64,000 nucleotides of DNA, taken from positions 310,001 to 374,000 of the forward strand of contig NZ_JABAGQ010000003.1 of NCBI RefSeq assembly GCF_012844225.1, written 5' to 3'. The position numbers and the translations under genes were made by a program. A model generated the notes under the pieces. It ran no database searches. It worked only from the letters and a program-made list of their open reading frames with translations, and had not been told where the DNA came from. Below, in pieces: positions 1 through 64,000 of the stretch (the first letter of the stretch is position 1; every line of letters begins with the position of its first letter). This DNA is from Rhodococcus sp. 105337. Its GTDB lineage: Bacteria > Actinomycetota > Actinomycetes > Mycobacteriales > Mycobacteriaceae.

Positions 1-791
1 ATGTTCGATCCGAGCCGTTGCAGCGCGGGACGCAGCGATTCGGGTGCCAGCATCCAGCCGAGGCGCCATCCCGTCATCGAGAAGTATTTCGACACCGAAC
101 CGACCACCACGGAGTCCCGGGAGGTCGCCCAGGCCGTCGATGTCGCGGGCGAGCCGTGCGTCCCGAATTCGATGCCGTGATAGATCTCGTCGGAGACGAG
201 CAGCGCGTCGTGCTCGTCGCACCAGCGGGCGAGCGCTGCGAGTTCGGCGGGTTCGATCATGGTGCCCGTCGGATTGGCGGGACTCGCGACGATCAGACCG
301 GCCGGCGGAGAGTCGAGTGCCTCGAGCATCGCCACCGTCGGCTGGTACCGCGTCTCCGGGCCACAGTCCAGTTCGACGACAGTGCATCCGAGCGCTGCGA
401 GAGTGTTGCGGTAGGCGGGATATCCGGGTCGTGCGACCACCACCGTGTCGCCCGGGTCGAAAGCAGCGAGAAACAGCAGTGTGAACGCGCCCGACGATCC
501 CGTGGTGACGACCACGTCGTCCGCGTCGACATCGATTCCGTAGCGGTCGTGGTGGTACGCGGCGATTGCTTCGCGGAGCGGAAGAATCCCGAAAGTTTCG
601 GTGTAACCGAGCAGTTCCGCATCGATGGCCAGTCCGGCCGCGCGGAGCACGGGCGCGGGCGCGGGAGTCGAGGGCTGGCCCGCCGCCAGGCTCAGGACGT
701 CGCCGTGGGAGCGCTGCCGTTCGGCTGCCGCCTTCCACACGTCCATGACGTGGAAGGTCTCGATACCGGAGCGTTGCGATTCGGTGCGCAC
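1..791 (-). CDS. Class I/II PLP-dependent aminotransferase (3' end outside window)
   Basis: About 263 N-terminal residues are visible; the C-terminal part lies beyond position 1. The fold-type I pattern is clear: an N-terminal LAAGQPSTPAP segment, the cofactor-phosphate-binding TTGSSGAF region, SPANPTGT, VSDEIYHGIEF, and the PLP lysine (about residue 235) in SVSKYFSMTGWRLGW. These are typical of aspartate/alanine-type aminotransferases that move an amino group between an amino acid and a 2-oxo acid in the cytoplasm. The start is taken as GTG at 791; other in-frame starts are possible because no stop lies immediately upstream. The gene follows the CocE-like gene on the same strand with a 31-base gap, so co-transcription is likely. 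Substrate cannot be read from the sequence. Confidence 0.85.
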   Translation of the reverse strand, partial: MRTESQRSGIETFHVMDVWKAAAERQRSHGDVLSLAAGQPSTPAPAPVLRAAGLAIDAELLGYTETFGILPLREAIAAYHHDRYGIDVDADDVVVTTGSSGAFTLLFLAAFDPGDTVVVARPGYPAYRNTLAALGCTVVELDCGPETRYQPTVAMLEALDSPPAGLIVASPANPTGTMIEPAELAALARWCDEHDALLVSDEIYHGIEFGTHGSPATSTAWATSRDSVVVGSVSKYFSMTGWRLGWMLAPESLRPALQRLGSN

Positions 792-822
792 ATCCTCGAC
801 GTTAGTACGCCCGACCAGCCCC

Positions 823-2643
823 CTAGAGGCCGACCCGTTGCCGCCCGACGACCGACCACGCGATCGGCATTTCATCCGGGGCGACGAACCGCGCGGCCCG
901 GTTCGGGAGCCCCGGTGTCTCGCCGCACTGCTCTGCGTCCCCTTCGTTCCCGCCACCGGCGGCGCCCTCGAGCGCGGCGGGCGGGCGAGCCGGAACCACG
1001 GGAAGAAGCAGATGCGAATCGAAGTCGCCACCGGCGTGGACGATGTGGAAACCCTTGTTGACGGTGCGGTCGTGCCCGACCGCGGGATTGTCGTCGAGGT
1101 CGTGGCCGGTGACGACGAGCACGAGCGTCGAACCCGCCTCGAAGAAGGTGCTGTGCGGCATGATCTCGATGTCGACGGGCACGAGTTGGCCGGGCAGCAG
1201 CGGCCAGTACTTGGTGTAATCCAGGACCGGCCGGTACGCGGTCGACGCCTCGGGATCGAGCGCGCGATGCGATACACGGATCCAGCCGTGTGCGACGAAG
1301 CCTTTCTCGTAGCCGCCGTGCCCTTCGAACCACACGTCCTCTCCGGACGAGTCGAGTTTCTTCAGGCCGACGAACAGATCCATGTCGTTGGCGTCCTTCG
1401 CCTGGACCCACAACCGCAGGGCGGTGTGCCCGGTGATCTCGGTGTCTTCGGTGAAGGTGGTGGTGAAGGTGAGTTCGTCACCCGCGACGGGGAAGGTGCG
1501 CCGGGACTGCGGTTCGTCGGGCACCGTGGGCTCGAGCGAACTCGTGCCGTGGTCGAGATACAGCGGCACGTATCGCGTGTCGGGGATGGGCCAGTCCTGC
1601 TCGAATCTCTCCGAGTAGGTGCGCAGGTCGTGCCTGGTTTCGAGACGCACGCGCGGCACTGTGTCGAACCCGTTGTCCTCCTCTTTGAGGAAGCGGTCGA
1701 AGAACCGGCGCTGAACGTCGAGCGCCTCGGGGCTGTAGTAGGTCTGCCACATCTTGCGTCCGTGGGTGTAGAGCCACTTGTCGGCCGATCCGATACGGGT
1801 GTATCCCTCGACCGACCCGCGATTGCGGGGACCCTGATCGGACCACGACGCCCCCACGAGCGCGGGCACGGTGACGTCTTCGAGTTTGGGCGGTGCGGCG
1901 ACGTGCCGGAACCTGTCGGGAAACCGCCGCAGAAGCCACGGGGTGAGGCGGCGCAAGGACGCCGACGCCGGTTTGGATCCGGTATGCATCGCGCGGTACC
2001 AGAACTCGCTGTAGCGGGTCTCGGGGATTCCGCCATGGGTGAGCGTGTCGCGGCAGGGATCGGTGATGCCCTCCCACGGTGCGATCGCCGCGAGGTGCGG
2101 CGGCGCGAGTGCAGCGGTGTACCACTGCAGCGTGGCGAGGTACGACGCGCCGGCGAGACCCACTTTGCCGGTACACCAGGACTGTTCCGCAGTCCACTCG
2201 ATCACGGCCGCGGCGTCTGCGGCGGCACGGCCGAGCAGCAATCTGGGACGACCGTCGCTGGCGAAACAGCCGCGCATGTCCGCGACCACGACGGTGTATC
2301 CGCGCGGCACCCAATACGCGGGGTCGGGGGCTTCGAACGACGTCGCCTCACTCAGTTCGAGGTCGCCGACGAATGTGCCGGATGCCGCGAGCGCTGCGAA
2401 ATCGATCGGGTAGTCGTCGACGCCGGCGTTCTTGCCGTACGGGGTGACGGCGACGAGCGCGGGCCACTGCTCGTCGGCCGCATCTCGCGGCCGGTATACG
2501 TCGGCGCGGAGGAGTGTGCCGTCGGCTGTCGAGATCGGAAGATCACGCTCGACGACGATGTCGTCGGGAAGCGGGTACCTCACGACATTGTGGTGCCCCA
2601 ACGGTGTCGGATCCTGCGTGAGTGTTCGTTTCCACGAAACCAT
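823..2643 (-). CDS. CocE/NonD family serine hydrolase (peptidase S15-like acyl esterase)
   Basis: The 606-residue protein has the layout of the CocE/X-Pro dipeptidyl-peptidase (S15) family: an N-terminal alpha/beta-hydrolase domain, an inserted helical cap, and a C-terminal jelly-roll domain. The nucleophile elbow GLAGASYLA places the serine near residue 167. An oxyanion-side DMRGCFASDGRP motif lies just before it. The C-terminal part carries the usual GFHIVHAGG...SHLLLPV pattern. Family members cleave ester or amide bonds of small acyl compounds; the natural substrate is not predictable. No signal peptide is seen, so it is probably cytoplasmic. It sits between purD and the aminotransferase gene on the minus strand. 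Confidence 0.88.
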   Translation of the reverse strand: MVSWKRTLTQDPTPLGHHNVVRYPLPDDIVVERDLPISTADGTLLRADVYRPRDAADEQWPALVAVTPYGKNAGVDDYPIDFAALAASGTFVGDLELSEATSFEAPDPAYWVPRGYTVVVADMRGCFASDGRPRLLLGRAAADAAAVIEWTAEQSWCTGKVGLAGASYLATLQWYTAALAPPHLAAIAPWEGITDPCRDTLTHGGIPETRYSEFWYRAMHTGSKPASASLRRLTPWLLRRFPDRFRHVAAPPKLEDVTVPALVGASWSDQGPRNRGSVEGYTRIGSADKWLYTHGRKMWQTYYSPEALDVQRRFFDRFLKEEDNGFDTVPRVRLETRHDLRTYSERFEQDWPIPDTRYVPLYLDHGTSSLEPTVPDEPQSRRTFPVAGDELTFTTTFTEDTEITGHTALRLWVQAKDANDMDLFVGLKKLDSSGEDVWFEGHGGYEKGFVAHGWIRVSHRALDPEASTAYRPVLDYTKYWPLLPGQLVPVDIEIMPHSTFFEAGSTLVLVVTGHDLDDNPAVGHDRTVNKGFHIVHAGGDFDSHLLLPVVPARPPAALEGAAGGGNEGDAEQCGETPGLPNRAARFVAPDEMPIAWSVVGRQRVGL

Positions 2644-2728
2644 GCTTTCACCCCTGGCACGTCAGAAGATGCACAGAGTGTGCAACATGCACCTGGCAGG
2701 CGCAAGATTTACCCGGCCGGCCCGTCGG

Positions 2729-3982
2729 TTACAGCGCGATGCGGCCCTCCACCGCGGCGAGACCGATGTCGCGGCGGAAATGCCCGCCCGGGAGCTTGAT
2801 TCCGTCGAGCGTCGCGTAGGCGTCGGCACGGGCGGCAGCCAGGTCGTCGCCCACACCGACCACGCTGAGCACGCGGCCACCGGACGAGAGCAACTCGCCG
2901 TGCGGCCCGCGCTTCGTTCCGGCGTGGAGCACGTTGGGGCCTTCCGCACCGGTGATCACGTCGCCCGTACGCGGGGTCGACGGGTAGTACTCGGCCGCGA
3001 GCACGACCGTCACCGCGGCTCCGTCGCGCCACTGCAACGGAGGCAGACTCTCCAGCGTGCCGGTCGCGACCGCGTGCAGCACACCGCCGAGCGGCGACTC
3101 GAGCAGCGCGAGCACGGCCTGTGTCTCGGGGTCTCCGAACCGGCAGTTGAATTCGACGACGGCCGGCCCGTCCGCACCCATTGCCAGACCCGCGTACAGC
3201 AGCCCGGAGAACCCGCAGCCCCGCCGGACCATTTCGGCCGCAACGGGTTTCACGACCTCGTCGACGATGCGCTCGACGCTGCCTTCCGGCAGCCACGGAA
3301 GCGGGGTGTAGGCACCCATCCCGCCGGTGTTGGGGCCGGTGTCGCCGTCGCCCACCCGCTTGTGGTCCTGCGCGGGGAGCAGCGGTACGACGGTCTCGCC
3401 GTCCACCAGGCAGAAGAGCGAGACCTCGGGACCGTCGAGGAACGACTCGAGCAGGACCGGATGGCCGTTCTCGATGATCTCCGCGGCGTGGTCGCGGGCA
3501 GCGTCGCGGTCGGCGGTCACCACGACCCCCTTGCCGGCCGCGAGACCGTCGTCCTTGACGACCCAGGTGGGCCCGAACCGGTCGAGGGCCTCGTCGATCT
3601 GTGCCGGTGTGTCGACGACCTCGCTGCGGGCGGTGCGCACTCCGGCAGCGGCCATCACATCCTTGGCGAACGCCTTGGACCCTTCGATGCGCGCGGCGTC
3701 GGCGGACGGACCGAAGCAGGGAATGCCCGCCGCGCGGACGGCGTCGGCAACACCGAGCACGAGCGGGACCTCGGGGCCGATGACGACGAGATCGGCCTTC
3801 TGCGCGGTTGCCAGTGCCACCACCTCGTCGGCGGAGGCCGCGTCCACCGGGAACTGCTCGGCGATCGTGGCGATCCCGGCGTTGCCGGGGGCGACCATCA
3901 CCGCGGTCACCGCGGGGTCACGGCTCAGGGCCAGGACGAGAGCATGTTCACGGGCACCGGAGCCGATAACGAGTACGCGCAC
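2729..3982 (-). CDS. purD: Phosphoribosylamine-glycine ligase (GAR synthetase)
   Basis: PurD joins 5-phosphoribosylamine and glycine using ATP, the second step of de novo purine synthesis. The 417-residue length is normal for the family. It starts with the characteristic [15 protein letters not shown], followed by the APGNAGI loop, GPEVPLVLG and the [17 protein letters not shown] segment that leads into the ATP-grasp domain. The grasp-domain signatures [11 protein letters not shown] and [12 protein letters not shown], with the metal-binding acidic and Asn residues, are present. The start follows the family exactly. It ends 85 bases before the CocE-like gene. Recognition is essentially certain. 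Confidence 0.97.
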
Positions 3983-3992
3983 GCACGACAGA

Positions 3993-4658
3993 CTACGGGA
4001 CCGGTTTCCACACCAGATCGGCGCGGCAGCGGGTCCGGGCGACGGCCGCAGCGTTGGGAAGGTCGACGGTGTGCACCCAATCGCGGGCTTGGTCGTCGGC
4101 CCGGCCGTGGGTGCGGTGCCGGTGCACGAGACGGCGGGTGAGCGTGCGATCGGGGACGTCGAGGTAGATCACGAGGTCGAGCAGCGGGCGGATCTCGGCC
4201 CAGCCGTCCTCCTCGAACAGCAGGTAGTTCCCCTCCGTGATCACCACACGGGCGTCCGGGGCCACGGCATGAACCGCGGCGATCGGCTCGTCGAGCGGCC
4301 GGGAGAAATCCGGTGCGTAGATCGTGTCGTCGCCCCGGGCTCTGATCCGCTCGAGGATGTTCCGGAAGCCCGCGACGTCGAAGGTGTCGGGTGCTCCTTT
4401 TCTCGAGCGTGCGCCCCGGGCTTCGAGTTGCCGGTTCGACAGGTGGAATCCGTCCATCGGTACCTGCCCGGCGGCGATCCCCGCACGTCGCAGGGCCTTC
4501 ATGAGCAACCAGGCCGCGCGACTCTTTCCCGCGCCCGGGGGGCCGCACAGGCCCACCACGGTGCGCCGGTCCGCCGGTAGTCCCGCGAGCACATAGGTGA
4601 CGAGTTCGTCCACGAGCTCCCGCAGCGGTGCCGAGCGCACGGATTCGGGGGCCTCCAT
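3993..4658 (-). CDS. P-loop nucleoside/nucleotide kinase family protein (uridine kinase-like)
   Basis: The 221-residue protein has a Walker A loop GPPGAGKS around residue 40 and the family pattern [44 protein letters not shown]. This is the uridine kinase/phosphoribulokinase-like kinase group (often annotated FrcK or nucleoside/nucleotide kinase). It should phosphorylate a small hydroxyl substrate, possibly a sugar, nucleoside or pantothenate-like molecule; which one is unknown. I start it at ATG 4658 (MEAPESVR...). A longer in-frame reading to 4835 would run into the divergent beta-lactamase-like gene and its upstream region and has no family similarity. It ends 10 bases before purD. Confidence 0.8.
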
Positions 4659-4792
4659 GGTGCTGACGATACGACGGTCGCGGCATCGGGCCGGTTCGTG
4701 GTCGCTCGATCCAAATATTCGGACTTCCGGAATTCCGGAATCTTGTAGTAGCGTCCACTCACCGAGTAGCGACAGGACAAAGAGGAGTTCCC

Positions 4793-5884
4793 ATGGCGAG
4801 TAGGTCGATCCCGTGCGTTGCCATAGCCGTGGCACTGACCCTGACCGGCTGTGCCGGTGCTGCCGCGGAGCCCGATTCCGCGGGCGCAGCCCCTGTCCCC
4901 CGCGCCGCCGACTGCGAGGCCGTGCCCGAGGCCGACGTCACAACGGCGGAAGGATGGATCGGCTACGTCGCCGAAAACACCGACACGGTTGCGATCGCAC
5001 TGGACGACGGCAAGGGCACCGTCCTCGACCACCGCAGCGACGAACCGCACCCACTCGCCTCCGCGGTCAAGGTGGTGCATCTGGCTGCGTACGCGCAGGC
5101 CGTCGCCGAAGGCCGGCTCGACCCCCTCGAGCGGGTTCCGGTCACCGAGTGGGAGCGCTGGTACCTACCGAATACCGACGGCAACGCACACCCCGCTGCT
5201 CTGGAACGGCTCGACGCCACCGGTCCGGCTGCGGTGGTCACGCTGGACGAGATGGTCACAGCCATGGTTCGCGAAAGCGACAACGCGGTGCCCGACTACC
5301 TCCGCGACAGGCTGGGCGACGACGCCCTCACCGCAGCAGCAGCGCGAGGTGGCTGGTCGGACTTCCGGCCACCGACGATGCTCGGCACCACATTGGCACT
5401 CTTCGATTCCTCGCTGGACGAAGCCGCGGTGTGGCCTGCCGCCCGCCGTTACGCCGACGATCCTCGCTTTCGAGACGAGATCATGAGCGCCGCACAACTG
5501 GGCGACGACGTGTTCGCCGACGTCGACCGCATCCAGCGTTTCGGGAATGCCGGGTCGGCTGCGGACCTCGCCCGACTTCACCGAGCCATCGCCGACGGAT
5601 CGTTCGGACCGGGCGCCGACATCGCTCGCGAGCACCTCGAATGGCAGCCCGCACCCGAGGGATTCGCAGGCGTGGGATTCAAGGGCGGGAGCTTACCGGG
5701 CGTGCTCACCGAAGCCATGACCTTCCGCCGGGAGGACGGGAGTATCGCGACGGCAGTGCTCCTGAGCGCGGGGATGTCGGAGAGCGAGTACACGAGCGCC
5801 CTCGAGTCGCTACCCCACCAGCAACTCTTGGCTGCCGCAGCGAACGACCCCGCAACCGCGGAGCGGATACGCTGCGCGATGTGA
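4793..5884 (+). CDS. Beta-lactamase-fold (penicillin-recognising) serine hydrolase lipoprotein
   Basis: The 363-residue protein begins with a lipoprotein signal peptide whose lipobox LTGC puts the lipidated cysteine at residue 20, so it should be anchored outside the membrane. Three active-site motifs of serine beta-lactamases and DD-peptidases are visible in the right order: SAVK (SxxK, Ser90/Lys93), SDN (162-164), and KGG (297-299). It may be a class A-like beta-lactamase or a cell-wall esterase or peptidase; I could not confirm a class A omega-loop glutamate, so true lactamase activity is uncertain. A GAGG Shine-Dalgarno sequence lies shortly before ATG 4793. Its stop overlaps the start of the next gene (GTGA). 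Confidence 0.82.
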   Translation: MASRSIPCVAIAVALTLTGCAGAAAEPDSAGAAPVPRAADCEAVPEADVTTAEGWIGYVAENTDTVAIALDDGKGTVLDHRSDEPHPLASAVKVVHLAAYAQAVAEGRLDPLERVPVTEWERWYLPNTDGNAHPAALERLDATGPAAVVTLDEMVTAMVRESDNAVPDYLRDRLGDDALTAAAARGGWSDFRPPTMLGTTLALFDSSLDEAAVWPAARRYADDPRFRDEIMSAAQLGDDVFADVDRIQRFGNAGSAADLARLHRAIADGSFGPGADIAREHLEWQPAPEGFAGVGFKGGSLPGVLTEAMTFRREDGSIATAVLLSAGMSESEYTSALESLPHQQLLAAAANDPATAERIRCAM

Positions 5885-6363
5885 ACGACGCATACGAGGC
5901 CCGGCTCACCGACCTCGAACGGCGGGTGCACGACCTGGAGGCCGGAGCGACCCCGGCCGGTACCCGAACAGCGAGCGACACGCCCGCACCGGACGCCTCC
6001 GGCCGGGTCGCATACAGCGGCACAGTCGCGCTGAACGGGAACATCCAGTGGTCCATCGAATACGACGCCGGTGCGGTTCTGTCGCTGGATCCGGCGACAG
6101 TGGCAACAGTCCTCGACGCACTCGGCAGTTCTGCACGCCTCGCCATCGTCCGGACCTTGCTCCGGGGTCCCGCCACCGCCGCCGAACTCCAGGACGCGAC
6201 CGAGTTGTCCTCCGCGGGGCGGCTCTACCATCACCTGCGGGCCTTGTCGGCGGCGCGGATCGTCGAACAGGAAACACGCAGCCGCTATCGCATCGCACCG
6301 GAAAAAGTGGTGCCGCTGCTGGTGCTCGCCCTGGCCGCCGCAGATGTCGCCGAGCGTCTCTGA
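5881..6363 (+). CDS. ArsR-type winged-helix transcriptional regulator
   Basis: The 160-residue protein starts with a short Leu/Glu/Arg-rich segment (ARLTDLERRVHDLEAG) that looks like a coiled coil. It ends in a winged helix: VLDALGSSARLAIVRTLL, ATAAELQDATELSSAGRLYHHLRAL and a wing RIVEQETRSRYRI. This is the ArsR-like HTH layout. The GTG start at 5881 overlaps the stop of the beta-lactamase-like gene by four bases, so the two are translationally coupled and the regulator probably acts on this locus. No cysteine metal site is evident in the recognition helix, so it is unlikely to be a metal sensor of the classical ArsR kind. The signal is unknown. Confidence 0.8.
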   Translation: MNDAYEARLTDLERRVHDLEAGATPAGTRTASDTPAPDASGRVAYSGTVALNGNIQWSIEYDAGAVLSLDPATVATVLDALGSSARLAIVRTLLRGPATAAELQDATELSSAGRLYHHLRALSAARIVEQETRSRYRIAPEKVVPLLVLALAAADVAERL

Positions 6364-6381
6364 TCCGCCTATCCTCGCCCT

Positions 6382-6807
6382 ATGGCTTCCGTGTTCAGCA
6401 TGATCATCTCCGGGGAACTTCCGGGCAGGTTCGTCTGGCAGGACGACGACGTCGTGTCCTTCCTGACCATCAACCCGCTCACCGAAGGGCATGTGCTCGT
6501 CGTGCCCCGGCAGGAAGTCGACCATTGGCAGAGTGTCGACGATGAGCTGTGGGCGAAGATCAACGGTGTCGCACGGATCGTCGGCCGGGCGGTGTCCGCC
6601 GCGTACGACACGCCGCGAACCGGTCTGGTGATCGCGGGCCTCGAGGTGCCGCACCTGCACCTTCACGTGTTCCCCGCCCACTCGCTCGACGACTTCGACT
6701 TCGCGAAGGCTGAGAAGGATCCTTCCGCGGAGTCCCTCGATCGGGCACAGGAGAAGATCCGTGCGGCGCTCCGGGAGATGGGCCACGGCGACAACGTTCC
6801 CGCCTGA
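6382..6807 (+). CDS. HIT family nucleotide-binding hydrolase
   Basis: The 141-residue protein is a standard histidine-triad protein. The N-terminal SVFSMIISGELPGRFVW opening, the PLTEGHVLVVPRQEVDHW core and the triad motif HLHLHVFP near residues 92-99 are all present. HIT proteins hydrolyse or transfer AMP from nucleotide-linked phosphoramidates, sulfates or dinucleoside polyphosphates in the cytoplasm. The start at 6382 fits the family N-terminus. It lies 18 bases after the ArsR-type gene and may be read through from that transcript, but nothing ties their functions. Confidence 0.93.
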   Translation: MASVFSMIISGELPGRFVWQDDDVVSFLTINPLTEGHVLVVPRQEVDHWQSVDDELWAKINGVARIVGRAVSAAYDTPRTGLVIAGLEVPHLHLHVFPAHSLDDFDFAKAEKDPSAESLDRAQEKIRAALREMGHGDNVPA

Positions 6808-6852
6808 CGGGACGCCCGGAACAAGTTTCCCCTCCCGTGGGTTGAGACTCAC

Positions 6853-8361
6853 ATGTCTTCCCACCCGCCACACTCTCCAGAACGTCCGGCCGGCTCCCTT
6901 CCCCCGGGAGCCGGCCGTCTGATCGCCGTACTCGTCGGCGCGGCCTTCGTGGTCATCCTGAACGAGACGATCATGAGCGTCGCTCTTCCCAAGCTCATGA
7001 TCGAGTTCGACGTGGGAGCGGCAACCGCGCAGTGGCTCACCACCGCGTTCATGCTCACGATGGCGGTGGTCATCCCGGTCTCCGGATACCTCATGACGCG
7101 CCTGGCTCTGCGGACCGTGTACGCCGTGGCGATGTCCAGCTTCCTGCTCGGCACCTTCATCGCGTCCGTGGCGCCGGTGTTCTGGATTCTGGTTCTGGGC
7201 CGCGTGGTTCAGGCCGTGGGTACGGCCCTGATGTTGCCGCTGTTGTTCACGACGGTGCTCAACGTGGTGCCCGCCGAGCGGCGTGGCCGCATGATGGGCG
7301 TCATTTCGATCGTGATCGCCGTCGCCCCCGCGACGGGCCCGACGATCGGCGGTGTCGTACTCGACCAGTTGACGTGGCGCTGGATGTTCTGGCTGGTCCT
7401 TCCCATCGCGGCGATTGCCACGGCACTCGGCGTCAAGTGGATCCGGAACGTGACCGAGCCGCGCGCGATCCCGCTCGACGCGTTTTCGGTAGCGCTGTCG
7501 GCATTCGCGTTCAGCGGTCTCGTTTTCGGCCTGAGCAGCATCGGTGAAGCCGCCGAAGGCGACCCCCTCCTTCCTCCGTGGCTTCCGTTGGCGGTCGGCA
7601 TCACGGCGCTGGTGATCTTCGTGGTCCGCCAGATCAGGCTCGGGGACAATGCGCTGCTGGACCTGCGCGCCTTCCGTACGCCGTCGTTCGCCCTCGCGGT
7701 CGTGCTCGTGTCGATCAGCATGATGTCGCTCTTCGGAACCCTGATCCTGCTGCCCATCTACCTGCAGAACGTTCTCGGGCAGTCCACCCTGGCGACCGGC
7801 CTGATGTTGCTGCCCGGCGGTCTGGCCATGGGCGTGCTCGGTTACGTGGTCGGGCGCCTGTTCGACCGCTTCGGGCCGCGCCCGCTCGTCGCGCCCGGCG
7901 CCGTCGTCGCGAGCATCGCACTGTGGGGAATGACGTCGTTCGGCACCGAGACGACGGTCGGCACCGTCATCGCCTGGCACGTCGTGCTCAACATCGGGCT
8001 CGCGATGATGTTCTCGCCGCTCCTGACCTCCGCGCTGGGTGCGCTCCCCCAGCGGATGTACTCGCACGGCAGCGCCATTGTGAGCACCATGCAGCAGGTC
8101 GCCGGCGCTGCCGGGACCGCACTGTTCATCACCGTGATGACGCGCACGACGGTCGCGGGTGCCGAGAGCGGCGCCGATCCCGTGGCCGCACTGGGCGACG
8201 GTGTCCACGGCGCACTCGTCTGGGGTGCGGCGATCTCACTGATCGCAGTGGTGGGGGCGTTCTTCGTCCGACGGCCCGCCACGACGGTCGAACCCGTGCC
8301 CGAGCAGCCGCAGTCCGCGGACCTCGCGCGGCGGGAGCCTGAGACCGAACCGGTGGGCTGA
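6853..8361 (+). CDS. MFS transporter, DHA2 (14-TM, EmrB/QacA-like) drug exporter
   Basis: The 502-residue protein is an integral membrane protein with about 14 hydrophobic segments. Recognisable motifs are LNETIMSVALPKLMIEFDV (DHA2 motif D1), WLTTAFMLTMAVVIP, motif C-like GPTIGGVVLDQLTWRWMFW, and TGLMLLPGGLAMG. DHA2 members export drugs, dyes or lipids using the proton gradient. Substrate is not predictable. The gene is convergent with the next one, with only six bases between stops. No dedicated regulator is adjacent apart from the ArsR-type gene upstream. Confidence 0.92.
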   Translation: MSSHPPHSPERPAGSLPPGAGRLIAVLVGAAFVVILNETIMSVALPKLMIEFDVGAATAQWLTTAFMLTMAVVIPVSGYLMTRLALRTVYAVAMSSFLLGTFIASVAPVFWILVLGRVVQAVGTALMLPLLFTTVLNVVPAERRGRMMGVISIVIAVAPATGPTIGGVVLDQLTWRWMFWLVLPIAAIATALGVKWIRNVTEPRAIPLDAFSVALSAFAFSGLVFGLSSIGEAAEGDPLLPPWLPLAVGITALVIFVVRQIRLGDNALLDLRAFRTPSFALAVVLVSISMMSLFGTLILLPIYLQNVLGQSTLATGLMLLPGGLAMGVLGYVVGRLFDRFGPRPLVAPGAVVASIALWGMTSFGTETTVGTVIAWHVVLNIGLAMMFSPLLTSALGALPQRMYSHGSAIVSTMQQVAGAAGTALFITVMTRTTVAGAESGADPVAALGDGVHGALVWGAAISLIAVVGAFFVRRPATTVEPVPEQPQSADLARREPETEPVG

Positions 8362-8367
8362 TACCGG

Positions 8368-9471
8368 CTATGCGTCGGCCGGTGCTGCGTCTGCCGCATC
8401 GGCCGGCGCGGTGTCGCCGGGTGACGGAACGTCGCCGTGCGGGTTCTCGAGGAACGCGGCGAGTTCTGCCCACGACGTGGTGCGCGCACGGGCACCGGTG
8501 AGCATCCCCAGGTGCGTGCCCGGTACCTGCACGAACCGCACCCGTGCGTTCGGCAGCAACCGGGTAACCGGTTCGACGGCCGCGGTCGGCGCGAGGATGT
8601 CCTCTGTCCCGGCGAAGGCGAGCACCGGAACCGTGACGTCGGCCAGGTCGACGATCCGCTCGCCGAGGTGGAGCGCCCCGGACGACAGGTCGTTGGCGAC
8701 CGTGATCCGGGCGAGCTGACGGAACGCGCGGCCCGCATAGCCGTAGATCTGCTCCTGGAACCGATCCACGAATTCCATTCGCCCCAGCTTGTCCGCATCG
8801 GTGATGTTGGAGGCGATGAACCACGGCCGCGTCAGTTCCCGGTCGAGCGCGGTGATGCGGTACGCGGCCTGGACCAGCGGAGCCGGAACGCCGCCGAACA
8901 CCGCGTCGAGAACGTCGATCGCGGGCTCCGCGCAGATCTTCCCGGCCAGCCGCAGCGGCGCCATCACGGGAATCTTCGAGAAGTCGAGCGGACTTCCGAA
9001 GGCGGTGATGGACCGCACCGGCAGATCGGGATGCGCGGCGGAGGTGAGCAGTGCCATGGCTCCGGCGATACTCCAGGCGACGACGTCCACGTCGCGGCCG
9101 CCGCACAGTTCGGATACCCGGTGGATCGCGTCGGGCACGATGTCGTCGATCCAGTAGTCGAGTCCCAGGTCGCGGTCCTCGGCGCTCATCTCGCCGTATT
9201 CCACGACGAAGACGCTGGGGCCGAGGCCGGCGAGATACTGCACCAGACTCTGGTCCGGCATCAGGTCGAAGCACGCGGGCGACGCAGCGAGCGGCGTCAC
9301 GAGGAGGACCGGATCACCGCCGTCGTCCTCGGCGCCGAACCGGCGCAACGTCCGGTGCGGTCCCTGCCCGACGACAACCGAGGGCGTCCGGTGAGGTGCC
9401 GCGACTCCGTCTGCGACGAACAACGACCACGCGTTGTGGACCGCGCGCGTCACCGAGTCCGTGATTCCCAT
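8368..9471 (-). CDS. Alpha/beta hydrolase related to PHA synthases, with serine nucleophile
   Basis: The 367-residue protein resembles the PhaC/alpha-beta-hydrolase group: LLVTPLAASPACFDLMPDQSLVQYL, VFVVEYGEM, a nucleophile-elbow segment VVAWSIAGAM, ITAFGSPLDF, LAFAGTEDILAP and a late histidine in VPGTHLGML. True PHA synthases have cysteine in the elbow; here it is serine in AWSIAG, which argues for an esterase, acyltransferase or depolymerase rather than a polymerase. The start ATG 9471 has a GGAGG ribosome-binding site; a longer in-frame reading to 9591 lacks support. The C-terminus is Ala/Pro/Asp-rich and probably disordered. Substrate is unknown. Confidence 0.75.
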   Translation of the reverse strand: MGITDSVTRAVHNAWSLFVADGVAAPHRTPSVVVGQGPHRTLRRFGAEDDGGDPVLLVTPLAASPACFDLMPDQSLVQYLAGLGPSVFVVEYGEMSAEDRDLGLDYWIDDIVPDAIHRVSELCGGRDVDVVAWSIAGAMALLTSAAHPDLPVRSITAFGSPLDFSKIPVMAPLRLAGKICAEPAIDVLDAVFGGVPAPLVQAAYRITALDRELTRPWFIASNITDADKLGRMEFVDRFQEQIYGYAGRAFRQLARITVANDLSSGALHLGERIVDLADVTVPVLAFAGTEDILAPTAAVEPVTRLLPNARVRFVQVPGTHLGMLTGARARTTSWAELAAFLENPHGDVPSPGDTAPADAADAAPADA

Positions 9472-9644
9472 GAGATGCCTCCGCTGCTTGCTGAACGGTC
9501 CGGGTTCCAAGATCGTATGGGCACTCGGCCCGGTCACAGCGCCCGGCCGGGCGGCGCTTGCTGGGAAGTTGCCGGCTGCGACGCGCAACACGCCAGGGGA
9601 CCCGCCTCGAACGACCTGTCCGTGGCGAGTGCTATCAAAGGACT

Positions 9645-9851
9645 ATGACGTGTAGGGAGTGCGACAGCCGAATCGACCATTGCCACGGGTCGTTGATCCT
9701 GCACTCGGCGGTGGAAGTCGAGTGCACCGACGACACCTGCGTGGACCTCTCGATCGTCCGGCATGCGCTGGTCGCCGAATGCACCGACCTCGTCGGCGGA
9801 TGCGCATGCACCGCGGTGGTCGAGGAGTCGGAGATGCTCGTCGCGTCCTGA
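9645..9851 (+). CDS. Small cysteine/histidine-rich conserved protein
   Basis: The 68-residue protein starts at ATG 9645 (MTCRECDSRIDHCHG). It holds eight cysteines (3, 6, 13, 27, 32, 46, 53, 55) and four histidines (12, 14, 20, 40), with CxxC and CxC pairs. That is a strong hint of metal (zinc or iron-sulfur) binding or of disulfide pairing. I recognise the general pattern as a small conserved actinobacterial protein but know no function. There is no signal peptide or membrane segment. It is followed by the riboswitch and exporter, but the 150-base gap argues for separate transcription. Confidence 0.6.
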   Translation: MTCRECDSRIDHCHGSLILHSAVEVECTDDTCVDLSIVRHALVAECTDLVGGCACTAVVEESEMLVAS

Positions 9852-9946
9852 CGCCGTTCGTGGTCCGACGCGTCACATCCGGCGGTGACGGCTTGCCTCC
9901 CGCCTCGAGTCTTCATAATCTGCCGGTAGGGGCTGTCACCGGTTTC

Positions 9947-9990
9947 CCCCGGACGAGCGCACCGTACCCGGCGAGCGACAAGACGGTGTA
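9947..9990 (+). promoter_or_regulatory. Guanidine-III (ykkC-III) riboswitch-like element
   Basis: The segment contains the conserved blocks of the ykkC-III class in the right order: CCGGACGAG (9949-9957), CGTACCCGG and GACAAGACGGTG. The 5' CCGG (9949-9952) can pair with CCGG (9968-9971), and ACCGT (9961-9965) can pair with ACGGT (9983-9987), giving the expected pseudoknot. It ends a few bases before the GGAG ribosome-binding site of an SMR exporter gene, the usual target of this class. I infer translational control by guanidinium: ligand binding would alter access to the ribosome-binding site. The match is from memory of the consensus. Confidence 0.88.
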
Positions 9991-10003
9991 GGAGCGTTGC
10001 GTC

Positions 10004-10318
10004 ATGGCCTGGATCGTTCTCGTCCTCTCCGGTGTTCTCGAAGCGGTCTGGGCGACCGCTCTCGGGAAATCCGACGGCTTCACCAAGCTCTGGCCGACGG
10101 TGATCTTCGGCGTCACGGTGGTCGCGAGCATGGCGGGCCTCGCTTACGCGATGCGCACGCTTCCGGTGGGCACCTCCTATGCGGTGTGGGTAGGTATCGG
10201 CGCCGCTCTGACCGTCGGCTACGCGATGGTGACCGGCACCGAGTCCGCAACGCTCGTCAAGCTGCTGTTGATCGGCGGGATCGTGGCCTGTGTCGTGGGC
10301 TTGAAACTCGTGCATTGA
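10004..10318 (+). CDS. sugE: SMR family exporter, SugE/Gdx type (guanidinium/H+ antiporter)
   Basis: The 104-residue protein has four hydrophobic helices, the normal size for small multidrug resistance proteins that work as dual-topology dimers in the membrane. Glu13, the proton/substrate-coupling residue, is present in VLEAVWA. The SugE-type LEAVW motif, GFTKLWPT, LPVGTSYAVWVGIGA and the C-terminal KLLLIGGIV...GLKL follow the family. The guanidine-III-like riboswitch directly upstream makes guanidinium export much more likely than drug export. The start ATG 10004 follows GGAG at a suitable distance. Guanidinium specificity is inferred from riboswitch and motif together. Confidence 0.9.
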   Translation: MAWIVLVLSGVLEAVWATALGKSDGFTKLWPTVIFGVTVVASMAGLAYAMRTLPVGTSYAVWVGIGAALTVGYAMVTGTESATLVKLLLIGGIVACVVGLKLVH

Positions 10319-10369
10319 CCGCTGCGCGAGGTCCCTGGCGCATAACGGCCGTGCGGTTACAGTGACCCC

Positions 10370-11200
10370 ATGAGCCTCGGTTCCGCTTTGGCACTCCCGC
10401 TCCGGGTCGGTATGTCCGTGGCCGATACGGCGCTCGGAATCACCGAAGTTGTCGTCGGTACGGTCCGTATCGCGGTGTCGCCGCAGACATATTCGGCACT
10501 CGGCGCCGTCGGTCTGCCCGCGGCCCGGAGTTCGCGCGGATTGTTACAGCAGATTTCGACGCTGACCTCGGAAGATCGCGCACTCGGCCAGGCGCTGCGT
10601 CCCGGCGGACCGCTCGATCGTCTGCTGGAACCGGGCGGGCCCGTCGACCGCCTGACCGCTCCGGGCGGACTACTCGACCGGTTGCTGGTGCCAGGCGGAG
10701 CGCTCGATCGCCTGACCGCTCCCGGCGGGCCGCTGGACCGGGTCCTCGCCGACGACGGCGCTCTCGACCGTTTGCTCTCGGACGGCGGGTTGCTCGATCG
10801 GCTGACGGCGTCCGACGGGCCTCTCGAACGACTGCTGGCGCAGGACGGAGCCGTGGAGCGGCTGACGTCGCCGGGCGGGATCGTCGACGTCGCGACCCGG
10901 CCGGGCGGTGTCGTCGAGCGGGCGTTGGCGGAGGGCGGCGCACTCGAGGTGTTGCTGGCCGAGCAGGGTGCCCTCGACCGGCTGCTCGCCCGGGGTGGCC
11001 CCCTCGATCAGATCGTCTCGCTCTCCGCCACCCTCGCGGAGTTGACGCCGGGAATCATCAAGATGAACGCGAGCGTCGACATGCTTCAGGAAACCGTCGA
11101 GTTGCTGCGCGGCGCGGTCGGTCCGCTCGGCGACCTCGCGGGCAGGCTGCCCGGACGATGGCTACGCGGCAGCAAGGGCGAATTGATGCCGCCCACGTGA
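10370..11200 (+). CDS. Decapeptide-repeat protein (PGGxLDRLxx repeats), function unknown
   Basis: The 276-residue protein has three parts: an N-terminal hydrophobic/amphipathic stretch (residues 1-60), fourteen tandem 10-residue units of consensus PGGxLDRLxx (residues 78-217), and a C-terminal segment with LSATLAELTPGIIKMNASVDMLQETVELLRGAVGPLGDLAGRLPGRW-type amphipathic helices. Each unit keeps a Gly-rich turn plus an amphipathic LDRL strand or helix, so a repetitive rod or solenoid is likely. I do not recognise a characterised family. There is no clear signal peptide, although the N-terminus could associate with membrane. It lies 51 bases after sugE, so weak read-through from that transcript is possible. 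Confidence 0.7.
   Translation: MSLGSALALPLRVGMSVADTALGITEVVVGTVRIAVSPQTYSALGAVGLPAARSSRGLLQQISTLTSEDRALGQALRPGGPLDRLLEPGGPVDRLTAPGGLLDRLLVPGGALDRLTAPGGPLDRVLADDGALDRLLSDGGLLDRLTASDGPLERLLAQDGAVERLTSPGGIVDVATRPGGVVERALAEGGALEVLLAEQGALDRLLARGGPLDQIVSLSATLAELTPGIIKMNASVDMLQETVELLRGAVGPLGDLAGRLPGRWLRGSKGELMPPT
10601..11020 (+). repeat. 30-bp coding tandem repeat array (14 units)
   Basis: The DNA encodes fourteen consecutive ten-codon units in frame within the repeat protein, from PGGPLDRLLE to RGGPLDQIVS. Early units keep PGG and DRL almost unchanged. Later units drift to DDG, EGG, EQG and RGG. This suggests repeated duplication followed by divergence, with the 5' units the least diverged. Confidence 0.8.
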
Positions 11201-11222
11201 CACGCTCCGGCGTGTCGGCCGG

Positions 11223-12092
11223 TCAGCGCTGGGCACGGTGCGATGCGACGAGGATCGCCGCGGCCCTCGCGGCCTCGTGTGCTGCGGCAAAAAGGTCGTG
11301 GCCCGTACCGAGCAGCGCGGCCAGGGTTCCCGCGAAGTGGTCGCCCGCACCGGTCGTGTCCACCGCACGCACCCTCGGAACCGCGATGCGTTCGACGTAG
11401 TCCTCGGTGGCGACCACCACGTCGTCCGCACCCCGGGTGATCACCACGGTCCGGACGCGTTCGAGGAGCCTGGCGACGATCTCGTCCGGGTCGTCGCCCG
11501 CGGAGGCATCCGCGTAGTAGAGCGCTTCGCTCTCGTTCACGACGAGCGGATCGGCGTCGGCGAGGACGTCCTCGCCGAGCGGGGCAACCGGGCTGGGGTT
11601 GAGAACGAACCGCCGGTGACGGGCACGCGCCCACTCTGCGGCCGCCGCCGTCGCGGCGGGCAGCAGTTCGAGTTGGGTGAGTACGACCGCAGGGTCCAGC
11701 GTGTCGAGCGCCGCGGTGACGTCGGTGGCCGACACCTTCGAGTTCGCTCCGGGTATCACGATGATCCGATTCCGGCCGTCGTCGGTCACGACGACGATCG
11801 CACGCCCGGTGGGCACCTGGACGCTGAGCAGGTGGTCGGTGTTCACGCCCGCGGCCGTCTGCGCGGAACGCAGCGCAGTGGCGGCACTGTCGGATCCCAC
11901 GGCGCCGACGACGGCGGTAGGAGCGATCCGTGCGGCGCCGATGGCCTGGTTCGCGCCCTTGCCGCCCGGATAGGTGTCGAGGCGTCGGCCGAGTACGGTT
12001 TCGCCTTCGTCGGGCGCCCGCGCAACCGTGGCGGTCAGATCCAGATTCAAGGATCCGACGACGGCAACCACACAGCCCTGAACGTCTGTCAC
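11223..12092 (-). CDS. rbsK: Ribokinase (PfkB family carbohydrate kinase)
   Basis: The 289-residue protein carries the PfkB signatures: GSLNLDL at the N-terminus, GGKGANQAIGAARI (signature 1 region), VLTQLELL, NPSPVAPL, and the DTTGAGDHFAGTLA signature 2 with the catalytic aspartate and anion hole. Ribokinases phosphorylate D-ribose to ribose 5-phosphate; related PfkB kinases use other pentoses or nucleosides, so the substrate is probable, not proven. The GTG start at 12092 gives a family-like N-terminus. A longer frame reaching 12182 would overlap the TetR gene that ends at 12130. No ribose transporter is adjacent. Confidence 0.88.
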   Translation of the reverse strand: MTDVQGCVVAVVGSLNLDLTATVARAPDEGETVLGRRLDTYPGGKGANQAIGAARIAPTAVVGAVGSDSAATALRSAQTAAGVNTDHLLSVQVPTGRAIVVVTDDGRNRIIVIPGANSKVSATDVTAALDTLDPAVVLTQLELLPAATAAAAEWARARHRRFVLNPSPVAPLGEDVLADADPLVVNESEALYYADASAGDDPDEIVARLLERVRTVVITRGADDVVVATEDYVERIAVPRVRAVDTTGAGDHFAGTLAALLGTGHDLFAAAHEAARAAAILVASHRAQR

Positions 12093-12129
12093 CCTCTCGA
12101 CCCTACGGACGGCGTGTCCGCCGAGCGAC

Positions 12130-12741
12130 TCAGTGCTCGTGCGCGTCCGGTTCGAGTTCCGGGCACATGGCGTGGACGACACCGTCGGCCCACGACTCGC
12201 TCACCTCGCCGTGACGGAGGTACGCACCGAGATACGAACCGACGAGCATGGACACCGCCGTGTCGATGTCGAGGTCGGCGCGGACCGCACCGGCGTCGAC
12301 AGCGGCGCGAAGCACACCGGCCACCACGTCGCTGCGGGCATTGATGATCTCCCGGAACGATTCTGTGAAATCCGGATCCTCGTCGATGAGTACCGCACCC
12401 ACGCTGCCCATGCCCATATCACTCGCCAACGCGCGCCGGACCTGTTCCAGCGTCCACTTCATCCGGTCGTAGACACACAGACCGTCCGGCACACACGGCG
12501 TGATCGCCTGCGAGTCCAACGCTGCGTCGAGGATCTCCTCGCGGTTGGCGTAGCGCCGGTAGATCGTCGTCTTCGCTACACCGGACAGGGCGGCGACCGC
12601 CTCCACGGTGACGCGGTGGGGGCCGTGCACACGCAGGATCTCCAGCGCCGCCCGCATGATCCGCGCATCCGTTCCCGCGCGTGCCTTGCCGGGGCGTCGC
12701 GGCGATTCGGACACCGGATCTGCGTCGGTATCGACCACCAT
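12130..12741 (-). CDS. TetR/AcrR family transcriptional repressor
   Basis: The 203-residue protein has an N-terminal TetR HTH domain (about residues 25-75: RIMRAALEILRVHG, VTVEAVAALSGVAKTTIYRRYANREEIL) and a C-terminal ligand-binding domain with EQVRRALASDMG and DIDTAVSMLVGSYLGAYL. It is divergent from the stress-protein gene, and the 128-base gap holds repeated CGCTA elements and a TATACGTAT palindrome, so it likely represses itself and that gene. It ends 37 bases before the ribokinase start on the same strand and may be cotranscribed with it. The inducer is unknown. Confidence 0.9.
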   Translation of the reverse strand: MVVDTDADPVSESPRRPGKARAGTDARIMRAALEILRVHGPHRVTVEAVAALSGVAKTTIYRRYANREEILDAALDSQAITPCVPDGLCVYDRMKWTLEQVRRALASDMGMGSVGAVLIDEDPDFTESFREIINARSDVVAGVLRAAVDAGAVRADLDIDTAVSMLVGSYLGAYLRHGEVSESWADGVVHAMCPELEPDAHEH

Positions 12742-12807
12742 GTCACTCCTTTTCAGGCGAGTATGCCCCGCATGATCCTGAGTGTCTCCGAAAAGAAGAC
12801 CCGAATC

Positions 12808-12846
12808 AAACGCTACGAAACGCTACGCTACGCTATACGTATCGTT
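12808..12846. promoter_or_regulatory. Candidate TetR operator: CGCTA repeats and ATACGTAT palindrome
   Basis: CGCTA occurs at 12811, 12821, 12826 and 12831, mostly as CGCTACG. An 8-bp palindrome ATACGTAT lies at 12835-12842. The cluster sits between the divergent TetR gene and stress-protein gene, 24 bases before the start of the latter, where a repressor would block the promoter. Assignment to this TetR is inferred from position only. Confidence 0.5.
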
Positions 12847-12869
12847 ACATTCACATCGAGGAGGAACGT

Positions 12870-13343
12870 ATGACTGAGATCTACGCACCGACGACGGGCT
12901 ATGCCACCGATTCGGAGACCCTTCTCGAGAGCTATCGCACATACGAAGCAGTCGAGCGGGCCATCGACCACCTCTCCGACGAGGGCTTTCCGGTCGAATA
13001 CCTGCGCGTCGTGGGTCAGGGAGTGACGACCGTCGAGAGCATCGAAGGCCGGATGACCAACGGCAAAGCGGCACTCAACGGCGCGGCCGCCGGCGTGTGG
13101 ACGGGCCTGCTGTTCGGTTTCCTGCTCGCCCTGTTCCTCCCGGCCACCAGCATGGCGGCCATCCTCCTCGCCGGCGCCGCCTTCGGCGCGGTGTGGGGCG
13201 GAACCCTGGGATTCGCGGCGCACTGGAGCACCGGCGGCCGCCGCGACTTCGTCTCCCGCAAGAGCATCGAGGCAGCCCGCTACGACCTGATGGTCGACAG
13301 CGACTTCGAAGACCAGGCGCGTCGGAAACTCGCTCTCCGCTGA
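12870..13343 (+). CDS. General stress protein 17M-like small membrane protein
   Basis: The 157-residue protein has an N-terminal domain resembling the general-stress-protein-17M domain (YRTYEAVERAIDHLSDEGFPVEYLRVVGQG). A Gly/Ala-rich hydrophobic hairpin with two likely membrane helices follows (GVWTGLLFGFLLALFLP and AILLAGAAFGAVWGG). A basic C-terminal region RRDFVSRKSIEAARYDLMV completes it. Its precise role is unknown; homologues appear in stress regulons. ATG 12870 has a perfect GAGGAGG ribosome-binding site; the longer frame from 12681 is not credible. Expression is probably under the divergent TetR. Confidence 0.75.
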   Translation: MTEIYAPTTGYATDSETLLESYRTYEAVERAIDHLSDEGFPVEYLRVVGQGVTTVESIEGRMTNGKAALNGAAAGVWTGLLFGFLLALFLPATSMAAILLAGAAFGAVWGGTLGFAAHWSTGGRRDFVSRKSIEAARYDLMVDSDFEDQARRKLALR

Positions 13344-13364
13344 CCTGCCCCCTCATCCACCGTG

Positions 13365-13395
13365 CTCCGCCCCCGCCCCTGTGGCGGGGGCGGAG
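13365..13395 (+). terminator. 13-bp GC-rich hairpin after the stress-protein gene
   Basis: CTCCGCCCCCGCC (13365-13377) and GGCGGGGGCGGAG (13383-13395) form a perfect 13-bp stem with a 5-base loop, 21 bases after the stop codon. There is no U-tract, as is common for actinobacterial hairpin terminators. A terminator role is inferred from location. Confidence 0.65.
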
Positions 13396-13547
13396 TCGTC
13401 TTGCAGCACCGACCGGGCTGTGAGATCCCACACCGCGCGTGGTCGAAGCGGGGTGCGGATCGAAGGGCCGCTTCCGCCGGGCGCAGGCACTCGCAGCCTC
13501 GTCGACCTCGAGGCCGACCCTGCCGCGACCACCGGGGCGTCATGTCG

Positions 13548-13582
13548 AAAAAAATAGGCCGACCTGCAGTTATCTGCAGATC
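13548..13582 (-). terminator. Intrinsic terminator of the tRNA-Thr gene
   Basis: On the minus strand a 9-bp stem (GATCTGCAG / CTGCAGGTC, one G-U pair, loop ATAA; 13561-13582) is followed by GGCCTA and a run of seven T (13554-13548). This is a textbook rho-independent terminator. It starts 13 bases beyond the tRNA 3' end. Confidence 0.85.
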
Positions 13583-13594
13583 GACCCACTCTCG

Positions 13595-13666
13595 AGCCCC
13601 CTAACGGGATTGAACCGTTGACCGCTCGCTTACAAGGCGAGTGCTCTACCGCTGAGCTAAGGAGGC
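13595..13666 (-). tRNA. tRNA-Thr (anticodon TGT)
   Basis: The 72-base minus-strand gene folds as a tRNA: acceptor GCCTCCT with AGGGGGC, D arm CTC...GAG, anticodon stem CTCGC/GCGAG with loop CTTGTAA, and T arm AACGG-TTCAATC-CCGTT. The anticodon TGT reads ACA threonine codons. CCA is not encoded and must be added. It is a single gene with its own terminator. Confidence 0.95.
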
Positions 13667-13784
13667 AGCGAACGCCGCCCATCATATAGGTCGTCCCACC
13701 TCCGGCGCACACCGCCCGTTTCGTTACGGTGGAACGCATGCGTACCGCCCCACCTGTCTCCGCCCGTACCGGAGGTGGCGGTCA

Positions 13785-15353
13785 GTGAGCCTGCTGGGCG
13801 ATGTCCTGGACCGGACCCTGGGTACGCGCCGCGCGACCATCGACGCGGTCACCGCAGCACCCACGCCGCTGCAGCCGATCGACCTGACCGACGACGCGGT
13901 GGTCGCCGAGGCGCTCGATGTCGCGGTCCGCGTCGGCGAAGTTCTGCTCGCCTCCGGCACGGGCGCGATCGACACCGCAGAGCAGGTCCGGTTCGTCGCC
14001 GCGACCTACGGCCTCGCGCAGTGCGACGTCGATGTCACCTACAACTCGATCGTGCTGTCCGCTTATCGCGGGCAGACGATGCCGCCCGCGAGCACGATGC
14101 GCGTCGTGCACTACCGCTCGATGGACTTCACGCGGCTGGCCGCGGTCGACCGGTTGACGCGCCGAATCCGCCGCGACGCGATCTCCCCGGCGCAAGCCCA
14201 CGAGGAACTGCTCGCGATTACCTCGGCGGCCCACCCGTACAACCGCTGGGTCGCGACGATCGCGTGGTCGGGGATGGCCGCGGCGATCTCGGTGCTCCTC
14301 GGGGGCGACGCCCTGGTGGCTCTCGTCGCCTTTGCGTCGACGTTCGTCATCGACCGGGTCAACCGCGCCCTCAACCACGCCGGTCTGCCGTTCTTCTTCC
14401 AGCACCTCGTAGGCGGCATCATCGCGACCGCCCCGGCGATCACGTTGTACGGGCTACGGGAAACACTCGGCTTCGAAGTGTCCCCGGGGTTGATCATCGC
14501 CGCCGGCGTCACCGTGCTGTTGTCCGGTCTGTCGCTGGTGGGTTCCGTGCAGGACGCGATCACCGGAGCCCCGATCACGGCGTCGGCCAGGTTCTTCGAA
14601 GTACTCATGATGACGGGCGGCATCATCGCCGGCGTCGCGACCACCCTGCGCGTCGCGGAGGTGTTCGGCGCCGAACTGCCGTTGATCAGTTACGCGGCAC
14701 TGCCGGATCTCACCCAGTTGCCGACGAAGATCCTGGCCGGTGCCGCCGCCGCCGCGTTCTACGCACTGGCGTGTTACGCGGAGCGCCGCGCACTCACCGT
14801 CGCGGCCCTGGCCGGAGCTGCCGGCAGCCTGGGCTATCAGCTGGCGCTCGGGCTCTCGCTCGGTCCCATCATTTCCTCGGCGGTGGCGGCCACCGTCATC
14901 GGCTTCGCGGGTGGCCTGATGGCCCGCCGTGCCCTCACCCCGCCGCTGGTCGTCGCGGTCGCGGGTATCACTCCGCTGCTTCCCGGTCTCGCCCTGTATC
15001 GCGGTCTGTACGCGATGCTGCGCAACGAGATGAGCATCGGCATGACCGCGCTGTTCGCGGCATTCGGTATCGGCTGCGCACTCGCGGCCGGAGTCACCCT
15101 CGGCGAGTGGCTCGCGCGTCGCACCCGCAACCCGCGAAGCATCTTCAAGGTCGGGTCGCTGCGCCGCCCGCAGTTGCGCCGGATCCCCCGGATCAGGCTG
15201 GAGAAGAAGCGTGCGATCCGGCCGGCCCCGACACCGGTGACCGGCCCGATCCCCATCACGGACACGATCCCAATTGTCGACGCCGCGGCAACCGAAACAA
15301 CGAGAGCCACGCTGCGCCTCGGTTGGCGCGGGCGTGACTCTCGCAGAATGTAG
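13785..15353 (+). CDS. ThrE-family threonine/serine exporter
   Basis: The 522-residue protein matches the ThrE family: an N-terminal cytoplasmic/hydrolase-like segment (DDAVVAEALDVAVRVGEVLLASGTGAIDTAEQV), then about ten hydrophobic segments in two blocks corresponding to the ThrE (DUF1212) and ThrE_2 (DUF3815) domains, with ITPLLPGLALYRGLY in the second. Homologues in Corynebacterium export L-threonine and L-serine by proton-motive force. The Arg/Pro/Thr-rich C-terminal tail is probably cytoplasmic. GTG 13785 is supported by GGAGGTGG eight bases upstream. The adjacent divergent tRNA-Thr is probably coincidental. Confidence 0.88.
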   Translation: MSLLGDVLDRTLGTRRATIDAVTAAPTPLQPIDLTDDAVVAEALDVAVRVGEVLLASGTGAIDTAEQVRFVAATYGLAQCDVDVTYNSIVLSAYRGQTMPPASTMRVVHYRSMDFTRLAAVDRLTRRIRRDAISPAQAHEELLAITSAAHPYNRWVATIAWSGMAAAISVLLGGDALVALVAFASTFVIDRVNRALNHAGLPFFFQHLVGGIIATAPAITLYGLRETLGFEVSPGLIIAAGVTVLLSGLSLVGSVQDAITGAPITASARFFEVLMMTGGIIAGVATTLRVAEVFGAELPLISYAALPDLTQLPTKILAGAAAAAFYALACYAERRALTVAALAGAAGSLGYQLALGLSLGPIISSAVAATVIGFAGGLMARRALTPPLVVAVAGITPLLPGLALYRGLYAMLRNEMSIGMTALFAAFGIGCALAAGVTLGEWLARRTRNPRSIFKVGSLRRPQLRRIPRIRLEKKRAIRPAPTPVTGPIPITDTIPIVDAAATETTRATLRLGWRGRDSRRM

Positions 15354-15384
15354 AAGTATTCGGTGTATCAGCCGTGACGAAGGG

Positions 15385-15618
15385 TCAGCCCTGACGAGCC
15401 TTTTCGTCGGCTTCCATGGCATCGCGAAGGCTCTTCGGACGCATATCGGTCCAGTTCTGCTCGACGTATTCGACGCACGCGGCACGCGACTCTTCGCCGA
15501 ATACCACCCGCCACCCCTGCGGAACCTCGGAGAAGGTCGGCCACAGCGAGTACTGCTCCTCGTCGTTCACGAGGACGTAGAACCGGCCGTCCTCGTCGTC
15601 AAATGGGTTCGTGCTCAT
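15385..15618 (-). CDS. MbtH-like NRPS chaperone
   Basis: The 77-residue protein has the complete MbtH signature: [38 protein letters not shown], and [12 protein letters not shown], including the conserved tryptophans. MbtH proteins bind and activate adenylation domains of non-ribosomal peptide synthetases. Its start overlaps the stop of the upstream monooxygenase gene (ATGA at 15615-15618), so the two are translationally coupled and should share the iron-controlled promoter. No NRPS gene is in the window, so the partner must lie elsewhere. Convergent with the ThrE gene. Confidence 0.96.
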
Positions 15619-17006
15619 CTCGCCTCACTTGTTGCGTAGGTGTGATGGTCCGGAATCCTATCAAGTTCACCGACAACACCCAGGGCTCCGGACATCTTCA
15701 GTTCCCGGCGACCGAGGACGGAAGCCAGGATTTCTCCTGCTCGTACCGCCGCGTTCGACAACAGCGACGAGGTCAGGCCGTGTGTCTTCTCGGTGCCGCC
15801 CTGCAGGTAGATGTCGGCATCGATGTCCTCCGGCGTCGGCAGCCGGTAGTCACGGTCGACCACCAATACCGGCCCGTCCGGCGCGAGGTCGCCGAGGAGC
15901 GGAGTGAGCGGCGCGGGCTCGAAACCGGTCGCCAGGACCACCGCATCGCACATCAATGTCTCGACGGCGCCGTCCAGGTTGTTCCGGACGTCGATCTCGA
16001 TGCCCGCGGCGCTTTCCGTGGTGGAGACGATTTCGGAGGCGCGGCGCATGAACAGCCGGCGACGCCCACTGACCCTTTCCCGGTACTCGGTGGCGTAGAG
16101 CGCCTCGATGAGTTCCGGGGCCACGACGGAGTAGTTGGTGCCGCGATGAAGAGTGAGCACCCGCTCCCGCTCCGCGGGCGACGCTCCGTGGAGTTCGTCG
16201 ACTGCCGAAGGATCGAAGATCCGGTTCGCGTACGGGCTGTCGTCGGCCGGGCTGTAGCCGAACCGGTTGAAGATGCTGTGGACTTCGGCCTGCGGGTAGT
16301 GGGCGTGCAGGTATTGCACCACCTCCGCGGCGCTCTGTCCTGCCCCGACCACGGCGAATCGCTGATGCGCCGGCTCGGGCATCGCGTCCAGGTGGAACAG
16401 GAACTGGTGGTTGTGAAAGCACCGCACCGATTCGGTGGCCCAGCGCGGGATCTGCGCCCGGAGCCCGACACCGACCACGACGCTGCGCGCATGGACCACG
16501 CTGCCGTCGGCTGCGTGGATCGCGAACAGATCGGCTGCGCCGTTGTGGTGACGGACCGCTTCGACGGCAGTGATCTCGGTTCCGTACCGGACATCCGCGG
16601 TGACACGGTCGGCGGCCCACCGCAGGTAATCCTGGAATTCGTGCCGGGTCGGAAAGAACGTCTGGTGGTTGACGAAGTCCGCGAGCCGCCCGCGCTCGTG
16701 CAGGTACGCGAAGAAGCTGTAACTGCTGGTGGGGTTCCGGAAGGTGACGAGATCCTTGGGAAAGGCGATCTGCATGGTCGCGCCCTCGAGGATCATCCCC
16801 GGGTGCCACGCGAAGTCTGGTCTCCGCTCGAAGAAGGTGGCACGCAGCGGTGAGGCCGGATCGGCCGCATTGTGTTCCTCGATGGCGATGGCCAGAGCGA
16901 GGTTGGCGGGGCCGAAGCCGATTCCGACGAGGTCGAACACGTCCCCTCGAGGTTCGTCCGGATTCTCCGAATCACCTGCGGTAGCGCTGGATCGGTCGGT
17001 CATCAC
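15615..17006 (-). CDS. L-ornithine/L-lysine N-hydroxylating monooxygenase (SidA/IucD/PvdA family)
   Basis: The 463-residue flavoprotein hydroxylates the side-chain amine of ornithine or lysine, the first committed step of hydroxamate siderophore synthesis, using FAD, NADPH and oxygen. Visible motifs: [12 protein letters not shown] (FAD Rossmann), [39 protein letters not shown], the NADPH-binding [12 protein letters not shown], and the C-terminal [11 protein letters not shown]. Length fits the family. A candidate IdeR iron box lies 57 bases upstream, predicting induction under iron starvation, and the gene is coupled to MbtH. Ornithine versus lysine cannot be decided here, though Rhodococcus homologues usually take ornithine. 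Confidence 0.92.
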
Positions 17007-17062
17007 TCAACTTCCGTACTCGGGGGCGCGAGCCCAGGTCCGTCGACCAAAGCTCTGAGAAT

Positions 17063-17081
17063 GTAGCTCAGGCTAACCTTG
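17063..17081. promoter_or_regulatory. IdeR/DtxR-type iron box
   Basis: The 19 bases match the consensus TTAGGTTAGGCTAACCTAA at about 14 positions, with the core AGGCTAACCT fully conserved. It precedes the N-hydroxylase/MbtH operon at promoter distance. IdeR with Fe(II) would repress there. Assignment is from recalled consensus. Confidence 0.8.
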
Positions 17082-17181
17082 GTTGAGCGAGCCTACCAAG
17101 GGTCGACCGTCCATGGGGGACTCCGAACCGCCGGACTCCCACCATCTTCCGGACACGGCTGCCGCCCTTCCCCGGACGGAC

Positions 17182-17221
17182 GCGAGCGCGGTGGGATCGA
17201 AGTCGATCCCACCGCGCTCGC
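17182..17221 (-). terminator. 18-bp perfect hairpin, probable terminator of the BpoC-like gene
   Basis: 17182-17199 and 17204-17221 are exact reverse complements (GCGAGCGCGGTGGGATCG arm) around the loop AAGT, one of the strongest stems in the window. It lies 19 bases beyond the stop of the minus-strand hydrolase. No U-tract follows. Confidence 0.75.
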
Positions 17222-17240
17222 CGAACACGTGCCCTGGCCG

Positions 17241-18041
17241 CTACGCCGCCAAGAAGTCCAGCAACACCTTGTTGACCACCTCGGGACGCTCCAGGTAGCC
17301 GTAGTGGCCGGCGTCCGGAATCTCCTCGTACCGTGCGCCAGGAATCGCTTCCGCCACTTCCCGCGACAGATACGCCGGAATCATGCGGTCGTCGGCGAAT
17401 CCCACCGCGAGGCACTGCTTCGTGATCGCCCGGTAGGCGGCACGGCGATCGAACTCGCGGTCCATGCCCAACTGGGCCCGCACGCCGGGCGACATCTTCC
17501 CGCCACTGAACTCGAACACGTCGAGCCAGTCGCGTGCGGTGTTCTCGTCGGCAAGCGAGGCGGGCGACAGGTTCATCACCGCGGTCACCGCGGCCTGATA
17601 CTTGGGCGGCAACTCCACACCGCTGTCGTACAACTGCCGCTCCCCCTCGGTGAGCGTCATCTGGAACCGGTCCATCCGTGCATGGCCGGCGAGGAACACC
17701 GCTTTGCGGACGAGGTCCGGACGCGCCAAGGTCAGTTCCTGCGCGACGCGCGCACCCATCGACGTGCCGACGACATGCGCCGGGCCACCGAGCAACTCGA
17801 TCAGGCCCGCGGTGTCGGCAACGAGATCGTCGAGCGTCATCCCACTCAGGCTCTCCCCCGACGGCGCAATGCCACGGTTGTCGAACGTGGCCACGCGGTA
17901 GCCGGCCTTCACGAGCGCAGGCACCTGATGCAGGTCCCACACCCGGCCGGGGCTGCCGGTTCCCATGACGAGAACTACGAGGTCGCCGGATCCCTTGACC
18001 TGGTAGTTCAGCGGGATTCCGTTGATCGTCGCAATGGGCAT
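17241..18041 (-). CDS. Alpha/beta hydrolase, BpoC-like
   Basis: The 266-residue protein has a canonical fold: strand-rich N-terminus, VMGTGSPGRVWDLHQVPAL, TFDNRGIAPSGE, nucleophile elbow VGTSMGARVAQEL, VGFADDRMIPAYLSREVA (acid region) and the catalytic histidine in IPDAGHYGYLERPEVVN. It closely resembles the mycobacterial BpoC group, once called non-haem bromoperoxidases and now treated as MenH/lyase-like hydrolases of unknown substrate. ATG 18041 has a GAGGAAG ribosome-binding site; residues encoded up to 18080 are not needed. It is probably monocistronic because a strong hairpin follows it. Confidence 0.82.
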   Translation of the reverse strand: MPIATINGIPLNYQVKGSGDLVVLVMGTGSPGRVWDLHQVPALVKAGYRVATFDNRGIAPSGESLSGMTLDDLVADTAGLIELLGGPAHVVGTSMGARVAQELTLARPDLVRKAVFLAGHARMDRFQMTLTEGERQLYDSGVELPPKYQAAVTAVMNLSPASLADENTARDWLDVFEFSGGKMSPGVRAQLGMDREFDRRAAYRAITKQCLAVGFADDRMIPAYLSREVAEAIPGARYEEIPDAGHYGYLERPEVVNKVLLDFLAA

Positions 18042-18232
18042 GGAGACCTTCCTCGAAGACTGCGGGGGGCGAACGCGCACAGATCGACGAGCGCGGCGTT
18101 ACGGGCCCTACGGTACCGCGAGGGCCCCGGCCACGATCGATCCAGCACCCGGCGGGTGGCGCCCCGGTGTCCCACTCTCCTAGAGTCGAGGCAGATGCAT
18201 GCTCGCGCCGAGCAGCTACCCGGGAGGAACAC

Positions 18233-18403
18233 ATGACCGCGGACCCCACCACGCCCGACGTTCTGGCAGACGACGATCTCGAACCTGTCGCCGACGAGAC
18301 CGCCCGACAGGCACAGCGCGTCGTCGCCGCCTACGCCGAGACTGCGGACGAGTGCCGCATGCTGCTGTCGATGCTGGGCATCGGCCCGGCCGAAAAGTAC
18401 TGA
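18233..18403 (+). CDS. Small conserved protein upstream of otsA
   Basis: The 56-residue protein starts at ATG 18233 after a GGAGGA ribosome-binding site. It is acidic at the N-terminus ([14 protein letters not shown]) and ends in a helical [15 protein letters not shown] segment. I do not recognise a characterised family. It has no signal or membrane segment. It precedes otsA by 37 bases on the same strand, so it is probably cotranscribed and could be a regulatory or accessory peptide for trehalose synthesis; that is only inference from position. Confidence 0.6.
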
Positions 18404-18440
18404 CGAGATCCATCGGACCGGCACCTCGAGAGGACACGAC

Positions 18441-19952
18441 GTGACAGCAGGCGGCGCGGATGCGACCGAAGAATCCGAGTCGATCACCCCGTCCGATTTC
18501 GTCGTCGTCGCGAATCGCCTGCCGGTGGATCTCGAACGCCTGCCGGACGGCACGACCCGATGGAAGCGCAGCCCCGGCGGTCTCGTCACCGCCCTCGAGC
18601 CGATCCTGCGTTCCAACCACGGAGCGTGGGTCGGCTGGGCCGGGGTGGCCGACGCCGACGCCGGCGTCATCGTCGAGGACGACCTCACGCTGTACTCGGT
18701 TCCCCTGAGCACTCAGGAGATCGCCGACTACTACGAGGGGTTCTCCAACGCGACGCTGTGGCCGCTCTACCACGACGTCATCGTCCGCCCGGAATACCGG
18801 CGCGAATGGTGGAACGTCTACGTCGAGGTCAACCGGCGCTTCGCGGAAGAAGCGGCCAAGGCCGCAGCACCGAACGCCACCGTCTGGATCCAGGACTACC
18901 AACTCCAGTTGGTGCCGAAGATGCTGCGGATGCTGCGGCCCGACCTCACGATCGGGTTCTTCCTGCACATTCCGTTCCCGCCGGTCGAGTTGTTCATGCA
19001 GATGCCCTGGCGCACCGAGATCGTCGAAGGGCTCCTCGGTGCCGACCTCATCGGCTTCCATCTCCCCGGCGGCGCCCAGAACTTCCTGTACCTGGCGGGC
19101 AGGCTCGCCGGCCACCAGACCTCGCGCGGCAACATCGGTGTCCGCTCGAAGCTCGGTGTGGTCCAGGTCGGATTCCGCTCGGTGCGCGTCGGTGCCTTCC
19201 CCATCTCCATCGCGTCGGGCGAACTCGACGAACAGTCGCGTAGCAAGAAGATTCGCGACCGGGCCAAAGCGATCCGCAAGGAACTGGGCAACCCGGACCA
19301 CATCCTGCTCGGGGTCGACCGGCTCGACTACACCAAGGGCATCGACGTCCGGCTCGACGCCCTCAACGAACTCCTCGACGAGGGACGGGTCGATCCGGCC
19401 CGCACCGTCATGGTGCAGCTCGCGACTCCCAGCCGCGAACGCGTCGAGTCGTATGTGCAGATGCGCGGTGAGATCGAGCGCATGGTCAGTCGCATCAACG
19501 GTGAGTACGCCGAGGTCGGCCGCCCGGTGGTCCACTACATCCACCGCCCGGTGCCCCGCGAGGAACTCATCGCCTTCTTCGTCGCCGCCGACGTAATGCT
19601 GGTGACGCCGTTGCGCGACGGGATGAACCTCGTCGCCAAGGAATACATCGCGTGCCGCAGCGATCTCGGTGGTTCGCTGGTGCTCAGCGAATTCACCGGC
19701 GCAGCAGCCGAACTGCGTCAGTCCTTCCTGTGCAATCCGCACGACCTGGAGGACGTCAAGGACAAGATGCAGGCAGCGATCGAGCAACCCCGCGACGTCG
19801 GACGCAAGACGATGCGTGCCCTCCGCCGTCAGGTCCTCACGCACGATGTCGACCGGTGGGCACGCTCGTTCCTCGAAGCGCTGTCGCACACCGGCGCTGC
19901 GGGACCCGCACTGATCACACCGGGTGAAGGCCGCAACGGGAACGGCGGGTAG
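18441..19952 (+). CDS. otsA: Trehalose-6-phosphate synthase
   Basis: OtsA (GT20) joins UDP- or GDP-glucose to glucose 6-phosphate to make trehalose 6-phosphate. The 503-residue protein shows NRLPVD near the N-terminus, [12 protein letters not shown] (Gly-rich sugar-phosphate loop), [45 protein letters not shown], and the C-terminal [16 protein letters not shown] nucleotide-sugar site. All are diagnostic. The GTG start at 18441 follows GAGAGGA. In Mycobacteriales, trehalose is a stress solute and the carrier of mycolates, so this gene fits the host. No otsB is adjacent. Confidence 0.96.
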
Positions 19953-19976
19953 CGGGTCGGTCCCACTGAGTGGAAC

Positions 19977-20005
19977 TATGCCGCGGGACACAACCCGCGG
20001 GCATA
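19977..20005. repeat. Imperfect inverted repeat between otsA and the Fe-S flavoprotein gene
   Basis: TATGCCGCGGG and CCCGCGGGCATA flank ACACAA and pair over 11 bp with a single bulged base. It ends 10 bases before the GTG start of the next gene, so it could terminate the otsA transcript or act as an operator or translation-blocking hairpin. Confidence 0.5.
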
Positions 20006-20015
20006 ACGTCTTGGT

Positions 20016-22127
20016 GTGACGACCGGAACCTTCCCCCATCTCCTTTCCCCCGGCACCATCGGGCCCGTGACGCTGCGGAATCGGGTCGTCCTGCCCGCCA
20101 TGGACATGAATCTGTGTGACGACGGCGAGATCGAGCAGGGCGACATCGACCATTTCGTCGCCCGCGCCGAGGGCGGCACCGGGCTGATCATCACCGGATG
20201 CTGCGCTGTCGCCTATCCGCTCGGCTGCGCCAGCACCAAGGAACCCGGACTGTCGGAGGACAGGTTCATCCCCGGTCTCACCGCACTCGCCGACGCTGTC
20301 CACGAGGCCGGTAGTGCTCTGTGCGTGCAGATGACGCACCACGGCAAGGTCGCACGGATCGACACCGTCAACGATCGGCCGCTGCTCGTCCCCTCGACCC
20401 CGAACTCGAGCCCCGACCTGAGCGCGCTCGCCGACAACACCGGTGAAGAACTCCAGAAGATGGCTGCGGTCACCCACGGCAAGCAGGCCGAATACCACGA
20501 AGCCACACAGGAAGACCTGGCATGGCTCGTGCGCTGCTTCGCGGACGCCGCGGGCCGGGTGAAAGCGGCAGGCGCGGACGCGGTCGAAATCCATTGTGCG
20601 CACGGCTATGTGCTCGGCGCCTTCCTCAGCCGCGCCGACAATCGGCGCACCGACGAATACGGTGGTTCGTTCGCGAACCGTGCGCGACTTGCGTGCGAGG
20701 TCATCCGCGCGGTGAAGGCCGAAGTCGGCGACTCCCTGGCGATTCTGGTGCGCGTCGCCGGACGCGAATTCGGCGAAGCCGACGGCCTGAGCACAGACGA
20801 GGCAGTGCGCGCTTCACAGTTGTTCGAAGCCGCGGGAGCCGACGCGATCCACGTGACCGGCTGGGGCCGAAACCCGTTCTCCAACTTCACCGACGGGCCG
20901 CTCCCGAACACTGTCGGCGCCTACACGGGTCTGGCAGCCTCGGTGAAGAAGGCCGTCGGCATCCCGGTGATCGCAGTCGGTCGCGTACTGCCCGAGGTGG
21001 GCGAGAAGACCATCGCCGACGGTGACGCCGATTTCGTCGCGATGGGCCGCCAGTTGCTCGCGGATCCCTCCTTGGTCGGCAAGCTCGCCGCGGGCACGCC
21101 GGAGCAGGTGCGGCCGTGCATCAACTGCTATGTGTGTGTCCAGGAGAATTTCTGGGACGACACCCCGATCTGCGCGGTGAATCCGGCGCTGGGCAACGAG
21201 ACCCTGGTGCCGTTCACCCCCACGTCCGCGGCGAAGCACATCGTCGTGGTGGGTGCCGGGCCGGGCGGGCTCGAAGTCGCGCGCGTCGCCTCCGAGCGAG
21301 GACACCGGGTGACGGTGCTCGACAAGTCGGATCGGCTCGGCGGCACACTCTGGTTCTCGACCCTCACCACCCCGGACAACGAGCAGTTGCTGAGGTGGCT
21401 CCGCTCCGAGATCGAACGCCTCGGCGTCGACGTCCGCCTGAACACCGAGGCCACCGCCCACTCCGTCGCCGCACTCGCACCCGATGCCGTCGTGATCGCC
21501 ACCGGCGCGGTGCGCGGCCGGCCCGACGTTCCCGGTGGCGATCTGCCCCACGTGCACACCGGCGATACGCTGCGAGCCCTGATGACCGGGGCCGGCGACA
21601 CGTCGGAACAACCGCTGTTCCTCCGCACCATGGGGCGCCTCGGCAAGCTGTCGGGAATCACCAAGAGCCCACAGGCGATTCGCGCCGTCACCCGCAAGTT
21701 CCTGCCCATGGGCAAAGACGTGGTCGTGGTCGGGGGCTCGCTCGTCGGTCTCGAACTGGCGGAGTTCCTCGCAGAACGTGGGCGCCGGGTGACCCTGCTC
21801 GAAGAGGGCGGACAACTGGGCGTGCCGATGGCCATGCCACGACGCTGGACGGCAGTTCGGCACGCCGGCGAAGTCGGCGTAACCATTCACCGGCGAGCAC
21901 AGGTGCAGCGCATCACCGCCGACACCGTCGAATTCCGCGTCGGTGACGAAACCCTCACCGCCCCGGCCGATATGGTCGTCGTGGCGTCCGGAGTCTCGGC
22001 CGCGGCGCCGCTCGCCGACGAGCTCGAGGGCAGGGTACCGGAGATCCACGTGGTCGGTGACGCCGCGGACGTCGGCTACATCGAAGGAGCGATCCACTCC
22101 GCGTGGAACGTCGCCACGGTGCTCTGA
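20016..22127 (+). CDS. Old-yellow-enzyme/2,4-dienoyl-CoA reductase-like Fe-S flavoprotein
   Basis: The 703-residue protein has three parts. An N-terminal FMN TIM barrel (residues 1-360) carries HGYVLGAFLSRADNRRTDEYGGS. A 4Fe-4S cluster motif has Cys368, Cys371, Cys374 and Cys386. C-terminal FAD and NAD(P)H Rossmann domains carry VVGAGPGGLEVARVA and VVVGGSLVGLELAEFLAERG. This matches the FadH/trimethylamine-dehydrogenase-like group that passes electrons from NAD(P)H through FAD and the cluster to FMN, reducing C=C bonds of enoyl-type substrates or demethylating amines. The substrate is unknown; nearby steroid genes make an enone or dienoyl-CoA plausible. The GTG start gives the family N-terminus. 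Confidence 0.85.
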   Translation: MTTGTFPHLLSPGTIGPVTLRNRVVLPAMDMNLCDDGEIEQGDIDHFVARAEGGTGLIITGCCAVAYPLGCASTKEPGLSEDRFIPGLTALADAVHEAGSALCVQMTHHGKVARIDTVNDRPLLVPSTPNSSPDLSALADNTGEELQKMAAVTHGKQAEYHEATQEDLAWLVRCFADAAGRVKAAGADAVEIHCAHGYVLGAFLSRADNRRTDEYGGSFANRARLACEVIRAVKAEVGDSLAILVRVAGREFGEADGLSTDEAVRASQLFEAAGADAIHVTGWGRNPFSNFTDGPLPNTVGAYTGLAASVKKAVGIPVIAVGRVLPEVGEKTIADGDADFVAMGRQLLADPSLVGKLAAGTPEQVRPCINCYVCVQENFWDDTPICAVNPALGNETLVPFTPTSAAKHIVVVGAGPGGLEVARVASERGHRVTVLDKSDRLGGTLWFSTLTTPDNEQLLRWLRSEIERLGVDVRLNTEATAHSVAALAPDAVVIATGAVRGRPDVPGGDLPHVHTGDTLRALMTGAGDTSEQPLFLRTMGRLGKLSGITKSPQAIRAVTRKFLPMGKDVVVVGGSLVGLELAEFLAERGRRVTLLEEGGQLGVPMAMPRRWTAVRHAGEVGVTIHRRAQVQRITADTVEFRVGDETLTAPADMVVVASGVSAAAPLADELEGRVPEIHVVGDAADVGYIEGAIHSAWNVATVL

Positions 22128-22185
22128 CAGAAACACGGTGCTCTGACAGAAACACCGTGCTGACGGGAACACGGTGCTGTTGAGG
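22115..22185. repeat. 19-bp tandem direct repeat across the stop codon
   Basis: Two exact 19-base units starting CACGGTGCTCTGACAG (22115-22133 and 22134-22152) are followed by two shorter decayed copies (CACCGTGCTGACGG, CACGGTGCTGTTG). The first unit contains the stop codon of the Fe-S flavoprotein gene. It looks like slippage duplication in the 3' untranslated region. Confidence 0.7.
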
Positions 22186-22202
22186 GAGCGACCCCCCGGA
22201 GC

Positions 22203-22991
22203 CTAGATCGGTGTCAGCCGGCTGACGAGCCAGCGGTCGTCGTGTTTTTCGAGTTCGACTCGCACACGACTGCCGCTGCTCACAGCTTCCGGATTCTCGG
22301 AACTCGTGGTGATCTGGTTGAGGAACAGCAGGGTCACGGCGCTGTCGGCATCGGCGGATACCACCGACGATCCCTGCACGCTCACCTGCACGCTGATGGC
22401 CTTCTCCTTGGCCCCCGGCGCGATGACGTTCTTCATCAGATTCGTGTACTCGTCACGGAAGTCCCCGGTGAGGCCCTCGCCCGCCACGGCGATCTGATCG
22501 TCCACCTCGCCGTGGGTGTAGGCGAGCATCGCGACGGCCTGCTCCTCTGCTGCCACACGGGCTTCGGTACGGGCAGCCTCGGCAGCCGAGTCGGCCCGCG
22601 CTCCGTACGCGAGCCAGCCCACGACGACCGCGAACACGAGTACGAGCACCGACAGCCCGATCGCGACGTGCCGCAGGTACGACTGCGAGGACGGTGCTGT
22701 GTCCACGGGCGCGGGTGCGGTGTCCGCGGGTGCCGGAGCGGTGTCTGCGGAATTCACGACCGTGTCCGTGGAAGCCGGAGCGGTGTCTGCGGCTGCGGTA
22801 TCCCCGGGTGAGGAAGCCGTCGCGGCCGCGGTCTCACCGGATGTGGTGTCGCCGGTCGTGTTCGTCTCGCCGGTCGTGTTCGTCTCGCCGGTCGTGTTCG
22901 TCTCGCCGGCCGTATCCGTCCGGCTGTTCGTGTCCGCCTGGCTGTCCGTGTTCACTGACGTCACCTGCTTGTCTTTCCGGTCTTCACTCAC
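22203..22991 (-). CDS. Mce-associated membrane protein (second, repeat-rich)
   Basis: The 262-residue protein has a long Thr/Ala/Asp/Pro-rich N-terminus with short GETNTT repeats, one membrane helix (HVAIGLSVLVLVFAVVVGWLAYG, near residues 108-130) and a C-terminal extracytoplasmic domain of the NTF2-like Mce-associated type (FRDEYTNLMKNVIAPGAKEKAISV...LVSRLTPI). Such proteins sit at the end of mce operons in Mycobacteriales and stabilise or assist the Mce complex. It overlaps the upstream gene by an ATGA, so it is the last gene of the mce4-like operon. It corresponds in place to the Rv3492c/Rv3493c pair of M. tuberculosis. Confidence 0.82.
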   Translation of the reverse strand: MSEDRKDKQVTSVNTDSQADTNSRTDTAGETNTTGETNTTGETNTTGDTTSGETAAATASSPGDTAAADTAPASTDTVVNSADTAPAPADTAPAPVDTAPSSQSYLRHVAIGLSVLVLVFAVVVGWLAYGARADSAAEAARTEARVAAEEQAVAMLAYTHGEVDDQIAVAGEGLTGDFRDEYTNLMKNVIAPGAKEKAISVQVSVQGSSVVSADADSAVTLLFLNQITTSSENPEAVSSGSRVRVELEKHDDRWLVSRLTPI

Positions 22992-23587
22992 GGCACGAAC
23001 TCCACCTTCGACGCCAGCAGTCTGCCGTTCTCGTCACAGATCGTCACGCGCAGACGGAAATCGCGTGGTTCCGGCTCGGTCTGGTCGGCATTGCTCACCA
23101 TCGCACGCGACGCGACGAGCGACGACGCGCACGTACCGTCCTCGTTCTGGATTCCGGCCTCGAGCACCTCCCCCATCGTCGTGACGCCGGCTTGCTGCAC
23201 GACCTCGACGAACGGGCCTTCGCGCCCTTCGAATTCGGCCTTGAAGTCGCCGGTGGCCCCGTCGATCAGCCGCTGCACGTCGGCGTCTGCGGAGTCGGCG
23301 CGGATCGTCGTCAGGTTCAGCACGGTCTGACGCGCAGCCTGGACGAACGCCGCTCGTCGCTCGTCACGCTCGTCGGCCGACCGCTGGTCGATGATCAGCC
23401 AGACACCGGCGGCCACAACGGCGATCAGCAGAATCGATGCGACCACGACCACCCGTTTGGGCCATGTCGGCGCCGCCGGTGCCGTGTCGCTGCCCCCGGT
23501 ATCGGTCGCACTCGTCGGCGTGGTGCTCTCGTCGGGAACCGTATCGGGCTCGACGGTGGGACCGTCTTTGTCGTGTTCGTTCGCCAT
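22988..23587 (-). CDS. Mce-associated membrane protein (first)
   Basis: The 199-residue protein has an acidic Thr/Pro-rich cytoplasmic N-terminus, one membrane helix (KRVVVVASILLIAVVAAGVWLII, residues about 44-66) and an extracytoplasmic domain with DATGDFKAEFEG-like and CDENGRLLASKVEFVP segments. This is the Mce-associated (Mas) protein layout. ATG 23587 overlaps the mce4F stop by one base (TGATG), and its end overlaps the next gene by ATGA. It should act with the Mce4 transporter in the envelope. The longer frame to 23992 lies inside mce4F and is rejected. Confidence 0.82.
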   Translation of the reverse strand: MANEHDKDGPTVEPDTVPDESTTPTSATDTGGSDTAPAAPTWPKRVVVVASILLIAVVAAGVWLIIDQRSADERDERRAAFVQAARQTVLNLTTIRADSADADVQRLIDGATGDFKAEFEGREGPFVEVVQQAGVTTMGEVLEAGIQNEDGTCASSLVASRAMVSNADQTEPEPRDFRLRVTICDENGRLLASKVEFVP

Positions 23588-25002
23588 CAGCCCTGCTGTG
23601 CCTTCATGAAAGTCTCCAAACTCCGGTCGTCTCCCAGTTGGGCGTGGGTATACACGGTGCCGTCGGGACCGATATACGTCCCCGTCTGCGGATCGATCCG
23701 GCGCGCGGTGACGCCGGCCGGTGCCGCAGCACCGCTGCCTTCGGTGTATGACGCAGGCGTCGGCACGACATTGTCGGACCCTACCGGCGTAGGTGGACCC
23801 TGCCACGGATTGTCGGAGTATTTCGGTGTGTAGCCGGTACGGCACTGATCGGGCGTCGGTGCACGGCGCCCCGGATACTCCATGCACGGCAGGTTCCGGG
23901 CACCGCGCTGGGCGTTCGGATAGTCCTGCGGCAACTGGCAGAACACATCCCCCGGCGTGTCGACCATCGTGGTGTCGGCGGGGCTGCGCCACTGATCCGG
24001 CGGGACGAATCCGGAAAGACAGGGCGGCGGGTCGTGAAGCTGGAGATGGAAGTCGACGACTGCACCGTCCTCCGGCGGTCCGGACCCGGCCGCCGTGATC
24101 AGCGCGGTCGTCATCGGCGGATACAGCACGAGGACCTGCTCGATCCCGGAGTTGTAGATGACACCGACTTCACCGACGCTCACCAGGTTCGCGAGCAGGA
24201 GCGGAAGTGTCGGGCGGAGATCCTGCAGCAGCACTTCGGCTTCGGCCGCGGCCGACGGACCGGTCTCGAGCAGTGTCCGCAGATCGGGGTCGCTCTCGCG
24301 CAAGCGGTCGGTGAAGGTCACCATGTCCCGCGTCCACGACCGGATGGCGTCGCTGGTGACCGTCTGAGTGTCGAGCAGCGGCCCCACCTCGTCGATGAGC
24401 CGACGGGTTTCGGCGCTGTTCCCCGATGCCTCCTGCACGAACAGGCGGGTCGAGTCGATCAGGTCCTGCAATTCGGGACCGGATCCGTTGAACGCCTCGA
24501 AGGCTTCGTCCACGAGTGCCTGCAGTCGCGTGTCGCCGATGCTGGCGAGCAACACGTCCGCCTGGTCCAGCAGGGCACCGACCTCTTGCGGGACGGTAGC
24601 GCGCTCCACCGGCACCACGTCGCCGTCCGCGAGATACCCACCACTCGAACCCCCTTCGCGGGGAACGAGATCGACATACTGCTCACCTATGGCGGACACG
24701 CTCCGAACGGCCGCGTCCACATCGGCAGGAATCTTGTAGTCGCTGCCGATCGACAGCGTCGCGTCGACGCCTGCGGGCGAGAGCGCGACCGACTGGACCG
24801 TTCCGACGTTGATACCCCGGTAGGTCACGTTCGAGTGCGGATACAGGCCGCCGGTGGACGGAAGTTCCACGGTGAGCGTGTACCGGCCGACCCCCAGCAG
24901 CGCCGGCAGACGCACGTACTGCAGCGTCATCACGACGAGACCGATCACGGTGAGCACAGCGAAGATCGAGAGCTGGATACGAACGAATCGTGAAAGCATC
25001 AT
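23587..25002 (-). CDS. mce4F: MCE family protein Mce4F-like
   Basis: The 471-residue protein has an N-terminal hydrophobic anchor (QLSIFAVLTVIGLVVMTL) followed by an MCE/MlaD domain (RYTLTVELPSTGGLYPHSNVTYRGINVGTV, about residues 40-125). A long helical region that should build the transport tube or needle comes next, then a Pro/Gly-rich C-terminal tail with PPCLSGFVPPDQWRSP and MEYPGRRAPT. It is the sixth MCE subunit of the steroid importer; subunits form a hexameric shuttle across the envelope. It overlaps mce4E by four bases. Compared with the paralogue at 45363 it has an extra tail of about 70 residues. Confidence 0.93.
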   Translation of the reverse strand: MMLSRFVRIQLSIFAVLTVIGLVVMTLQYVRLPALLGVGRYTLTVELPSTGGLYPHSNVTYRGINVGTVQSVALSPAGVDATLSIGSDYKIPADVDAAVRSVSAIGEQYVDLVPREGGSSGGYLADGDVVPVERATVPQEVGALLDQADVLLASIGDTRLQALVDEAFEAFNGSGPELQDLIDSTRLFVQEASGNSAETRRLIDEVGPLLDTQTVTSDAIRSWTRDMVTFTDRLRESDPDLRTLLETGPSAAAEAEVLLQDLRPTLPLLLANLVSVGEVGVIYNSGIEQVLVLYPPMTTALITAAGSGPPEDGAVVDFHLQLHDPPPCLSGFVPPDQWRSPADTTMVDTPGDVFCQLPQDYPNAQRGARNLPCMEYPGRRAPTPDQCRTGYTPKYSDNPWQGPPTPVGSDNVVPTPASYTEGSGAAAPAGVTARRIDPQTGTYIGPDGTVYTHAQLGDDRSLETFMKAQQG

Positions 25003-26216
25003 GGTCCGAACACCCCCTCGGGAAGTCCGGGAATCGTGATCTCGCCGATTCCGGGGATCGAGAGTGTGCCGGCAGGTCCCGGGGCGGGTTGTGCGGGCGG
25101 CGGCGCGAGCGGCGCCTGGAACGGATCGACGGCCTGGGCGGCGAGTCCGGCGTCCCTGCCGAGAATTCCCTCCGGTCCGGCCAATCGGCCCGCCAGTGGG
25201 GTTCCGGTCAGGAAATTCAGGTCGAGCCGATCGAGGGTCAGGTCGATCGTCATGGCGAGGTTCGCGTAATCACCCCGGATGACGTTGTTGATCCCGTTCT
25301 GAGGGAAGGGGTACGTCAGGAGTACGCCGAGGACTTCGGTGAGCGCGCTGCCCGAGTCGGCCAGCGCCCGCAACGTCGGTGCCAGCCCCTGCAGGTTCGC
25401 TTTGAGATCGTCGTTGGAGCTTTCGACGACACGACTCGCCACCGTGCTCAGCTCACCGAGCGAGGACATCGCGGACGTGAGGTTCTGCCGCTGGTCCACG
25501 AGGACTTCGAGCGCGGGCGGTAGTTCCTCCAGTGCCCGCACGAGGGTTTCGTTCTGGTTGTTCACCGTGACCGCGAGCCGGTCCATCCCTTCGAGCGCGG
25601 ACACGATATCGCCGCGCTGGGTGTCGAGCGCGGACACGAGTTCGTCGAGACGCGGGAGCAGGTTGCGGACGGAATCCTCCCGCCCGACCAGTGCGGCGTT
25701 GAGTTCGGTGGTGATGTCGTTGATCTGCGCCAGACCGCCGCCGTTGAGTACCAGTGACAACGACGAGAGCGTCTGCTCCGTCGTCGGATAGACACCCGCA
25801 CGCTCGAGGGGAATCCGATCGCCGTCCGCGAGCCGTCCACGCGCGGGTTCGCCGACGGGGGCGAGCAACTCGAGGTGCTGCGAACCGAGCAGGCTCGTCT
25901 GGCCGATCTTGGCCGTCGCGTTGGCGGGCACCACGGTGTCCTTGTCGAGCGCCACCGTGACGAGAGCGTGCCATCCGTCCACTTCGATCGCGGCAATCGA
26001 CCCGACGGTGACATCGTCTACGCGGACCGGTGAGTTCTGGGTCAGCGTCGTGACATTGGGCATCTCGATCTCGACGCGGTAGGCACCTTCACCGCGTCCG
26101 GCGGTGCCCGGCATGGGAACCGAGTTGAGCCCGTCCCATTCACAGCCCGTCAGCGCCAGCGTTGCCGCCAGCACGACCGCGGCCGCGGTGATGCGCCGTC
26201 CATTCGACAGGATCAT
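24999..26216 (-). CDS. mce4E: MCE family lipoprotein Mce4E-like
   Basis: The 405-residue protein begins with a lipoprotein signal: hydrophobic ITAAAVVLAATLALTGC, giving a lipidated cysteine near residue 25. The MCE domain follows (PNVTTLTQNSPVRVDDVTVGSI) with GQTSLLGSQHLEL. A helical region and a Pro-rich tail ending GEITIPGLPEGVFGP follow. Mce E subunits are the lipoproteins of Mce complexes (LprN-type in Mce4). ATG 26216 overlaps mce4D by four bases. It should be exported and anchored on the outer face of the cytoplasmic membrane as part of the substrate-conducting hexamer. Confidence 0.93.
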   Translation of the reverse strand: MILSNGRRITAAAVVLAATLALTGCEWDGLNSVPMPGTAGRGEGAYRVEIEMPNVTTLTQNSPVRVDDVTVGSIAAIEVDGWHALVTVALDKDTVVPANATAKIGQTSLLGSQHLELLAPVGEPARGRLADGDRIPLERAGVYPTTEQTLSSLSLVLNGGGLAQINDITTELNAALVGREDSVRNLLPRLDELVSALDTQRGDIVSALEGMDRLAVTVNNQNETLVRALEELPPALEVLVDQRQNLTSAMSSLGELSTVASRVVESSNDDLKANLQGLAPTLRALADSGSALTEVLGVLLTYPFPQNGINNVIRGDYANLAMTIDLTLDRLDLNFLTGTPLAGRLAGPEGILGRDAGLAAQAVDPFQAPLAPPPAQPAPGPAGTLSIPGIGEITIPGLPEGVFGP

Positions 26217-27562
26217 CGTCCCCCTCCCGGCTGCAGCAGCGTTCCCAGGTCCTGCGGGACCGCGACGTTCGGTAATCCGCCCAGCAGTCCGTCGAGCGGC
26301 GTGGGCGCGGGCGCCGCCTGCGGCGGTGCGGTCCCTCGTCCCGCGGACGCACCTTCGAGCCACGGTTCGCTGTAGACGATGTCCCCGGGGAAGGCCTGCA
26401 CACTGGCGAGCGGGTTGGCCAGGACCGGCAGGTAGTTGGCGCTCATCGAGGCCAGGACCGGACCGAGTTGCTGACGGCACAACTCCTCGCTTCGTTCGGA
26501 CGTCGCGTTCGCGGCGGCAGCGACCGACCCACACATCCATTCCACGGGGTTGGCGAGGTTGTTGATGGCGAGGGCGCCGGTCAACGACCCCTGTGCCGGC
26601 TTGTAGATGTTGTAGAAGTTGGCCAGCGACGTCGGGCCCGAGTGCAGAATCCGCTCGATCTCCGGCCGCTTGCGCGCGAGCACTTCGGTGGCGTCGGCGA
26701 GACGCTCGACCGACTCGGTCAGTCCGGCCCGGTTGTCCTGGACGAAACGCTGCACGTCGCCGACCGCAATGCCGAGATCGGTGAGCGAGACCCCGAGTTG
26801 GTCGGAACTCTGCGCGAGCACATTCGAGACGGAGGCCAGCCGTCCACCGAACTGCACGATCTGCTCGTTGCTCGACGACAGCACCGAGACGAAGGTCTGG
26901 AGGTTCCGGATCGTCGAGAACAGATCGGTGCGTCCCTCCGACAGCGTATGCATGGTCGCGGACAGCTCTCGCAGTGTGGTGCGGATGGTCTGCCCGTTTC
27001 CGTCGAGGTTCTCCGCGGCGGTGTCGATGAACCGGCCGAGCGAGCCCTGTGGATCGAGTTCTTCCGGCCCGAGCGCCTCGGACAGACGCATGAGTTCGGT
27101 CTTGATCTGATCCCATTCGACGGGCGACGCGGTGCGCTGCGGAGGAATCGTCGCGCCGTCCTCGAGGGCGGCGCCGCCGGAGTAGACGGGGGTGAGCTGG
27201 ACGAAGCGGGCAGAGACGAGGCTCTGCGCGATGACGACGGCAGCGGCGTCGGCCGGCACGTCGACCGCGTCGTCGATCGACATGGTCACCCGAACCAGGT
27301 CGTCGCCGGGCTCGATATCGGTGATGCGCCCGACCGACACACCCAGCACGCGTACGTCGTCACCTTCGTACAACCCACTGGTCGAGACGAATTCGGCATA
27401 GACCGTCCGCTTGCCGAGGCCGGGCAGCACGAACCACACGAAGCCCGCGACCAGCGCAAGGACGACGGCGGCCGCGATACCGATCAGCAACCGGCGCGGA
27501 AGTCGGGAGTTCTTCGGAGGCGCCGGTTCGTGGTTGTCCACCGGCATGGTGTCGGTACTCAT
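26213..27562 (-). CDS. mce4D: MCE family protein Mce4D-like
   Basis: The 449-residue protein has a Pro/Asn-rich cytoplasmic start, a membrane helix (RLLIGIAAAVVLALVAGFVWFVL), and the MCE domain (RTVYAEFVSTSGLYEGDDVRVLGVSVGRI). A long helical stalk follows (YNIYKPAQGSLTGALAINNLANPVEWMCG), then a Pro/Ala-rich tail. The YKPAQG...N-NP-E-CG region is typical of Mce D subunits. ATG 27562 overlaps mce4C by four bases; the upstream in-frame extension to 27667 lies in mce4C. It is a structural subunit of the steroid/lipid importer. Confidence 0.93.
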   Translation of the reverse strand: MSTDTMPVDNHEPAPPKNSRLPRRLLIGIAAAVVLALVAGFVWFVLPGLGKRTVYAEFVSTSGLYEGDDVRVLGVSVGRITDIEPGDDLVRVTMSIDDAVDVPADAAAVVIAQSLVSARFVQLTPVYSGGAALEDGATIPPQRTASPVEWDQIKTELMRLSEALGPEELDPQGSLGRFIDTAAENLDGNGQTIRTTLRELSATMHTLSEGRTDLFSTIRNLQTFVSVLSSSNEQIVQFGGRLASVSNVLAQSSDQLGVSLTDLGIAVGDVQRFVQDNRAGLTESVERLADATEVLARKRPEIERILHSGPTSLANFYNIYKPAQGSLTGALAINNLANPVEWMCGSVAAAANATSERSEELCRQQLGPVLASMSANYLPVLANPLASVQAFPGDIVYSEPWLEGASAGRGTAPPQAAPAPTPLDGLLGGLPNVAVPQDLGTLLQPGGGR

Positions 27563-28617
27563 TCGCCATCCCTCGTGATCGACGGCGGCTCTTTGGGAAT
27601 CACGTTCTGGAGATCCTCGGGGAGAAGGTCGGGGGCAACCTGGCTGTCCACGATGGCTTTCCACCACGGCGCCGGCAGGATATTCGACACGTAGGCGTTG
27701 AAGAACGGCCCGCTGGCCACAGACTCACCGAGAGCGCTGATGTATGGTCCGAGACCGTCGAGCGCCCCAGCGATGTTGTCCTTGTTCGCCTGCAGGTTCG
27801 CGGTGACCGCGTTGAGCTTCTCGAGCGTCGGCCCCATCTGGCTCTGGTTGTCCTGGACGAGGCCGGTGAGCTGGCGCGAGACCGCGGAAATGTTCGCGAT
27901 GAGTTCGGTGATGGCGTCTCGGCGAAGGTTCAGCTCGCCGAACAAGGCGTTGGCGTCGACGATCAGCGCGTTGACCTGATCGCTGCGCTCGGAGAGGATC
28001 GCGGTCACGTCCTCGGCCCGGTCGAGCAACTGCAGCAGGGACTCGTCCCGCGAGTTGATCGACTGGGACAACCGGGTCATGCCCTCGAGGGCACCGCGTA
28101 TCTCCGGCGGAGTGTCCTGCAGCGAATCCGACAGGGCATCGAGCGACTCGTTGATCTGTCCGGTATCGAGTTCGGACACGGTGGTCGTGAGGTCGCCGAG
28201 CGCGTCGGTCAGCGAGTACGGCGAGTTGGTTCGGTCGATCTCGATGATCGTGCCCGGACGCATCACGCCGGAGCCTCCCGGACGCACTGCGAGCGACTTG
28301 CGGCCCAGCACGGTGTTGGTCTTGATGTCGGCGCCGGTGCCGTCGCCGAGGCCGATGCCGTCCTGGATCGTGAAGTTCACGAGTACGGTCTGGCCGTCGA
28401 GCTTCACGTCGGTCACGTCGCCGACCGTGACACCCGAGAGCATCACCTCGTCTCCGGCGACGAGTCCACCCGCGTCCTCGAATCGAGCCGAATAGCTCAG
28501 CCCGCCCGAGAGGAACTGGAGCTGGTCGTACTGCAACCCGGCGAGGACGATGGCGGCGGACACACCCAAACCGACGATGCCGATCTGGAGATGACTGCGT
28601 TCGCGCGGTGCACTCAT
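27559..28617 (-). CDS. mce4C: MCE family protein Mce4C-like
   Basis: The 352-residue protein has an N-terminal membrane helix (LQIGIVGLGVSAAIVLAGL), the MCE domain (LSYSARFEDAGGLVAGDEVMLSGVTVGDV), then a coiled/helical region with repeated hydrophobic spacing. It ends at a conserved SGPFFNAYVSNILP motif shared with its paralogue at 42048. Start ATG 28617 overlaps the mce4B stop (ATGA). It should be one of the six MCE subunits exposed outside the cytoplasmic membrane. Confidence 0.93.
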   Translation of the reverse strand: MSAPRERSHLQIGIVGLGVSAAIVLAGLQYDQLQFLSGGLSYSARFEDAGGLVAGDEVMLSGVTVGDVTDVKLDGQTVLVNFTIQDGIGLGDGTGADIKTNTVLGRKSLAVRPGGSGVMRPGTIIEIDRTNSPYSLTDALGDLTTTVSELDTGQINESLDALSDSLQDTPPEIRGALEGMTRLSQSINSRDESLLQLLDRAEDVTAILSERSDQVNALIVDANALFGELNLRRDAITELIANISAVSRQLTGLVQDNQSQMGPTLEKLNAVTANLQANKDNIAGALDGLGPYISALGESVASGPFFNAYVSNILPAPWWKAIVDSQVAPDLLPEDLQNVIPKEPPSITRDGE

Positions 28618-29639
28618 TCGACCTTCGCACACCTTCCCGTGTCGTGGTTCGCCGTCGTGTACCTGACGGTGGTGCCGTCGGGTCCGGAGAACTTGAAGGT
28701 GTTGGCGCAGAGGAAGAACTGGAAGAAGTTGCCGTAGGCGCCCACCCGGATGAGTTTCTTGTAATCCGACGGGAGACGTTCGAGTGTGCGGTTGATGTCG
28801 TCCTCACCCAGATCGAGTTGTGTCATGGACCGATTGGTTTCGGCGATCACGGACTGCAGGTCGGGCCGGTTGTTCTGCAGCAGCGCTGCCAGATCCGCAG
28901 TGCCCCCGGCGATCTCCGGGATCGCGGCGCCGATCGGGTCGCGGTCTGCGGCCAGCCCACCGGCGAGGGCACTCAATTGGTCGATGGTCTCGGCGAACTC
29001 GCGATCGTGGTCGTCGATGGTGCCGAGAACGCCGTTCAGATTGTCGATCACGTCGCCGATCAACCGGTCGCGATCCGCGAGCGAATTGGTGAACGAATTC
29101 GTGTTGCCCAGCAAGGAGACCAGCGTCTGGCCCTGCCCCTGGAACACTTGCAGCAACGCGCCGGACAGGTCGTTGACCTGCTGGGAATCGAGCCCTTGCA
29201 GCAGTGGCTTGAACCCTCCCAGCAGCAGGTCGAGGTCGAGAGCAGGTTCGGTCTGCTCGATCGGGATGCTTCCGCCCGGCTGGAGAACGTCGACGCTGCC
29301 GGCTCCCTCGAGCAGTTCCAGATACCGGTCTCCCACCAGGTTCTCGTAGCGGACGGTCGCGCGAGTGCCGGTGAAGAGCGTGTACTTGGAATCGACGCCG
29401 AATTCGATTTCCGCGTGGTTGCCGTCCCCGATGTCGACCCCGTCGACCGACCCCACCTGGACACCGGCGATACGCACCTTGTCGCCGGATTTCAGTCCGG
29501 AGACGTCGGTGAAGGCCGCGTGGTAGGTCTCTTTTCCGGTGAACCGGGCCTGGCTGAACACCACTGCGAGGCCGGCGAACACGAGCACCATCGTGAGCGT
29601 GAAGATCAGGAACTTGATCGTGGTGGGCCGCATCGTCAC
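28614..29639 (-). CDS. mce4B: MCE family protein Mce4B-like
   Basis: The 341-residue protein has a membrane helix at residues about 8-28 (KFLIFTLTMVLVFAGLAVVF), the MCE domain (TYHAAFTDVSGLKSGDKVRIAGVQVGSV) and the B-subunit features YENLVGDRYLELLEG and a C-terminal GAYGNFFQFFLC...DTGRCAKVE. The last part, with conserved cysteines, also appears in the paralogue at 41035. ATG 29639 overlaps the mce4A stop. It is a subunit of the Mce importer. Confidence 0.93.
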   Translation of the reverse strand: MTMRPTTIKFLIFTLTMVLVFAGLAVVFSQARFTGKETYHAAFTDVSGLKSGDKVRIAGVQVGSVDGVDIGDGNHAEIEFGVDSKYTLFTGTRATVRYENLVGDRYLELLEGAGSVDVLQPGGSIPIEQTEPALDLDLLLGGFKPLLQGLDSQQVNDLSGALLQVFQGQGQTLVSLLGNTNSFTNSLADRDRLIGDVIDNLNGVLGTIDDHDREFAETIDQLSALAGGLAADRDPIGAAIPEIAGGTADLAALLQNNRPDLQSVIAETNRSMTQLDLGEDDINRTLERLPSDYKKLIRVGAYGNFFQFFLCANTFKFSGPDGTTVRYTTANHDTGRCAKVE

Positions 29640-30814
29640 TGCCCTGCCGCGAGTTGGTCACCGAACAGGTACTGGAAGATCGTCGGGTAACGCACCCATG
29701 CCTCCGTGGCCGGTTTGTACGGCGTGGTCCCGGTATCGGTCACCACGAACTTCGCGTTCCCGTCGCGTCGCGGATCGTAGTCCGGCATGCCCCAGCAGTT
29801 CGGGCCGCCGGAGGCCCCGACGACGGGCAGGTCCTGGGCCGCGTTGTACGGCGTGGCACCACCCATGAAGCTCGTGCTCAGCGTGAGCGCGGCATATTCA
29901 CCCGTTCCGGCCATCGGTTCGAAGGCGATGCGAGCATCGTTGAGACCGATGATGAAGCACGTGAGTTCGGGCGAGTACTCGCCGAGGAGCCCGGTGGTGT
30001 ACGACAAGCTGTCGAGTGCGGTGACCACTTGGTTCTCGTTCTCCCCCAGAACGTTACGACCGGTATCGGCCAGACCGGTGAGATTCATGAGCAACAGGTC
30101 GAGTTGCGACTGTTCGTCGACGATCGTGTTACCGACCTCGGTGGCGTTGCCGATCGTGGTCATCAGATCCGGCACGGTGTCCGCATAGAGATTGGCGACG
30201 TCGGCAGCAGCTCCCAGGTCGTATTGCAACTGCGGGAGCGAGGGGTTCATCTCGGCCAGGTAGGCGTCCGCGTCCGCGAGGGTGGCCCCGAGCGCATCGC
30301 CGCGACCGTTGAGCGCCTCCGAGAGCGCACCGAGCGTGGCGTTGAGCTTCTCAGGCTGCACCTGCGTCAGCACCTCGGACAGATGCTCGAAGACCGTATT
30401 GAACTCGACCGTCACACTGTCGGCCGCAATCACCGCGCCCTCTTGCAGCGGTACCCGTGACGGATCCTCCGGGACCACGAGGTTGACGAACTTGGCACCG
30501 AACACGGTGGTCGACTCGATCGACACGCGCGTGTCGGACGGAATGAGGTGCATCTGTCCGGGCTGCATCGCGAGCCGCAGCACGGCACCGTCCGGGGTGT
30601 GCTCGATGGACGAGACCCTGCCGACCTCGACGCCGCGCAGTTTGACCTTCGCGTCGGGTTCCATCACCAGGCCCGATCGCTGCGCGGTGACGGTGACGGG
30701 CGTGGTGGAGGTGAATCCGGCGGCAAACATCGTCAGTGCCACGAAGACGATCACGGCGAGCCCACCCACCAGCACGAACGCCGCGAGCTTTTTCTTCCAC
30801 GAGGGAGTGTCCAT
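29636..30814 (-). CDS. mce4A: MCE family protein Mce4A-like
   Basis: The 392-residue protein begins MDTPSWKKK followed by a membrane helix (LAAFVLVGGLAVIVFVALTMF). The MCE domain then runs through VTVTAQRSGLVMEPDAKVKLRGVEVGRVSS, with STTVFGAKFVNL. A helical region with QVQPEKLNATLGALSEALNGRG and YSPELTCFI follows. These are A-subunit features. ATG 30814 is chosen because the in-frame extension to 30943 lies in yrbE4B. It lies 10 bases after yrbE4B and should dock on the YrbE permease. Confidence 0.93.
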   Translation of the reverse strand: MDTPSWKKKLAAFVLVGGLAVIVFVALTMFAAGFTSTTPVTVTAQRSGLVMEPDAKVKLRGVEVGRVSSIEHTPDGAVLRLAMQPGQMHLIPSDTRVSIESTTVFGAKFVNLVVPEDPSRVPLQEGAVIAADSVTVEFNTVFEHLSEVLTQVQPEKLNATLGALSEALNGRGDALGATLADADAYLAEMNPSLPQLQYDLGAAADVANLYADTVPDLMTTIGNATEVGNTIVDEQSQLDLLLMNLTGLADTGRNVLGENENQVVTALDSLSYTTGLLGEYSPELTCFIIGLNDARIAFEPMAGTGEYAALTLSTSFMGGATPYNAAQDLPVVGASGGPNCWGMPDYDPRRDGNAKFVVTDTGTTPYKPATEAWVRYPTIFQYLFGDQLAAGQ

Positions 30815-30824
30815 GTGCCGCGCC

Positions 30825-31673
30825 CTATCCCGACAAGTTGAAGTTGCCGGTCGCGCCGTACACGGCGAGAGAGATGAGGAGGGTGACGGTGACGACTGCG
30901 ACGAGCGACGCGCGCACCGCGTTGCCGACGGCCACGCCGACACCGACGGGTCCGCCGCCGGCGGTGAACCCGTAGTAGGTGTGGATGAGCATGACGGCGA
31001 TCGCCATCACGATCGCTTGGACGAACGACCAGAGTATGTCGGTGGGTATGAGAAACGTCGTGAAGTAGTGGTCGTAGACGCCGGCCGACTGGCCGTAGAT
31101 GACGACGGTCGCGAATCGGCTGGCGACGAACGACGCGATCACCGCGAGCGAGTACAGCGGGATGATGGCGATCATTCCCGCCAGGACCCGGGTGGAGACG
31201 AGGTACGGGATCGACGGGATGGCCATGGTCTCGAGTGCGTCGATCTCCTCGGAGACGCGCATCGCACCGAGTTGCGCCGTGGACCCCGCGCCGATGGTGG
31301 CGGCCAGGCCGATCCCGGCGATGGTGGGCGCCGCGATGCGGACGTTGATGAACGCCGCGAAGAACCCTGTGAGTGCTTCGACGCCGATGTTGCCGAGGGA
31401 ACTGAACCCCTGCACCGCGATGATGCCGCCGGTGAACAGGGTGAGGAATCCGACGATGACGACGGTACCGCCGATCACGGCGAGGGCACCTGTCCCCATG
31501 CTGATTTCGGCGACGAGCCGGAGGGTTTCCTTCGGGTACTGCCGGAGCGCGCGAGGGATCGTCGCGAGCGCCTTGCCGTAGAACAGGGCCTGCTCGCCCA
31601 GACGGTCGATCGACGTCGAGGCGCGGGAGAACCGTCGCACGGCCCTCGGGAATCGCCCGGAGATCACTGCCAT
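30825..31673 (-). CDS. yrbE4B: YrbE4B-like MlaE-family ABC permease
   Basis: The 282-residue integral membrane protein has about five or six hydrophobic segments and the MlaE/YrbE signature region SLGNIGVEALTGFFAAFINVRIAAP and TAQLGAMRVSEEIDALETMAI, where the E-x-D-A-L-E segment is the coupling helix to the ATPase (MceG/Mkl, encoded elsewhere). With yrbE4A it forms the permease pair of the importer. It starts at ATG 31673, 19 bases after the yrbE4A stop. Confidence 0.94.
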   Translation of the reverse strand: MAVISGRFPRAVRRFSRASTSIDRLGEQALFYGKALATIPRALRQYPKETLRLVAEISMGTGALAVIGGTVVIVGFLTLFTGGIIAVQGFSSLGNIGVEALTGFFAAFINVRIAAPTIAGIGLAATIGAGSTAQLGAMRVSEEIDALETMAIPSIPYLVSTRVLAGMIAIIPLYSLAVIASFVASRFATVVIYGQSAGVYDHYFTTFLIPTDILWSFVQAIVMAIAVMLIHTYYGFTAGGGPVGVGVAVGNAVRASLVAVVTVTLLISLAVYGATGNFNLSG

Positions 31674-31692
31674 GGTGTGTCCTCCGCGTTTC

Positions 31693-32457
31693 TCATCCGG
31701 CCGTCAGCTTGATGCCGACGGCGGTGACGAGGAGGTTGACGACGAACAGGGCCATGAACGCGAAGACGACCGTCTGATTGACGGCGTCCCCGACGCTCTT
31801 GGGGCCACCTTTGACGTTGAGTCCGAGGTAGGAGGCGACGAGGCCTGCGATCATGCCGAACAATCCTGCCTTGACCTGGGAGATCATGAGTTCACCGAAG
31901 CCGGTGAGAAGCGTGATGCCGTTGATGAAGGCTCCGGGGTTCACGTCCTGGAGGAAGACGGAGAACACGAAGCCACCGAGGATGCCGATCGTGCAGACGA
32001 GCCCGTTGAGCAGCAGCGCGACGACGGTGGACGCGAGTACGCGCGGGACCACGAGCCGATGGATCGGGTTGATGCCGAGCACCCGCATCGCATCGATCTC
32101 CTCGCGGATGGTGCGGGCTGCGAGATCCGCACAGATCGCGGTGGCTCCGGCACCGGCCACGATCAGCACCGTGACCATCGGCCCGACCTGCGTGACGGCT
32201 CCGAGCGCGGCCCCGGCACCGCTGAGGTCCGCCGCACCGATCTCGCGGAGCAGGATGTTCAGGGTGAAACTCACCAGGACGGTGAAGGGAATGGCCACGA
32301 GAACGGTCGGCACGAGAGACACCCGCGCGACGAACCACGCCTGGTCGACGAATTCACGTCTCTGGAAGGGCCTGGTGAACACCGCCCTCGCGGTGTCGCC
32401 GGTCATTGCGAAGAGGCCGCCGACGGCGCGCAGTGGAACCTCGAGGAGATCTACCAC
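31693..32457 (-). CDS. yrbE4A: YrbE4A-like MlaE-family ABC permease, first gene of the mce4 operon
   Basis: The 254-residue membrane protein carries the YrbE signature: VARVSLVPTVLVAIPFTVLVSF, AADLSGAGAALGAVTQVGP, GAGATAICADLAARTIREEIDAMRVLGINP. The last is the ATPase-coupling segment. GTG 32457 is preceded by GGGGAG. It opens a ten-gene minus-strand operon, and a KstR-like site lies 78 bases upstream, so the operon should be derepressed by cholesterol-derived CoA thioesters. YrbE4A and YrbE4B make the transmembrane channel of Mce4-type sterol uptake. Confidence 0.94.
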   Translation of the reverse strand: MVDLLEVPLRAVGGLFAMTGDTARAVFTRPFQRREFVDQAWFVARVSLVPTVLVAIPFTVLVSFTLNILLREIGAADLSGAGAALGAVTQVGPMVTVLIVAGAGATAICADLAARTIREEIDAMRVLGINPIHRLVVPRVLASTVVALLLNGLVCTIGILGGFVFSVFLQDVNPGAFINGITLLTGFGELMISQVKAGLFGMIAGLVASYLGLNVKGGPKSVGDAVNQTVVFAFMALFVVNLLVTAVGIKLTAG

Positions 32458-32534
32458 CGTCTCCCCTTTCGTTCGCCGGCCCGACCGAAATCCGACCGTG
32501 CGCAGAAATCTGCTGTGACCCGCGTCATAGTAAC

Positions 32535-32548
32535 TAGAACGTGTTCAC
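32535..32548. promoter_or_regulatory. KstR-like operator before yrbE4A
   Basis: TAGAACGTGTTCAC matches TnnAACnnGTTnnA except the last base. It lies 78 bases before the yrbE4A start. In mycobacteria and rhodococci KstR represses mce4 through such sites; the regulator assignment here is inferred. Confidence 0.75.
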
Positions 32549-32806
32549 GTGTCAAAGAAACATCCTGTAGACAATTCATCCGTTTTTTCCGCAGCCGCAC
32601 TCTCCGCGTCCCCACTCTCGCTAATACGGACATAAGGCGCATTGATCAGCCGTTTTTCCGTGGATTCGGCACTACTCTCCCGCTCGCCCCAACCCCGGAA
32701 GACGATTCAACACAGTTGAATATTGAAATTGAACGGAGATAAAACTAGAACAGGTGTCCTTTGCCGCCGACGCGCGGCGCACTGCCGACGCGGAACCGGC
32801 CGGTCG

Positions 32807-32844
32807 GCGTGATACGTACCCTTCGCCCAGGATACGTGTCACGC
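32807..32844 (-). terminator. Inverted repeat downstream of hsd4B, probable terminator
   Basis: GCGTGATACGTA (32807-32818) and TACGTGTCACGC (32833-32844) are complementary at 11 of 12 positions around a 14-base loop, 41 bases after the hsd4B stop on the minus strand. A terminator is the simplest reading; TACGTA/TACGTG half-sites could also bind a repressor. Confidence 0.5.
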
Positions 32845-32884
32845 AGGGTTGCAGAGAGTTCCGGCTCGGGCGAGTCGGAAGCGT

Positions 32885-33790
32885 TCACAGTTTCAGTGCG
32901 TCGGACGCGGAGAACGTCGCAGCCGGATCGCGGTCCGCGAAGTAACCCCCCAGTTCGGCCGCGAGGGCGTCCGGTGTCCACTGCACGTCCGCGTCGAACC
33001 GTTGCTCCACGACCGGCGCGGCCATGAGTGCGACCATCGGCCCGTACACGATGAAGACCTGCCCACTGATGTGGTCTGCGGCGGGCGAGGCCAGGTAGGC
33101 AACCAGATTCGCCACATGGTCGGGCGAGAGTGGATCGACCTCACCGTCCGGCGGGGCGCCGAAGACCGATTCGGTCATCGCCGTGCGGGCACGGGGGCAG
33201 ATCGCGTTTGCTCGCACGCCGTAGCGCGCCAGCCCCCGCGCGGCCGACACCGTCAATGCCGTGATGCCGGCTTTCGCGGCACCGTAGTTCGCCTGCCCCT
33301 CCGGCCCGAGCAGCCCCGCCTCCGACGACGTGTTCACGATGCGCCCGTAGACGGGCCCGCCGGCCTCCTTGGACTTGCCCCGCCAGTACGCGGCGGCGTT
33401 GCGGCACAACAGGAAGTGGCCGCGCAGGTGAACCGCGACGACCGAGTCCCACTCGTCGTCGGACATGTTCGGCAGCATCCGGTCACGCGTGATGCCCGCA
33501 TTGTTGACCACGATGTCCACTCCACCGAACTCCTTCTCGGCGGCGTGAACCATCGCATCGGCGGTCGCGCGCTCGGCGACGCTTCCCGGCACGAACGCCG
33601 CACCGGGTCCGATGGCGCGGATCTGCGCGAGAGTGTCCTCCACGGAGTCGTTGGCGACGAGATCGTTGACAACCACCGACGCGCCGGCGCGAGCCAACGC
33701 GATCGCTTCGGCCCGCCCGAGGCCCGCACCCGCGCCGGTGACCACGGCGACCTTGCCTTCGAGGGACACACCGCTGCCGACAGAACTCAT
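32885..33790 (-). CDS. hsd4B: Short-chain dehydrogenase, Hsd4B-like (steroid 3-hydroxyacyl-CoA/17beta-HSD type)
   Basis: The 301-residue SDR has the cofactor glycine motif TGAGAGLG (residues 19-26 region), NNAG at 97-100, Ser155/156, and the catalytic YGAAK (Tyr169, Lys173). The C-terminal extension QRFDADVQWTPDALAAELGGYF is typical of the multifunctional-enzyme-2/Hsd4B group. The position next to yrbE4A and a ferredoxin gene matches Rv3502c, so a role in oxidising 3-hydroxyacyl-CoA intermediates of the sterol side chain is likely. ATG 33790 has an AAGGAG ribosome-binding site; a longer reading to 33829 is unneeded. A KstR-like site lies 87 bases upstream. Confidence 0.88.
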   Translation of the reverse strand: MSSVGSGVSLEGKVAVVTGAGAGLGRAEAIALARAGASVVVNDLVANDSVEDTLAQIRAIGPGAAFVPGSVAERATADAMVHAAEKEFGGVDIVVNNAGITRDRMLPNMSDDEWDSVVAVHLRGHFLLCRNAAAYWRGKSKEAGGPVYGRIVNTSSEAGLLGPEGQANYGAAKAGITALTVSAARGLARYGVRANAICPRARTAMTESVFGAPPDGEVDPLSPDHVANLVAYLASPAADHISGQVFIVYGPMVALMAAPVVEQRFDADVQWTPDALAAELGGYFADRDPAATFSASDALKL

Positions 33791-33876
33791 CCACGCACTC
33801 CTTGCGATTCGGGCCGGCCGGACGGCCACACCCCGGTGGACGTCCCCGGCACCACATCGGGACAGTCCAGAGAATG

Positions 33877-33890
33877 TAGAACGTGTTCCT
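33877..33890. promoter_or_regulatory. KstR-like operator before hsd4B
   Basis: TAGAACGTGTTCCT fits TnnAACnnGTTnnA except the final base. It lies between the ferredoxin stop and hsd4B start, suggesting hsd4B has its own steroid-controlled promoter even though the ferredoxin gene precedes it on the same strand. Confidence 0.7.
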
Positions 33891-33920
33891 GTTTATGACA
33901 AGACGCGACGGGGTCCCAGT

Positions 33921-34106
33921 TCACCCTTCGGACAGGGCTGCCCTGGGGCACTGCGCAATTGCCTCACGCACGTTCGCCTCACTACCCTCGGGAACCGGGT
34001 GCTTCACGAGCAACTCGTCGTCGTCGTTGAGATCGAACACCTCGGGCGCCACCCCGACACACACGCCGTTCGCCTCGCAGCGGTCGAAGTCGACCTTGAC
34101 ATCCAT
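33921..34106 (-). CDS. fdxD: Small [3Fe-4S]-type ferredoxin, FdxD-like
   Basis: The 61-residue protein has Cys10, Cys16 and Cys53-Pro54, with Asn13 where a fourth cluster cysteine would be in a [4Fe-4S] ferredoxin. That spacing (CxxxxxC...CP) is typical of actinobacterial [3Fe-4S] ferredoxins that donate electrons to cytochromes P450 or related oxygenases. Position beside hsd4B and fadE26 matches Rv3503c. It is divergent from fadE26 with a KstR-like site between. The electron acceptor may be a sterol 26-hydroxylase encoded elsewhere; this is inference. Confidence 0.88.
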   Translation of the reverse strand: MDVKVDFDRCEANGVCVGVAPEVFDLNDDDELLVKHPVPEGSEANVREAIAQCPRAALSEG

Positions 34107-34152
34107 GACCCGAACCCCGTTTCACTTTCGTACCGACCCGACCGCCTCAGGC

Positions 34153-34166
34153 TAGAACGCGTTCCA
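34153..34166. promoter_or_regulatory. KstR-like operator in the fdxD/fadE26 divergent promoter
   Basis: TAGAACGCGTTCCA fits TnnAACnnGTTnnA at every fixed position. It lies 46 bases before fdxD and 50 before fadE26, so one bound KstR dimer could control both directions, including everything downstream of fadE26 if it is one transcript. Confidence 0.82.
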
Positions 34167-34216
34167 TTTCTGTGCAATGATTCGCGCTAATCCCGCAGCG
34201 GCGAAGTGGAGCGTTC

Positions 34217-35401
<1,185 letters not shown>

Positions 35402-35417
35402 CGAAGGATCCTCCACC

Positions 35418-36533
35418 GTGGACTTCACCCTCACCGAGGCTCAACAGGACCTGTCGAGCCTGACCCGCAGCATCGTCACCGACATCGTCACCAACGACCA
35501 TCTGCGCGTGCTCGACTCGCTCGACGACCGGATCGACCGGACCTTGTGGGACCTCCTCGCCTCCTCGGGAATCCTCGGCGCGGCATTGCCGGAGTCGGTG
35601 GGCGGCGACGGGTACGGGCCGCTCGAGCAGGCAAGCATCCTGCTCGAACTCGGCCGCGGCGTTGCCGCCGTCCCGTATCTGACGTCGATCGCGGTGTGTG
35701 CCTCCGTCATCGGTGAATTCGGTACGCCGCAACAGGTGTCGGAGTGGGGCAGGCCGGCTGCCGCCGGTGGGACGATCCTCACCGCCGCACTGTCCGAAGA
35801 ACTCGACGACGACCCGGTGGCCCCCACCACCCGAGCACACGCCGTGGACGACGGGTACGTGCTCGACGGCACCAAGACGGTCGTCGACGCCGCACCGGTC
35901 GCCGACGGATTCCTGGTCCCGGCGTCGCTGGAGGACTCCGTCGTGGTCTTCCTCGTGCGGGCCGACGACCCGGGTGCCGGGGTCACCCGCCAGGCAACGA
36001 CCGACCGCGGCAGCAGAGGCATCCTCACGCTGGACGGGGTGAGGCTCGACGCCGGCCGGGTGCTCGGCACGGACGGCGCAGCCGTGGCCGCCCGGCTGCG
36101 GGATCGGACCCTGCTCGGGTCGGCCGCCTACCAGTGCGGAGTGCTCGACCGCGCACTCGAACTCACCGCGCAGTACGCCCGCGAACGCATCCAGTTCGAC
36201 AGGCCGATCGGCAGTTTCCAGGCTGTCGCGCAGCGACTCGCGGACGCCTACATCGACACCAAGGCGGTCCGCCTGACCTTGTGGCAGGCCGCCCACCGGA
36301 TGGCCTCCGGCGAACCGCACGACGAGGAACTCCGCAGTGCCGCATTCTGGGCGGCGGATGCGGGACACCGCGTGGCACATACCGCGATCCACGTGCACGG
36401 CGGCGTCGGCCTCGACGAGGACCATCCCGTCCACCGATACTTCCTCGCCGCCAAACAGCACGAGTTCCTCCTCGGTTCGGCCACCGCACAACTGCGTGCG
36501 CTCGGCCGGGTACTCGCCGACACCCCCGCCTGA
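35418..36533 (+). CDS. fadE27: Acyl-CoA dehydrogenase, FadE27-like (ChsE5 partner subunit)
   Basis: The 371-residue protein is a divergent acyl-CoA dehydrogenase: N-terminal TEAQQDLSSLTRSIV, middle domain, and a C-terminal domain with ARERIQFDRPIGSFQAVAQRLAD and IHVHGGVGLDEDHPVHRYF. The second subunit of such heteromers keeps the fold and contributes to FAD binding but usually lacks its own catalytic base. That fits its weak conservation in the middle domain. GTG 35418 lies 16 bases after fadE26, so the two are cotranscribed. It should assemble with FadE26 for side-chain dehydrogenation. Confidence 0.9.
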   Translation: MDFTLTEAQQDLSSLTRSIVTDIVTNDHLRVLDSLDDRIDRTLWDLLASSGILGAALPESVGGDGYGPLEQASILLELGRGVAAVPYLTSIAVCASVIGEFGTPQQVSEWGRPAAAGGTILTAALSEELDDDPVAPTTRAHAVDDGYVLDGTKTVVDAAPVADGFLVPASLEDSVVVFLVRADDPGAGVTRQATTDRGSRGILTLDGVRLDAGRVLGTDGAAVAARLRDRTLLGSAAYQCGVLDRALELTAQYARERIQFDRPIGSFQAVAQRLADAYIDTKAVRLTLWQAAHRMASGEPHDEELRSAAFWAADAGHRVAHTAIHVHGGVGLDEDHPVHRYFLAAKQHEFLLGSATAQLRALGRVLADTPA

Positions 36534-36552
36534 CCGGACGACGAGGACTGCC

Positions 36553-38190
36553 ATGACCGCCGATCCCACTGTGACCTCGCTGCTCACACGCCTGTCCGAC
36601 ATCGACGACCGCGGCATGGCCTTCGAGGACACCCGTATCTCGTGGCGGGAACACGTCCGCGCCTCGCACGACCGCGCGGCGTTGCTGCGCGACCTGCTCG
36701 ACGAGAACGCTCCCCCGCACATCGGGGTGCTGATGGACAACGTGCCCGAGTTCTCCCTGCTGCTCGGTGCCGCCGCACTCTCCGGATCAGTGGTCGCGGG
36801 CCTGAACACCACCCGTCGAGGCGAGGCGCTCGCCCGCGACATCGCGCTCACCGACTGCCGCGTGGTCTTCACCGAATCCGCTCACCTGCCACTGCTCGAC
36901 GGTCTCGACCTTCCCGGCGTGCGCGTGATCGACGTCGACTCCGCCGACTGGCCGGAGATGCTCGCTCCGTTCGCAGGCTCGGCCCCGGTGGTCGCGCAGA
37001 CGAAGCCCGACGACTTGTTCATGCTCATCTTCACTTCGGGGACGAGCGGAGATCCGAAAGCGGTGCGCTGCACCCACGGGAAGGTGACCGGCCCGGGGCT
37101 CATGCTCGCGGAGCGGTTCGGCCTCGGGCCGGATGACGTGGTCTACCTGTCGATGCCGATGTTCCACTCCAACGCGATCATGGCCGGCTGGGGCGTGGCG
37201 CTGGCAGCCGAGAGCAGTGTGGCACTGCGGCGCCGGTTCTCGGCATCCGGGTTCGTCACCGATCTCCGGAAGTTCGGTGTCACCTACGCGAACTACGTCG
37301 GCAAACCCTTGTCGTACATCGTCGCGACACCGGAGCGCGCGGACGACGCCGACAATCGTCTGCGCATCATGTACGGCAACGAAGGCACGGCTCCTGCGGT
37401 CGCGGAGTTCACCCGACGATTCGGCGCCCGGGTCGTGGACGGCTTCGGTTCCACCGAGGGCGGCGTCTCCATCGCCGCCACCCCCGGTGCGCCGCCCGGG
37501 GCACTCGGAACGCTCCCCGACGGCATCGACATCCTCCATCCGGAAACCGGGAAGCCGTGTCCTCCCGCCGAATTCGACAGCGACGGCCGGATCGTCAACG
37601 CCGCCGACGCCACCGGCGAGTTGGTCAACACTCGTGGAGCCGGAATGTTCAGCGGCTACTACAACAATCCCGAAGCCGACGCCGAACGTCTCCGCGACGG
37701 GAAGTACCACAGCGGAGACCTCGGTTACCGGGACGCGGACGGGTTCGTCTATTTCGCCGGCCGCAGTTCCGGTTGGCTCCGTGTCGACGGCGAGAACCTC
37801 GGCGCCGCGCCCATCGAGCGAGTCTTGATGCGATACCCGGGTTTCGCCCAGGTGTCCGTGTACGGAGTCCCCGACCGGCACGTGGGTGATCGCGTGATGG
37901 CGGCCGTCATACCCACTGTCGCCGAGGAATTCGACGCGAAGAGATTCGCCCTCTTTCTCACCGAGCAGACCGATCTCGGCCCCAAGCAGGTGCCCACACT
38001 CGTGCGCGTCTGCCGCGAGTTCCCCCGGACCGCGACGTTCAAGATCCTCACCCGATCGCTCGCTGCAGAACGATGGCACTGCGCCGATCCGGTCTGGGTC
38101 CGCGAGCGCGGCGATGCCGAATTCGTGCCCTTGTCGCCGGACACGACACACCTCCTCGAACCTCTCACAACGACATCGGGACACCGATAA
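36553..38190 (+). CDS. fadD17: Steroid side-chain acyl-CoA ligase, FadD17-like
   Basis: The 545-residue protein is an ANL-family acyl-CoA synthetase. Motifs: IFTSGTSGDPKAVRCTH (phosphate loop), YGNEGTAP, GFGSTEGG, YHSGDLGYRDADGFVYFAGR and the hinge RVDGENL. A canonical C-terminal catalytic lysine is expected near the TATFKILTR segment. Place after fadE26-fadE27 matches Rv3506 (FadD17), which activates C24/C26 steroid side-chain acids with CoA and ATP. ATG 36553 is the natural start, 20 bases after fadE27. It is followed after 45 bases by the second yrbE-mce set. Confidence 0.9.
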   Translation: MTADPTVTSLLTRLSDIDDRGMAFEDTRISWREHVRASHDRAALLRDLLDENAPPHIGVLMDNVPEFSLLLGAAALSGSVVAGLNTTRRGEALARDIALTDCRVVFTESAHLPLLDGLDLPGVRVIDVDSADWPEMLAPFAGSAPVVAQTKPDDLFMLIFTSGTSGDPKAVRCTHGKVTGPGLMLAERFGLGPDDVVYLSMPMFHSNAIMAGWGVALAAESSVALRRRFSASGFVTDLRKFGVTYANYVGKPLSYIVATPERADDADNRLRIMYGNEGTAPAVAEFTRRFGARVVDGFGSTEGGVSIAATPGAPPGALGTLPDGIDILHPETGKPCPPAEFDSDGRIVNAADATGELVNTRGAGMFSGYYNNPEADAERLRDGKYHSGDLGYRDADGFVYFAGRSSGWLRVDGENLGAAPIERVLMRYPGFAQVSVYGVPDRHVGDRVMAAVIPTVAEEFDAKRFALFLTEQTDLGPKQVPTLVRVCREFPRTATFKILTRSLAAERWHCADPVWVRERGDAEFVPLSPDTTHLLEPLTTTSGHR

Positions 38191-38235
38191 CGTCTAGCCG
38201 AACGCCAGGAAGACCCGTGGGAGAAGCGAGGATCG

Positions 38236-39000
38236 ATGGGATCGGTGCCCGGTACCGCAGCGCGCGCCCTCGGGAGTTTCTACGCGTTGTCGCTCGACGC
38301 ATTCGTGAGTGCGTTCCGGGGCCCGTTCCAGTGGCGTGAATTCCTCTCGCAGTTCTGGTTCATCGCGCGGGTGTCCCTCGTCCCGACGGTCCTCATGTCC
38401 ATCCCGTTCACCGTCCTGGTGGTCTTCACCCTCAATTCGCTGCTGCTGGAGATCGGCGCGGGTGATCTCAGCGGTGCGGGCGCCGGCCTCGGCGCGATCA
38501 CACAAATCGGTCCCCTGGTGACGGTTCTCGTCGTGGCCGGAGCAGGCGCCACAGCCATCGCAGCGGATCTCGGATCGCGCACCATCCGTGAGGAGATCGC
38601 TGCCCTCGAAGTCCTCGGTATCGATCCCGCGGCGCGCCTGGTGCTGCCGCGCGCGCTCGCGTCGACGGCCGTCGCGGTGACGCTCAACGGGGCGGTGTGC
38701 GCGATCGGGCTCACCGGCGGATTCTTGTTCTCGGTGACCTTCCAGAACATCGACCCGGGCGCCTACGCCGCGGGCGTCACCTTGCTCGTGGGGCCGGGAG
38801 AACTCCTGCTGTCGGAACTCAAGGCGGCCGTCTTCGGGCTGCTCGCAGGTCTCATCGCATGTCACCGCGGCCTGTCCGTCACCGGCGGACCGAAGAGTGT
38901 CGGCGAAGCGGTCAACGAGACCGTGGTGTTCGCGTTCGTCGCCCTGTTCCTCGCGAACATGCTGCTCACCTCGATCGGGATCGCGGTGATGGGTCGGTGA
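38236..39000 (+). CDS. YrbE/MlaE-family ABC permease A of the second mce operon
   Basis: The 254-residue membrane protein is a clear paralogue of YrbE4A (same length): ARVSLVPTVLMSIPFTVLVVF, GDLSGAGAGLGAITQIGP, GATAIAADLGSRTIREEIAALEVLGIDP. The EEIAALE segment is the ATPase-coupling site. It opens a second yrbEAB-mceA-F cluster on the plus strand directly after fadD17. No separate KstR-like box was seen in the 45-base gap, so expression may continue from the fadE26 promoter. Substrate could be a steroid or another lipid. Confidence 0.92.
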   Translation: MGSVPGTAARALGSFYALSLDAFVSAFRGPFQWREFLSQFWFIARVSLVPTVLMSIPFTVLVVFTLNSLLLEIGAGDLSGAGAGLGAITQIGPLVTVLVVAGAGATAIAADLGSRTIREEIAALEVLGIDPAARLVLPRALASTAVAVTLNGAVCAIGLTGGFLFSVTFQNIDPGAYAAGVTLLVGPGELLLSELKAAVFGLLAGLIACHRGLSVTGGPKSVGEAVNETVVFAFVALFLANMLLTSIGIAVMGR

Positions 39001-39857
39001 GCGTGCCACGGCCCACCGGCGGGCGGGTCGCGCACGCTGCGCGCCGGACCGGTCACGGTCTCGACCGCGCGGTCGACACCGTCGGCCGTCAGGTGGTCTT
39101 CTCGATCGGTGCACTCGCCTCGACCGGGCGGGCCGCCCGCCAGTATCCACGCGAAACACTGCGCGTGGTCTCCGAGATCGGGCTCGGGACCGGCATTCTC
39201 GCGATGATCGGTGGGAGCGTCGCGATCATGGGGTTCCTCACCCTGTTCGCCGGTGCGACGGTCGCGGTGCAGGGGTTCACGTCTCTGGGCAATATCGGGG
39301 TCGAAGCGCTCACCGGGTTCCTGTCCGCCTACGTCAACGTGCGGGTCGTCGCGCCCGTGACCGCCGGAGTGGGCCTGGCCGCGACCATCGGCGCGGGCAC
39401 CACCGCACAACTCGGCGCGATGCGCATCAGTGAAGAGATCGACGCCCTCGAAGTCATGGCCATCCGCTCGGTGCCGTACCTGGTGGGTACCCGCATCCTG
39501 GCCGGCCTGATCGCGGTGATTCCGCTCTACGCGCTGTCCGTGCTCGCCGCGTTTCTGTCGAGCCGTATCGCCACCGTGGTCGTTCTCGGTCAGTCCCCGG
39601 GGGTGTACGACCATTATTTCTCCACGTTCCTGCGCCCGGCCGACGTGGCGTGGTCGTTCTTCCAGGCGGTCGCGATGGCACTCGTCGTCATGACCGTGCA
39701 CAGCTACTACGGATTCACCGCGAGCGGTGGTCCTTCCGGTGTGGGTGTCGCAACGGGCCGCGCGGTGCGCATGTCCCTCATCGCCGTCGTGACGATCACC
39801 CTGCTCATTTCGCTGGTCCTCTACGGCAGCGCCCGCCAGCTGCATCTGGCCGGGTGA
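38997..39857 (+). CDS. YrbE/MlaE-family ABC permease B of the second mce operon
   Basis: The 286-residue membrane protein parallels YrbE4B: YPRETLRVVSEIGLGTGILAMIGG, VAVQGFTSLGNIGVEALTG, TAQLGAMRISEEIDALEVMAI, PGVYDHYFSTF. GTG 38997 overlaps the previous stop (GTGA); an alternative GTG at 39003 would shorten it by two residues. It pairs with the preceding permease and needs a shared MceG-type ATPase encoded elsewhere. Confidence 0.92.
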   Translation: MSVPRPTGGRVAHAARRTGHGLDRAVDTVGRQVVFSIGALASTGRAARQYPRETLRVVSEIGLGTGILAMIGGSVAIMGFLTLFAGATVAVQGFTSLGNIGVEALTGFLSAYVNVRVVAPVTAGVGLAATIGAGTTAQLGAMRISEEIDALEVMAIRSVPYLVGTRILAGLIAVIPLYALSVLAAFLSSRIATVVVLGQSPGVYDHYFSTFLRPADVAWSFFQAVAMALVVMTVHSYYGFTASGGPSGVGVATGRAVRMSLIAVVTITLLISLVLYGSARQLHLAG

Positions 39858-41038
39858 GAGCGGTGCGGGCAGGACGGATGCGGAGCACCGGGTTGCACAG
39901 ACTGGCCACAGCGGGCTTCGTCGTCGTCGCCGCGGTAGTGCTGGTCGTCGTCGGACTCGACTTCCGGGGAGCGTTCGCTTCGGGGGTGACCGTCACGGTC
40001 GACACCGGCCGGGCGGGGCTGATGCTCGAGCGCGGCGCGATGGTCAAGGCGCACGGTGTACAGGTCGGCACCGTGACCGAAGTCCGGCACACTCCTGCCG
40101 GGGCCGAGGTAGTCATTCGCCTCGACCCCGCCGACGCGGCGCGCATCCCGTCCACCGCGGAGGCCGAGATCCTGGCGACGACAGTGTTCGGCGCCAAGTA
40201 CGTCTCCCTCACCGGCACCGGATCGACCGGCACTCCCGGGTTGTCCGACGGTGCGGTGTTGCAGGCTTCGAGCGTGACGGTGGAGACGCAGACCGTGTTC
40301 GAGTCGCTGTCCGGGATGCTGCAGGCCGTCGACCCCGCGAAGCTCAACCGGACCCTCGGCGCGTTGGCGGCCGCCCTGCGCGGCCGGGGCGAGACACTCG
40401 GCGCGGCTCTGTCGGACACCGATGCCGTGCTCGCACGACTCGAGCCGCGCATCGAGGTGATTCGACGCGACCTCGCCGCTGCCGAAGCCACCGCCGACAT
40501 CTACTCGCCGGTGACCGACGAGGTGACGGAGTCGCTCGGCAATCTGACGGTGACCGGAGCAACGATCGTCGAGCGCGCCGACGATCTCGACCGGTTGCTG
40601 CTCGCCACCATCGGGATGGGCGACGCAGGGCGGCGCGTCGTGGAACCGAACACCGCGCAGATCATCGACGTGCTCGATCTCCTGCGCCCCACCGCGTCGC
40701 TGCTCGAGGAGTACTCCCCTGTTCTGCCGTGCTTCTTCCAGGGTGCCGACCGTGCCCGGCAACTCGCCGAACCGGCGTCCGGCGGCAACGGATCGTCCAT
40801 GATGCTCAATTCGACGCTGCTGCTCGGTGTCGATCCATACGAGTATCCGCGCAACCTTCCGGTGGTCGCCGCGACGGGCGGTCCGCGGTGCGGCGCACTG
40901 CCGATCGTCACCCTCGACGAAACACCTGCGCCTTACGTGGTCGCTCGCACCGGGGCCGATCCGTTCGAGAGACGGAACACCACACCGGTATTCGTACCGG
41001 AATCCCTGTTCGAACTGCTGGGCGGAGGAGCCGGATGA
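39854..41038 (+). CDS. MCE family protein, A subunit of the second operon
   Basis: The 394-residue protein has an N-terminal membrane helix (GFVVVAAVVLVVVGL), the MCE domain (VTVTVDTGRAGLMLERGAMVKAHGVQVGTV) with TTVFGAKYVSL, and the A-type segment VDPAKLNRTLGALAAALRGRG followed by EYSPVLPCFFQG. GTG 39854 overlaps the permease stop; a later ATG at residue 10 is an alternative. It corresponds to mce4A in the minus-strand operon. Confidence 0.91.
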   Translation: MRAVRAGRMRSTGLHRLATAGFVVVAAVVLVVVGLDFRGAFASGVTVTVDTGRAGLMLERGAMVKAHGVQVGTVTEVRHTPAGAEVVIRLDPADAARIPSTAEAEILATTVFGAKYVSLTGTGSTGTPGLSDGAVLQASSVTVETQTVFESLSGMLQAVDPAKLNRTLGALAAALRGRGETLGAALSDTDAVLARLEPRIEVIRRDLAAAEATADIYSPVTDEVTESLGNLTVTGATIVERADDLDRLLLATIGMGDAGRRVVEPNTAQIIDVLDLLRPTASLLEEYSPVLPCFFQGADRARQLAEPASGGNGSSMMLNSTLLLGVDPYEYPRNLPVVAATGGPRCGALPIVTLDETPAPYVVARTGADPFERRNTTPVFVPESLFELLGGGAG

Positions 41039-42051
41039 CGCGTACCGCGATCGCGGCCGGCATCTACGCCCTCGTCATGACGCTGATCCTCGGCGGGTTG
41101 TTCGTCGTCTTCGGTCAGGTGCGCTTCGGCGACTACACCCGGTATCACGCTGTGTTCGAGGACGTGTCCGGACTCGAGCCGGGTCAGTTCGTCCGGGTGT
41201 CCGGCGTGGAAGTGGGGCAGGTGGAGAAGGTCGAGTTCGCCGACGGAAACCGCATCGACGTCGTCTTCGAGGTCGACTCCGTCTACACGCCGACCCGGGC
41301 GACCGTCGCGACGGTCCGTTACCTCAACCTCGTCGGCGACCGTTATCTCGAATTGTCCGATGGTCCGGGAGAACTCGTCCCGATGAGTGCCGGCGAGACG
41401 ATCGGTCCCGAACGGACCCGCCCGGCACTGGACCTGGACGTGCTCGTCGGCAGTTTCACACCGCTGTTCCGCGCGCTCGACCCGGACCAGGTCAACCGGC
41501 TGTCCGCAGATCTCATCTCCGTACTGCACGGCCAGGGCGGAACGGTGGAGTCGGTGCTTGCCCATGCCGCGTCCCTGACGTCGGCCATCGCCGACCGGGA
41601 TCTCCTGGTCGGGCAGGTGATCACGAACCTGAACGCGGTGCTGGCCACTCTCGCTGCGCACCGTGACACGTTCGACGCCGCACTCGTGCGCGCGCAGGAA
41701 CTGCTGTCGGGACTTGCGCAGGATTCGGTGATGCTGGGCGAGTCGGTCACCCGTCTCGATGCGGCGAGCGGATCCGTCGCGGACCTCCTCGGCCGGACGC
41801 GCTCCCCGCTTGCCGGTACGCTCCGCGAAACCGAACTCGTAGCGGCACAACTGGAGTCCCGCAGCGACACCATCGACAGCCTGGCGACACGCCTGCCCGA
41901 TGCGTACGCCGCGCTCACCAGACTCGGCGCCTACGGCGGGTTCTTCAACTACTACCTGTGCGGAATGCTCATCAAGGTCAGCGACCCTTCCGGCAACACC
42001 GTCACCTCGCCCCTGTTCGGTCAGACGACGGGCAGGTGCGCTCCGGCATGA
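41035..42051 (+). CDS. MCE family protein, B subunit of the second operon
   Basis: The 338-residue protein has a membrane helix (AAGIYALVMTLILGGLFVVF), the MCE domain (RYHAVFEDVSGLEPGQFVRVSGVEVGQV) and YLNLVGDRYLELSDG. It ends in the B-type motif GAYGGFFNYYLC...GRCAPA, including the conserved cysteine pair seen in mce4B. ATGA overlap with the A gene. Part of the hexameric lipid importer. Confidence 0.91.
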   Translation: MTRTAIAAGIYALVMTLILGGLFVVFGQVRFGDYTRYHAVFEDVSGLEPGQFVRVSGVEVGQVEKVEFADGNRIDVVFEVDSVYTPTRATVATVRYLNLVGDRYLELSDGPGELVPMSAGETIGPERTRPALDLDVLVGSFTPLFRALDPDQVNRLSADLISVLHGQGGTVESVLAHAASLTSAIADRDLLVGQVITNLNAVLATLAAHRDTFDAALVRAQELLSGLAQDSVMLGESVTRLDAASGSVADLLGRTRSPLAGTLRETELVAAQLESRSDTIDSLATRLPDAYAALTRLGAYGGFFNYYLCGMLIKVSDPSGNTVTSPLFGQTTGRCAPA

Positions 42052-43067
42052 CACAGTTCCGCGACATGAATCCCACCCGCGTGGGTGTGATCGGCACGGT
42101 CGTGCTGATCGTTCTCGTGCTGTGCGCCCTGAACATCCGGTCACTGCCGCTGTTCGACTCCGGGTCCACCTATCGCGCGCGTTTCGTCGACGCCGGCGGT
42201 CTGAACCCCGGGGACGCCGTGCAGGTGTCGGGCAAGGACGCCGGCCGTGTGCTCGACATCGTCATCGACCACGACGCCGTCGCCGTCACATTCACCGTCG
42301 ACCAGCGGGTCACACTCGGCACCGACACGACCGTCGACATCGCGACCGCCACCGCACTGGGTGCACGGCACCTGCGCGTACGTCCGGCAGGTCCGGGGAG
42401 ACTCGAACCGGGCAGCACGATGGACCTCGACCGGACCACCGCCCCGTACCAGCTGACGGACGCCCTCGGTGATCTCGCCGATACCGCAGCCGAACTCGAC
42501 GCCGAACAGCTCCGTACCTCGATGCGCGTGCTGTCCGACACCCTGCGCGAGACACCCGACGACGTCGGTGCCGCCGTGGACGGGGTGATGCGCCTGTCCG
42601 AGACGGTGGCGAGCCGCGACGCCTCGTTGCGCGAACTGCTCACGCACGCGGAGCAGGTCACCGCGGTGCTCGCCGAGCGCAGCGACGCTATCGACTCGCT
42701 CATCGTCGACGCCGACCTCGTGCTCGGCGAACTCGACCGCCGTCGCGCAGCACTCGACACGTTGTTCGCCAACGTCGACGCGTTGTCCGTGGAGATCTCG
42801 AACCTGGTCGCAGACAACGAGGCCCAGCTGACGCCCACGCTGACCACGGTCAACGCGGTTCTTGCCGTCCTCGAACGCAACCGCGACAACATCGCGCTCG
42901 CCATCGAAAGGCTCGGTCCGTACGCGACCGAACTCGGCGAGGCGGTCGCGTCGGGCCCGTTCTTCAACTCCTACATCCAGAATCTGCTGCCGATGCAGAT
43001 CATCGAACCGGCCCTCACGCGGGCGCTCGACGATGCCGGTATCACCGTTCCGGGAGGTACTCCGTGA
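42048..43067 (+). CDS. MCE family protein, C subunit of the second operon
   Basis: The 339-residue protein has a membrane helix (VGVIGTVVLIVLVLCALNI), an MCE domain (TYRARFVDAGGLNPGDAVQVSGKDAGRV), helical stalk, and the C-type end SGPFFNSYIQNLLP, matching mce4C. Start ATG 42048 overlaps the B stop. The proline/acidic tail is shorter than in mce4C. Confidence 0.91.
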   Translation: MTQFRDMNPTRVGVIGTVVLIVLVLCALNIRSLPLFDSGSTYRARFVDAGGLNPGDAVQVSGKDAGRVLDIVIDHDAVAVTFTVDQRVTLGTDTTVDIATATALGARHLRVRPAGPGRLEPGSTMDLDRTTAPYQLTDALGDLADTAAELDAEQLRTSMRVLSDTLRETPDDVGAAVDGVMRLSETVASRDASLRELLTHAEQVTAVLAERSDAIDSLIVDADLVLGELDRRRAALDTLFANVDALSVEISNLVADNEAQLTPTLTTVNAVLAVLERNRDNIALAIERLGPYATELGEAVASGPFFNSYIQNLLPMQIIEPALTRALDDAGITVPGGTP

Positions 43068-44275
43068 AGCGGAGCACAGGGTTCCTGACGTGGGTGGTGC
43101 CGCTGCTCGTCCTGGCGGTGATCGCCGTCGTGTCGTTCACCGTCGTGCCGTGGCGTGCGACCGACGAGTATTCCGCGGAGTTCACGACTGCACGTGGCCT
43201 GTACGTCGGCGACGATGTGCGCATCATGGGGGTCGAGGTCGGACGGATCACCGGCATCGAACCGCGCGGCGACCGGGTGCTGGTGACATTCACCGTCGAC
43301 GCAGCCCATCGCATCCCGGCCGCCGCGGAGGCCGCGCTCATGGCGCCGACACTGGTCTCGGCCCGCTTCCTCCAGATCACTCCGCCCTACACCGGCGGCC
43401 CCGAACTCGCTCCCGGCTCGAGCATTCCGCTCGACCGCACAGCGGTACCCGTCGAATGGGACGAGATCACCGCCCAACTGGCTCGCCTGACCACCGAACT
43501 CGGTCCGGCCGACGACGATGCGCGGGGGCCACTCGGTGAGGTGCTCGACGTCGCCGCCGACAATGCCGAGGGGCACGGCCCCGCGATCCGCGATTCTCTG
43601 CGGGAACTGTCGGCCGCGATGCGCACCGTCTCGGACGGCCGTAGCGACCTCTTCGGCACGCTGGGCAACCTGCAGGTGTTCGTCGACGCGCTGTCGGCGA
43701 GCGGCGACCAGATCGTGTCCTTCCACGACCGGCTTTCTGCGGTGACGGATGTCCTGGACGCGAACCGCGACGAGATGGGCGCTGCGCTGGCCGGACTCGA
43801 CACCGTGCTCGTCGATGTCGAACGGTTCGTCCGCACCAATCGCGAGGAGATCGACACGACCGTGGATCGCACCGCTGTGCTCGCCGAGACGCTCGCGGCA
43901 CAGCGTGACGGCATCGCCCAGGTGCTCCATGTCGCGCCGACCGCATTGTCGAACCTGCAGAACATCTACCAGCCGGCCCACAACACCGTCGTGTCGGCGC
44001 TCGCGCTGACCAACTTTGCGAACCCGGCCCAGTTCATCTGCTCGGCACTGGCCGCTGCGGAACAGGTGGACGCCCACACCGGTTCCGAACTGTGCGTGCA
44101 ATACCTGGGCCCGATCCTTCCGCTGCTCGCGACGGAGTATCCGCCGGCGCGCATCAATCCCACCCGGGGTGTGGGCGCGCTGCCCGACCAACTCGTCTAC
44201 ACCGAGCCGGATCTCGCACCGGGCGCCCCGGCACCCACCGACCTGACCGAACTCTTCTCGCCGGGGTCGCCGTGA
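43064..44275 (+). CDS. MCE family protein, D subunit of the second operon
   Basis: The 403-residue protein has a membrane helix (WVVPLLVLAVIAVVSFTVV), MCE domain (YSAEFTTARGLYVGDDVRIMGVEVGRI) and the D-type region NLQNIYQPAHNTVVSALALTNFANPAQFICS. GTG 43064 overlaps the C stop. It is 46 residues shorter than mce4D, mostly from loss of the Pro/Ala-rich tail. Confidence 0.91.
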   Translation: MKRSTGFLTWVVPLLVLAVIAVVSFTVVPWRATDEYSAEFTTARGLYVGDDVRIMGVEVGRITGIEPRGDRVLVTFTVDAAHRIPAAAEAALMAPTLVSARFLQITPPYTGGPELAPGSSIPLDRTAVPVEWDEITAQLARLTTELGPADDDARGPLGEVLDVAADNAEGHGPAIRDSLRELSAAMRTVSDGRSDLFGTLGNLQVFVDALSASGDQIVSFHDRLSAVTDVLDANRDEMGAALAGLDTVLVDVERFVRTNREEIDTTVDRTAVLAETLAAQRDGIAQVLHVAPTALSNLQNIYQPAHNTVVSALALTNFANPAQFICSALAAAEQVDAHTGSELCVQYLGPILPLLATEYPPARINPTRGVGALPDQLVYTEPDLAPGAPAPTDLTELFSPGSP

Positions 44276-45366
44276 GTACGCGCCCGGCGGTAGCGGCAGG
44301 CATGCTCGCGTGTGTTCTCGTGGTGACCGGATGCGACTGGCAAGGACTCAACTCGCTCGACCTGCCCGGCACGCGCGGGCACGGGGCGGACGCCTTCGAA
44401 GTCACCCTCGAGATGCCGGATGTGACGACACTGGAACGTAATTCGCGCGTACGCGTGGGTGACGTGACGGTCGGTCGCGTGTCGGGGCTTCGGTTGAGCA
44501 ACGGGCATGCCGAGGTGACGGTGATGCTGGACGGCTCCACCGTGCTGCCCGCCAACGCGAGTGCCGCAATCGGTCAGACGAGCCTGCTCGGCTCCGCACA
44601 CGTCGAACTGTCACCGCCGGTGGGCGAACCCGCACGCGGCCGTCTCGTGGACGGCGACGTCATCCCTCTGGAACGGTCGAGTGCTTTTCCCACCACCGAA
44701 CAGACGCTCTCGTCGCTCTCCCTGGTCCTCAGCGGCGGCGGGCTCGCGCAGGCTCAGGAGATCTCCCTCGAGCTCAACCGCGCGCTGGACGGACGACAGG
44801 AATCGACGCGTGCGGTGCTCGTCCGGCTCGACGCCGTACTGAGTGGACTCGATGCCCAGCGGAACGGGATCGTGAGCGCGATGGAGTCCATCGACGCACT
44901 TGCCGCGGAGGTTGCCGTGCACAACGACCGGATCGCCGCGGCCGCGGATCAACTCGCGCCTGCGCTCGAGGTGCTGGCGGCTCAGCGCGCGGAACTGACC
45001 CGTGCCGCCGATTCCCTCGGGCAGTTCGGGCGGGTCGCCACCGAGGTCGTCGAGGCGAGCGGCGACGACGTGGTGGCGAATCTGCGAGATCTCGAGCCCA
45101 TCCTGTCGTCACTGGCAGCCTCCGGCGACTCGCTGACCGAATCGCTGCGGTACCTGCTGACCTTCCCGTTCCCGATCGACACGTACCGCAACGCGGTTCG
45201 GGGCGACTATGCGAACGGCACCGTCATTCTCGATCTGACCCTGCCGACGCTCGAGAACGCGTTGCTGCTCGGCACTCCGTTCGAGGGTGCGCTCACCGGC
45301 GGTGCCGCTCCCCTCCCCGACCTGGTGTCGTTGCTCGTTCCCCCGTCAGGGGAGGCCCCGCGATGA
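44272..45366 (+). CDS. MCE family lipoprotein, E subunit of the second operon
   Basis: The 364-residue protein has a lipoprotein signal (AAGMLACVLVVTGC, cysteine near residue 21), then CDWQGLNS, the MCE domain (PDVTTLERNSRVRVGDVTVGRV), GQTSLLGSAHVEL, and GEPARGRLVDGD, each nearly identical in place to mce4E. GTG 44272 overlaps the D stop. It lacks the long Pro-rich tail of mce4E. Confidence 0.91.
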   Translation: MSTRPAVAAGMLACVLVVTGCDWQGLNSLDLPGTRGHGADAFEVTLEMPDVTTLERNSRVRVGDVTVGRVSGLRLSNGHAEVTVMLDGSTVLPANASAAIGQTSLLGSAHVELSPPVGEPARGRLVDGDVIPLERSSAFPTTEQTLSSLSLVLSGGGLAQAQEISLELNRALDGRQESTRAVLVRLDAVLSGLDAQRNGIVSAMESIDALAAEVAVHNDRIAAAADQLAPALEVLAAQRAELTRAADSLGQFGRVATEVVEASGDDVVANLRDLEPILSSLAASGDSLTESLRYLLTFPFPIDTYRNAVRGDYANGTVILDLTLPTLENALLLGTPFEGALTGGAAPLPDLVSLLVPPSGEAPR

Positions 45367-46574
45367 GTCCTACCGCGGCGTTGCGAACCCGCCTGCTCGC
45401 GTTCTTCGCGATCGGACTCGCTGCCGTCCTCGTCGTCGCGCTGTGGGTCGTGGAGGTGCCTCGCCTGGTCGGCATCGGCCGCTACGACGTCCGGCTGGAA
45501 CTCACCGACGGAGCCGGTCTGTACCCGTCGGCCAACGTGACCTACCGCGGAGTCGAGATCGGGCGCGTGACCGCTGTGACGATGACGATCGGCGGTGCGG
45601 AAGCCGTGCTGTCCCTCGATTCGGGCGTACCCGTCCCCGCGGACGCCGCGGTTCAGGTCCGGAGCATGTCGGCCATCGGCGAGCAGTACGTCGAGTTCCT
45701 GCCTGCCGGCGCCGACGCGCCGTACCTGGGCGACGGTGACGTCGTCGGGTCCGACCGTGTGTCGGTGCCCGAGCCCATCGGACGGGCACTCGATCAACTC
45801 GACAGCACCTTGCAGTCGGTCGGGACCGACCGTCTGTCCGTGCTGCTCGACGAAACCCACTCCGCTGTCGCCGATTCGGACGACGCGTTGCGGACGCTCA
45901 TCGAGTCTGCGGCGGCAGTGAGCGGTGAGGCAGCCGCGAGCATCGACAGCACGGCGACCCTGCTGGATCAGGTCGGGCCGCTGCTCGAGACACAGGTGGC
46001 ATCCTCGGACGCCATCACCCGATGGGCATCGTCACTCGCCGGCACGACCGGGCAACTCCGTGACTCCGACACCGATATCCGCACCCTGCTCGGGGTCGGC
46101 GCGCCTGCCGCCGCGCAGGTGCAGGCATTGTTCGAGGACGCCGAACCCACCCTGCCCCTGCTCCTGGCGAACCTCATCACGGTCGAGCAGGTCGCGGCGG
46201 TGTATCAACCGTCGCTCGAGCAGATACTCGTGCTCTTCCCCTCGATCATGGCGTCGACACAGTCCGCCGGCCTGCCCAACGTCGACAACCCGGCGCAGAA
46301 CACGTATTTCGTCAATTCGTACAACGATCCGCCGCCGTGTATCAGCGGGTTCCTGCCACCGGAGCAACGCCGGTCGCCCACCGAACTCGACGTTCCGGAA
46401 ACCCCGCCGGATCTGTACTGCACGTTGCCGGCCGATTCGCCGGTCGCGGTGCGCGGGGCACGGAACATGCCGTGCATCGAGTACCCGGGACGACGGGCAC
46501 CGACCGTGCAATTGTGTCGCGACGGTGGATACCCGGCCACCGGGCTGGAAGATCTGCTGACGCCGACGGGCTGA
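45363..46574 (+). CDS. MCE family protein, F subunit of the second operon
   Basis: The 403-residue protein has an N-terminal membrane helix (LLAFFAIGLAAVLVVALWV), the MCE domain (RYDVRLELTDGAGLYPSANVTYRGVEIGRV), EQYVEFLP and an F-type tail with PPCISGFLPPEQRRSP and IEYPGRRAPT. It stops soon after that motif, while mce4F carries about 70 more residues. It is the last gene of this operon; no Mce-associated protein follows, unlike the mce4 set. Confidence 0.91.
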   Translation: MSPTAALRTRLLAFFAIGLAAVLVVALWVVEVPRLVGIGRYDVRLELTDGAGLYPSANVTYRGVEIGRVTAVTMTIGGAEAVLSLDSGVPVPADAAVQVRSMSAIGEQYVEFLPAGADAPYLGDGDVVGSDRVSVPEPIGRALDQLDSTLQSVGTDRLSVLLDETHSAVADSDDALRTLIESAAAVSGEAAASIDSTATLLDQVGPLLETQVASSDAITRWASSLAGTTGQLRDSDTDIRTLLGVGAPAAAQVQALFEDAEPTLPLLLANLITVEQVAAVYQPSLEQILVLFPSIMASTQSAGLPNVDNPAQNTYFVNSYNDPPPCISGFLPPEQRRSPTELDVPETPPDLYCTLPADSPVAVRGARNMPCIEYPGRRAPTVQLCRDGGYPATGLEDLLTPTG

Positions 46575-46644
46575 GCAGGAGCCGGGAGCGGCACTGCGCA
46601 AGAGCGCGGGCAGAACACGACCGCGCGCAGCCGGCGAACGAACG

Positions 46645-46674
46645 GTGGCCGCCGCGCCGGAGCGCAGCGGCCAC
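46645..46674. terminator. Hairpin between convergent genes
   Basis: GTGGCCGC (46645-46652) pairs with GCGGCCAC (46667-46674), and inner CGC/GCG bases extend the stem. It sits in the gap between the second mce operon and the convergent oxidoreductase gene, so it could stop transcription from both sides. No U-tract is present. Confidence 0.55.
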
Positions 46675-46687
46675 GTGATCGTCCCGG

Positions 46688-47818
46688 TCAGGCGCTCGCG
46701 GCCTCGTTCAGCCGCTCGAGCGTGCCGGTCGCGTCGAGGTACTCCTGCACCCACCGCTCGATGACCGCGGAGGTCTTCTCGACCTTCGAGAACTGGCCGA
46801 CGACCTGCCCGACGGGGTTGAACGCGACGTCGACGGAATCGTCCGGGTACTTGTGCGTCGCAGCGACGGCCATGCCCGAGACCATGTACTGCAGAGGCAT
46901 TCCCAAAGGCTCCGGGGTGTCGTCCTGCTCCCACGCCTCGGTCCAGTCGTTGCGGAGCATCCGGCAGGGCTTGCCCGTGAACGAGCGGCTGCGCACGGTG
47001 TCGCGACTGGTGGCGTTGACGTAGGCCGCCTGCTGCACGGCGGTGTTCTCGGCCTCTTCGACCATCAGCCACTGGGAACCGGACCAGGTGCCCTGCGTGC
47101 CCAGCGCCAGGGCGGCCGCGATCTGCTGGCCGCTGCCGATACCGCCCGCTGCCAGGACAGGCACCGGCGCAACCTCTTTGACCACCTGTGGCCACAACAC
47201 GATCGAGCCGACTTCGCCGCAGTGTCCGCCACCTTCTCCGCCCTGGGCGATGATGATGTCGACTCCGGCGTCGGCGTGCTTGCGCGCCTGGTAGGGGGAT
47301 CCGCACAGGGCTGCGACCTTGCGCCCGGATTCGTGGATGTGCGCGATCATGTCCGCCGGAGGCGTCCCGAGTGCGTTGGCGATGAGCGTGACCTTCGGAT
47401 GCTGGAGGGCGACGTCGACCTGCGGGGTGGCCGTTGCTTCCGTCCAGCCGAGAAGCTGCAACGCGTTATCGTCTCCTTCGGGCAGCGGCACACCGTGGTC
47501 GGTGAGAATCTTGCGGCCGAAATCGAGGGTTTCCTGCGGCACCATCGACTGCAGCATCTTGGTGAGTTCTTCGGCCGAGAGGTCGGTGTCCATGCCCTCG
47601 TACTTGTTCGGAATCACGATGTCCACGCCGTACGGACGGTCGCCGATGTGCTCATCGATCCAGTTCAGCTCCACTTCGAGCTGCTCGGGGGTGAACCCGA
47701 CGGCGCCGAGGACACCGAACCCGCCCGCCTTCGACACGGCGACGACAACGTCACGGCAGTGGGTGAAGGCGAAGATGGGGAACTCGATGCCGAGTTCGTC
47801 GCAAAGGGGCGTGTGCAT
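46688..47818 (-). CDS. Nitronate monooxygenase / 2-nitropropane dioxygenase-family flavoprotein, KstR-type control
   Basis: The 376-residue protein is an FMN TIM barrel of the NPD/NMO group: PIFAFTHCRDVVVAVSKAGGFGVLG, VTLIANALGTPP, GVDIIIAQGGEGGGHCGEVGS (FMN phosphate region) and VLAAGGIGSGQQIAAALALGTQG. Family members oxidise nitronates or act as NAD(P)H-quinone or enoyl reductases; the physiological role here is unknown. ATG 47818 has a GAGGAG ribosome-binding site, and a perfect KstR-like site lies 30 bases upstream, tying it to steroid metabolism. A paralogue is at 58293. Confidence 0.85.
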   Translation of the reverse strand: MHTPLCDELGIEFPIFAFTHCRDVVVAVSKAGGFGVLGAVGFTPEQLEVELNWIDEHIGDRPYGVDIVIPNKYEGMDTDLSAEELTKMLQSMVPQETLDFGRKILTDHGVPLPEGDDNALQLLGWTEATATPQVDVALQHPKVTLIANALGTPPADMIAHIHESGRKVAALCGSPYQARKHADAGVDIIIAQGGEGGGHCGEVGSIVLWPQVVKEVAPVPVLAAGGIGSGQQIAAALALGTQGTWSGSQWLMVEEAENTAVQQAAYVNATSRDTVRSRSFTGKPCRMLRNDWTEAWEQDDTPEPLGMPLQYMVSGMAVAATHKYPDDSVDVAFNPVGQVVGQFSKVEKTSAVIERWVQEYLDATGTLERLNEAASA

Positions 47819-47847
47819 TCGGCACTCCTCGGGAGACAGTGGAAGAC

Positions 47848-47861
47848 TGGAACAGGTTCTA
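47848..47861. promoter_or_regulatory. KstR-like operator before the nitronate monooxygenase-family gene
   Basis: TGGAACAGGTTCTA fits TnnAACnnGTTnnA at all fixed positions and lies 30 bases before the start codon. This brings the flavoprotein into the predicted steroid regulon, separately from the CoA-transferase operon that ends at 47914. Confidence 0.78.
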
Positions 47862-47913
47862 CTTTAGAGTGCGCGCGGCGGATTGAACATGCCCAGCGGC
47901 GTCTCGCCCGAAC

Positions 47914-49164
47914 TCAGATGATCCCGCGCTCGCGGAGCGCGTCCTGCTCGGCCTCGGCGAGTCCGAGGATGTCGCCGTAGACGGCGGCATTGTCGTAACC
48001 GGCGATCGGTGCGCCCGCCATGCGAACCGATCCGGGTGTGCCGGCGAGGACCGGCACGACACCAGGCCCGAGCACGTCGCGGCCCGTGCGCTCGTCGTGG
48101 TGCGGCACAAGCATTCCGCGGGCCTGGAACTGCGGATCGCGCACCACTTCCGCGACCGTGTTGACCGGACCGGCGACGACGCCCGCCGCAGACAGGTGTG
48201 CGAGCAGGTCGTCGAGCGTCCAGGTCGCCGCCCATCGCCCGATCAGTGCGTCGAGTTCGTCCTGGTTGGTGCCGCGGGAAAGGTGGTCGGCGAAACGCGG
48301 GTCGTCTGCGAGTTCCGGGGAGTCCATCGCAGCGCACAGCCTCCGGAAGACGGTGTCCTGGTTGGCGGCGATGACGATCCACATGTCGTCGGCTGTCCGG
48401 TAGAGATTCGACGGGGCGATCCCCTCGAGGCGGGTGCCGGACGGGCCCCGTACCACGCCGGCGGCGTCGTAGTCGGGCACCACGGATTCCTGGACCGCGA
48501 AGCACGCTTCCGTCAATGCGACGTCCACGATCTGTCCACGTCCCGTGCGTTCACGGCTGAGCAGCGCGGCGAGCACCCCCTGGACGGCGAACATGCCACC
48601 GAGGGTGTCGCCGAGGGACAGCGCGAGTCGCGGCGGGGCCTGCCCGGGATAGCCGTTGAGGTGCCGCAGACCGCTCTCGGCCTCGGCGACCGACGCGTAA
48701 CCCGCGTGCCCGGCCTTGGGACCGGTCTGCCCGTACCCGGACACGCGGGCCAGGACGAGGCCCGGATTGATCTCGGACAGCACGTCGTACCCGAGTCCCC
48801 ACTTCTCGAGGGTGCCCGGCCGGAAGTTCTCGACGATGACGTCCGATTCGGCGACCAGGCGCCGGAACAGTTCCTGACCGTCTGGAGCGCGCAGATCGAG
48901 AGTGATGCAGCGCTTGTTGCGGGCGTGCACCGTCCAGAAGAATCGGTGCCCGTCCCGCTCGCCCTGTCCCCATGTACGCAGCGGGTCGGGACGAGCGGGA
49001 TCCTCGATCTTGATGACGTCTGCGCCCATGTCGCCGAGCAGGCGTCCGGCGAACGGACCCGCGATCAGGGTGCCCAGTTCGAGCACCCTGATGTCCGCGA
49101 GCGCACCGGTGCCTGCCGTCGTCTGCGCCGAATCACCCTGCGTACCTGCGTTACCGGATTGCAC
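47914..49164 (-). CDS. CaiB/BaiF class III CoA-transferase
   Basis: The 416-residue protein has class III CoA-transferase features: LADIRVLELGTLIAGPFAGRLLGDMGADVIKIE, ENFRPGTLEKWGLGYD, SGYGQTGP and the LSLGDTLGG region, where Asp186 is the expected covalent acyl-carrying aspartate. These enzymes move CoA between carboxylic acids and are close to 2-methylacyl-CoA racemases, so either reaction is possible. GTG 49164 gives a short disordered N-terminus before the fold. It is the last gene of the seven-gene operon, 20 bases after the aldehyde dehydrogenase, suggesting it activates the acid that enzyme makes. Confidence 0.87.
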   Translation of the reverse strand: MQSGNAGTQGDSAQTTAGTGALADIRVLELGTLIAGPFAGRLLGDMGADVIKIEDPARPDPLRTWGQGERDGHRFFWTVHARNKRCITLDLRAPDGQELFRRLVAESDVIVENFRPGTLEKWGLGYDVLSEINPGLVLARVSGYGQTGPKAGHAGYASVAEAESGLRHLNGYPGQAPPRLALSLGDTLGGMFAVQGVLAALLSRERTGRGQIVDVALTEACFAVQESVVPDYDAAGVVRGPSGTRLEGIAPSNLYRTADDMWIVIAANQDTVFRRLCAAMDSPELADDPRFADHLSRGTNQDELDALIGRWAATWTLDDLLAHLSAAGVVAGPVNTVAEVVRDPQFQARGMLVPHHDERTGRDVLGPGVVPVLAGTPGSVRMAGAPIAGYDNAAVYGDILGLAEAEQDALRERGII

Positions 49165-49184
49165 TGTGTTGCCTGTTCCTTCGG

Positions 49185-50666
49185 TCAGTAACCGAGGTGA
49201 ACCGTCTTCTCCTCGGTGAACGCTTCGAGGCCGCTGCGGCCCAGTTCGCGGCCGATACCGCTGGCGTCGCGCCCGCCCCAGGGTAGCGCCGGGTCGGGCA
49301 CTCCCCAGCCGTTGACCCACACCGTTCCGACCCGCAACTGCGGGATGACGCTGTGCACCGTGGAGAGGTTCTGGCTGAAGATGAAGGCGTTGAGGCCGTA
49401 CTTGGTGGTGTTCGCGAGCCGGACCGCCTCGTCGGTGGTCTTGAACGTGATGACCGTGGCGACCGGGCCGAAGATCTCGTCCTGCGCGATGGTGAGGTCG
49501 TTCGTGCCGCGGAACACGGTGGGTTCGACGAAGAAACCGCGGTCGCCGATGCGGGATCCTCCGGTGACGAGCTGGGCGCCCTCACTGCGCCCCTTCTCGA
49601 TGTAGCCGAGGATGCGGTCGAGTTGCTTGCGATTGACGATCGTGCCCTGGGTGCTGGCCGGGTCGAAGGGGTCGCCGACGACCGCGTTGCGGGCGAACTC
49701 GACGAGCCCTTCCACCACCTGGTCGGCGATCGACTCGTGCACGATCACCCTCGTACCCGCCGCGCACACCTGGCCCTGGTGGTAGAAGTTGCCCATCGCG
49801 ATCCACGGCAGCGACGCGTCGAGGTCCGCGTCCGGGAAGATCAACTGCGGGGCCTTGCCGCCCAGCTCGAGGGTGACCTTCCGGAACTTCTCGCCCGCGA
49901 GCGAGGTGATGGTCTTTCCGACCGCGGGGCTTCCCGTGAAAGTGATCTTGTCGATGCCGGTGTGCGCGGCGAGCGCAGCACCGGCCTCGGGACCGAGCCC
50001 GGGCACGACGTTGAACGCACCGTCGGGCACACCGGCTTCGGCGAGCAGGTCGGCCAGCCTGAGCGTCGCCAGCGATGCGTCCTCTGCGGGTTTGACCACC
50101 ACCGAGCATCCGGCTGCGAGCGCGGGTGCGATCTTCCAGGCCGCAACCACGGTCGGGTTGTTCCACGGTGTGATCGCACCGACCACGCCGAGAGGCTGCC
50201 GCAGCGTGAATCCGAATCGGTGCTGGGGGCCGACATCCGGAAGGATCATCGCCTCGCCGGCAATCTTGTCGGCCCAGCCGGCGTAATGACGGAACGACGC
50301 GGCGGCAGCGGGAATGTCACCGGCCACGGTGTCGGCGTAGAGCTTTCCCATCTCCGCTGTCTCGAGCGCGGACAACTCGGGCGCGTGCTGTTCGAGGAGA
50401 TCCGCCACGCGCGTGAGGATTCGCCCACGCTCGGCGCCGGGCATGCGCGACCACACTCCGGACTCGAAGGTGTCGCGGGCCGCGTCGACGGCGGCGTCGA
50501 TGTCTGCGGCGCCGCCCGCTGCCACTTCGGCGACGACTTCTTCGGTCGCCGGATTGATCGACGAGAAGTGTGCACCGGACTGCGCCGGGACGGTCCGCCC
50601 TCCGATACGCAGGCCGGAGTCGGGAATTGTGACGGGGGCGGGGACGGGGGTGGAGAGGTCGGTCAT
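49185..50666 (-). CDS. Aldehyde dehydrogenase (ALDH superfamily)
   Basis: The 493-residue protein is a typical NAD(P)-dependent aldehyde dehydrogenase: TPWNNP, VVKPAEDASL, TGSPAVGK, Glu267 in LELGGKAP and nucleophile Cys301 in GQVCAAGTR, then EIFGPV near the C-terminus. It oxidises an aldehyde to an acid in the cytoplasm. It lies 9 bases after hmgA and 20 before the CoA-transferase. In this context the aldehyde could be the product of oxidative C=C cleavage by the DUF2236 protein, but the substrate is not shown by sequence. Confidence 0.93.
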   Translation of the reverse strand: MTDLSTPVPAPVTIPDSGLRIGGRTVPAQSGAHFSSINPATEEVVAEVAAGGAADIDAAVDAARDTFESGVWSRMPGAERGRILTRVADLLEQHAPELSALETAEMGKLYADTVAGDIPAAAASFRHYAGWADKIAGEAMILPDVGPQHRFGFTLRQPLGVVGAITPWNNPTVVAAWKIAPALAAGCSVVVKPAEDASLATLRLADLLAEAGVPDGAFNVVPGLGPEAGAALAAHTGIDKITFTGSPAVGKTITSLAGEKFRKVTLELGGKAPQLIFPDADLDASLPWIAMGNFYHQGQVCAAGTRVIVHESIADQVVEGLVEFARNAVVGDPFDPASTQGTIVNRKQLDRILGYIEKGRSEGAQLVTGGSRIGDRGFFVEPTVFRGTNDLTIAQDEIFGPVATVITFKTTDEAVRLANTTKYGLNAFIFSQNLSTVHSVIPQLRVGTVWVNGWGVPDPALPWGGRDASGIGRELGRSGLEAFTEEKTVHLGY

Positions 50667-50675
50667 CGGGACTCC

Positions 50676-52013
50676 TCAGGAAGAAGGCGGGGTGAAGCGA
50701 CGGATGAGCCCGGACCACGACGCGTCGTAGTCCGTCTGACGGTGCGCACAGCGGTAGGCGGCGTCGGTCACGGTGAGCGCCGATCGCGTCTCGAACATGA
50801 ACGAGAGGGTGTTCTCGAGCTTGACCGGTACCAGGTCGGCCGCGGTGGCAAGGTCGAACGTCTCCGCATCGGGACCATGCGCGCCCCACTGGTTGTGGAG
50901 GGACGCACCGCCGGGTACGAACCCCTCGGCCTTCGAATCGTGGCGCCCGCGTACGAGTCCCATGAACTCGGTCATGACGTTGCGGTGGAAATGCGGTGGC
51001 CGGAAGGTGCGCTCCGCAACCACCCACCGGTCGGGGAAGACACAGAAATCGACGTTCGCCTGGCCCGGTATCGGCGTCGGGGAGGTAAGCACGGTGAAGA
51101 TCGACGGGTCGGGATGGTCCCACCCCGCGGTGGTCATCGCGTTGAACCTGCCGAGGTCGTACTTGTAGGCACCGTGCGTGCCGTGCCAGGCGACCACGTC
51201 GAGTGGGGAATGATCCAGCTCGGTCGCCCAGATCTGTCCACCGAACTTGTTCACCAGTTCGACAGGTCCGTTCCGGTCCTCGTACCAGGCGGTGGGATAG
51301 AGGAAGTCGCGTGCGTGTGCGAGACCGTTCGCCCCGATGGGGCCGAGTTCGGGCAGCGCATAGGCAGACCCGTAATTCTCACAGACGTAGCCCGACGCCC
51401 GTTCCCCCAGCAGCTCGACGCGGAACCGCACGCCACGGCCGATCACCGCGATCTCACCCGGGCCGACCGCGAGGCGCCCGAATTCCGTGCAGAGCAGCAG
51501 TTCACCGTCCTGCGGGACGAACAGCAGTTCCCCGTCGGAGTCGACGAAGTACCGGTCGGTCATCGACGACGACATGGAATAGAGGTGTACGGCTATGCCG
51601 GTGCGGGCGTGGACGTCGCCGTTGACGGCGTAGGTGATGATCCCGTCCACGAAATCCGTCCCGGGTGCCGGTGGAGGCAGCGGATCCCACCGGATCCGGT
51701 TGGGGGTGAGCACGCCTCCGGACGCCGGCGCCGACACCCAGCCACGGCTGTCGACGCGCTCGAACGGCCCGTGCGCGGCAGACGGCATGATCCGGTAGGT
51801 CCATGTTCTGCGGTTGTGTTCGCGTGGTTCGGTGAACGCGGTCGCCGAGTGCTGCTCGGCGTACAAACCGTACGGCGCACGCTGGGGGGAATTCTGCCCC
51901 CACGGCAGCGAACCCTCGACGGCCTCGCTGTGATGCTCGTTGCCGAATCCCCGCAGATAGGAAAGACCCGGCGGATCGTCGACCTCCACGCGACCGTCGC
52001 TGCCTCCGCTCAC
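50676..52013 (-). CDS. hmgA: Homogentisate 1,2-dioxygenase
   Basis: The 445-residue protein matches HGD through its whole length: [12 protein letters not shown] near the N-terminus, [16 protein letters not shown], and the iron ligands His343 (HFHRN), Glu349 (MTEFMG) and His379 (GAHGPD), which correspond to His335, Glu341 and His371 of the human enzyme. It opens the homogentisate ring with O2 to maleylacetoacetate. The usual partners (maleylacetoacetate isomerase, fumarylacetoacetase) are not in the window. GTG 52013 overlaps the preceding stop (GTGA), so it belongs to the MCO/DUF2236 operon. A related hydroquinone rather than homogentisate itself is possible. Confidence 0.92.
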
Positions 52014-53065
52014 GTGAGCGCGACCATCTCGTGCAGTGTGGTCCCGGTACGGACGTACTCCTCGCCATCGACCGTGACCGTCATCGTGAAATCCGACCGG
52101 AATCGGAAGTACCCCGGGCGGCCGACGAGTCGATTGACGATCGGCTTCACCAGCGCGCTCGAGGCGAGCGGTACGTCTTCGAGAAGATTGTGGGCGTGCA
52201 CGATGTCGCGGACGGTGAGCTTCAGATCGAGCGAGCCCGGAACACGGATCCGCAGCCACGACGGATAGGTGCGATCGGCGACCGGGTCGAAGACCGCGGG
52301 GCCCTCGGTCATCTCGACCTCGCCGTTGCTGAGCACGATCCGGTCGTCCCGGGCGATCATCACCGGCTGCGACCAGTGGGCACCGTATTTCTTCTGGGTG
52401 TGCACCATCGCGTACACGAGGGAGAAGTCGTCGGTGTACAACCTGCCCCAGTACCACTTGTCGATGACACGCTTCATGTCACCGACACCCCAGTTGTGGT
52501 CGTGGTAGCCGCGACCGGTGACCTCGGTGGTGACGCCGTCGACCGTCACAGTGCCGGCGACAGAGGCCCGAGGCGCGCCCACGACCCAGGCGAAGAACTC
52601 GCGGTCGTTGTAACTCGTCCGGCCCCTGCCCGGCATCCACGGCGGAATCAGGACGGTGAACGTCAGATCGAATCCGAGGCCGCCCTCGGAGACGGCGACA
52701 CGGTAGATCGGCTTGCCCTCGTCCTCTCCGACGAGACGTGCCGTGTTGTGCGCGACCCGCACGTCGCAGCGTTCCTCCGACACCGTGAGGTCCGAGTCAC
52801 GGTACTGCCGGATCTCCTCCCTGCGCTGCCCGTCGGGCGAGTAGATGTGGATCTCCACTCCGGGTCTGCGGTGCACCAGTTCCCGCGTCTGCACCATCGC
52901 GACGACGATCCGGCCGTCGTCGAGATGTGCGTCGAAATACCAGTGTTCGAAGGCGTGTTTCTCGCTGGAAGGATGAGCGGCATTGTCTTTCGGTCCGACG
53001 ACGGTGATCTCGCCGTCACGGCGTCCCGGTCCGTTCCAGGCTTCGACGATCTGTAGAGCGGGCAT
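52010..53065 (-). CDS. CrtC/AttH-like lipocalin-fold protein (hydroxyneurosporene synthase family)
   Basis: The 351-residue protein fits the CrtC-like group: [21 protein letters not shown] near residue 40, IPPWMPGRG, the diagnostic [10 protein letters not shown] near residues 187-196 and [20 protein letters not shown]. CrtC adds water to a C=C bond of carotenoids, and this two-lobed lipocalin fold is shared with tocopherol cyclase-like proteins. No signal peptide is seen. ATG 53065 has a GGAG ribosome-binding site, 81 bases after the DUF2236 gene. Its isoprenoid-handling relatives point to a terpenoid or prenyl substrate. Confidence 0.8.
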
Positions 53066-53146
53066 GGGTTGTCTCCAAGAGTTCGGGTGTCGGCGGGGTA
53101 CTTGTCACACTGTGCGGTCGAGCCGCCCGCTCGATCGCATGTCCGA

Positions 53147-54433
53147 TCAACGACGCAGCGCACCGCTGGCGTCGAATTGTGCTTCGCGGCCGTCCATTTG
53201 GGCTCGGTACCAGTTCTCCCGGTGGACGACCATGATCTTCTCGTGCAGCGTGCCCACGCCCGGCACGAATCGCCGGGCGAGTTCCATGAGCGTGATCAGC
53301 GGGAACCGCACAACCGGGATGAGGATCCACGGCAGCACCTTCGGCATCGAGTATTTCCGCCGGGTGCCGGGCGACATGAACATCGCCGAGTACACCGAGT
53401 TGATGCGGAAATTGTATTTCGCACGGAGCAGGGCGAGACCACGGTGCCCTTCTCGCGGAGCGAACGCCTGCGGGTACGACTCGATGAGTTCCTTGCCGTA
53501 CTCCCCCGAGTCGTACGACCGCGACACGACGGTGGTGAGCAACGTCCGCACGCTGTCGCCGATCGTCTCGGGGTACCAGGTCGTCCGCACACCGAGGAGG
53601 TAGCCCATGTACTTCTGGAAGTGGATGAGCGCCCGTATTTCTCGCGGTGTGGTGTGGTAGCCGAGAGTCCACAGTGCCAGCCCCGGAGTCACGCTGCCCG
53701 CGATGAGCGTGAGCAGCATGTAGGTCTGGCTGATGGGAAGTCCCCATTTGGCGGCGTCCCATTCGGGGTGCCCGGCCACGCGGGCACGTACGGAGACATG
53801 CATGATCCGCACCTTCAGCGCCGTGGCCCGGCCGCGCGATCCGGCGGCGAGAAGCGCGCCGGGCTCGGACACGTCGATCCAGAACCGCGAGGTTTCGAGG
53901 AATCGGCGCAGAGCGTTGTCGCCCGCGTAACCGCCGGCGAGCGAGAGCGGTGTCGCGACAGCGGATTCCGTATAGATTTCGAGAGTTTCCGCACCTGCGA
54001 AGCTGAACAGCATCGTGCCCCAGCGCCGCCAGATCTCGGCGCCCTGTTCCACGAGTTCCGGCTGCACCCATTCGGGGACGGTCTCGAACTCGTCGAACAG
54101 CGCCTTCATCGCGTCGGGTGCCTCGGGAACGGAGTCGATGCCCTCCGTCAGGGCCCGCTCGAGCAGTGCGCGGGCCGCCTGGGGGCCGAGGTCACCGTGG
54201 TAGACCTCGTCCACGAAGCGCTCCGCGGTGGGGTCGCCACTGTAGAGGTCGTTGCACAGTGCGCGAGCCTGCTCGTCGGTGGGAAGGATGTCGAAGCCCG
54301 TCACGGCGCGAATCAGTCCCCGTACCCGCCGGACACCGGGCCGGGCCTTCGCCTGCCAGTAGGGGAACGCGCTCGGGCAGCGGTCCGGGGTATCCGATTC
54401 CCCGGATGCGCGTGTTTCCAGTGTTCCGGTCAT
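53147..54433 (-). CDS. DUF2236 oxygenase, MpaB/latex-clearing-protein-like
   Basis: The 428-residue protein is a DUF2236 (MpaB/Lcp) protein: mostly helical, with GDNALRRFLETSRFWIDV, GRATALKVRIMHVSVRARV (probable haem-ligand histidine in RIMH), TYMLLTLIAGSVTPGLALWTLGY and KYMGYLLGVRTTWYP. Lcp is a haem-b enzyme that cleaves polyisoprene double bonds into aldehyde and ketone ends, and MpaB cleaves a farnesyl chain of a phenolic meroterpenoid. No Tat or Sec signal is present, so it acts inside the cell, unlike Lcp. ATG 54433 overlaps the preceding gene by ATGA. Confidence 0.83.
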   Translation of the reverse strand: MTGTLETRASGESDTPDRCPSAFPYWQAKARPGVRRVRGLIRAVTGFDILPTDEQARALCNDLYSGDPTAERFVDEVYHGDLGPQAARALLERALTEGIDSVPEAPDAMKALFDEFETVPEWVQPELVEQGAEIWRRWGTMLFSFAGAETLEIYTESAVATPLSLAGGYAGDNALRRFLETSRFWIDVSEPGALLAAGSRGRATALKVRIMHVSVRARVAGHPEWDAAKWGLPISQTYMLLTLIAGSVTPGLALWTLGYHTTPREIRALIHFQKYMGYLLGVRTTWYPETIGDSVRTLLTTVVSRSYDSGEYGKELIESYPQAFAPREGHRGLALLRAKYNFRINSVYSAMFMSPGTRRKYSMPKVLPWILIPVVRFPLITLMELARRFVPGVGTLHEKIMVVHRENWYRAQMDGREAQFDASGALRR

Positions 54434-55614
54434 GCCGACGCCTCCTCGGCTCGGTCGTCTGTCACCGTGCGGCGGCTCCATCCGGTCAGGCGGCTCACGA
54501 CGTCATCGAGGCCACCCGGTTGGTCCACCAGGTAATGGTTGAGGTTGCGCATCTCGATCAGTTCCGCCTCTCCCGGCAGGGCATCACGCATGAGACGCGA
54601 ATCCTCGGCGAAAGCGGCCTGGTCGCCGAGCAGGCTCATCACGAGCGCCGGCGCGGTGACGTTGCTCAGATCGGTCAGTGCGTCGGCGTGCGTGTGGTCG
54701 ACGCTCCAGGTGCTGAGCCAACTGCGCACCGTCACGAATCGGGCGAGTCCTCCGGCGGCGGTGTTCGCGGCGGCCGGATCGCCGTACATGCTGCCGGCCT
54801 CTCGGTCCGACGGGTCGAGGGTGGTATCCACGAACCGCGGGTCTCCGACGGTGCGATGCACCACGAACCCACGGTCGGACGCGCCCACCCGGTTCAGTTC
54901 GTCGAGTTGCCCGAGAGCCCACGCGTCGATGCGGCGCATCCGGGCGAGTTGCGCGTCGCGGTAGCGGGCGACCCACTCGCGGTCGAGCGGTACCGTCCGG
55001 CCCGGCGCGTACAGGTCGAGGTCGGGATCGGTCGCATACGGGTCGGCCTCGTCGACGACGGCGCCGTCGATCCAGTGCCGCAGCACCCGCGCCCGTCCGG
55101 GGTGAGCTCCGACGAGCAGCAGTCCGTCGGCGGGGCGCAGTTTCGCGTCGGCGAACCGGGCGGGATCGCCGGCGGGGGTCTGCGTGACCGTGGGGTTCTC
55201 CGCCTGCGACTGGTAGAACGAGGCCAGCGAGCCCCCGCCGCTGAACCCGAGCAGCACCACCTTCTCGAAACCGAGTTCGTCCGTCATCCATCGCACGCCG
55301 GTACCGAGGTCGAACGCCGCGCGCTCCATGATGAGAGCGGGTTCGTTGGATGCGTACCGGGTGTTGAGGCCCATCGCCGGGATGCCGGCGCCGGCGAACG
55401 CGCGAAGCAGGAAGTGACTGAGGAAGTTCGACGCCGGATGGCACATGATCACGCCGACCTCGCGTGAGTATCCGGGTGCCGCTACGAGGTTGCCGTGGAG
55501 CGTCGGATAGTGGCGGCTCAGACCGGAGTGCATCTCGACGCGGCCGTCCGTCGCCGGTTCGTAGGGAATGCGCTGGAAGTGGTCGCGGGGTTCGGGGCCT
55601 GTCGTGGGGTTCAT
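54430..55614 (-). CDS. Alpha/beta hydrolase of the multicopper-oxidase operon
   Basis: The 394-residue protein has a clear alpha/beta-hydrolase nucleophile elbow LLGFSGGGSLASFY, upstream RYASNEPALIMERAAFDLG, an acidic region LMSLLGDQAAFAEDSRLM and a C-terminal His in NLNHYLVDQPGG. It could hydrolyse an ester, lactone or C-C bond of a pathway intermediate. There is no signal peptide. ATG 55614 overlaps the multicopper oxidase stop, and its end overlaps the DUF2236 gene, so all three are translated together. No specific subfamily was recognised. Confidence 0.78.
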   Translation of the reverse strand: MNPTTGPEPRDHFQRIPYEPATDGRVEMHSGLSRHYPTLHGNLVAAPGYSREVGVIMCHPASNFLSHFLLRAFAGAGIPAMGLNTRYASNEPALIMERAAFDLGTGVRWMTDELGFEKVVLLGFSGGGSLASFYQSQAENPTVTQTPAGDPARFADAKLRPADGLLLVGAHPGRARVLRHWIDGAVVDEADPYATDPDLDLYAPGRTVPLDREWVARYRDAQLARMRRIDAWALGQLDELNRVGASDRGFVVHRTVGDPRFVDTTLDPSDREAGSMYGDPAAANTAAGGLARFVTVRSWLSTWSVDHTHADALTDLSNVTAPALVMSLLGDQAAFAEDSRLMRDALPGEAELIEMRNLNHYLVDQPGGLDDVVSRLTGWSRRTVTDDRAEEASA

Positions 55615-57398
55615 CGCACCGTCCGATACTCGAGCATCATGTCGTGGTCTTCGTGGTCGAGGACGTGGCAGTGCCACACGTAGCCCTGCAACCGGTGGTC
55701 GTCCCGGTGTTCCGTGTGTTCGTGGTGCCCGGCACTCTCGGTCGTTGCGGTGCCGACCGCAGCCGGGAACGTCGCGTCGGGATCGAAGCCCAGTTCGTCG
55801 GCGGTCGGGAAGTAGGCGACGATGCGGGTCACCGAATTCGGATCACAGATCACGGTGTCCTTGTATCCGGTCTCCCACGGCTCGGGGCCACGCAGTGGTT
55901 CCACGACGAACGGATCGGCGTCGGGGGTCCACTTGGTGCCGATCGGCGGCTGCGGTTGCCGCGCGCACATCGCGAGGGTGTCGATCGCCTGGCGTCCCAC
56001 GACGCGAAAGTGCACGAGGTGCAGGTGGATCGGGTGCGGGTCGGGTGTCGCGTTGACGATGTTCCACTGCTCGACGGTGCCCTGCCGGGGCATCTCGATA
56101 TCGTCGCTGTGGAATCTGAGATTGTTGAGCGACATGATCGACGGGGGTAGCCGTACGTCCGACGGCTGACTCAGCGACACGTTGCGAATGTGCGCGGGTT
56201 CCGGCGTGGCTCCCACGATCGGCGGTTGCCCGGTGCCGCCGCGCAGTCGGTCCGGTACCGGTCCGGTGAAGCCGCGCGCGGCCTCGGCCCGGAAACGCAG
56301 AAACATCGGCATGTGCACGGCACCGATCTGGGCGGCTTGGGGTGCGGCCGATTCGGTGTTGCGGAGTTCGACGGTGGCGCCGGGTTCGAGCATGCCGAAA
56401 TCCACCAGCAGGTCTACGCGTTCGCCCGGTGCCAGCCGTACGTGGGTGGTCGGTGCGGGAGCGTCGAGCAGTCCGCCTTCCATCCCGATGACCCAGAACG
56501 GCATGCCGTTGGAAAAACGCAGATCCCACACACTGAAGGACGCGGCATTGACCAACCGCAGTCGGTAGAGGCCCCGTGCCACCCGCGCCTCGGGCCAGAT
56601 CTTGCCGTTGACGACGCCGACGTCACCGACCGCGCCGCCTTCCCACCTACCCTGCGGAACGATCGGGGTGGAGCGGATGCTCTGGCGTCCGTCGCCGTGG
56701 ACGATCTTCTCCTGCAGTACCAGTTCGAGTTCGAACTCACCGGCCGGCAGTCCGAGCGGGTTGCCGCGTTCTCCGGTGTCGTAGTCGTCGCGGAGCAGGT
56801 ACACACCCGCCAGCCCGGCATAGACGTTCAGGCGCGTAACAGCCATGGCGTGGTCGTGGTACCAGAGCCCGGCCGCATCCTGCCTGTTCGGGAAGCGGTA
56901 CGTCGATCCCTCTCCCGGTCGCGCGATCTTCTGAGGGTGACCGTCGAATTCGGGAGGCGTCACGCCGCCGTGCAGGTGCATCGATGTGGGCACCTCGGTG
57001 CGGTCCCGCTCGCTCAGCCCGTGCAGGGTGGTGTCGACGTCGGCAGCAAACGGATGCACAGTGATCCGGTTCCGGTATTCGATCGCCGTTTCCTGTCCGC
57101 GGTGCGCGGTGATCACCGGACCGAGATACGTGCTGTCTCCGTAGGCCAGGGTCGGACCGGGCGCGAGGTCGCGGTGGAAGCTGTGTGTCGCGCTCACCGC
57201 GTCGATCGTCAGCGACGAGCCCTCGAGCCTCGGGAGGATGGGAAGGTCGTCGACGAACGGCGTCAGCCGGGGCGACGGGAAAAGCATAGGACGGGGCAGG
57301 TCGGGGCTGTCGGCGACCGCACGACCGCCGACCAGCGCGCTTGCGCCGGCGCCGGCTGCGATTCCGGCGAGAAGAGTTCTGCGACTGATATTCCGCAT
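55611..57398 (-). CDS. Tat-exported multicopper oxidase
   Basis: The 595-residue protein starts with a twin-arginine signal (SRRTLLAGIAAGAGASALVGG) and carries all four copper motifs of laccase-like oxidases: MHLHGGVTPPEFDGHP, WYHDHAMAVTRLN, HPIHLHLVHFRVVG, and the C-terminal HCHVLDHEDHDMM. It should oxidise phenols, hydroquinones or metal ions with reduction of O2 to water outside the membrane. It is the first gene of a seven-gene operon. ATG 57398 is chosen because the Tat signal begins there; a longer frame reaches 57644. A TetR-type palindrome lies 69 bases upstream. Confidence 0.88.
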   Translation of the reverse strand: MRNISRRTLLAGIAAGAGASALVGGRAVADSPDLPRPMLFPSPRLTPFVDDLPILPRLEGSSLTIDAVSATHSFHRDLAPGPTLAYGDSTYLGPVITAHRGQETAIEYRNRITVHPFAADVDTTLHGLSERDRTEVPTSMHLHGGVTPPEFDGHPQKIARPGEGSTYRFPNRQDAAGLWYHDHAMAVTRLNVYAGLAGVYLLRDDYDTGERGNPLGLPAGEFELELVLQEKIVHGDGRQSIRSTPIVPQGRWEGGAVGDVGVVNGKIWPEARVARGLYRLRLVNAASFSVWDLRFSNGMPFWVIGMEGGLLDAPAPTTHVRLAPGERVDLLVDFGMLEPGATVELRNTESAAPQAAQIGAVHMPMFLRFRAEAARGFTGPVPDRLRGGTGQPPIVGATPEPAHIRNVSLSQPSDVRLPPSIMSLNNLRFHSDDIEMPRQGTVEQWNIVNATPDPHPIHLHLVHFRVVGRQAIDTLAMCARQPQPPIGTKWTPDADPFVVEPLRGPEPWETGYKDTVICDPNSVTRIVAYFPTADELGFDPDATFPAAVGTATTESAGHHEHTEHRDDHRLQGYVWHCHVLDHEDHDMMLEYRTVR

Positions 57399-57466
57399 GG
57401 ACCAGGCTTCCGTTTTCACGCGACCGCAGCCGAGAAGGGAGCACATTTCGTGACTGCCGTCACAAT

Positions 57467-57481
57467 ACCATACGGTATGGT
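57467..57481. promoter_or_regulatory. 15-bp palindrome, candidate TetR operator
   Basis: ACCATAC-G-GTATGGT is a perfect 7+1+7 inverted repeat in the gap between the multicopper oxidase gene and the divergent TetR gene. Position and form suit a TetR dimer controlling both transcripts. Confidence 0.7.
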
Positions 57482-57658
57482 GTGGTCGACGTTCCGTCCT
57501 GGCCGCGATCGCTGTAGTCGACATGATGATCTGTATTGCAGTGTGCCGGAAGGCCGTTCGATACCCTCTCGGGGTGCGCGGTATCGCTCGCCCACGTTCT
57601 CTTTTCCCGCGACATGTACGCTCGACGCGTACAGCGAGAGACAAGAGGTGACGACCCC

Positions 57659-58240
57659 GTGGCGCAGCAACCGACGAAGGACGGCTCGCGGTCCGGGCGG
57701 CGCCCCCGGCTTTCCCTCGACGACTGGACCGCGGCCGGGTTGCAGTTGCTCGTCACCGAAGGCCGCACTGCCGTGAAGATCTCCAGATTGTGCGACGAAC
57801 TCGGCGTCACCAAGGGCAGTTTCTATTGGCACTTCACCGACATCGACGACCTGATGAAGGCCATCGCCACCCGGTACACCTCACAAGACAACGACGCTGC
57901 CCGCGGCCTGACGAGCGTCGAAGAACTGCCCGTCCGGGAACGGCTGACGCGCATGGGCACGATGCTCGTCGACGACCGCGCCTGGGAGGCCGAGGTGGCG
58001 GTGCGCGAGTGGGCGCGGAGCGACCCGCAGGTCGCCGAATCCGTGCGCGCCCTCGATCAGAGAATCATGACGGTGGTCGAGAACGCGTTCCTCGAACTCG
58101 GTTTCGACAAGGACGAGGCACGGGTCCGCGCCGGGACACTGGTGTACGCGGGGATCGGATTCGTGTACGGCCGCGACGGATTGCCCTCCCCCACGGTCGA
58201 GCAGATTCAGGCGCTGCTCACGATTCTGGTCCGCAAGTAG
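57659..58240 (+). CDS. TetR/AcrR family regulator of the multicopper-oxidase operon
   Basis: The 193-residue protein has an N-terminal TetR HTH (SLDDWTAAGLQLLV, ISRLCDELGVTKGSFYWHFTDIDDLMKAI) and a helical ligand-binding domain. GTG 57659 gives the shortest clean N-terminus and has an AGAGG upstream; an in-frame ATG at 57614 would add 15 residues. It is divergent from the seven-gene operon with a perfect palindrome between, so I infer it represses that operon in response to the pathway substrate or an intermediate. Confidence 0.88.
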   Translation: MAQQPTKDGSRSGRRPRLSLDDWTAAGLQLLVTEGRTAVKISRLCDELGVTKGSFYWHFTDIDDLMKAIATRYTSQDNDAARGLTSVEELPVRERLTRMGTMLVDDRAWEAEVAVREWARSDPQVAESVRALDQRIMTVVENAFLELGFDKDEARVRAGTLVYAGIGFVYGRDGLPSPTVEQIQALLTILVRK

Positions 58241-58243
58241 AAG

Positions 58244-58278
58244 ACTGTGCCCGGGAGGATTCACCTCCCGGGCACAGT
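58244..58278. terminator. 15-bp perfect hairpin, bidirectional terminator
   Basis: ACTGTGCCCGGGAGG (58244-58258) and CCTCCCGGGCACAGT (58264-58278) pair exactly around ATTCA. It lies between the convergent TetR and nitronate monooxygenase-family genes, 3 and 14 bases from their stops. It should end both transcripts. Confidence 0.85.
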
Positions 58279-58292
58279 TCCATCCCCCCGGA

Positions 58293-59405
58293 CTATCGGG
58301 CTTCGTTCAGACGATCGACCGCCTGGTCGTAGCCGGTGACAAGTTCGTTCATGATGTCGGCGACGGGACGGATGTCGTTCATTCGGCCCACCACCTGGCC
58401 CACCGGCATTGCGACGACCTCGGGGTCGTTCGCGGCCGAAATGCGCTGGTGCGCCTCGCTGACGAGGATGTTCTGGAGCGGCATAGGCAGCGGCGACGGT
58501 GCGTCCGGCCGCGACCACGCCTCGGTCCACTTGGTCTTGAGCAGTCGCGCCGGCTTGCCCGAATAGATGCGCGACCGCACCGTGTCGGACGACGTCGCAC
58601 CGAGCAGCGCCCGCTGGATCGACGACGGGCCGTCGGCCGCGGAGCCGAGTTTGTATTCCGCGGCGGTGAGCCAGTACGAACCCATCCAGACCCCGTCGGC
58701 CCCCAGCGCCAATGCGGCCGCAACCTGCCTGCCGGACCCGACGCCGCCCGCGGCAAGTACCGACGCGGAATCGCCGACGGCATCGACGATCTCGGGCCAG
58801 AGCACCATCGACGCCACCTCACCGGTGTGCCCTCCGGCCTCGTATCCCTGGGCGATCACGATGTCGACACCGTTCTCGACGTGCCGGCGCGCGTGCTCCA
58901 CCGCCCCCGCCAATGCCGCGACCGGCACTCCCTTCTCGTGAGCGAGGTCGATGACATCCTTCGGGGGCGAACCCAGAGCATTCGCGATCAGCGAAATCCT
59001 GTGCCCCAGAGCGATGTCGACGTGGGAGCGCGCCACCGAATGCAGCCAGCCGAGTACACCGCTCGCCTGCTCGACGTCATCGGACAGTGGAGGAACACCG
59101 AGTTCGGCGAGGGTCCGGTCGACGAACGCGCGGTGTTCCGCCGGGATCAGTTTGTCGAGATCGACCGCGGTGCCCTCGGTGGGCACCTTGGCCGGCATCA
59201 CGATGTCCACGCCGTACGGCTTGCCGTCGGTGTTCTCGTCCATCCAGGTCAGGACGGCGTCGAGTTCCTCCGCGTCGTTGAAGCGCACGCATCCGAGGAC
59301 ACCGAGTCCGCCGGCGCGACTGATGGCCGCGGCGACGTGTTCGGAGGGAGTGAACCCGAAGATCGGATAGTCGATTCCGAACTTCCGGCCGAGGCTGGTC
59401 TGCAT
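58293..59405 (-). CDS. Nitronate monooxygenase-family flavoprotein (second paralogue)
   Basis: The 370-residue protein is an FMN barrel like the one at 46688: PIFGFTPSEHVAAAISRAGGLGVLG, ISLIANALGSPP, GVDIVIAQGYEAGGHTGEVAS (phosphate loop) and VLAAGGVGSGRQVAAALALGADG. The activity may be nitronate oxidation or reduction of an enone or quinone. ATG 59405 is supported by family length; upstream in-frame codons lie inside fadD19. It follows fadD19 by 11 bases, so it should share the KstR-controlled promoter, linking it to side-chain degradation. Confidence 0.87.
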   Translation of the reverse strand: MQTSLGRKFGIDYPIFGFTPSEHVAAAISRAGGLGVLGCVRFNDAEELDAVLTWMDENTDGKPYGVDIVMPAKVPTEGTAVDLDKLIPAEHRAFVDRTLAELGVPPLSDDVEQASGVLGWLHSVARSHVDIALGHRISLIANALGSPPKDVIDLAHEKGVPVAALAGAVEHARRHVENGVDIVIAQGYEAGGHTGEVASMVLWPEIVDAVGDSASVLAAGGVGSGRQVAAALALGADGVWMGSYWLTAAEYKLGSAADGPSSIQRALLGATSSDTVRSRIYSGKPARLLKTKWTEAWSRPDAPSPLPMPLQNILVSEAHQRISAANDPEVVAMPVGQVVGRMNDIRPVADIMNELVTGYDQAVDRLNEAR

Positions 59406-59416
59406 CTCCCTGCCTC

Positions 59417-61075
59417 TCAGCCCACCGCGCCGGAAGCGCTCGGGGTGCAGTGCTCGTCGGCGGGGCGCCCTTCGGTCTGCTCGTGGGCCCACCGGTAGTC
59501 GGGCTTGCCCGCCGGCGAGCGCTTGATCTCGTCGACGAACCATGCGCTGCGCGGCACCTTGTAGCCCGCGATCTTGGTGCGGGCGCTCGCGACCAGTTCG
59601 TCGAGAGTCGCGGTGTGGCCCTGCCGAAGCGCGATCACCGCGGCGACCCGTTCGCCGAACCGATCGTCGGGCACGCCGACCACGAGCACGTCGAAGACAG
59701 CCGGGTGCTGCTTGAGCGCGCCCTCGACCTCTTCGGGGTAGATCTTCTCGCCGCCGCTGTTGATCGAGACCGAACCGCGCCCGAGCATCGTGACGGTGCC
59801 GTCCTCCTCGACCCGGGCGTAGTCGCCGGGGATCGAGTAACGGACGCCGTTGTACTCGCGGAACGTCGCCTTCGTCTTCTCTTCGTCCTTGTAGTAGCCC
59901 AGGGGGATGTTTCCCTTGCGCGCGATCAGGCCGACCTGCCCCGAGCCGGGAGCGATGGGGTTGCCGTCTTCGTCGAGCACCGTGGTCGACTCGTCGATCT
60001 TCACCGTGGGGCCGCCGCCGCGGGTCTTGCCCTTCTCCACGATTCCGAGACCGCCGAACCCGCTCTCGGACGAGCCGATCGAGTCGGTGAGCACCTTGCC
60101 GGGAAGCAGCTCCAGGAAGCGGTCCTTGAGGGAAGGAGAGAACAGCGCGGCACTCGACGCCATCGCGAAGAGAGTCGAAAGGTCGTACGGCTGACCCGTC
60201 TTCGGGTTGCCCTCTTCGAGTGCGTCCAGCATCGGGCGGCCCATCGCGTCACCGGTGATGAAGATGACGTTGACCTTGTGTTCGTCGATGATTCGCCATA
60301 CCTCGTGGCCCGAGAACTCGGGGTGCATGACGACCTTGCCGCCGCTGAACAGCGACTGGAACAGCGCCCACTGCGCGCCGCCGTGGATCATGGGGGGAAT
60401 GGGATACCGCACGAGCCCGGGGTTCTCGGCACCCTGCTTGGCGAGTTCCCACTCGTCTTTCACCCACTCGCCGGTCATGAAGTTGATGCCGCCACCGAGC
60501 ACGCGCCAGACATCCTCGTGGCGCCACATGACGCCCTTGGGATGGCCGGTGGTGCCGCCGGTGTAGAGCATGTACAGGTCGTCGGGGCTGCGCTCACCGA
60601 AGTTGCGCTCGGCCGAACTCCCGGCCAGCGCGGTCTCGTACTCGACCCCTCCGTACGACGAGAAGTCGCCGTCGGTGCCGTCCTCGATCACCACGACGGT
60701 CTGGACCAGCGGCGTGGACGGCAGAACGTTGGCGACCTTGTCCGAGTACCGGCGCTCGTGAATGAGGGCGACCGTATCGGAATTGTCGAACAAGTACTGC
60801 AACTCGTTCTCGACATACCGGTAATTGATGTTGACCATGACGGCCCGGATCTTGAACACCGCGACCATCGCCTCGACGGCCTCGATGGTGTTGCGGGAGT
60901 AGATCCCGACTTTGTCACCGGGCTGGACACCCTGTTCGGCCAGGTAGTTGGCGAGTCGGTTGGCTCGTTCCTCCAATTGTCCGTAGGTGACCTCCCTGCC
61001 GTCCGAGGCCAGTGCGACACGGTCGGGAACGAGGTCGATTGCGTGCTCGACGAGGTCTGCGATGTTAAGGGGCAC
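59417..61075 (-). CDS. fadD19: Steroid side-chain CoA ligase, FadD19-like
   Basis: The 552-residue ANL synthetase has YTGGTTGHPKGVMWRHEDVW (phosphate loop), PMIHGGAQWALFQSLFSGG, IGSSESGFGG, IPGDYARVEEDGTVTMLGRG, SGGEKIYPEEVE and the C-terminal lysine in SPAGKPDYRWA. It resembles M. tuberculosis FadD19, which loads CoA onto the C26 acid of 3-oxocholest-4-en-26-oate. The divergent neighbour echA19 and the KstR-like site between them repeat the M. tuberculosis arrangement. ATG 61075 is the family start. It probably acts before FadE26/27 in the same pathway. Confidence 0.93.
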   Translation of the reverse strand: MPLNIADLVEHAIDLVPDRVALASDGREVTYGQLEERANRLANYLAEQGVQPGDKVGIYSRNTIEAVEAMVAVFKIRAVMVNINYRYVENELQYLFDNSDTVALIHERRYSDKVANVLPSTPLVQTVVVIEDGTDGDFSSYGGVEYETALAGSSAERNFGERSPDDLYMLYTGGTTGHPKGVMWRHEDVWRVLGGGINFMTGEWVKDEWELAKQGAENPGLVRYPIPPMIHGGAQWALFQSLFSGGKVVMHPEFSGHEVWRIIDEHKVNVIFITGDAMGRPMLDALEEGNPKTGQPYDLSTLFAMASSAALFSPSLKDRFLELLPGKVLTDSIGSSESGFGGLGIVEKGKTRGGGPTVKIDESTTVLDEDGNPIAPGSGQVGLIARKGNIPLGYYKDEEKTKATFREYNGVRYSIPGDYARVEEDGTVTMLGRGSVSINSGGEKIYPEEVEGALKQHPAVFDVLVVGVPDDRFGERVAAVIALRQGHTATLDELVASARTKIAGYKVPRSAWFVDEIKRSPAGKPDYRWAHEQTEGRPADEHCTPSASGAVG

Positions 61076-61085
61076 GCCACAAAAA

Positions 61086-61099
61086 TAGAACGTGTTACC
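61086..61099. promoter_or_regulatory. KstR-like operator in the fadD19/echA19 divergent promoter
   Basis: TAGAACGTGTTACC matches TnnAACnnGTTnnA except the last base. It lies 10 bases before fadD19 and 55 before echA19, so one site could control both genes. Confidence 0.75.
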
Positions 61100-61154
61100 G
61101 TTATTGACAAGACTTTACTGAGACCTATTTCACAACACCCGCCAGGAGTCCCCA

Positions 61155-61988
61155 GTGTCCTCTCCCGCAGCCCCCGGCGCAGCCGATTCGGACATTTCGT
61201 CCCGCGCTCCCCACTGCCTCGTGGAGCAACGCGGTCACGTTCTCATCGTGACGCTCAACCGGCCGGAGGCACGCAACGCGCTGTCGGGCGAAATGATGGC
61301 GATCATGTCCGACGCCTGGGATCGAGTCGACAGCGATCCCGAGATCCGCGTCGCGATCCTCACCGGTGCCGGCGGCGCTTTCTGCGCAGGCGCCGACCTC
61401 AAGGCGATGAACCAGTCGGCACCGGGTGACAAGTTCGAGGGCGGTGGCTGGGACCTGTCCCGCTTACCCGCCCTCCTCAAAGGCCGCCGGCTGACCAAGC
61501 CCCTCATTGCCGCAGTCGAAGGCGCGGCCATCGCGGGTGGCACCGAAATCCTGCAGGGCACCGACATCCGGGTCGCCGGCGAAAGCGCCAAATTCGGTGT
61601 CTCCGAAGCGAAGTGGGGACTGTTCCCCCTCGGCGGTTCCGCCGTGCGCCTCGTCCGCCAGATTCCGTACACGATCGCAGCGGACATCCTGCTCACCGGC
61701 CGGCACATCAAGGCGCCCGAAGCCAAGGAGATCGGGCTCATCGGTTACGTGGTCCCCGACGGCACCGCACTCGACAAGGCACTCGAGATCGCGGAGACCA
61801 TCGCGAACAACGGTCCGGTCGCCGTCCAGGCCATCCTGCGCACGATTCGCGATTCCGAGGGCCTCCACGAGGAAGAGGCGTTCCGGATCGACGCCGAACT
61901 CGGTGCCGCGGTCTTCAAGAGTGCCGACGCAAAAGAAGGTCCCCGTGCCTTCGCCGAGAAACGGCCCCCGAAGTTCACCGGAGCCTGA
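61155..61988 (+). CDS. echA19: Enoyl-CoA hydratase, EchA19-like
   Basis: The 277-residue crotonase has [28 protein letters not shown] (oxyanion hole), [25 protein letters not shown] and a C-terminal [18 protein letters not shown] end. EchA19 hydrates the enoyl-CoA made by side-chain dehydrogenases in sterol degradation. GTG 61155 has an AGGAG ribosome-binding site. It is divergent from fadD19 under a shared KstR-like site, as in M. tuberculosis. A strong hairpin follows the stop. Confidence 0.92.
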
Positions 61989-62007
61989 TTCCCCATCGAA
62001 CCGGCGA

Positions 62008-62039
62008 CGCGCCCGCGCACAACTTCGTGCGCGGGCGCG
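62008..62039 (+). terminator. 13-bp perfect hairpin after echA19
   Basis: CGCGCCCGCGCAC (62008-62020) and GTGCGCGGGCGCG (62027-62039) pair exactly around AACTTC, 20 bases after the echA19 stop. No U-tract is seen. It probably separates echA19 from the following acyl-CoA ligase. Confidence 0.75.
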
Positions 62040-62161
62040 CTCGTCTGCGCGGCCTTACGAGCCTGTGAGACCTGGACCACACCGACATCCCGGCCTCTGC
62101 TACGTTCCGTTGTGATCCAGGACACAGGCCTGCACTGTTCGTGCAGGCGGTAAGGAGCCCC

Positions 62162-63691
62162 ATGTACCCCGGCGTCCACGCGCGCAACACACCCGACAAA
62201 ATCGCTGTCGTTCTCGCCGACAGCGACCGCAGCCTGACCTATCGCGAATTGGACGACCGTTCGGCGGCATTGGCACGGGTACTGCACGACGCGGGACTCC
62301 GGCCGGGCGACGTCGTCGCATTGCTCACGGACAACCGGGTCGAAGCCTTCGAGGTCTTCTGGGCAGCACTGCGTTCGGGCCTCTACATCACGGCGGTCAA
62401 CAGCCATCTCACTGCCGGTGAAGTCGCCTACATCGTCGAGGACAGCGGCGCGAAGGCGCTCGTCGTCTCGGCGACTCTCGGCGACCTGGCCGAACACGTC
62501 GGAGACACGGTTGCCGCCCGGTCGGCCCGGCTCGCCTTCGGCGGCGCGGTTCGCGGCTTCGAGTCGTACGAGGATGCGATCGCGAGCGCCGGACCACGAC
62601 TCGACGAGGAACCGTCCGGCGCGATCATGCTCTACTCGTCGGGCACCACCGGATTTCCCAAGGGGATCCAGCCGCCGTTGCCCGACCGCCGCGTGGACGA
62701 ACCGGGTGAATCGCTGGTGATGGTGGCGCAGTACATGTTCGGCATCAGCGACGCCGACGTCTATTACTCCCCCGCACCGATCTACCATGCCGCGCCCCTG
62801 CGTTGGGGTGCGGCGGTCCACGCGCTCGGCGGCACGGTGGTGCTCGCGTCGAAGTTCGACCCCGAGACCGCGCTGCGCCACATCGAGGAGTACTCCGTGA
62901 CCGCGGGGCAGATGGTCCCGACGATGTTCGTGCGCATACTCAAACTCGACCCGCAGATCCGGGCCCGCCACGACCTCTCGAGCCTGCGGGTACTCATCCA
63001 TGCCGCAGCGCCGTGCCCACCCGACGTCAAGCGCGCCATGATCGACTGGCTCGGCCCCGTGATCTACGAGTACTACAGCTCGACCGAAGCGAACGGCATC
63101 ACGTTCATCAACAGCCAGGAATGGCTCGACCATCCCGGCTCGGTGGGCAAGAGCGTCATCGGCCCTGCCCACATCTGCGACGACGCCGGCACGGTGCTGT
63201 CGGCCGGCGACATCGGAACGATCTACTTCGAAGCCGATCACGTGCCCTTCACCTACCACAACGATCCCGAGAAGACCTCGACCGCACAGCATCCCGAGCA
63301 TCCGACGTGGACGACGGTGGGGGATCTCGGGTACCTCGACGAGGACGGGTTCCTGTACCTGACCGACCGCAAGTCCTTCACCATCATCTCGGGCGGCGTG
63401 AACATCTATCCGCAGGAGATCGAGAACGTCCTCGCGCTTCACCCCGCCATCGACGACGTCGCCGTCATCGGCGTCCCCCACCCGGAGATGGGTGAGGAGG
63501 TCAAGGCGGTGGTGGAACTGTCCCCGGATGCCACCGAATCCCCGGAGCTCGCCGAGGAACTGCTCTCGTATGTTCGAGAGCGGGTCGCGCACTTCAAGGT
63601 GCCGAGGTCGGTGGACTTCGTCGACCGGCTTCCCCGCACTCCCACGGGCAAGCTCGTGAAGGGGAAGCTGAAGGCGGCCTACTCGTCCTGA
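62162..63691 (+). CDS. Acyl-CoA ligase (ANL family)
   Basis: The 509-residue protein has LYSSGTTGFPKGIQ (phosphate loop), PIYHAAPLRWG, YEYYSSTEANG, WTTVGDLGYLDEDGFLYLTDR, SGGVNIYPQEIENVL and the catalytic lysine in RTPTGKLVKG. It activates a carboxylic acid with ATP and CoA. I place it near the FadD4/FadD-like ligases of steroid and lipid loci but cannot assign the substrate. ATG 62162 follows AAGGAG; the in-frame codons from 62141 overlap that site. It is convergent with the F420 oxidoreductase gene. Confidence 0.9.
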   Translation: MYPGVHARNTPDKIAVVLADSDRSLTYRELDDRSAALARVLHDAGLRPGDVVALLTDNRVEAFEVFWAALRSGLYITAVNSHLTAGEVAYIVEDSGAKALVVSATLGDLAEHVGDTVAARSARLAFGGAVRGFESYEDAIASAGPRLDEEPSGAIMLYSSGTTGFPKGIQPPLPDRRVDEPGESLVMVAQYMFGISDADVYYSPAPIYHAAPLRWGAAVHALGGTVVLASKFDPETALRHIEEYSVTAGQMVPTMFVRILKLDPQIRARHDLSSLRVLIHAAAPCPPDVKRAMIDWLGPVIYEYYSSTEANGITFINSQEWLDHPGSVGKSVIGPAHICDDAGTVLSAGDIGTIYFEADHVPFTYHNDPEKTSTAQHPEHPTWTTVGDLGYLDEDGFLYLTDRKSFTIISGGVNIYPQEIENVLALHPAIDDVAVIGVPHPEMGEEVKAVVELSPDATESPELAEELLSYVRERVAHFKVPRSVDFVDRLPRTPTGKLVKGKLKAAYSS

Positions 63692-63716
63692 GGTGCGTGC
63701 GCGACAGCCGCCCCGG

Positions 63717-64000
63717 TCACTGCAGCACGGCCGAGGCCAGCTCCTTGATCTGGGCGGCGTCGCGGCACGAGACGAGCAACATGGTGACGCCGGCGTCCTC
63801 CCACCTGCGCACCCCCTCGCGCACCTCTGCCAGGTCACCGACGATCATCGTCTCGGTCACCATCTCGTCCGGAATCGCCGCGGCTGCTTCGTCTTTGCGG
63901 CCGGCGCGGAAAAGTTCGGTGACCTCGTCGACGACGTCGCCGTAGCCCATGCGCCGGTACACCTGCGCGTGAAAGTTCAGCTCGGGCGCTCCCATCCCTC
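63717..64000 (-). CDS. F420-dependent LLM-class oxidoreductase (N-terminal part outside window)
   Basis: Only the C-terminal about 94 residues are visible, ending ASAVLQ. Recognisable pieces are NFHAQVYRRMGYGDVVDEV, GRKDEAAAAIPDEMV and the last-helix region GDLAEVREGVRRWEDAGVTMLLVS, as in luciferase-like F420 oxidoreductases. An in-frame ATG at 63995 is probably internal, not the start. A gene of this type (Rv3520c) lies near fadD19/echA19 in M. tuberculosis, so the synteny holds. Its steroid role is not established. Confidence 0.8.
   Translation of the reverse strand, partial: GMGAPELNFHAQVYRRMGYGDVVDEVTELFRAGRKDEAAAAIPDEMVTETMIVGDLAEVREGVRRWEDAGVTMLLVSCRDAAQIKELASAVLQ

Follow-up and report, generated by a model that had tools for sequence, protein, structure and literature searches.

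The operon lies in a 64,000-nucleotide stretch of Rhodococcus sp. 105337 DNA, analysed here as a whole (the window), and comprises seven genes at 47914-57398, all on the minus strand, each with an open reading frame ended by a stop codon. Start codons were picked by eye, guided by ortholog lengths. Adjacent genes overlap by 4 bases (three junctions) or are separated by gaps of 81, 9, and 20 bases; the initial annotation, which described a seven-gene minus-strand run with overlaps or gaps of at most 81 bases, is thus borne out by the coordinates, open frames, and stops. Pfam and NCBIfam matches (Cu-oxidase_2/3, MPAB_Lcp_cat, CrtC, HgmA_N/C, TIGR01015, Aldedh, CoA_transf_3, and TetR_N) likewise confirm the family calls made there. 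The features are as follows:

55611-57398, minus strand: multicopper oxidase (MCO), CotA-type, 595 aa (PDB match, copper motifs)
54430-55614, minus strand: alpha/beta hydrolase, 394 aa, putative hydrolase of a ring-fission product (triad, fold, context)
53147-54433, minus strand: MpaB/DUF2236 haem oxygenase family protein, 428 aa (PF09995; alignments to 5o1l/5o1m and orthologs)
52010-53065, minus strand: CrtC-like lipocalin-fold protein, 351 aa (PF07143, ortholog alignment, kievitone hydratase match)
50676-52013, minus strand: HmgA-type ring-cleavage dioxygenase, 445 aa, with a GTG start overlapping the CrtC-like stop (TIGR01015, 3zds match)
50940-50942, minus strand: operon-specific His codon (CAC) where P. 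putida has Tyr346 (alignments)
50991-50993, minus strand: His codon CAT in RPP-H-FHRN, adjoining the Fe-ligand His (alignments)
49185-50666, minus strand: aldehyde dehydrogenase (ALDH), 493 aa (Aldedh domain; NCBIfam StyD scores best)
47914-49164, minus strand: class III CoA-transferase, 416 aa (PF02515, E 5e-125; start and stop checked)
57467-57481, no strand: palindromic operator ACCATACGGTATGGT, 69 bases upstream of the MCO start
57659-58240, plus strand: TetR-family regulator, 193 aa, divergent from the operon (PF00440)
38236-46574, plus strand: second mce cluster (YrbE-Mce), probably orthologous to the operon-side mce in other genera (MlaE/MlaD domains, MCE family)

The perfect palindrome and divergent TetR gene noted at the outset are both present. 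The palindrome is 15 bp long and occurs exactly once in the 4.46-Mb genome; a genome-wide search for further operators returned none at 0-1 mismatches and one at 2 mismatches, as did a reversed-pattern control. In several relatives, TetR is accompanied by an additional exported hydrolase-like gene.

Of 11 other Rhodococcus loci examined, 10 again carry all seven families (the eleventh has lost most of three genes), and the same seven-gene order is found in other genera at loci L048, L108, L225, L229, and L231, with L231 and L108 belonging to one genome; this recurrence places the grouping far from chance. Eight other genera contributed 16 further loci, and every one of these has a five-gene core of alpha/beta hydrolase, MpaB, CrtC-like protein, HmgA, and ALDH (for 15 of them, MpaB adjacency was already known when the core was counted); MCO and CoA-transferase are present at 5 of the 16 each and so fall outside the core. 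By MpaB, the operon is present in 12 of 18 genomes of the genus; HmgA (E<=1e-60) is found in 35 of 351 genomes of the family, representing 10 of 31 genera.

The HmgA-type protein passes the equivalog threshold of TIGR01015 (611.5 bits; cut-off 510.75), matches the solved homogentisate dioxygenase 3zds, which we take to be the P. putida enzyme, with 543 bits, and in alignments keeps the His-Glu-His iron ligands of homogentisate 1,2-dioxygenase (HRN, E, and HGPD). According to PMC6337169, Tyr346 (P. putida numbering) contacts homogentisate. All 33 MpaB-linked genomes, the present one among them, have His at this position, as against none of the 28 unlinked homologues; in 27 of the 28, Trp or Tyr also stands in place of the His of RPP-H-FHRN. 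The MpaB-linked HmgAs form one clade, and the association of His346 is one evolutionary event, indicating constraint rather than repeated co-gain. As read from the sequence, the altered active site makes plain homogentisate an unlikely substrate; the operon protein probably represents a subfamily that current models name homogentisate dioxygenase and that acts on another substrate. Ring opening by an HmgA-type enzyme, as initially suggested, is supported.

The CrtC-like protein matches PF07143 with 29.6 bits (cut-off 22.5; E 1.3e-6). A Foldseek search with its predicted structure, a model of moderate quality (pLDDT 81; TM about 0.56-0.60), identified kievitone hydratase (7a0t/7a0q; E about 1e-12) as the nearest structure, followed by an AttH protein, the CghA/Fsa2 cyclases, and 25-phosphosteroid lyase. 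Kievitone hydratase acts on a prenyl chain attached to a phenol, and its rank as nearest structure supports the isoprenoid chemistry first ascribed to the CrtC-like protein. Residues Trp160, Tyr187, and Asp189 are invariant in 12 alignment rows and correspond, by spacing and by the kievitone hydratase alignment rather than by a full CrtC alignment, to CrtC Trp241, Tyr266, and Asp268; these Trp, Tyr, and Asp residues are three of the four essential residues of CrtC given in PMC4717167. The protein thus resembles the kievitone hydratase/CrtC carotenoid 1,2-hydratase family in fold and in these three residues, but differs from it in being about 14% identical to kievitone hydratase, in having Phe158, two residues before Trp160, at the place (by spacing) of CrtC His239, and in being encoded in a catabolic operon.

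The match of MpaB to MPAB_Lcp_cat (PF09995; E 4.5e-14) is remote. The DUF2236 core residues Arg164, Thr168, and His198 (Lcp numbering; PMC5522427 and PMC6311187) are kept in alignments with 5o1l/5o1m and with operon orthologs. A plasmid origin of MpaB was considered and rejected: 12 plasmid records matched, every one at less than 60% identity. An MpaB/CrtC-like pair also occurs apart from aromatic genes.

The seventh gene, left unnamed in the initial annotation, encodes an alpha/beta hydrolase. No Pfam family matches the protein at a threshold of 0.001, and both its triad (Ser125-Asp331-His360, invariant in 16 rows) and its fold search fit C-C hydrolases and esterases alike. In 60 more distant loci, relatives of the hydrolase are accompanied by an HmgA-like partner in two (Croceicoccus and Prauserella) and by a VOC-type cluster in 28. 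The MCO has spore coat protein A as its best PDB match (E 5e-77) and contains the four copper-ligand motifs HLH, HDH, HPIHLH, and HCH...H...M at 141, 179, 455, and 576. It resembles CotA-type laccases in top match and in all four motifs, but has a twin-arginine-like N-terminus (SRRTLLAG; signal read by eye) and shares its operon with ring-cleavage genes. The ALDH scores best against the NCBIfam model for phenylacetaldehyde dehydrogenase StyD, with 610 bits, which is under the model's cut-off of 800.

YrbE/Mce genes are linked to these catabolic genes beyond chance. In particular, mce genes lie within the same 20-kb locus at 14 of the 16 further loci and at five of six loci of an earlier set (two genomes being common to both sets), but at none of 40 stretches of 20 kb taken arbitrarily from 20 genomes that carry the operon, none of 15 loci with MpaB but no HmgA, and none of 7 with HmgA but no MpaB. 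Among the 11 same-genus loci, mce is absent from two, and three more end short of where mce could show. Of the two mce clusters in the window, the one adjacent to the operon gives the linked Mce proteins the higher score in most of five comparisons. The linkage (14/16 versus 0/40) supports a lipophilic substrate, as had been supposed. The second mce cluster beside the operon had gone unmentioned and is a more telling partner than the beta-oxidation genes.

Taken at even confidence, our reading is that the operon, under TetR control and supplied by Mce import, breaks down a lipophilic, water-insoluble prenylated hydroquinone or tocochromanol, a substrate class proposed from the gene set. Outside the cytoplasm, an exported CotA-type laccase would oxidise the phenol or chromanol, and a dedicated Mce transporter would bring the substrate in. 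The CrtC-like protein may hydrate (or, in reverse, dehydrate) the isoprenoid chain where it adjoins the ring, and the MpaB haem enzyme would cleave the chain at a double bond into a branched ketone and an arylacetaldehyde. The latter would be converted by the StyD-like ALDH to an arylacetic acid, a (methylated) homogentisate analogue, whose ring the His346-type HmgA would open; the alpha/beta hydrolase could then split the ring-fission product with no need of an isomerase, and the CoA-transferase would activate the released acid.

Ordinary homogentisate or tyrosine breakdown with extra genes attached is largely refuted, and we consider it highly improbable. The operon HmgA lies above the TIGR01015 cut-off and the genome's second HmgA-like gene below it, but HPPD and an HmgA-FAH pair are encoded on another contig, with gene content resembling the R. 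ruber homogentisate cluster (PMC6498646). Compared with the bacterial homogentisate pathway (hmgABC), the operon shares HmgA-type ring opening with conserved iron ligands, but has His for Tyr346, neither FAH nor maleylacetoacetate isomerase among its seven genes, another hydrolase, Mce linkage, and a separate regulator. With HPPD and HmgA-FAH encoded elsewhere and Tyr346 replaced, the view of a dedicated catabolic operon distinct from tyrosine breakdown is upheld. Use of rubber or polyisoprene, with MpaB as a rubber oxygenase, is equally hard to credit. MpaB belongs to the DUF2236 family and shares the Arg, Thr, and His core with latex clearing protein (Lcp), and Mce systems are tied to rubber-fragment uptake (PMC6311187); but no export signal was seen on MpaB (N-terminus MTGTLETRASGESDTP, read by eye), the Lcp distal ligand Lys167 is Glu in the operon MpaBs (ortholog alignment), Glu148 is absent as aligned, and HmgA and the laccase would be left unexplained. 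Lys167 is itself conserved in only 59% of Lcps, according to PMC5522427. The proposed MpaB/Lcp-like oxygenase keeps the DUF2236 haem core but is missing some Lcp traits.

A part in sterol or aromatic-steroid breakdown, which we regard as unlikely, is suggested by position: the operon sits between mce4/fadE26-27/fadD17-like and fadD19/echA19-like genes, neighbours with sterol-type FadD, FadE, and SDR matches that we take to be the Rhodococcus sterol block, and a search with a KstR consensus found two KstR-like sites in the window, at 34153 and 47848. However, the operon promoter has neither of them, the operator is unique to the operon, fadE27- and fadD17-like queries have no match within 20 kb at the 16 loci of other genera, the linked mce is mostly closer to the non-mce4 cluster, and we know of no HmgA chemistry in steroid pathways. 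Like the mce4 sterol locus, the operon adjoins an Mce importer, but it has another Mce cluster, other enzymes, and aromatic-ring and proposed isoprenoid chemistry in place of sterol degradation. The adjacent beta-oxidation genes, once thought to be partners, look like that sterol block. A tentative possibility is a different lipophilic phenol (an alkylphenol, an alkylresorcinol, a cardanol-like compound, or a plant phenolic ester), in which case the chain attacked by MpaB and the CrtC-like protein would be non-isoprenoid: Mce linkage implies lipophilicity and nothing more, laccase, HmgA, and hydrolase suit many phenols, and the exported hydrolase-like gene beside TetR in relatives suggests an ester. 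Against this, the characterised CrtC-fold hydratases nearest by fold use isoprenoid chains (though decalin cyclases share this fold), characterised DUF2236 enzymes, to our knowledge, cut isoprenoids, and the MpaB/CrtC-like pair is found apart from aromatic genes.

Prenylated-hydroquinone or tocochromanol catabolism thus retains from the original proposal the dedicated operon, lipophilic substrate, isoprenoid chemistry, and ring opening, with corrections regarding the altered HmgA active site, the Lcp features missing from MpaB, and the beta-oxidation neighbours. A more specific form, possible though doubtful, is that the operon is the first genetic route by which bacteria completely mineralise tocochromanols and plastoquinone-type lipids: laccase would open the chromanol, generating a quinone that bears a tertiary alcohol; the CrtC-like protein would dehydrate this to the allylic alkene or open the chroman ring directly; MpaB would cut the alkene, yielding an arylacetaldehyde and phytone; and a retuned HmgA would open a methylated homogentisate, with a dedicated Mce importer supplying the whole route. 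No description of such an operon or pathway appeared among the open-licence matches listed (best 20 of 10,362 for one query).

Plants and microbes contain abundant prenylquinone lipids, among them tocopherols and plastoquinone. If the reading is correct, the locus would provide the genes for prenylquinone breakdown, for which we found no described gene set, along with a transporter and an operator usable as a reporter; would assign roles to bacterial MpaB, the Rv3169/CrtC-like family, and the alpha/beta hydrolase, all poorly known; and would define an HmgA subfamily that current models label homogentisate dioxygenase.

The seven minus-strand genes and divergent TetR gene of the initial annotation are borne out, with refined coordinates, and lie among the following features of the window:

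23587–38190, mce cluster (minus strand), then SDR, acyl-CoA dehydrogenase and FadD17-like genes, with a second mce cluster next (38.2–46.6 kb)
46688–47818 and 58293–59543, two paralogous nitronate-monooxygenase/FabK-like genes that bracket the operon
47914–57398, minus strand, seven-gene operon
57659–58240, plus strand, divergent TetR gene
59417–63691, beyond the operon, PRK07798-type ligase gene and ECH gene

The order of transcription is multicopper oxidase (MCO), alpha/beta hydrolase (ABH), MpaB/DUF2236 protein, CrtC-like protein, homogentisate 1,2-dioxygenase-type enzyme (HmgA), ALDH, and class III CoA-transferase, with three 4-base overlaps and gaps of 81, 9, and 20 bases. The MCO carries all four copper motifs, has the spore coat protein A (CotA) laccase as its nearest solved structure (E 5e-77), and has the N-terminus MRNISRRTLLAG, read by eye as a twin-arginine type signal. 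A palindrome, ACCATACGGTATGGT, sits 69 bases upstream of the MCO start and is the single exact site in the whole genome. It is found near the operon's first gene, with 0 or 1 mismatch, in 11/11 same-genus loci (L033–L043, fetched at up to 20 kb), and with 1–2 mismatches in L048, L049, L095, L108, and L109; L114 has sites at 3 mismatches only, and L050 has none at up to 3 mismatches. The paired nitronate-monooxygenase/FabK-like genes also bracket the operon in 8 of the 11 same-genus loci. An exported-looking alpha/beta-hydrolase-like gene at L034:5353–6204, with counterparts in 15 other loci, usually sits between TetR and MCO (16/41 loci in all, counting a remnant, a weak match, and a duplicate genome) and is absent from the window; from its occurrence in several relatives, the natural substrate may be an ester.

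Judged by MpaB, the operon occurs in 12/18 genomes of the window's genus, Rhodococcus, and all seven families are present in 10/11 same-genus loci within the fetched 20 kb or less; the nearest named locus is that of R. coprophilus NBRC 100603 (ABH 94%). In L040, the MCO, ABH, and ALDH are in pieces and the contig ends inside the CoA-transferase gene. Three same-genus copies look damaged, and barring faults of assembly the function would be dispensable in these genomes: L041 (genome G011) has HmgA split into two overlapping matches; in L043 (G013), ABH, HmgA, and ALDH are mostly gone and MCO, MpaB, CrtC-like protein, and CoA-transferase are kept; and L241 (G009) has no match to MCO, ABH, MpaB, or CrtC-like protein and lacks some parts of HmgA and ALDH.

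Close HmgA homologues (E ≤ 1e-60) occur in 35/351 genomes and 10/31 genera of the family. Outside the genus there were 23 HmgA hits, comprising 3 with loci fetched earlier, 16 with further loci fetched, and 4 left out. ABH, MpaB, HmgA, ALDH, and CrtC-like protein are present in 16/16 further loci, in 15 of which MpaB was known beforehand to adjoin HmgA, and two of which duplicate named loci (L231, R. spelaei L108; L234, Nocardia gamkensis L114). TetR is present in 6/16, MCO in 5/16, and CoA-transferase in 5/16; the latter two are outside the core set. Gene order differs among the other-genus loci, with the CrtC-like gene last in several.

The operon HmgA scores over the equivalog cut-off and retains the His-Glu-His iron ligands, with His at the place of P. 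putida Tyr346, a residue in contact with homogentisate (PMC6337169). We compared this position in 35 rows in which HmgA is beside MpaB (linked; 33 distinct genomes, including that of the window) and in 28 unlinked rows, 20 of them viewed to 1.5 kb on each side. It is His in all linked rows, whereas it is Tyr in 26/28 unlinked rows and neither Tyr nor His in L073 and L171. A second change, RPP-Trp/Tyr to RPP-His beside an iron ligand, is present in all linked rows but L216 and L219 (Tyr). The decayed HmgA of L241, without MpaB, has both His changes. In a tree of 34 linked and 26 unlinked rows, made by a quick method and leaving out L064 and L223 as duplicates and L073 and L171 as divergent, linked HmgAs form one clade (SH-aLRT 99); therefore, the change to His346 is a single event kept under constraint rather than repeated convergence. 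At both positions His takes the place of a large aromatic side chain, which would be in keeping with a bulkier substrate.

Contig 9 encodes HPPD (417.7 bits; cut-off 277) and a distant HmgA (only 58.9 bits against TIGR01015) followed by FAH (443.5 bits; cut-off 375.3). Further along, read by eye, lie a gene for an enoyl-CoA hydratase-like protein and one for an AMP-ligase-like protein. In gene content, this set resembles the R. ruber hmg cluster (PMC6498646). Judged by these matches, the tyrosine route is encoded elsewhere than in the operon.

YrbE/Mce genes lie inside the fetched locus in 14/16 further loci (exceptions L230 and L234) and in 5/6 loci of the earlier set (exception L114). Identical queries and threshold found them in 0/40 20-kb stretches hand-placed in 20 operon-bearing genomes, 0/15 MpaB loci without HmgA, and 0/7 HmgA loci without MpaB, the last group belonging to other families of the order and including two short contigs. 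MceF of L232, L233, and L236 ends 119–221 bases before ABH on the same strand (aligned ends); in some other-genus loci one or two small genes separate mce from ABH, and L225 has its mce genes on the opposite strand. Among same-genus loci, mce is present in 6/11; L041 and L043 lack it and have a FadD17-like gene directly beside NMO1, and the contigs of L037, L040, and L042 end first. Scored against the window's two clusters, linked Mce proteins from other genera mostly favour the adjacent one (38.2–46.6 kb) over the other (23.6–32.5 kb), except YrbE1 of L109 and MceD and MceF of L231, with two genes not comparable. Mce systems import lipids, and the mce4 steroid transporter is the best known of them (PMC6498646); the operon substrate is therefore probably lipophilic.

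The genes around the operon in the window look sterol-related, and the operon plus second mce cluster looks like an insertion into a mycobacterial/rhodococcal sterol block, by comparison with the M. tuberculosis gene order. Two sites (0.1 expected) match a KstR consensus, 34153–34166 before the acyl-CoA dehydrogenase gene and 47848–47861 before a nitronate-monooxygenase-like gene; the same search of the window found none at the operon promoter. No fadE27- or fadD17-like genes were seen within the fetched 20 kb in 16 other-genus loci.

The ABH is predicted to have an alpha/beta hydrolase fold (pLDDT 88); its top Foldseek matches include monoglyceride lipases and feruloyl esterases, and HsaD ranks 38th. 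A scan of genome contigs with ABH yielded 69 loci, and neighbours were examined in 60 at ≤56% identity. In 28/60, a protein of a single sequence cluster is encoded no more than three genes away from ABH; both members that were tested are VOC proteins (PF00903), with catechol 2,3-dioxygenase as a weak best NCBIfam match (27 and 32 bits; cut-off 320). CoA-transferase, HMGL-like, and LeuCD genes recur near ABH in some loci. ABH comes after an HmgA gene in Croceicoccus sediminis (L171), where LeuC/LeuD genes lie upstream, and overlaps a gene with weak likeness to HmgA in Prauserella (L144). This context fits a hydrolase of a ring-fission product, the dicarboxylic half of which might then be hydrated or CoA-activated. 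Among L113–L172 (Zhongshania, Variovorax, Novosphingobium, SAR86, and others), the ABH relatives accompanied by the small VOC protein and, in some loci, by CoA-transferase, HMGL-like lyase, and LeuC/LeuD possibly represent an undescribed ring-cleavage pathway in Proteobacteria.

The predicted model of the CrtC-like protein (pLDDT 81) has kievitone hydratase as its first structural match (E about 1e-12, TM about 0.57), followed by an AttH protein, fungal decalin cyclases, and 25-phosphosteroid lyase; by sequence, kievitone hydratase (7a0q) is again the sole PDB match at E ≤ 1 (E 0.0012). Kievitone hydratase adds water to a prenyl double bond on a phenolic ring (PMC5805349). Four CrtC residues are reported as essential (His239, Trp241, Tyr266, and Asp268; PMC4717167). 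By spacing, Trp241, Tyr266, and Asp268 line up with Trp160, Tyr187, and Asp189, all three invariant, whereas Phe occupies the place of His239. The operon MpaB retains Arg, Thr, and His of DUF2236, the residues forming the haem site in Lcp (PMC5522427, PMC6311187), but not Lcp Lys167.

The proposed TetR-controlled, Mce-fed catabolism of a lipophilic prenylated hydroquinone or tocochromanol would account for every operon gene, with the substrate class resting on family resemblance and context. In plastoquinol, ubiquinol, menaquinol, and tocotrienol, the alkene that MpaB would cut is already present. In tocopherol, by general chemistry, it could arise through laccase oxidation to tocopherylquinone and dehydration of the tertiary alcohol, or through a reversed cyclase-type reaction. 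The ALDH scores best against the NCBIfam model of phenylacetaldehyde dehydrogenase, though below its cut-off, which would be in line with an arylacetaldehyde substrate.

The TetR-MpaB-CrtC-like trio occurs without HmgA in L044–L046 and L049, TetR and MpaB only in L047, and MpaB and CrtC-like protein only in L052, all six loci being from other genera and also without ABH or mce. Because such sets occur without HmgA, MpaB and CrtC-like protein look like a module in their own right, and the trio, whole or in part, is a smaller relative of the system, perhaps for plain isoprenoids.
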